Shown piece after piece: positions 1 to 21,130 of a stretch of 21,130 nt of DNA (positions are counted from its first letter, which is position 1; every line of letters starts with the position of its first letter). The stretch comes from a virus, in IMG/VR virus record IMGVR_UViG_3300044614_000375, positions 1 to 21,130 of that record; one strand, given 5' to 3'. Both the position numbers and the translations under genes were made by a program. The notes under the pieces are model-generated. The model was not told where the DNA came from. It was given only the letters and a program-made list of their open reading frames with translations, and did no database searches.

Positions 1-2870
1 ACCTTGATACATCAACAGGTGACGGAACAGCTCAATCAGCTGACTTTATCGCATACACAGGAGATTCAACAAACACAAATGGTTGGGCAGATCTTGGATT
101 CACAGGTAAAAACTTTGAAACAGCAGAATTTGGAATTACAGGTCCTGGAGACGGATATGTATTTGCTCAAGGATTTGAGCCATTAGTTGCAGTAATTACA
201 AATAAGCAATTAGCAAATAATGTTGCAACAATTACAACAAATGCAGCACACAACTTTGAAGTTGGCAGAAAAGTAAAAATTCAAAATGTTGGTGCTCCAT
301 TTAATGGCACACACATTATAACAAACGTATCCGCAACCGAGTTTAGCTTTGCTAAAACAGCAACTGATGTAGAATCATCTTCTACTGCTGGATCAGCAAC
401 TATGTATTACGGAGAAGGAAATCTTGTTCTTGCAACAGGTGATAGCGGATCAGCAAATAAGATTATTATAGCAGCTGGAGGATTTTCTTCAGGTAATGAA
501 CAAATGTCTATTACTCCAGATCAAAACGTACACATTGAAATTGCAACAGCCTCAACAAGCGCCACAACAGGTGCGTTAACAGTTGTCGGTGGTGTTGGTA
601 TCACTGGTGATCAATATATTGCTGGTGACTTAACAGTTATTGGTAACGTAGACTTACAAGGAGTTACAAAACTTCCAGTAGGTGCTGGCGCAACAGCGTA
701 TGAAACAGACGCAGAACTTACAGACGCAGTTATTATTGCGGCTGGAACATCTAGTTCATTCGTACAAAATGCATTAGTTAACCTAGGAACAGGAACATCT
801 TCATCAGCAGACTATATTGCATATGCTGCAGAAGGAAATAACGTATCTGGTTGGGTTGACATGGGTATCACTGGAGGAAACTTCAATGATCCATCATTTG
901 GCGTAACAGGGCCTCACGATGGATATATCTTTATGTCCGCTCCAGAAGGAACCACAGGTAAGGGTAATCTAGTTCTTGCAACAGATAACACTGGTACAGA
1001 TAATAAGATTATCTTTGCTGCTGGTGGTCTGTTTACTGGTAATGAGCAAATGACTATTACCCCAAATCAAAACATTCATATTGAAATTGCAACACCTTCC
1101 GTTTCCCCTACAACAGGAGCACTGACACTTGTCGGTGGTCTTGGAGTTCAAGGAGATATCAACGTAGCAGGTGCAGTTAATATCGCTGGTGAAATTACAT
1201 TCGGTGGTTCAGGAACAGTTGTTGAAACTGAAAACCTTGCAGTTGTTAACCCAATGGTATTCGTTGCAAGCGGAAACCCAACAGGAGACGGATTAACATT
1301 CGCCTTCCTTGGAGAATCTCGCTCACAACGTACATTAGTATTATCAAACGCAGTAAGCTTCCGTTCAGCATCAAATAACGTAGCTACAATAGTAACAACA
1401 GCAGCACATAATTACGAAGTAAATGACACAGTAGTAGTTACAGGTGTAGACGATCTAGCATCACTATCAGTAGTTATTGTTTATGAAGTTACAGGGTCTA
1501 CAAATGCTAAAATTACAACATCTGCCCCACACGGATTATTGGTCGGACAATCAATTACAGTATCTGGTGTAGCGGCAGCCGTAAATGGAACCTACACAAT
1601 CGCAACAGTTCCATCAACTACAACTCTTACATATACAGTTGGATCAACATCAAACGTAGCACCATCTCCAGTATCAGGATTGGTACAAAGAGTTGCTCTT
1701 CCAAACGTTTACAATGGAAGCTATACAGTTACTGAAGTTCCAACTAGCACACAATTTAGATACGCAAGAACAATTCCTGATGAGTCAGTAATTGCACCTA
1801 GCCGTACATATCCAAACGTAATAAGTTACTCATTAACAAACGGTGTAGTAACTTTAGTTCTTAATGATACACCTCAAATAGATGTGGGTGGCTCAGTCCT
1901 TATTGCAGGAGTAACATCAGCACTAAATGGAACAAGAACAGTTACAGCACGTAGCATGTCAACTCCTTTCTCAATATCATATGCAAGAGCATTAGATGAT
2001 ATTGTGTCAACAACTCTTACTACAACAGTAGCAGCAAATATTACTAGCAGAAACCGTACATCTGGTGTAGCAACGCTTACAACAAGTGCTAACCATTCAT
2101 TTGTACCAGGGCAATCAGTAGTAGTTGCTAACGTATCAAGTACATTTAATGGAACTTATACAATTACAGCAGTAACAGCAAATACAATTTCATACCTACA
2201 AGCACTGGCAGATATTGTTGAAACAGCCGAAACTGGTGGTACAACAACAGCAACTTATCCAAGCTATGGATCATACAAGCTTCTTAGCTACCTAGGTGCA
2301 TCATCTGTAACTAACCCACTACGTGGACAGTACACAGGTCTTGCTCGTAACCAAGCAAACCAGAAGTGGTACTTGGTCGGAGGAATTGCAAATAAGCCTT
2401 CAGATACAATTGACTTCTCAGCTCCAGGAACAACCTTTACTAGAGAAGATCTAAACGTAGATACACTCGAAGCAAGAGAGGTAGCTCTCGATAAAGATCC
2501 TTGGACTGGACTACAGGCAGCAACCTATAGATCAACTTCTGAAGTTCCTTCTATAATCAGCGCAAGTACGACACTAGTTGCAAAAACATGGACAAATCAA
2601 TCAGAAAACGTAGTTCGTGCAACAGGAAGATACTTTGTAATACCAGCAACTGGAATGGTATTAACTCTACCAGCATCCCCAGCTCTTGGTGATACTGTTC
2701 AGATTACAGATATCGCTGGAACAGCAGGATCTGTTGCAACAAAGCCTGTAATTGCTAGAAATGGCGAATTAATACAGGGTAAGGCAGAGAATATGACATT
2801 CGATGTTTCGAATGCATCAATAAAATTAGTTTATAGCAATACAACATATGGATGGAGGATAACACAGTAA
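1..2870 (+). CDS. Modular tail-fibre / tail appendage protein (5' end outside window)
   Basis: The reading frame is open from base 3, so the gene begins upstream; about 955 residues are visible, ending in TAA. It looks like a virion appendage built of repeated beta-rich modules. A unit with the signature SADFIAY/GITGPGDGY, GNLVLAT and QNVHIEIAT occurs twice (about 39-650 and 807-1190). Each copy ends in a TTGAL-VVGGVGI-GD segment typical of phage fibre shafts. At least five short modules of the form ITT-AHNFEVG-V-I-NV--FNGT-TIT-V (an FCCH-like fold common in phage structural proteins) lie near 200-390, 1385-1440, 1510-1660, 1840-1990 and 2065-2210. The C-terminus (IPATGMVLTLP, GDTVQITD, IKLVYSNTTYGWRI) matches the tip module frequent in T4-like and cyanophage fibres. 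There are no enzymatic motifs. Receptor binding or fibre-stalk function is inferred from family resemblance and from the chaperone two genes downstream. Confidence 0.85.
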   Translation, partial: LDTSTGDGTAQSADFIAYTGDSTNTNGWADLGFTGKNFETAEFGITGPGDGYVFAQGFEPLVAVITNKQLANNVATITTNAAHNFEVGRKVKIQNVGAPFNGTHIITNVSATEFSFAKTATDVESSSTAGSATMYYGEGNLVLATGDSGSANKIIIAAGGFSSGNEQMSITPDQNVHIEIATASTSATTGALTVVGGVGITGDQYIAGDLTVIGNVDLQGVTKLPVGAGATAYETDAELTDAVIIAAGTSSSFVQNALVNLGTGTSSSADYIAYAAEGNNVSGWVDMGITGGNFNDPSFGVTGPHDGYIFMSAPEGTTGKGNLVLATDNTGTDNKIIFAAGGLFTGNEQMTITPNQNIHIEIATPSVSPTTGALTLVGGLGVQGDINVAGAVNIAGEITFGGSGTVVETENLAVVNPMVFVASGNPTGDGLTFAFLGESRSQRTLVLSNAVSFRSASNNVATIVTTAAHNYEVNDTVVVTGVDDLASLSVVIVYEVTGSTNAKITTSAPHGLLVGQSITVSGVAAAVNGTYTIATVPSTTTLTYTVGSTSNVAPSPVSGLVQRVALPNVYNGSYTVTEVPTSTQFRYARTIPDESVIAPSRTYPNVISYSLTNGVVTLVLNDTPQIDVGGSVLIAGVTSALNGTRTVTARSMSTPFSISYARALDDIVSTTLTTTVAANITSRNRTSGVATLTTSANHSFVPGQSVVVANVSSTFNGTYTITAVTANTISYLQALADIVETAETGGTTTATYPSYGSYKLLSYLGASSVTNPLRGQYTGLARNQANQKWYLVGGIANKPSDTIDFSAPGTTFTREDLNVDTLEAREVALDKDPWTGLQAATYRSTSEVPSIISASTTLVAKTWTNQSENVVRATGRYFVIPATGMVLTLPASPALGDTVQITDIAGTAGSVATKPVIARNGELIQGKAENMTFDVSNASIKLVYSNTTYGWRITQ

Positions 2871-2871
2871 A

Positions 2872-3783
2872 ATGGCAAATTTAAGTAGAGAATTAAATAA
2901 CGCAATAGGTGCCAACGGGTTAGATCAGGGAGGATTGTGGAAAGAAGTAACCGATGGTTCCCGTTTTCCATTTAGCATTCCAACAATCTATACAATTCAT
3001 GGTCGCGTAGGTCCACAGAACTATACCTGGGGTAACTCAGACAATATCTGGACTTCATATCATAATTACATGGCTAACGGTAACGACCATCCTCGTGCCT
3101 TTTGGTGGTGCTTAAATGATATTCGTTTAGACAACAATGGTCACGCCGACGGATCCCTTGAAAACTGGGATCATCGAGCAATGCGTACTATTCAATACGC
3201 AGGCTCACGTTCAGTAGGATCTATTGATACTCAATATTTTACCCATCCACATGGAGGCTCGAATCTACCAATAGAGTATCGTCAATTGTATATAAGAAAT
3301 TATCATCCAACAACTGCATTTTCAGTAACAGTTTATGCTTCACATTCTAACTACTGGTCAAGTGGACACGAAGGAAGCTCAATGATTTTATGGCAACCAA
3401 ACGTAAATGGATCTTATGCTGCAGTTACTGGTGGTACATGGACCACTTTATCAAGTCAGACATCAGGAAACTCAATTGGATATACAAGAAGTGGAACATT
3501 TACTATTCAACCTCAAACAACTAATGTTGTTCAAATGAATAATACAATGCATCACTGGACATCATCATCCCAAGCAAATAAAAACTATGCAAGCAACACG
3601 TACTATAGATTAGAGGACACATTTGGTGCTAACTATAATGGCGCATACTGGATTCAGCCAGATCATAGAATGCTATTTACAGCTGCAACATACTCTCAAC
3701 CAGGAGAAAATACACATAATACAGCAACTGATCAAGTTTATAAAATTTGGAATAGAGCAGCATTGCTTTATGGAAATAGATAA
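2872..3783 (+). CDS. Trp/Tyr-rich phage structural protein, probably tail-fibre associated
   Basis: 303 residues, starting one base after the tail-fibre stop, with GGAGGA at 2854-2859 inside the end of that gene as a rather distant ribosome site. I do not recognise a named family. The protein has no signal peptide or membrane segment and is unusually aromatic: 12 Trp (including an FWW at about residue 77) and many Tyr, His, Asn and Ser, the composition of a beta-sandwich or carbohydrate-facing virion protein. It ends in a compact YKIWNRAALLYGNR tail. The position between the fibre and its chaperone argues for a fibre tip, a base-plate decoration or a receptor-binding subunit. A function as enzyme is not suggested by any motif I can see. 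Confidence 0.75.
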   Translation: MANLSRELNNAIGANGLDQGGLWKEVTDGSRFPFSIPTIYTIHGRVGPQNYTWGNSDNIWTSYHNYMANGNDHPRAFWWCLNDIRLDNNGHADGSLENWDHRAMRTIQYAGSRSVGSIDTQYFTHPHGGSNLPIEYRQLYIRNYHPTTAFSVTVYASHSNYWSSGHEGSSMILWQPNVNGSYAAVTGGTWTTLSSQTSGNSIGYTRSGTFTIQPQTTNVVQMNNTMHHWTSSSQANKNYASNTYYRLEDTFGANYNGAYWIQPDHRMLFTAATYSQPGENTHNTATDQVYKIWNRAALLYGNR

Positions 3784-3794
3784 TAGGAGAAAAC

Positions 3795-4208
3795 ATGACT
3801 AATTATTATGTAAAATTTGATGAAAACGGAACTCAGTCAGAAATAAGATTTGGGTTAGATCAAGAAAATCCTTCTGGATGGATTGATACTGGACTAGACA
3901 ATATTGACAATATGCAATTTAAACTAGTTAACGGTTCTGTGGTTCCTGCATCAGAAAATGAAATTTTAAATATGCGTAAAGAGCTATCTTATTTATCTGG
4001 ACTAAAAAAAGCAAGAGTTTTTAGAAATGTACTTTTATCTGATTGTGATTGGACACAAGGAGAAGATTCACCTTTATCTGAATCTGATAAAGCATTGTGG
4101 GCCACCTACAGACAACAATTAAGAGATCTTCCAAGTACAGTGAATACTGAAAATGGAGAATTTACTCTACCAACCCCACCAGATCCAAACTATAACCCAT
4201 TACAATAA
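3795..4208 (+). CDS. Phage tail (fibre) assembly chaperone
   Basis: 137 residues with a good ribosome site (AGGAGA at 3785-3790, four bases before ATG). The middle carries the hallmark of the Phage_tail_APC family: a basic R-x2-RN-x-LL segment followed by DCDWTQGEDSPLS, then KALWATYRQQLRDLP (roughly residues 72-116). The N-terminal half has a YVKFDENG-like strand and a GWIDTG motif, as seen in fibre-associated proteins of this type. Such proteins assist folding or assembly of tail fibres and are usually not in the mature particle. The location directly after the fibre and structural genes agrees with that role. The C-terminus is Pro-rich. It is probably co-transcribed with the upstream structural genes, because the next promoter lies after its stop. 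Confidence 0.85.
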   Translation: MTNYYVKFDENGTQSEIRFGLDQENPSGWIDTGLDNIDNMQFKLVNGSVVPASENEILNMRKELSYLSGLKKARVFRNVLLSDCDWTQGEDSPLSESDKALWATYRQQLRDLPSTVNTENGEFTLPTPPDPNYNPLQ

Positions 4209-4213
4209 AGTAT

Positions 4214-4241
4214 TTACATACCTTTAAAAATATGCTAAACT
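4214..4241 (+). promoter_or_regulatory. Promoter for the glycosyltransferase-halogenase block (leaderless type)
   Basis: TTTACA (4214-4219), a 16-base spacer and an extended -10, TGC followed by TAAACT (4236-4241). The ATG of the next gene is 7 bases past the -10, so transcription should start at or next to the start codon. There is no Shine-Dalgarno sequence. Seen by eye; the -10 matches consensus at 4 of 6 positions. Confidence 0.55.
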
Positions 4242-4247
4242 TTATAC

Positions 4248-4904
4248 ATGAATCACTATAATGTTGTAATTTGTAGCCCAGGGTATGAATTTGTTGCAGA
4301 ATATGTAGAATCTCTTTCTGAAACAATGTCTCAGTGTGCAGAAAAAAACATAACAGTAAAATGGTTAAATGGTCAATCATCTAGAGTACATCATGCAAGA
4401 GAATTAACGATATCTGGTGATAAGTTCGATATACATAGAGAATCACAAAAGCCATTTAATAATAAATTTACATACGACACAATAGTTTGGATAGACTCAG
4501 ATATATCTTGGACTAGCAAAGATTTTTTTAATTTAATAAATTCAAAATATGATATTACCACTGGCGCATATCTATTGACAGATAATACCGCCACAGTGTA
4601 TAATCAGAAGTATCTAAACGGAATTCCTAATTATTATATACTAGGAATGACAGAGCCAGAAAAAATTCAATCATGCGGATTTGGATTTATTGCTATGAAA
4701 AAAGGTGTTTTTGAAAGAATTCCTAGGCCATGGTTTAATTTAGAATTAGCTTCCATAGGCCAAAAGTATGGTATGGACATATACGATCTTCTCGGAGAAG
4801 ATATTTCCTGGTGCTATAAGGCACATAAGGCTAACATTGACATATGGTTTGACCCAAGTATTTTAGTTACCCATCATAAGAGAATTCCTCTTAGATTTAA
4901 ATAG
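4248..4904 (+). CDS. GT-A fold glycosyltransferase (phage type)
   Basis: 218 residues. The N-terminal strand VVICSPGYEF is the nucleotide-binding start of a GT-A domain. TIVWIDSDISW (about 79-88) supplies a D83-S-D85 metal/nucleotide-sugar motif at the end of a hydrophobic strand. SCGFGFIAMKKGVFERI (about 142-158) and GEDISWC (183-189) form the acceptor/catalytic region, with E184 or D185 as candidate base, and HH at 209-210 near the C-terminus is a plausible metal ligand. The protein lacks membrane segments and is short, like many phage GT-A enzymes that glycosylate virion proteins or modify DNA. The sugar and acceptor cannot be read from sequence. It opens an accessory block shared with a halogenase and a GT4 enzyme. 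No ribosome site is present; the mRNA is probably leaderless. Confidence 0.85.
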   Translation: MNHYNVVICSPGYEFVAEYVESLSETMSQCAEKNITVKWLNGQSSRVHHARELTISGDKFDIHRESQKPFNNKFTYDTIVWIDSDISWTSKDFFNLINSKYDITTGAYLLTDNTATVYNQKYLNGIPNYYILGMTEPEKIQSCGFGFIAMKKGVFERIPRPWFNLELASIGQKYGMDIYDLLGEDISWCYKAHKANIDIWFDPSILVTHHKRIPLRFK

Positions 4905-4915
4905 AAAGACTGAAT

Positions 4916-6529
4916 ATGATAAAAAATTTAAACAAGGTTGTAATTGTTGGAGGCGGATCTGCTGGATGGATGACAGCAGCTACACTTATAAAGTTTTATC
5001 CTGAAAAAGAAATTGTTGTAATTGAAAGTCCCAACATACCCGTAGTTGGTGTTGGAGAAAGTACAATTGGCGGACTTAAAACTTGGGTAAATGCATTAGA
5101 GATAGATGAAGATGATTTTATGAAATATACTGATGCTTCATACAAAATGAGTATTAAGTTTACCGATTTTTATGATAAAGATTCTGGATCATTTCATTAC
5201 CCGTTTGGATTGCCGTTTACTGGTCAGTTAGGTCCAAATAATACACAAATTTCACCACAAGAAATATTAAAGATGTGGCATTATAAAAAGGGAGTATTTC
5301 CAGAAACTCCAGTTCAAGATTACTGCAGGACATATTGGCCAACAATGCCATTAATTGAAAATAATAAATTTAGCAAAAATGAATCAGGAGAGTTCGACAA
5401 TTACTATCCAGAGACAAACGTAGTCTACCATTTTGATGCAACAAAATTTGGTGCTTGGCTAAGAGACAGATACGCAAAACCAAAGGGAGTTATTCATATA
5501 CAGGGAGAAGTTGTTACTGTTAACACAGATGAAAACGGGGTATCTAATTTAGTTTTAGATAATGGAGACATTATTTATTCTGATTTATATGTCGATTGTA
5601 CTGGATGGAAGAGCCTTCTGTTAGGTGATGCATTAAAAGAACCATTTAATTCATATGATCATATTCTTCCAAATAATAAAGCTTGGGCAGCACAGCTACA
5701 GTACAAAGATAAAGAAAAAGAATTAGAGCCATTTACTAATTGCACAGCTCTTGGAAATGGGTGGGCATGGAATATTCCTTTATGGTCTAGATTAGGAACT
5801 GGGTATGTGTATAGCGATAAATATATATCTCCAGAAGATGCAAAACAAGAGTTTAAAAATTATTTAATGTCAGACAAAATGGTATCTCCTAGAACACAAG
5901 AAGAAGTGGATACTCTAGAGTTTAAAGATATTAACATGAGAATAGGTTTAGCGGAAAGATTGTTTGTAAAAAATGTTGTCGCAATAGGTTTATCTGCTGG
6001 ATTTATTGAGCCTTTAGAAAGTAACGGATTGTTTACAATTCATCAGTTTTTATTAAAACTAGTAGATACAATAAATAGAGGACCAGTTTCTCAATGGGAT
6101 AAAGACGTGTACAACGTTTCTTGTAAGATACTATTCGATTCTTTTGCACATTTCGTATCTCTTCATTATGCATTAAGCCACAGAACAGATACACAATATT
6201 GGAAAGATATATCTACAAAAACATTTTCAAATATGCAAGACTTAGATTATCTTCAGACTTCTGGATTTTTTGAGCTTGCAAAATTAAAAATGGTAAATGG
6301 CGCTCATGAACTTACAAGCGGAATGAACTGTGTTGCTACTGGAATGAATTTCTTTTTATACAGCCAACAAGACCTTCTCCCTCATCCAATTTATAAGCAA
6401 AGTTATATAAAAGAATATGTTGAAAACTTTGTTAAAAGTACAGAGTATGTTCAGCTTAAATGGAAAAAGGCAGCAGAAGATGCTCCTACACTTTATCAAT
6501 ATTTGAAAGATAAATATGATAAAGCCTAA
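4916..6529 (+). CDS. Flavin-dependent halogenase, tryptophan-halogenase superfamily
   Basis: 537 residues, close to PrnA/RebH (about 530-540). FADH2-dependent halogenases make HOX, which a lysine delivers to an electron-rich aromatic ring. Seen here: the FAD motif VGGGSAGW (11-18); GVGEST (45-50); ASYKMSIKF with K77, equivalent to catalytic Lys79 of PrnA; the WxWxIP halogenase motif as WAWNIP (283-288); and the Fx.Px.Sx.G motif as FIEPLESNG (363-371), where E368 matches PrnA Glu346. Thr of the usual ES-T-G halide site is Asn370 here. The C-terminal region that holds free tryptophan in PrnA is not recognisably conserved, so tryptophan need not be the substrate. A flavin reductase is not in the window and may be host supplied. 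The ribosome site is weak (GAAAG) and the gene follows the glycosyltransferase by 11 bases, so it is probably co-transcribed. Confidence 0.93.
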   Translation: MIKNLNKVVIVGGGSAGWMTAATLIKFYPEKEIVVIESPNIPVVGVGESTIGGLKTWVNALEIDEDDFMKYTDASYKMSIKFTDFYDKDSGSFHYPFGLPFTGQLGPNNTQISPQEILKMWHYKKGVFPETPVQDYCRTYWPTMPLIENNKFSKNESGEFDNYYPETNVVYHFDATKFGAWLRDRYAKPKGVIHIQGEVVTVNTDENGVSNLVLDNGDIIYSDLYVDCTGWKSLLLGDALKEPFNSYDHILPNNKAWAAQLQYKDKEKELEPFTNCTALGNGWAWNIPLWSRLGTGYVYSDKYISPEDAKQEFKNYLMSDKMVSPRTQEEVDTLEFKDINMRIGLAERLFVKNVVAIGLSAGFIEPLESNGLFTIHQFLLKLVDTINRGPVSQWDKDVYNVSCKILFDSFAHFVSLHYALSHRTDTQYWKDISTKTFSNMQDLDYLQTSGFFELAKLKMVNGAHELTSGMNCVATGMNFFLYSQQDLLPHPIYKQSYIKEYVENFVKSTEYVQLKWKKAAEDAPTLYQYLKDKYDKA

Positions 6530-6800
6530 AGACATATGGGAAATAACAACCCAGTTATTTGAAAAAAAATACTGGAATAAAACTAATATAATTGAGTTTT
6601 GGGCATTTTCTACAAAGCTTATGATTATATTTCCAGGACTTTTATTCGGTAAACAATTTTGGTGGCTATTTATATTTGCTCTGGCTTCTAGCCTGGCTCT
6701 TATTTTTACTTCTACCATTAAAACATTACCAACAATTATTTACTTTAACATTGGGTGGAGCATCCTGGCTTCCATCGCAATAATCAAACACTTTATATAA
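6516..6800 (+). CDS. Small membrane protein, three predicted helices, function unknown
   Basis: 94 residues; its ATG lies 14 bases inside the end of the halogenase gene, so translation is probably coupled. A charged, Trp-containing N-terminal segment (1-25) is followed by three hydrophobic stretches at about 26-43, 46-66 and 71-90. There is no signal-peptide cleavage site and no recognisable family. Size and topology would allow a holin, but holins usually sit beside an endolysin and none is here. The overlap with the halogenase suggests instead a partner that places that enzyme, its product or a lipid-linked substrate at the membrane. This is inference only. Confidence 0.7.
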   Translation: MIKPKDIWEITTQLFEKKYWNKTNIIEFWAFSTKLMIIFPGLLFGKQFWWLFIFALASSLALIFTSTIKTLPTIIYFNIGWSILASIAIIKHFI

Positions 6801-6809
6801 AGGAGAAAA

Positions 6810-7064
6810 ATGTCAGAAGAAACAAAGACCCCAAATGCTGAAACAGCCTTTGTTGTTGTAAAAGGACTAGACGGCGCCTATAAGTTACTGGACTCGCTTT
6901 CAGACGAAATTGTTCTTTCCAGAAAGCCCTCACGTCTAGATATTAAACTTGCCGCTGGAGAAATTTATAACTCAATTTCAAATGCAGAGTCGGCAGAGGC
7001 AGTACTAACACTTCTTGCAAGATCACAACAGCCTCAGACAGCAGCAGAAGAACCTAAAGAATAA
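6810..7064 (+). CDS. Small acidic protein of unknown function
   Basis: 84 residues with a strong ribosome site (AGGAG at 6801-6805, four bases before ATG). I do not recognise a family. The middle (about 12-70) looks folded, with AFVVVKGLDGAYKLLDSL followed by helical segments ending in EAVLTLLARS. Both termini are polar and acidic and look disordered (MSEETKTPNAE; AAEEPKE). No membrane segment or metal site. It lies between the membrane protein and the GT4 enzyme, so it belongs to the accessory block. It could be an adaptor or a small virion protein. Confidence 0.7.
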   Translation: MSEETKTPNAETAFVVVKGLDGAYKLLDSLSDEIVLSRKPSRLDIKLAAGEIYNSISNAESAEAVLTLLARSQQPQTAAEEPKE

Positions 7065-7067
7065 TTA

Positions 7068-8126
7068 ATGCGTTTTCATGTGGTAAGTCTTCCACATACT
7101 CAAACGACTAAAGAGTATGTCAATTGCGCCTTTACTGAAAAAGTAAGGCGCTTTTGTCTTATGATGAAAGATTTAGGGCATGAGGTTTACCTATATGCTG
7201 GTGAACAAAACGAGGCTCCATGTGATGAATTAATTACTTGTATATCCGATCAAGAAAGAATTGATGGCTTAGACGGTAAACATTTTACTTCCGCCTCATT
7301 TGATATTAAACAGCCTTACTGGGATAAATTCTTAAATAACGTAATACAAGAATTACGCCCACGACTTCAGCAAAAAGATTTTATATGTTTAATTGGCGGG
7401 ACATCTCATAAGCCAATAGCAGATGCCTATCCAGAACATATGTCAGTAGAGTTTGGAATAGGATACGGATCCAGCTTTGCTAAATATCGTGTTTGGGAAT
7501 CTTATTCATGGATGCATTCGTCTTATGCTGCGTATAAAGATCCAACAAAAGTTGACGGATTATTTTATGATACAGTAATCCCAGGATATTTTGAACCAGA
7601 AATGTTTCCATTCCAGCCAGATAAAAAAGATTACTATCTTTATATTGGCAGAATGATAGAACGTAAAGGAGTAGATATTGCATCTCAAATGTGTAAAGAA
7701 ATTGGCGCAAAATTAATAATGGCTGGCCCTGGAGACTATATTCCAAAATACGGTGAATATGTTGGACCTATTGATTCTGATAAAAGAGCAGAATTAATGG
7801 GTGGAGCAATTGCAGTTTTAGCACCGACAACATATATAGAGCCATTTGGAAACATTGTTCCAGAAGCACATTTTTGCGGAACCCCAACAATTACAACAGA
7901 CTGGGGAGCATTTGTAGAAACAAATCCAAACGGAATAACTGGATATAGATGCAGAACCTTAGATGAATTTTGCAAAGCGGCGGAAGACGTTAAGAAATTA
8001 AACCCTCAAATAATACATGATCGTGCTATGGCCACATACTCAGTAGATGTTATAAAATATAAGTATGAGAAGTATTTTAAAGGCCTTTTAACGCTATGGG
8101 ACCAAGGATGGTACACAAGATTATAA
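7068..8126 (+). CDS. GT4-like (GT-B fold) glycosyltransferase
   Basis: 352 residues. The C-terminal half carries a clear GT4 donor-binding domain: LYIGRMIERKGVDIA (about 191-205) is the usual hinge after the acceptor domain; MAGPGD (218-223) follows; EPFGNIVPE (258-266) is the E-x7-E nucleotide-sugar motif; CGTPTITTDWGAFVE (270-284) completes the site. The N-terminal half is less typical but has the glycine-rich IGGTSH segment (109-114). Retaining GT4 enzymes move a sugar from an NDP or GDP donor; donor and acceptor here are unknown. The ATG comes three bases after the previous stop and lacks an obvious Shine-Dalgarno, so coupling is likely. It closes the block that begins at the 4214 promoter. 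Confidence 0.88.
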   Translation: MRFHVVSLPHTQTTKEYVNCAFTEKVRRFCLMMKDLGHEVYLYAGEQNEAPCDELITCISDQERIDGLDGKHFTSASFDIKQPYWDKFLNNVIQELRPRLQQKDFICLIGGTSHKPIADAYPEHMSVEFGIGYGSSFAKYRVWESYSWMHSSYAAYKDPTKVDGLFYDTVIPGYFEPEMFPFQPDKKDYYLYIGRMIERKGVDIASQMCKEIGAKLIMAGPGDYIPKYGEYVGPIDSDKRAELMGGAIAVLAPTTYIEPFGNIVPEAHFCGTPTITTDWGAFVETNPNGITGYRCRTLDEFCKAAEDVKKLNPQIIHDRAMATYSVDVIKYKYEKYFKGLLTLWDQGWYTRL

Positions 8127-8135
8127 GGCTAATAA

Positions 8136-8144
8136 TGGTACAAT
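8136..8144 (+). promoter_or_regulatory. Extended -10 promoter before the collagen-like gene
   Basis: TGG followed by TACAAT (8139-8144), with six bases between the -10 and the ATG at 8151. No convincing -35 at the expected distance (8116-8121). The arrangement predicts a leaderless transcript; no Shine-Dalgarno sequence precedes the ATG. Confidence 0.5.
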
Positions 8145-8150
8145 ATAAAA

Positions 8151-8987
8151 ATGGCAACCACAGGTAAAGGTTTTCGATACCCAGATTATGCAAACACTCC
8201 AGACGTCCCTAGAGACCTGGAGTACCTTGCTGAAGACGTAGATACGTACTTAGAGACACATCCTGGCCCTACGGGCCCCACAGGCCCTTCAGGGCCATCT
8301 GGTGCCACTGGCCCATCAGGTCCTCAAGGAGTAACTGGAGCAACAGGGCCTACAGGCCCAACAGGAGCAACAGGTCCATCTGGACCTCAAGGAACAGCAG
8401 TAACAATTTTAGGAACTTATAATTCATTAGGTGAATTACAAACAGCACATCCAACAGGAAATGCTGGAGACGGATATTTAATTGGCGGAACGTTATATGT
8501 TTGGTCAGTTAGTACAACATCTTGGGAAAATGTTGGAAATATTCAAGGCCCAACAGGACCAACTGGTTCAACAGGACCAACAGGCCCACAAGGATCTTCT
8601 GGAGCAGACTCAGTAGTTCCTGGACCAACGGGACCAACGGGCCCAGCAGGTGCTACAGGTCCATCAGGTCCTCAAGGTATTCAAGGTATTCAAGGACCGT
8701 CTGGACCAACAGGTCCAGTAGGATCAAGTGGACCAGCGGGAGAAAATTCTACAGTTCCTGGACCATCAGGTCCATCAGGTGCAACAGGTCCTTCAGGACC
8801 ATCTGGACCATCAGGTCCATCAGGTGCAACAGGTCCTTCAGGACCATCTGGACCAACAGGCCCAGCAGGAGTTTCCGTAGCATATTCTAATGGAACAGAT
8901 ACAGCTAATTTAAATAAAATATTTTATAATACAACTGGAACACCACCAAGCGGAACTGCTACTGGCGACCTTTATATTTACTACTAG
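8151..8987 (+). CDS. Collagen-like phage appendage protein
   Basis: 278 residues. A short N-terminal head (1-37) leads into uninterrupted Gly-X-Y triplets (about 38-80) dominated by GPT, GPS, GAT and GPQ. A globular insert (about 82-132; [31 protein letters not shown]) of a kind frequent in phage collagen-like proteins follows. Three further triplet stretches are separated by the spacers SVVP and STVP, ending in a short C-terminal domain. Such proteins form trimeric stalks or fibres on virions. Nearly every X/Y position is Pro, Ser, Thr or Ala, giving many possible O-glycosylation sites beside three glycosyltransferase genes. Pro stands mainly in X, not the Y position that vertebrate prolyl hydroxylases use, and no prolyl hydroxylase gene is visible. 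Confidence 0.9.
8769..8855 (+). repeat. Exact 42-base tandem duplication, period 45, in the collagen-like gene
   Basis: Bases 8769-8810 recur exactly at 8814-8855. The period of 45 bases equals five Gly-X-Y triplets ([15 protein letters not shown], then [15 protein letters not shown]). Exact identity at synonymous sites points to recent slippage or unequal recombination. Confidence 0.85.
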
Positions 8988-8995
8988 GAGCCTAA

Positions 8996-10243
8996 ATGAG
9001 TATAAGAGTATATGTTGGCTCACAGTGGAATAATCAAAAATCACTAAGCATTTATAGCGGTACAACCTGGAGCAAAGTAAAGCAAGGTTGGATTTTTAAT
9101 GGGTCTAACTGGTCTTTAAATTATCCAGAGTTTCCAGTAAGCACAACAGCTCCAACAATAAGTGGCACCGCAACTATTGGAAATACTTTAACATGCACAC
9201 AAGGTTCTTGGCAAGGCGAGGATGCATATACGCCAACAAGCTATTCATATCAATGGAAGCGTGGAGCAACAAATGTTGGAACAAATCAAAATACTTATAC
9301 TACAGTTTCTGCAGATGTAGGAAGTGCAATAACATGTGTTGTTACTGCAAATAATCAAAGAGGTGGCACTCCATCTACATCAAGTAATAGTATCACTGTA
9401 GCACCAGCAGCACCAACTGGATTATCTGTAACAAGCACAACATTGACACCAGGAGCGTTTACTGTAAATGGAACTGGTGGAGTAACAAGTTGGTCTGCTA
9501 CAAATACAACCTCAACAAATGCAACAATATACATTGGAGTTGCAACAAGCACTGGGACACAGCCTTCATCAGGAACAATCTATACTCCATTTTCATGGAC
9601 AAGTATTCCAACAACATTTCAAAGCCTTCAGTCGTGGGGTGCTGGTACTGTAACAATAACAGTATTTGCAGTTAATCAAAATAGAAAATTAAGAGTTAGT
9701 TGGACTGCAGCATCTGGAGCAACATCGTATGACGTGTCTTGGAGTGGCGGAACAAATGGAAGCGTTTCTGGAATTACTGCAACATCGTATGAAATAAATG
9801 CAGACAATACAAGCTCTGTAACATTTACAGTAACATCAAAATCTGGATCAACTTCTGGAGGATCAGCTTTCGCCGCTGGATCATCAACAGAACCTCAAAC
9901 AACAAGTAGCACAAATGTTACTTTAACTGGAACTACTACAACTACTACCACCACAACTACAACAACTACAACAACAGCGTGTATTTGTACATATAGTATA
10001 AGCGGAGTAAACTGGACTTCCCCACAATGTTGCCCGACTGGTTCAACAATATCTGCAGCTGGAACTGGCCCTGGAAGAACAGTAACGGCAAGTAGCTGTT
10101 GCCCTACTTATCCAATTAAATTTAATTGCAGCTCGTTCGACGTTACAAACTCTTCAAGCTCAAACTACAGTGTTTGTTTTAGCGTTGGACAATGTGCTGC
10201 TAATAATAACTCTTCTGGAACCAGAACAGCTTGTGTTGGTTAA
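8996..10243 (+). CDS. Ig-like/FN3-like appendage protein with poly-Thr stalk and Cys-rich tail
   Basis: 415 residues; AGGAG at 8986-8990 gives a good ribosome site. Residues 1-45 hold short beta repeats (VYVGSQWNNQKSLSIYSG, TTWSKVKQGWIFNGSNW) like the tip modules of actinophage fibre genes. Residues about 50-135 match the bacterial/phage Ig-like repeat (APTISGTATIGNTLTC, YSYQWKRGA, SADVGSAITCVVTANN). A degenerate FN3-like region runs to about 305. Then come 15 consecutive threonines (313-327) and a tail with 10 cysteines (329-415; CIC, QCC, SCC, NC, VC, QC, AC). A Thr stalk plus a disulfide-rich tip suggests an exposed, possibly O-glycosylated virion spike, but bacterial cytoplasm would not form disulfides before lysis. 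The role in host or mucin/glycan adhesion is inferred. Confidence 0.82.
   Translation: MSIRVYVGSQWNNQKSLSIYSGTTWSKVKQGWIFNGSNWSLNYPEFPVSTTAPTISGTATIGNTLTCTQGSWQGEDAYTPTSYSYQWKRGATNVGTNQNTYTTVSADVGSAITCVVTANNQRGGTPSTSSNSITVAPAAPTGLSVTSTTLTPGAFTVNGTGGVTSWSATNTTSTNATIYIGVATSTGTQPSSGTIYTPFSWTSIPTTFQSLQSWGAGTVTITVFAVNQNRKLRVSWTAASGATSYDVSWSGGTNGSVSGITATSYEINADNTSSVTFTVTSKSGSTSGGSAFAAGSSTEPQTTSSTNVTLTGTTTTTTTTTTTTTTTACICTYSISGVNWTSPQCCPTGSTISAAGTGPGRTVTASSCCPTYPIKFNCSSFDVTNSSSSNYSVCFSVGQCAANNNSSGTRTACVG
9932..9976 (+). repeat. Poly-threonine codon tract (15 ACN codons)
   Basis: Fifteen successive ACN codons (ACT, ACA and ACC mixed), giving a Thr15 linker in the Ig-like protein. The mixed third bases argue against simple trinucleotide slippage as the only origin and suggest selection for threonine. 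Confidence 0.9.
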
Positions 10244-10247
10244 TCTA

Positions 10248-10276
10248 TTTACAATGTTTAAAGAAACAGGTATAAT
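10248..10276 (+). promoter_or_regulatory. Strong sigma70-like promoter, leaderless arrangement
   Basis: TTTACA (10248-10253), a 17-base spacer and a perfect TATAAT (10271-10276), with six bases to the ATG at 10283. Transcription would begin at the A of the ATG. This is the best promoter in the window. The eight bases TATTTACA at 10246-10253 are identical to those of the 4214 promoter. Confidence 0.75.
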
Positions 10277-10282
10277 TACATT

Positions 10283-10669
10283 ATGATAAATTTAAATGAA
10301 GAAGATTGGTTTATTTATCCAAATAAAGAGATAAATATGGCTAAAGGGAAATCTGCCGAACAGATAGCTCTTGTGGTAGATGGTGAAATAGCATCCTTTA
10401 TAGGAATTGATCCAAATTTATCTAATGTTTTTTTAAATGCGACAAGTTTTATAGAATGTGAAAGTTTAGAAAGCGGAGTATTTTGTATTACAGTTTCTGA
10501 TGGAACAAATACCGAAACAATTTTATGTAATGAAATGATTTATGCAATTCTTTTATCAAGTCCAACTATTGTAAAAGTAGATATTAGTATTCATACTTAT
10601 GCAGATAGAGCAGAACCTGGCTGGCTATATGTTGACGGACAGTTTATAGTGCCAGGAGAATATGATTGA
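10283..10669 (+). CDS. Hypothetical protein, possible virion or assembly component
   Basis: 128 residues, no family recognised. The predicted fold is mostly beta: alternating hydrophobic strands (QIALVVDGEIASFIG, GVFCITVSDG, ILCNEMIYAILLS, VKVDISIHTY) and a C-terminal GWLYVDGQFIVPG. The N-terminus is acidic and aromatic (NEEDWFIYPNKE). The repeated VVDGE--SFIGIDP pattern resembles small base-plate-like or fibre-tip phage proteins, but I cannot name one. It is transcribed from its own strong promoter and lacks a Shine-Dalgarno sequence, so it should be a leaderless message and the first gene of an operon running to the third glycosyltransferase. Its stop overlaps the start of the next gene. 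Confidence 0.7.
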   Translation: MINLNEEDWFIYPNKEINMAKGKSAEQIALVVDGEIASFIGIDPNLSNVFLNATSFIECESLESGVFCITVSDGTNTETILCNEMIYAILLSSPTIVKVDISIHTYADRAEPGWLYVDGQFIVPGEYD

Positions 10670-10896
10670 AATCTAAGTGGCAGCAGTATAAAGAAAAATT
10701 AGGCAATACTAGACCGTGGGATATTTTAAATCCAAACGCTGAATATGCATCAGAAGAGCTTGCTAATCATAGATACTCTTTATGTCAAGGATGCCCATTT
10801 TTTATAGATCTTACCAAACAATGTAAAGAGTGTGGTTGCTTTATGACAGTTAAAACTAAACTTTTAAATGCAGCGTGTCCGCAAAATAAGTGGTAA
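10666..10896 (+). CDS. Small Cys-cluster (zinc-ribbon-like) protein
   Basis: 76 residues from a TTG start. TTG is chosen because AGGAGA (10654-10659) lies six bases before it and it overlaps the previous TGA as TTGA; a nearby ATG at 10662 is in another frame and stops after four codons. The C-terminal half carries CQGCPFF, then CKECGCFM and AACPQNKW: a C-x2-C, C-x2-C-x-C and final C pattern that could bind zinc or an iron-sulfur centre. I recall similar short Cys-cluster proteins beside glycosyltransferase and fibre genes in cyanophages and other environmental phages, where their function is unknown. It precedes the GlcNAc-transferase-like gene by two bases, so a partnership is plausible but unproven. 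Confidence 0.72.
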   Translation: MKSKWQQYKEKLGNTRPWDILNPNAEYASEELANHRYSLCQGCPFFIDLTKQCKECGCFMTVKTKLLNAACPQNKW

Positions 10897-10898
10897 AA

Positions 10899-11807
10899 AT
10901 GTCTAGTATTTTTATTCAAATACCATCATACCATGATTTTGAACTAAGAAAAACAATATTAAATATTATAGAAAATAGTTCTGGCGAAAACATAATAAAT
11001 TTTGGAGTTCATATAACATATAACAAAAAAGATGAAATAGATGTGTCTGATATTCCAAATGTTAAATTTTCTAAAAGTAAAGCTCCCAAAAACCTAGGGG
11101 TTGGGATGGGAAGGTACTTGGCTAATAAATTTTATGATAAAGAAGATTTCTATTTTCAAATAGATTCTCATACTAGATTAGAAAAAAATTGGGACAAAAC
11201 ATTAATTGATTGTTACAATAAATATTTATCTATTGGCTATAATCCAGTACTGTCTGCATATCCAGCTGGATATAGGTATGTGGACTATAAAGTTGTAAAA
11301 GATATAGATCCAGTAATATCTGTAGCAGGATTTGAAAAAGATAAAAGTTTTTTAAAAAACTATATACCCCATCAAATAGCAGTTAAGAATAAAGAAAAAA
11401 ACATATTTACTAAATCTATATCTGCTGCATTTGTATTTTCTAAAGGAGAAATTGCAAAAATAGAGCCTAACAAAAATATATTTTTTTGGGGAGAAGAATC
11501 AATAATGGCTGTTAGATTGTATACACATGGATACGACTTAATGTTGCCAGATCAACAAGTAATGTACCACCTGTACTTTGACTGGGATAATCAAATCGGG
11601 TCTCAAAGAAGAGTGGTCTCAAATGATTTTCCAGAAGAATCTATAAAGCTTCAAAAGATTTCTGACAAAGAGATGTATCGAATTATAAATTTTCGTACCA
11701 TCGGGGACCAGTCCCTTGGATCCGTAAGGAGCCTTGCAGAATATGAAGAGTACGCTGGACTAGATTTTATAGGCAAAAAAATAGTAGGAACTGAATATAT
11801 AGTATAA
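10899..11807 (+). CDS. GlcNAc-transferase-like glycosyltransferase (Skp1/Gnt1-type GT-A family)
   Basis: 302 residues from the ATG; an in-frame GTG at 10890 would add three residues. Family-defining stretches are SIFIQIPSYHD at the N-terminus; VGMGRYLANKFYDKEDFYFQ followed by IDSHTRLEKNWD, with D89-S-H91 as the DxH/DxD-type metal motif; FFWGEESIMAVRLYTHGYDL (E199/E200 as candidate catalytic acids); MYHLY (H224); and the C-terminal LGSVRSLAEYEEYAGLDF. This matches the Pfam GlcNAc family, whose best-known member adds GlcNAc to hydroxyproline of Dictyostelium Skp1. A protein hydroxyl acceptor is therefore possible, but bacterial and viral members are uncharacterised to my knowledge. It sits two bases after the Cys-cluster gene and 2.7 kb from the Pro/Ser/Thr-rich collagen-like gene. 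Confidence 0.85.
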   Translation: MSSIFIQIPSYHDFELRKTILNIIENSSGENIINFGVHITYNKKDEIDVSDIPNVKFSKSKAPKNLGVGMGRYLANKFYDKEDFYFQIDSHTRLEKNWDKTLIDCYNKYLSIGYNPVLSAYPAGYRYVDYKVVKDIDPVISVAGFEKDKSFLKNYIPHQIAVKNKEKNIFTKSISAAFVFSKGEIAKIEPNKNIFFWGEESIMAVRLYTHGYDLMLPDQQVMYHLYFDWDNQIGSQRRVVSNDFPEESIKLQKISDKEMYRIINFRTIGDQSLGSVRSLAEYEEYAGLDFIGKKIVGTEYIV

Positions 11808-11819
11808 TCAATTAAATTA

Positions 11820-11828
11820 TGCTATAAT
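11820..11828 (+). promoter_or_regulatory. Extended -10 promoter (TGC-TATAAT) before the coiled-coil gene
   Basis: TGC then TATAAT (11823-11828). The next ATG (11845) is 16 bases further on with GGAGAG at 11836-11841, so this message would have a short leader with a ribosome site. No clear -35. Confidence 0.6.
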
Positions 11829-11844
11829 AAAAAAAGGAGAGAAT

Positions 11845-12048
11845 ATGCCAAACTATACAATATTAACAGAAGATGAAAAAACCGCAATTAGGCAAAACGC
11901 CATTAGAAATTTAGAGTATGGTATGTATGCGTTAGAGGTAGATTTAGAGTCTGAAAAAATAAAATCAGAGCTAGATGATGTCAGAATAGATCAGATTGAA
12001 AAAGAAATTGCAGAAAAGGAAGCGCAAATAGCAAAGCTATTGTCGTAG
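11845..12048 (+). CDS. Small coiled-coil protein
   Basis: 67 residues with a clear ribosome site (GGAGAG at 11836-11841). After a short N-terminus (MPNYTILTEDEKTAI) the whole chain is predicted helical, and residues about 30-66 (SEKIKSELDDVRIDQIEKEI, then AEKEAQIAKLLS) show a heptad pattern of I/L, so it should dimerise or trimerise. I do not recognise a family; small coiled coils of this sort beside fibre or LamG genes are often trimerisation aids, chaperones or minor structural proteins. The stop is two bases from the ATG of the LamG-like gene. Confidence 0.75.
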   Translation: MPNYTILTEDEKTAIRQNAIRNLEYGMYALEVDLESEKIKSELDDVRIDQIEKEIAEKEAQIAKLLS

Positions 12049-12049
12049 C

Positions 12050-13888
12050 ATGTCATATAAACTAAGTGTTATTTCTAATTCACCACTAGCCTTCTGGCCA
12101 CTAGAATCCATTTCTAGTAGTGGAATATTAACATACCAGGATTTATTAGACGATTACAGCACCTATACAGAATTTTTAAATGGGTTTGAAACATATGCAG
12201 ATTCTAGCGGGTCTACTACACCAGATGTTTCTGGTTCAAATAATAATGGGGTATACATAGGACTTGTATACGAAGACAATATCCCACTTTTATCAGGATT
12301 TTCAGAATCAAGAAAAATTAAAGGGTCGTCATCCATATTCTATCCAACTCTAAATGATCACTCACAACCACAAGCATCTGTAGGTTTTGGAACATCAAAT
12401 GCTTCCGATAATGACTTTACTTTAGAATGCTGGGCCTATGTCGACACATCATCTACTTTAGATATACCGTTAATTGGAGACTCATCATCAGATGTGGGGT
12501 TATTCTATAGCAATGGAAATATTGTATTTAAATTAAACTCTCAAGAAATTACATGGACAATTCCGTATACAAATAAAGCATTGCATATAGTCGCAACATA
12601 CACTCCTACAAATGCATACCTATACATTGATGGAAAGATGGAAGTCCAAAAGGATCTAAGTAATTTTGCATTTAACAATAACAACCTAAACCTTTCTTCT
12701 GGTCCAGTAAATAATTCTAATGACTATATGCTAATTAATGCAGTTGCAATTTATAGATATTCATTAAGCTCTCAATCAATTAAAAATCATTACGATAGCG
12801 GCAAAACTATTGATTCAAATCAAGTAGTTTATCCAGATGGCGGAGAGTTGTTTAATTTATACGACAACGCTTTATCGACAAAATACTCATATTCTTATCC
12901 AGCTAATAGGCAGTGGGAAGACTTTTTAACAGACGATTTATATTACGACAACATAAATAATGCAATAAGAATTGCTTCAGGATCTGGTGTTGCAAAAACA
13001 GTTATCCTTAATGACTTTATAACTATTCCAAGCGGGGCAGAAATGGATGACTCTAGGATAGAATGGGACGGAAACAACGGTATTGAAGTTGAGACAAGTG
13101 TGGACGGAATAACCTATGAGTCTTGTATAAATGGTCAAGCAATACCACAATACTCCCTAGCCTCATTTGATACCTCTAGAGATCTACATATAAGAATTAC
13201 AATGACAACTTCAGACGATAGCCTATATCTTCCTAAACTATATAGCCTATCAATGAGCTTTTATAAAGATCAAGTATTCTATGCAAATAACTCAGCATCT
13301 TATATATCACCTCTTCAAGGAGATATGGGGCTAAGCAACAATAGATATGAGATATTATCACGAGATGCGAGAAATGGAATAGCCCTAGAAACAGGATCAG
13401 CCTTTTCAATAAATACTAATACTCTAACTAAATCATTAGAGTTCTTCTATACTCCATCTACAATAAATGACGGCGGGCTAGTAAAATCAATTTCTGGATC
13501 TGGTTATTCAGCATCCAATTTCTCTTGGTCATCTTCAGTAATATCCAAAACCAATATAGATAAGATATACGTCAATGGAATAGATAAAAGCACAGAGACA
13601 GATATCCACAATATATTTGCCAAGGACCAGCTTTATTATGTGGTAATCACATTTACTAATGCCATATCTGGGCAGATTGATATAAACTACTCTACCGCTG
13701 GCGCAATTTCGGCACTTTACCAGAATATAGCGATATATGATTATGCCTTAACTCTAGCTAAATCAGTAGAGCATTTTAATCTATACCTAGGCAACGCAAC
13801 CGTATCCCTATCTAATTCGTTAATGAGCATGACAGAAAACTCTTTTAACTACTATAATTACGACTGGACAGTAGTACAAAATATATAA
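12050..13888 (+). CDS. LamG/concanavalin-like lectin-domain virion protein
   Basis: 612 residues. The N-terminus SPLAFWPLES is the usual lead-in of phage LamG proteins. A first jelly-roll spans about 60-250: FTLECWAYVD, IGDSSSDVGLFY, ALHIVATYTPTNAYLYIDGK and the closing AVAIYRYSLSSQSIKNHYDS helix. A middle region (about 255-400) resembles a discoidin-like or baseplate beta domain (GIEVETSVDGITYESC). A second, weaker LamG domain occupies about 415-605 (KSLEFFYTPS, LYYVVITFTN, NIAIYDYALT). LamG domains bind glycans, so a receptor-binding or head/tail decoration role is likely. The start has no Shine-Dalgarno and follows the previous stop directly, so it is probably translationally coupled. An imperfect terminator-like hairpin begins at its stop codon. 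Confidence 0.83.
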   Translation: MSYKLSVISNSPLAFWPLESISSSGILTYQDLLDDYSTYTEFLNGFETYADSSGSTTPDVSGSNNNGVYIGLVYEDNIPLLSGFSESRKIKGSSSIFYPTLNDHSQPQASVGFGTSNASDNDFTLECWAYVDTSSTLDIPLIGDSSSDVGLFYSNGNIVFKLNSQEITWTIPYTNKALHIVATYTPTNAYLYIDGKMEVQKDLSNFAFNNNNLNLSSGPVNNSNDYMLINAVAIYRYSLSSQSIKNHYDSGKTIDSNQVVYPDGGELFNLYDNALSTKYSYSYPANRQWEDFLTDDLYYDNINNAIRIASGSGVAKTVILNDFITIPSGAEMDDSRIEWDGNNGIEVETSVDGITYESCINGQAIPQYSLASFDTSRDLHIRITMTTSDDSLYLPKLYSLSMSFYKDQVFYANNSASYISPLQGDMGLSNNRYEILSRDARNGIALETGSAFSINTNTLTKSLEFFYTPSTINDGGLVKSISGSGYSASNFSWSSSVISKTNIDKIYVNGIDKSTETDIHNIFAKDQLYYVVITFTNAISGQIDINYSTAGAISALYQNIAIYDYALTLAKSVEHFNLYLGNATVSLSNSLMSMTENSFNYYNYDWTVVQNI

Positions 13889-13912
13889 TTTTGTCATAAC
13901 CCCTGACAAAAT
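13888..13912. other. Inverted repeat at the boundary of appendage and head modules
   Basis: Nine-base arms ATTTTGTCA (13888-13896) and TGACAAAAT (13904-13912) with a 7-base loop (TAACCCC). It begins at the last base of the LamG-gene stop and sits just upstream of the next promoter. There is no T-tract after it, so an operator or weak terminator are both possible. Confidence 0.55.
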
Positions 13913-13913
13913 C

Positions 13914-13942
13914 TGGACTTTGACCCAAAAGAATGGTAAAAT
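13914..13942 (+). promoter_or_regulatory. Head-operon promoter with extended -10
   Basis: TGGACT (13914-13919; 4 of 6), 17 bases, then TGG-TAAAAT with the -10 at 13937-13942; eight bases to the ATG at 13951. This predicts a start at or within a few bases of the ATG. No Shine-Dalgarno. Confidence 0.55.
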
Positions 13943-13950
13943 TGTGATCT

Positions 13951-14298
13951 ATGGATATTAATAAGATCAATACTCAGGTATTAGACGAAGAAACTAGATT
14001 AGGCATATATGTTTGGGAAATGCCTGACGGAAAGTGGATAGGCGATGACGAAGGAAATTTCCTCTCAGTTACATCAACAAAAGGGAACAAATCAAGAGTT
14101 AATGCATTGGCTGATGAAGTTAGGTCATACGGTATTCTTGAGGGCAGGCCTCTATTTCTTTCTGGACGCAGGAAGATCGACGACGAAGAGCACCAATATC
14201 AACAACAAAGATTAAAGTGGGGACTAGTTCCAGATCCTATGGATGTTGGAAACTACAAAGATGAAATGAAAGCTTTGAAAAATGGAGGAGCAAAATAA
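13951..14298 (+). CDS. Conserved-looking small protein preceding the portal
   Basis: 115 residues, no named family recognised. It reads as a compact globular domain (about 10-60: DEETRLGIYVWEMPDGKWIG, FLSV, NALADEVRSYGI) followed by a charged helical tail (RRKIDDEEHQYQQQRLKWGL, PDPMDVGNYKDEMKAL). Its stop overlaps the portal start as TAATG, the tight coupling typical of head-assembly partners. The position where many phages have terminase or a portal-associated gene suggests a role in packaging or portal assembly, but it is far too small to be a large terminase and shows no ATPase or DNA-binding motif. It is the first gene of the head operon, probably on a leaderless transcript. Confidence 0.75.
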   Translation: MDINKINTQVLDEETRLGIYVWEMPDGKWIGDDEGNFLSVTSTKGNKSRVNALADEVRSYGILEGRPLFLSGRRKIDDEEHQYQQQRLKWGLVPDPMDVGNYKDEMKALKNGGAK

Positions 14299-15881
14299 TG
14301 GAATATGTAGATGACAACGATACATTTAGCAATGAGGTATCAATATCAAACTCATCCGACTTATTTAGCTTTAGCCAACCAGTAGTAATTGAAACTGATC
14401 CATTTAAAATAGAAGGCGAAGATTTAAAAAAGGTAATTGGACTTAGCCCAGCATTTCGTAGAAAAATGTCTAGAGACCTTCAGAAAAGTTTTACTGGAAT
14501 TGAAGGAACAGGAACACAGCAGAATCTATTGCAACAAGCAGTCACTGGATATGCAATGTTTGACCTTGTTCAACCAGTATATAACCTAGAGTATCTTTCA
14601 AAGATATATGAAATTTCTCCATACAACTATGCAGCAATTAATGCTAAGGTAGCAAATATTGTTGGACTAGGATACTCATTTGTAGAAAGCAAAAAAGCAA
14701 TGGAAGCACTAGACAACATTGAAGATTCTACACAATTAAATCGTGCTAGACGAAAGATGGATAGAATTAGACAGCAGCTAGAAATTTGGCTAGAAGACGT
14801 AAACGAAGAAGAGACATTTGTTGAAACCCTAGTAAAAGTTTATACAGACCTAGAAGCAACAGGAAATGGCTTTATTGAAATAGGTAGAACAACTAGCGGA
14901 AACATAGGATATATTGGACATATTCCAGCAAAGACTATGCGTGTTCGTAGACTCCGTGACGGATTTATACAGCTACTTTATGGCAAGGCAGTATTCTTTA
15001 GAAATTTTGGAGACACAGAAACAGAGAATCCGATTGCTGGTCAAGAAGATAGACCAAATGAAATTATTCATTTAAAGAAATATACGCCAATGAATAATTA
15101 CTACGGTATTCCAGATATTGTTGCATCACAAAATGCAATGGCTGGTAACGAATTTGCTGGTAAATATAACCTAGACTACTTTGAAAACAAGGCGGTACCA
15201 CGTTATATTATTACAGTAAAAGGAGCAAAGCTTTCAACAGAGTCAGAAAGAAAGCTTCTTGAATTTTTCCAGGTAGGTCTTAAAGGGAAGAATCATAGAT
15301 CCCTTTATGTTCCACTTCCAGCAGATTCATCTGACTCAAAGGTAGAATTTAAGATGGAGCCAGTAGAGGCTAATATTCAGGATTCATCGTTTAACAATTA
15401 TAGAAAAGCCAACCGTGATGAAATTCTTTTGTCTCATCGTGTTCCAATTAATAAAATTGGAGTCCCAGAGGGAGTCAGCCTTGCCTCAGCAAGAGATGCC
15501 GATAAAATGTTTAAAGAGCAGGTCTGTCGTCCAGCACAGGATATTCTAGAAAAGAAATTAAATAGAATTATTGCAGAAAAGACAGATGTTCTTATTTTAA
15601 AATTTAATGAATTAACCCTTACTGATGAAGATACTCAGTCTAAAATTGATGAGAGATATTTACGTATGCAGGTTATTACCCCAAATGAGGTAAGAATTAG
15701 AAAGGGTATGATTCCAATTGAGAGTGGAGATGAAGTAATTCAGTTAAAACCTCAACAGGCAGCGGAACAAACAGCCCAAGCAATGAATAGTAGAGCCAGA
15801 ACCCAAGAAAGAGATTCTAACTCACCTGATATTTCAGGGGAGGCCAGAAACCCAAAAGGTGAGGGTAGGGTCACAGCTTAA
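14298..15881 (+). CDS. Portal protein (HK97/PBSX-like Phage_portal family)
   Basis: 527 residues. The portal forms the dodecameric ring at the capsid vertex through which DNA is packaged. Family features: SPYNYAAINAKVANIVGLGY (about 114-133) in the wing; ATGNGFIEI-R (about 190-201); IPAKTMRVRR; IIHLKKYTPMNNYYGIPDIV (about 255-274); KAVPRYIITVKGAKLS; the stem-like DEILLSHRVP--KIGVPEGV (about 376-397); and a DKMFKEQVCRPAQDILEKKL helix. The C-terminus (after about 480) is Gln-, Ser- and Gly-rich and probably disordered. The ATG overlaps the previous stop and has GGAGGA at 14283-14288 as ribosome site. An intrinsic terminator follows the stop by five bases, which would set the portal level apart from that of the capsid genes. 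Confidence 0.93.
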   Translation: MEYVDDNDTFSNEVSISNSSDLFSFSQPVVIETDPFKIEGEDLKKVIGLSPAFRRKMSRDLQKSFTGIEGTGTQQNLLQQAVTGYAMFDLVQPVYNLEYLSKIYEISPYNYAAINAKVANIVGLGYSFVESKKAMEALDNIEDSTQLNRARRKMDRIRQQLEIWLEDVNEEETFVETLVKVYTDLEATGNGFIEIGRTTSGNIGYIGHIPAKTMRVRRLRDGFIQLLYGKAVFFRNFGDTETENPIAGQEDRPNEIIHLKKYTPMNNYYGIPDIVASQNAMAGNEFAGKYNLDYFENKAVPRYIITVKGAKLSTESERKLLEFFQVGLKGKNHRSLYVPLPADSSDSKVEFKMEPVEANIQDSSFNNYRKANRDEILLSHRVPINKIGVPEGVSLASARDADKMFKEQVCRPAQDILEKKLNRIIAEKTDVLILKFNELTLTDEDTQSKIDERYLRMQVITPNEVRIRKGMIPIESGDEVIQLKPQQAAEQTAQAMNSRARTQERDSNSPDISGEARNPKGEGRVTA

Positions 15882-15886
15882 TTATT

Positions 15887-15910
15887 AGGCAACTAGTTAT
15901 TTGCCTTTTT
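15887..15910 (+). terminator. Intrinsic terminator after the portal gene
   Basis: AGGCAA (15887-15892) pairs exactly with TTGCCT (15901-15906) across an 8-base loop and runs into TTTTT (15906-15910). The stem is short, so read-through is likely. The 3' arm doubles as the -35 of the next promoter. Confidence 0.65.
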
Positions 15911-15929
15911 ACATTTTAAAAGATAAAAT
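15901..15929 (+). promoter_or_regulatory. Promoter for the protease-capsid genes
   Basis: TTGCCT (15901-15906) and TAAAAT (15924-15929), 17 bases apart, with seven bases to the ATG at 15937. A leaderless start is predicted. No Shine-Dalgarno. The -35 lies inside the terminator stem. Confidence 0.55.
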
Positions 15930-15936
15930 TAAGCAT

Positions 15937-17247
15937 ATGAATATTGAAAAATCTTTATGGTCTTCTCATGGCGATAACATCAGCTTATCTGTCCCATTTA
16001 CTAAAGTCAACCGTGAAAAAAGAACTGTTTCTGGATTCGCAACCTTAGACAATATAGATCAAACAAATGATCTAGTAACTGCAGAAGCAAGCCTGAAAGC
16101 TTTTGAAAATTTCCGTGGCAATATCCGTGAAATGCATGGATCAAATGCTGTAGGGAAAATGCTTTCATTTAGACCAGAAACATTTTATGATCCAGAAACA
16201 AAAGAATTCTATAGCGGAGTATATGTAGATGCATACGTTTCTAAAGGCGCACAAGATACATGGGAAAAAGTTTTAGACGGAACTCTACAAGGGTTTTCAA
16301 TTGGCGGAAAGATTACAGAGTCAGACAATGAAGTAAATAAGTCAACAGGTAAGACTGTAAGATTTATTAAAGGCTACGACCTGCTTGAGCTTTCAATTGT
16401 AGATTCACCAGCAAATGAATTATGCAATATTTTATCAATTCAGAAATCAAACGGTTCCTTAATTTTTAAAGGTATTGCGGCAGAAGTTTCTACAGAAAAT
16501 ATTTTTTATTGCGAAGAAAGCAAGTCAGTATTCATCTCACAAGATGCATCTTATGATTCCCCTGTTACTGGTAAGCCAGCAGCACTAATTGGGTGGGTAG
16601 AGTCTAATGATGTTAATAAATCAAAGGAGATAGATAAGATTCTTGATTCATTTTTGAAGTCAAGATTACCGTTGCCTGAAAGACAAACAATTGCAAAACA
16701 GGCAAACGTAGAAGGAGGTAGTGAAGTGTCAGAAAACACAGAAACAGTAGTAGTTGAAGAAACTGCTCCAGTAGAAACACCAGTTGTTGCTGAGGAAGCA
16801 CCAGCTGTTGAAGTAGCTGCAGAAGATGCAGTTGCAGACGCTTCTGCCGAAACTCTAGAAAAAGCAGCCGACGTATCAGAAGTTGAGGTTGATGAACCTG
16901 ATTTTGCAAAGATGCTTGGTGATTTAAAGGGCTTTTTCTCAGAGACTCTAAATAAAGCTTCTGAGGCAAATGCAGCACAGGTTTCAACTATTAAAGAAAC
17001 AGTAGAAACTTTCAGCAAGAGCGTCGATAGCAGAATTTCAGAATTGGCAGAACAACATGCCGTATTAAGTAAGGCTGTTGAAGATATCAAGGGCACAATT
17101 GATGGCGTAGAAAAGCGTGTCGATGCAGTAGAATCAGAAACTGCAATTAAGAAGTCCTCTGACCTTGGCGGGTCACAGGAAGTAACAATCAAAAAATCTA
17201 AATGGAACGGTTCTTTCCTCGGTTCCGTGAACGAATTATTTAACTAA
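15937..17247 (+). CDS. Prohead protease (S78/XkdF-like) fused to scaffold-like C-terminus
   Basis: 436 residues from ATG 15937. An in-frame TTG at 15901 is rejected because it falls in the terminator stem and upstream of the -10. Residues about 15-170 are the protease: VSGFATLDNIDQ-ND opens the fold, REMHGSN supplies H67, GTLQGFSIGGK supplies S121, and YDLLELSIVDSPAN (147-160) is the typical closing segment. This enzyme cleaves scaffold and capsid termini during prohead maturation. A small beta domain (about 170-225; FYCEESKSVFIS, AALIGWVES) links to a Glu/Ala/Val-rich disordered stretch (265-315) and a long coiled coil (about 330-415), ending in KWNGSFLGSVNELF. That second half looks like a scaffolding domain and has its own start signals at 16713-16728. 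Confidence 0.9.
   Translation: MNIEKSLWSSHGDNISLSVPFTKVNREKRTVSGFATLDNIDQTNDLVTAEASLKAFENFRGNIREMHGSNAVGKMLSFRPETFYDPETKEFYSGVYVDAYVSKGAQDTWEKVLDGTLQGFSIGGKITESDNEVNKSTGKTVRFIKGYDLLELSIVDSPANELCNILSIQKSNGSLIFKGIAAEVSTENIFYCEESKSVFISQDASYDSPVTGKPAALIGWVESNDVNKSKEIDKILDSFLKSRLPLPERQTIAKQANVEGGSEVSENTETVVVEETAPVETPVVAEEAPAVEVAAEDAVADASAETLEKAADVSEVEVDEPDFAKMLGDLKGFFSETLNKASEANAAQVSTIKETVETFSKSVDSRISELAEQHAVLSKAVEDIKGTIDGVEKRVDAVESETAIKKSSDLGGSQEVTIKKSKWNGSFLGSVNELFN
16726..17247 (+). CDS. Possible nested scaffolding protein (in-frame internal start)
   Basis: An in-frame GTG at codon 264 of the protease gene is preceded by AGGAGG (16713-16718) at seven bases, the best ribosome site in the window and one that the surrounding frame does not require. 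Initiation here would yield a 173-residue protein: a disordered acidic region rich in Glu, Ala and Val followed by a long heptad-patterned coiled coil (LGDLKGFFSETLNKAS; TIKETVETFSKSVDSRISEL; GTIDGVEKRVDAVES) and a short basic/hydrophobic tail. This composition is that of phage scaffolds, and an internal in-frame scaffold inside the protease gene is established for lambda (C/Nu3). Expression of the short product is inferred. Confidence 0.6.
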   Translation: MSENTETVVVEETAPVETPVVAEEAPAVEVAAEDAVADASAETLEKAADVSEVEVDEPDFAKMLGDLKGFFSETLNKASEANAAQVSTIKETVETFSKSVDSRISELAEQHAVLSKAVEDIKGTIDGVEKRVDAVESETAIKKSSDLGGSQEVTIKKSKWNGSFLGSVNELFN

Positions 17248-17268
17248 AAAGGGTAGGTGAAACAAACA

Positions 17269-18321
17269 ATGAGCAATGAATTATTAGAAAAGACAATTGC
17301 AGCAGGTACAACTGCTACAGGTACTTTTGCATCCACTACAGGTGGAACAGGAGTGCACCGTGCATCCGAAAACGGAAACGGTGGTCTATTAAACGCAGAA
17401 CAATCAGCTCGCTTTTTAGACTATATGTTCGACGCAACCGTAATTGGTAAAGTCGCCCGTACAGTCCGCATGAGAGCAGATACTACAGAAATTGATCGTA
17501 TGTCAGTTGGAGAGAAGCTTATGAAGCTTGCAACTGAAGGAGACGACACAGCATCAAATAGTGCTGTTACTTTCTCAAAGATCTCTTTGACAACAAAGAA
17601 ACTTCGCTTGGATTGGGAGCTTTCAACAGAGTCTCTAGAAGACAACATTGAAGGTGCTGATCTAGAAGATCACATCGCCCGCTTGATGGCAACACAAGCA
17701 GGTAATGATATTGAAGATGTAGTCCTTAACGGAAATGCATCTTTAACTTCAGATGCACTATACAAGTCATTTGACGGTATTGTTAAGAAGGCAAAGGCCA
17801 GCGGTCACGTTGTTGACGCAGGTGGAGCTGCAGTAAGTCGTGCTGTATTTAACAGCGCTCTTAAGGCTCTTCCACGTAAGTACAAGCAACGCCGTGCAGA
17901 TCTTCGCTTCCTAGCAGGATCAAACTTGATTCAAGATTTCCTATATGCTAACAGCATTGGAACAAACAATACAATCCCACAAGATATTGCTTCAAGCATT
18001 ATCCGTGGACAAGAGGTACAACCACTAGGTGGACCTGCAGGATATGTGGCACCATTCGCATTCGGTATTCCGATTGTTGAAGTTCCACTTCTTCCAGAGG
18101 CACAAGATGGAGATTACACAGGAGAGTCTGGCAACCACGGAGACATCCACTTGACATTCCCAAATAACGTAGTTATTGGTATCAAGCGTGACGTAACTGT
18201 TTACCGCTTCTTCTGGCCACGTAAGGACTCTATCGAGTACACAATGTATACTCGTGTTGGCGTTCAAATCGAGCAAGCAGATGCTTGGGTCGTTGTTAAG
18301 AACGTAAAAGTAGCTTCATAA
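17269..18321 (+). CDS. Major capsid protein, HK97 fold
   Basis: 350 residues from ATG 17269, chosen over an in-frame GTG at 17257 because AGGTGA (17255-17260) stands eight bases before the ATG and would overlap the GTG. HK97-fold features: a short N-terminal arm (MSNELLEKTI, Thr/Gly-rich to about 35); LLNAEQSARFLDYMFD; the E-loop-like TEIDRMSVGEKLMKLA and FSKISLTTKKLRLDWELSTE (about 97-116); GADLEDHIARLMATQAGNDI, the spine helix; DVVLNG; then P-domain strands ending in GIKRDVTVYRF and VVVKNVKVAS. No delta-domain-sized N-terminus is present, consistent with a separate scaffold. A strong terminator follows the stop by 18 bases, separating the capsid transcript from the connector genes. Confidence 0.94.
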   Translation: MSNELLEKTIAAGTTATGTFASTTGGTGVHRASENGNGGLLNAEQSARFLDYMFDATVIGKVARTVRMRADTTEIDRMSVGEKLMKLATEGDDTASNSAVTFSKISLTTKKLRLDWELSTESLEDNIEGADLEDHIARLMATQAGNDIEDVVLNGNASLTSDALYKSFDGIVKKAKASGHVVDAGGAAVSRAVFNSALKALPRKYKQRRADLRFLAGSNLIQDFLYANSIGTNNTIPQDIASSIIRGQEVQPLGGPAGYVAPFAFGIPIVEVPLLPEAQDGDYTGESGNHGDIHLTFPNNVVIGIKRDVTVYRFFWPRKDSIEYTMYTRVGVQIEQADAWVVVKNVKVAS

Positions 18322-18339
18322 TAGGATTAAATCCGCAAG

Positions 18340-18375
18340 AAAGGCCCCCAATTAATTTTGGGGGCTTTTCATTTT
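18340..18375 (+). terminator. Strong intrinsic terminator after the capsid gene
   Basis: Stem GCCCCCAA (18344-18351) with TTGGGGGC (18358-18365), loop TTAATT, extended by A-U pairs from 18340-18342 and followed by TTTTCATTTT. It is the only G+C-rich hairpin I noticed in the intergenic DNA of the window. Confidence 0.92.
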
Positions 18376-18394
18376 AATTTAGTAATGCTATAAT
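18366..18394 (+). promoter_or_regulatory. Promoter for the connector genes
   Basis: TTTTCA (18366-18371), 17 bases, then extended -10 TGC-TATAAT (18389-18394). The -35 is the T-tract of the capsid terminator. The start codon at 18422 is further away and has AGGAG at 18411-18415, so this transcript has a leader. Confidence 0.65.
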
Positions 18395-18421
18395 TAAATA
18401 ACCTAGATTAAGGAGATTACT

Positions 18422-18823
18422 GTGTCATTTGAGACATTAAAGATATCTGAACTTAGAAAGATCGCTGAAGATTTCGGCGTAGATACAGAAGAGTTAAAGA
18501 GTAAAAACGATATTGTTGCATCCCTAGCAGACGAAGGCGTTACTTGGGCGGTATATCAAAAAACAATTAAAGATGTAGAGGATGCCAAGGAAGATATTTC
18601 TTATGAAGTTCTACCTAAATTTGATCCAAAAGCGGAGCAGCCAGAAAATACTGTTTTAGTTAGAATGACAAGAGCTAACTTTAGATATGATATTATGGGA
18701 TTCACCTTTACCAAGGATCACCCATTTGTTGCAATGGATAAAGAAAAAGCACAAGAAATTTTTGACAAGGAGGAAGGTTTTAGATTAGCTAACCCAAAGG
18801 AAGTTCAAGAATTCTATAGCTAA
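18422..18823 (+). CDS. Small head protein with SAP/Rho-N-like N-terminus
   Basis: 133 residues from GTG 18422, supported by AGGAG six bases upstream. Residues 1-40 (ETLKISELRKIAEDFGVDTE, then KNDIVASLADEG) form the helix-extended loop-helix pattern of SAP or Rho-N modules, a nucleic-acid- or protein-binding motif often found in a gene right after the capsid protein in actinobacterial phages. Residues about 70-133 form a second small domain (ENTVLVRMTRANFRYDIMGF; DHPFVAMDKEKAQEIFD) resembling the FRYD-type domain of capsid-linked proteins. It may be a head decoration or head-tail joining component. The protein is acidic, with no membrane segment. Confidence 0.78.
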   Translation: MSFETLKISELRKIAEDFGVDTEELKSKNDIVASLADEGVTWAVYQKTIKDVEDAKEDISYEVLPKFDPKAEQPENTVLVRMTRANFRYDIMGFTFTKDHPFVAMDKEKAQEIFDKEEGFRLANPKEVQEFYS

Positions 18824-18838
18824 ATTAAACTTTAAAAA

Positions 18839-19819
18839 ATGGAAATATTGTTAGGTACCAATTCGCCAGTAAAACATAAAATTTTTTGGCAAGGGGAAAT
18901 TAGAGACGCAGATAGCAACCCAGTAGTAAAGCTATTTGACATAACTGAAGACCCAGCAGTAAATCCAGCAATTAACCCAATCACAATATTAGAAACATTA
19001 AACTCTGTTAAACTAGAAAACGACATAGGAACTTATGTAGTGTATATTCCATTTGAGTATACAAATAGACATCGAGAGTTAAAGTTGTCCTGGATATATA
19101 GTGTAGATGGAGTAACAGTATTTAAAGACCATAAACTAGAAGTTGTAACCCCATATACAGATATTGCACAGTCCATGGACGTTCTTGGAGTTGGAACAGA
19201 TCCATCTGACCCAAACTATAAAACATATGATCAGTTACTAGAAGCTGAAAGGTATGCCAGAAAAAAAATTGAAGCTTATACTGGACAAAAATTTTCAACC
19301 TACGATAACGTTTATGTTACAAACGGATATGGTTCAGATACCCTTCCGTTACCAGAAAAAATAACAGATCTTCATGAGCTTTATGCAAATGATATATTAT
19401 TGCTAGACAACATTAATGAAATTAATAATTGGAATTATACTGTTGAAATATCTACTACTGGATACGGAATAAGAGTTAATCGTGCAAACTCTTTAGATAA
19501 TACGGTATATACTGCAAATGGAATGGTTCCCCCATCAATTCATGATTCAAATGGAATTTTTCAGGATAATGTTAGCTATAAAGTTCAAGGAAGATTTGGT
19601 TGGAATGAAGTTCCAGACGAAGTAGAATTGGCATGCATCGAACTAATGAAAGATTATTTTTCTAAAGATAAAATATGGAGAAATAAGTATATAAAGAATA
19701 TATCAACGTTTGACTGGGATTTTGAATATACATCAGAGGCATATGCTGGGACTGGCAATGCTTATGCAGACAGACTTTTATCAGACTATGTGATGGTGAG
19801 CAAGGTTCAGGTAATATAA
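18839..19819 (+). CDS. Head-tail connector/adaptor protein
   Basis: 326 residues in two parts. Residues about 1-105 form an Ig-like beta domain (HKIFWQGEIRDADSNPVVKL; IGTYVVYIPFEYTNRHRELK; VVTPYTDI) like those fused to connectors in several environmental phages. Residues about 125-326 form the mainly helical adaptor: YDQLLEAERYARKKIEAYTG is the first helix typical of HK97 gp6-like adaptors, and VELACIELMKDYFSKDKIWR is a later helix. The adaptor ring docks under the portal. The 15-base gap to the previous gene contains no Shine-Dalgarno; TAAACT at 18826-18831 lies seven bases before the ATG and could be one more leaderless -10, but it is weak. The stop overlaps the next ATG (TAATG). Confidence 0.82.
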   Translation: MEILLGTNSPVKHKIFWQGEIRDADSNPVVKLFDITEDPAVNPAINPITILETLNSVKLENDIGTYVVYIPFEYTNRHRELKLSWIYSVDGVTVFKDHKLEVVTPYTDIAQSMDVLGVGTDPSDPNYKTYDQLLEAERYARKKIEAYTGQKFSTYDNVYVTNGYGSDTLPLPEKITDLHELYANDILLLDNINEINNWNYTVEISTTGYGIRVNRANSLDNTVYTANGMVPPSIHDSNGIFQDNVSYKVQGRFGWNEVPDEVELACIELMKDYFSKDKIWRNKYIKNISTFDWDFEYTSEAYAGTGNAYADRLLSDYVMVSKVQVI

Positions 19820-20247
19820 TGAACGACCTTATAGACTCCGTCCTGTCTATGAAAATGGATGTGTATAGACAGTCTGATGCACAAAATCCAGATACTGGGG
19901 CAATTATAAAAGAGTGGAATTATTATAAAACTTTAGACTGCCACGCCAAAGGAGTAGTCAGCAATTCAGCCACTACTAGATCAAGCGACAAACAGGTTTT
20001 TGACAACAGGTATTTAAACGATCAAATAATTCAAATTAGAACATCTGAAAGACTTATTCTTAGAGAAAAAATTACTAACGTTAGGGATAACGAAGGTAAT
20101 GTTATATGGGCAGAGATTAACTTCCCAACAGAAACCCCAACAGTTTTTGAAGTAATAGGAACTACGCCAATAACAGATCCATTTGGAAGAGTGATTGGAT
20201 ATAACTCATCCATGAAGAGATCGGAGAATCAACAAATTGGACTCTAG
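19819..20247 (+). CDS. Head-closure (stopper) protein
   Basis: 142 residues; the ATG overlaps the previous TAA. The N-terminus MKMDVYRQSDAQNPDTGAII followed by KEWNYYKTLDCHAKG is the usual opening of SPP1 gp16-like/HK97 gp7-like head-closure proteins (a small beta barrel that plugs the connector), as are TRSSDKQVFDNRYLNDQIIQ, RTSERLILREKITNV and VFEVIGTTPITDPFGRVI. Length is in the usual range. Placed after the adaptor, it fits the canonical order adaptor, stopper, tail completion. Confidence 0.75.
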   Translation: MNDLIDSVLSMKMDVYRQSDAQNPDTGAIIKEWNYYKTLDCHAKGVVSNSATTRSSDKQVFDNRYLNDQIIQIRTSERLILREKITNVRDNEGNVIWAEINFPTETPTVFEVIGTTPITDPFGRVIGYNSSMKRSENQQIGL

Positions 20248-21025
20248 TAGATTACTCGTACAGGCAGCAAGCAGCCTAGAAAGATTAATGGTTGGAAGCT
20301 CAAAAGATGCCTCAATTAAAGATAGCAATGTAGCGCAAATATCTGCAGCAATATACTACCAGGCTAACGTCATTGCTAAGTTAACAGAAAGCAAGCAATT
20401 TAAAGATAAATTTAAGTCCGTTATATTTGCACAAATTTTAAAAGACTTTGGAAATTATGTAGACGCACAGGCTAGAATAAAGCCTAAATCCCTTCATCAT
20501 ATGTATGAGTGGAAAAAGGCTGGAGACGAAAAGGCAAGACTATTTAATCTAAGAATGATGGATGGAGAAGGAGTTTCATTTAAAATATCTTATGAGTATA
20601 AATTATCTAAATCGTTTGTCCCAGGCCCACAAGGAAGAAGAAGACACGTATTTACAAATAAAGCATCTGTGATGGAGGCTGGAATGCCTCTAATAATTGC
20701 TCCACGCCATTCTGAGAGGCTTGTATTCGATTCTAATGGTCAGACTATCTTTATGCCCAAAGGGGCCTCAGTGGTCGTTAAAAGGCCTGGAGGAAACGGT
20801 GTAAAAAATCAGTTTACTTTAAAATATAGCATATTCTTTAGGAGCCAGTTAGTTAATCAATCTATTAAGGCTTCGGGATTCCAAAGACTATTTAATTCAT
20901 CATTGACAAAAGCAATGAAACTTCCAGCATCAATTAAAAAGGTTCAATATTCATTTTCAGCAAATACAATTAGATCTATGGCGGACTCAGCAGTTGCCCA
21001 ATCCTTCGGAGGTGCAATGATATGA
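20237..21025 (+). CDS. Neck/tail-completion-like protein
   Basis: 262 residues from a TTG at 20237, supported by GGAG at 20223-20226 (ten bases away) and an 11-base overlap with the previous stop; no better ATG lies near. No strong motif. The N-terminal half is helical (RLLVQAASSLERLMVG; VAQISAAIYYQANVIAKLTE). The remainder is mixed, with a basic loop (FVPGPQGRRRHVFTN) and beta strands (MPLIIAPRHSERLVFD; TIFMPKGASVVVKRPGG). Order and size suggest a neck or tail-completion protein (HK97 gp10-like position), but homology is not certain. The stop overlaps the next start as ATGA. Confidence 0.7.
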   Translation: MDSSRLLVQAASSLERLMVGSSKDASIKDSNVAQISAAIYYQANVIAKLTESKQFKDKFKSVIFAQILKDFGNYVDAQARIKPKSLHHMYEWKKAGDEKARLFNLRMMDGEGVSFKISYEYKLSKSFVPGPQGRRRHVFTNKASVMEAGMPLIIAPRHSERLVFDSNGQTIFMPKGASVVVKRPGGNGVKNQFTLKYSIFFRSQLVNQSIKASGFQRLFNSSLTKAMKLPASIKKVQYSFSANTIRSMADSAVAQSFGGAMI

Positions 21026-21130
21026 CACCAGACTATAAACTAGATGCTATGTTTGAGCTAAGAAAATTCCTATGGAGTAAATTTTTATCTGCTGGAATAT
21101 TTGATAACGAGGAATACTATAGCGATAATT
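21022..21130 (+). CDS. Start of next neck/tail gene (3' end outside window)
   Basis: 36 residues visible from ATG 21022, with GGAGGTG at 21008-21014 as a strong ribosome site and ATGA overlap with the previous gene. The sequence begins MTPDYKLDAMFELRKFLWSK and continues acidic and helical to the window edge. In this position phages usually carry a tail-terminator gene, but too little is visible to decide. Confidence 0.7.
   Translation, partial: MTPDYKLDAMFELRKFLWSKFLSAGIFDNEEYYSDN

Follow-up and report, generated by a model that had tools for sequence, protein, structure and literature searches.

The window analysed here, an IMG/VR fragment of 21,130 bases, holds an intact open reading frame with an ATG start at positions 4916-6529, which encodes a predicted flavin-dependent halogenase (FDH) of 537 amino acids in the midst of fibre, glycosyltransferase and head genes. 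The features recognised are as follows.

402-2870, plus strand: long fibre or structural protein (cluster c98), its frame open to the 5' end of the window; weak matches to phrog_9998 and phrog_4302, homologue in locus L028.
2872-3783, plus strand: Trp/Tyr-rich protein of 303 aa, candidate substrate; no Pfam or PHROG match.
3795-4208, plus strand: tail assembly chaperone (Phage_tail_APC, PF16778, E 8.5e-14).
4248-4904, plus strand: glycosyltransferase-like protein (phrog_1574, E 3e-44; also weakly matching a phrog labelled glycosyltransferase).
4916-6529, plus strand: FDH of the VirX1 type, 537 aa, called from motifs, PF04820, phrog_2928, the match to 6QGM, the model and the tree.
4949-4966, plus strand: GGGSAG (residues 12-17), FAD dinucleotide-binding motif; Gly 12, 14 and 17 invariant in 105 of 105.
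5144-5146, plus strand: codon of the catalytic Lys77 (PrnA Lys79).
5762-5779, plus strand: WAWNIP (residues 283-288), the WxWxIP halogenase motif; W283 in 105, W285 in 104 and P288 in 105 of 105.
6017-6019, plus strand: codon of the active-site Glu368 (equivalent of PrnA Glu346).
6516-6800, plus strand: hydrophobic, membrane-like protein of 94 aa (TM94), its start overlapping the FDH stop by 14 bases.
7068-8126, plus strand: glycosyltransferase group 1 (PF00534, phrog_3408).
8151-8987, plus strand: collagen-like fibre protein (PF01391, E 3.6e-21).
8996-10243, plus strand: virion structural protein-like (phrog_12736, E 7.8e-10); homologue beside collagen-like genes in sister L213.
10666-10896, plus strand: small Cys-rich protein DUF6171 (PF19668, 3.8e-6).
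10890-11807, plus strand: GlcNAc-type glycosyltransferase (PF11397, E 2.3e-35).
12050-13888, plus strand: LamG-domain protein (PF13385), opening a conserved block downstream of a variable interval.
14298-15881, plus strand: portal protein (PF04860; Streptomyces phage match).
15901-17247, plus strand: head maturation protease (phrog_9427, E 7.6e-128).
17257-18321, plus strand: major capsid protein (PF05065, phrog_1623; Streptomyces phage match).

By its motifs, its profile match and its predicted fold, the gene at 4916-6529 is a complete FDH of the VirX1 type. The protein matches Pfam PF04820 (Trp_halogenase) with E 4e-100 and 336 bits (cut-off 21) over model positions 1-407 of 458, and phrog_2928, 'tryptophan halogenase', with E 1.5e-135; its top sequence match in the PDB is VirX1 (6QGM, E 8e-100). 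GGGSAGWMTAA lies at residues 12-22 and GWAWNIP at 282-288, together with K77 and the run F363-I-E365-P366-L-E368-S369-N-G371. The AlphaFold2 model, built from 51 sequences (the window and IMG/VR loci), reached pLDDT 90.7 and pTM 0.90, and the top six Foldseek matches to it were VirX1 chains (TMq 0.86-0.87, 34-35% identity), followed by AbeH, PyrH, SttH, Thal and PrnA at TMq 0.76-0.82. Comparison with the nearest relative, in L028 (73% identity), by the Nei-Gojobori method gave dN 0.19 and dS 1.57, which indicates a gene constrained by purifying selection and not decayed, the ratio being rough since dS is close to saturation. A scan for promoters and terminators showed no excess over shuffles.

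A sequence-only reading of this DNA had already called a complete halogenase and placed the FAD motif, K77, WAWNIP, F363 to G371 and E368; its residue numbers were all right, and the call is borne out by the motifs, PF04820, the VirX1 match, the model and the selection, while the structure prediction that it had proposed returned an FDH fold with VirX1 chains first. It had named the loss of the Lys or Glu among homologues as grounds for rejection. Among the aligned phage FDHs the catalytic Lys is kept in 105 of 105 and the active-site Glu in 103 of 105, in its favour. The two others, L071 and L075, bear Gln at this position, and altered chemistry is possible there.

Enzymes of this family receive FADH2 from a separate reductase and form a flavin hydroperoxide and then HOX, which is relayed by the Lys to an aromatic ring attacked with the assistance of the Glu. 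As for the substrate, the sandwich His of the [FY]xHPF motif is replaced by Tyr in 102 of the 105 phage FDHs (FHYPF with Tyr95 in the window); HPF is present in the aligned solved Trp halogenases and in most of the sampled cellular FDHs. Furthermore, the C-terminal substrate region of the window FDH gives no sequence alignment with PrnA-type enzymes. Taken together, the exchange of His for Tyr and the unalignable C-terminal region disfavour free tryptophan as the substrate, and the earlier remark that recognisable free-tryptophan-binding residues are lacking, which makes a PrnA/RebH type unlikely, stands. A C-terminal segment of the YYxxFExxFxxFW type, which we take to be the amino-acid-binding segment of free-tryptophan halogenases, is absent from the phage FDHs and equally from all 31 sampled cellular FDHs, and is thus useless as a discriminator.

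Two genes upstream of the glycosyltransferase-FDH pair lies the 303-aa protein, in which 12 Trp and 21 Tyr make up 10.9% of the residues (rank 8 of 1269 neighbour proteins). Its homologue in L028 is 70% identical with most Trp conserved, and genes for it turned up in four viral contigs only, identical in three of them. We regard it as a candidate FDH substrate for the window's phage only; as a general FDH substrate it was ruled out, being found only in this phage and L028. The flavin reductase family PF01613 was found in none of 26 FDH-carrying phage records, as against 13 of 14 control genomes, which suggests that the host would supply FADH2.

The view of the sequence-only reading that phage halogenases are rare is contradicted by the collections. 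FDH relatives occur in 67 of 50,697 phage records, mostly T4-like cyanophages, and a profile-based scan of IMG/VR confirmed at least 595 stretches with such relatives; a published survey counted FDHs in 20 of 153 cyanophage genomes (PMC10452541). A quick tree of 80 proteins, with SH-aLRT support and no bootstrap, places the VirX1-like phage FDHs, including that of the window, in a clade of 46 rows (SH-aLRT 99) apart from the cellular FDHs. Its sole cellular member, L112, is 56% identical to the window FDH over the best segment, and a transfer between phage and bacterium is possible in this case. The L112 gene (L112:5980-7581) is chromosomal, in a deltaproteobacterial MAG with ordinary chromosomal neighbours and no phage genes apparent in 13 kb. 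A bacterial source for the window FDH was considered and set aside, the cellular FDHs found being at most 36% identical except for this MAG gene. The cyanophage 'T4-GC212' PrnA type falls mostly outside the VirX1-like clade; S-MbCM6 (L107) joins its base on a long and uncertain branch. Additionally, the halogenase frame of S-PM2 (AJ630128.1, 121319-122608) contains an in-frame TAA, so that the gene may be broken, and an unannotated human faecal phage contig (L026, MT835646.1) carries an FDH 30% identical to that of the window.

The portal of the window phage is about 60% identical to those of Streptomyces phages Muntaha and BillNye and its major capsid protein is 57% identical to that of Streptomyces phages, which sets it apart from the T4-like cyanophages. 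Judged from these proteins, the phage is akin to the Streptomyces phages of Stanwilliamsviridae, and an actinobacterial host is likely. The lineage is abundant, with at least 599 capsid-matching stretches in IMG/VR. FDHs identical to that of the window were found in three longer contigs, and among 30 sister contigs, some of which do not span the region, an FDH occurs in the window's own phage only. No Streptomyces-named phage is among the 67 FDH-bearing phage records, and the enzyme adds to the VirX1 clade a member from a phage lineage for which the annotated collections searched record no FDH. Related phages with an FDH are L046, L043, L053 and L084, whose portals are 48-75% identical.

The placement of the gene within a virion-gene region with glycosyltransferases, and outside any biosynthetic cluster, had been described from the sequence before; the finding of PF16778, PF00534, PF11397, PF04860, PF05065, PF01391 and PF13385 confirms it. 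The order c98-c99-chaperone-FDH is common to the window and L028, and the chaperone family PF16778 lies near an FDH in 10 loci, directly upstream in 5. The phrog_1574 protein has homologues in 101 cyanophage or marine records and is absent from L028. A TM94 homologue is the next gene downstream of the FDH in 5 loci and lies upstream of it in L065 and L084; as an obligate FDH partner TM94 was ruled out, an FDH lying within 3 kb in just 23 of 61 homologous loci. The core of TM94 is strongly conserved (IIFPGLLFG..WW...STxKTLPTII), with relatives in at least 566 IMG/VR stretches, and DUF6171 homologues are found near an FDH or TM94 in L051, L287 and L293.

The ORFs within 10 kb of an FDH were clustered over 98 loci; the genes that recurrently keep company with the FDHs are those for 2OG-Fe(II) oxygenases and tail fibres. 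The oxygenases (PF13640) make up the biggest non-FDH neighbour clusters; among the 74 FDH loci of at least 10 kb, 2OG genes occur in 62, recognised structural clusters in 58 and more than one FDH-family gene in 32. No 2OG gene lies in the window. A fibre-glycosyltransferase-halogenase order, whose conservation the sequence-only reading had wished to see checked, is not conserved, given that the window glycosyltransferases recur near no other FDH and that L028 has none from chaperone to FDH. As a control for 2OG-rich genomes, 2OG positions were mapped over whole records and compared with random placement in 20,000 trials. For VirX1-like FDHs, 59 of the 88 2OG genes among the matches listed lay within 10 kb, as against 12.1 at random and a maximum of 44 in the 20,000 trials, in a sample whose records are not independent and include the near-duplicates G002 and G003; for the distant-type FDHs the figure was 11 of 60 among the matches listed, against 6.0 expected (P 0.06). 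S-RIM44 and Sf-CH11 have both FDH types, and their nearby 2OG genes stand mainly beside the VirX1-like one.

The fibre genes recur in a similar manner. In Syn10, two tail-fibre genes of phrog_863 directly precede the VirX1 gene (CPUG_00131) and a second FDH; S-RIM44, P-TIM40 and P-RSM6 likewise have this fibre family just upstream of the FDH. The order in S-CREM1 is a collagen-like gene, the FDH and a run of 2OG genes, and in S-WAM1 a tail fibre, the FDH and 2OG; S-B64, with its FDH among replication genes, is an exception. Several of the loci without 2OG genes have their FDH close to or immediately downstream of Gly-rich fibre genes (L043, L044, L046, L081) or a tail chaperone. The repeated linkage to fibre genes and modifying enzymes that a tail-fibre decoration cassette would show is observed. 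Of the tandem FDHs of Syn10 (L019, 8491-11596), VirX1 is entered in GenBank as 'hypothetical protein' and the other as 'tryptophan halogenase'. Some FDH cassettes also contain carbamoyltransferases, nucleotide-sugar-like genes or NUDIX genes. A further cluster, c4 (phrog_7084/DUF6065, e.g., L046:12536-13246), of about 240 aa, travels with FDH and 2OG genes; its AlphaFold model (pLDDT 86) hints, by a Foldseek match of E 3e-5, at a dUTPase-like fold.

Within the window's lineage, the LamG gene is conserved in all 12 sister loci mapped, and what precedes it varies. Four of them (L208, L209, L248, L264) have at least five 2OG-Fe(II) oxygenase genes just upstream of the LamG-portal block, accompanied in three by DUF6065 genes, and most other mapped sisters have fibre, Gly-rich or collagen-like genes there. 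The same stretch of the window holds the GlcNAc-transferase, DUF6171, the collagen-like protein and a glycosyltransferase, and the FDH is situated some 5 kb farther upstream, next to the genes for the fibre and the chaperone. This alternation of 2OG clusters, glycosyltransferases and FDHs before the LamG-portal block shows that modifying enzymes with different chemistries come and go on the fibre side of one head-gene block.

The explanation that we put first, with somewhat less than even confidence, is that the window carries a swappable fibre-decoration cassette whose FDH would draw on a host flavin reductase and attach halogen to aromatic residues in a fibre or adhesin. The FDH would be made late in infection and would bind FADH2 from the host flavin reductase, whereupon O2 would give the flavin hydroperoxide; halide would be oxidised to HOX and relayed via Lys77, and an electron-rich aromatic ring would be halogenated with the help of Glu368. 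Its likeliest target, to judge from linkage, would be Trp or Tyr of a neighbouring fibre or adhesin protein, or some aromatic moiety that it carries, and the consequence may be an altered adhesin surface chemistry that affects how the adhesin binds its receptor, how stable it is or how it is masked. The neighbourhood evidence fits the peptide or glycan-linked substrate proposed before from the sequence. The placement of the FDH supports a fibre-decoration role without proving it, and its position near fibres may also stem from an insertion hot spot and not from function. More tentatively, we suggest as a broader and rather doubtful generalisation that halogenation is a post-translational modification of receptor-binding fibres, in which VirX1-type FDHs, often several per genome, trade places with glycosyltransferases and batteries of 2OG-Fe(II) hydroxylases in the variable interval next to the fibre genes and vary the chemistry of adhesins in two or more unrelated lineages of tailed phages.

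The main rival, which we consider unlikely though to be taken seriously, is that the FDH, the 2OG oxygenases, the carbamoyltransferases and the glycosyltransferases together produce a small halogenated compound or modify a polysaccharide. Such an outcome was proposed for the jumbo cyanophage S-SSM6a by Iyer et al. (PMC7824862), and the carbamoyltransferase, NUDIX and nucleotide-sugar-like genes of some cassettes, as well as the three glycosyltransferases flanking the window FDH, would suit it. Moreover, VirX1, a trimer with a preference for iodide and a broad substrate range (properties known for VirX1 only), accepts many small aromatics (PMC8407142), so that a small-molecule substrate is possible. 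Nevertheless, the S-SSM7-type FDHs (T4-GC212, to which that of S-SSM6a belongs) stand outside the VirX1-like clade and have no significant link to 2OG genes, no scaffold-making gene (NRPS, PKS, amino-acid ligase) is among the identified ORFs of the window, and fibre and 2OG genes are the most constant neighbours.

Phage FDHs have otherwise been viewed as auxiliary metabolic or antibiotic genes (PMC2984593, PMC9964418). For the window FDH, an auxiliary metabolic role, in which free tryptophan or another host metabolite is halogenated for antibiotic protection or a changed host metabolism, appears distinctly improbable: the family is annotated as tryptophan halogenase and some distant-type phage FDHs do sit among hli, talC and psbA genes, but the sandwich His is Tyr in nearly all phage FDHs, the VirX1-like ones lie 44-80 kb from psbA/psbD, no closer than at random, and no pyrrolnitrin-type partner genes were found in the window. 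That the enzyme is a degenerate relative, or an FAD monooxygenase lacking halide chemistry, is very improbable indeed. The Gln of L071 and L075 indicates that the active site can drift in this family; however, the WxWxIP motif and Lys77, which mark halogenases, are conserved, the window FDH is under purifying selection, and VirX1, the relative that has been characterised, does halogenate (PMC8407142).

Published guesses on the role of phage halogenases comprise antibiotic protection, metabolite production and capsule decoration, to which the linkage adds a testable alternative, the neighbouring fibre; among open-licence full texts we found none joining tryptophan halogenase, tail fiber and 2OG, and a mention elsewhere is possible. 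If fibre modification is true, halogenation joins the chemistry used on phage attachment proteins, which would help to account for the open, permissive active site of VirX1 and would show where to seek new protein-halogenating catalysts.

Among known systems, VirX1 (6QGM, cyanophage Syn10 CPUG_00131) shares with the window FDH its clade, fold, catalytic residues, YPF motif and tail-fibre region. The two are only 34-35% identical, and Syn10 is a T4-like cyanophage that has 2OG genes and a second FDH in tandem, whereas the Stanwilliamsviridae-like window phage has glycosyltransferases, a collagen-like protein and TM94 instead. PrnA, RebH, Thal and PyrH have the PF04820 fold (TMq 0.76-0.82), GxGxxG, WxWxIP, Lys and Glu in common with the window enzyme, which departs from them in Tyr95 for the sandwich His, in its unalignable C-terminal region and in lacking a biosynthetic cluster. 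The T4-GC212 'PrnA' of P-SSM2, S-PM2, Syn1 and S-SSM7 is likewise a phage-encoded PF04820 protein, but it has about 480 aa and 25-30% identity, falls outside the VirX1-like clade, often lies in metabolic-gene regions and shows no significant 2OG link. The S-SSM6a cluster also combines a halogenase with 2OG oxygenases and carbamoyltransferases; its FDH is of the distant type, and the cluster has been proposed to yield a secondary metabolite or to decorate the capsule rather than to modify fibres (PMC7824862). Finally, the glycosylation of mycobacteriophage virion proteins resembles our proposal in that a phage enzyme is thought to modify the phage's own virion proteins in an actinobacteriophage setting, and differs from it in that glycosyl groups are transferred in place of halogenation.
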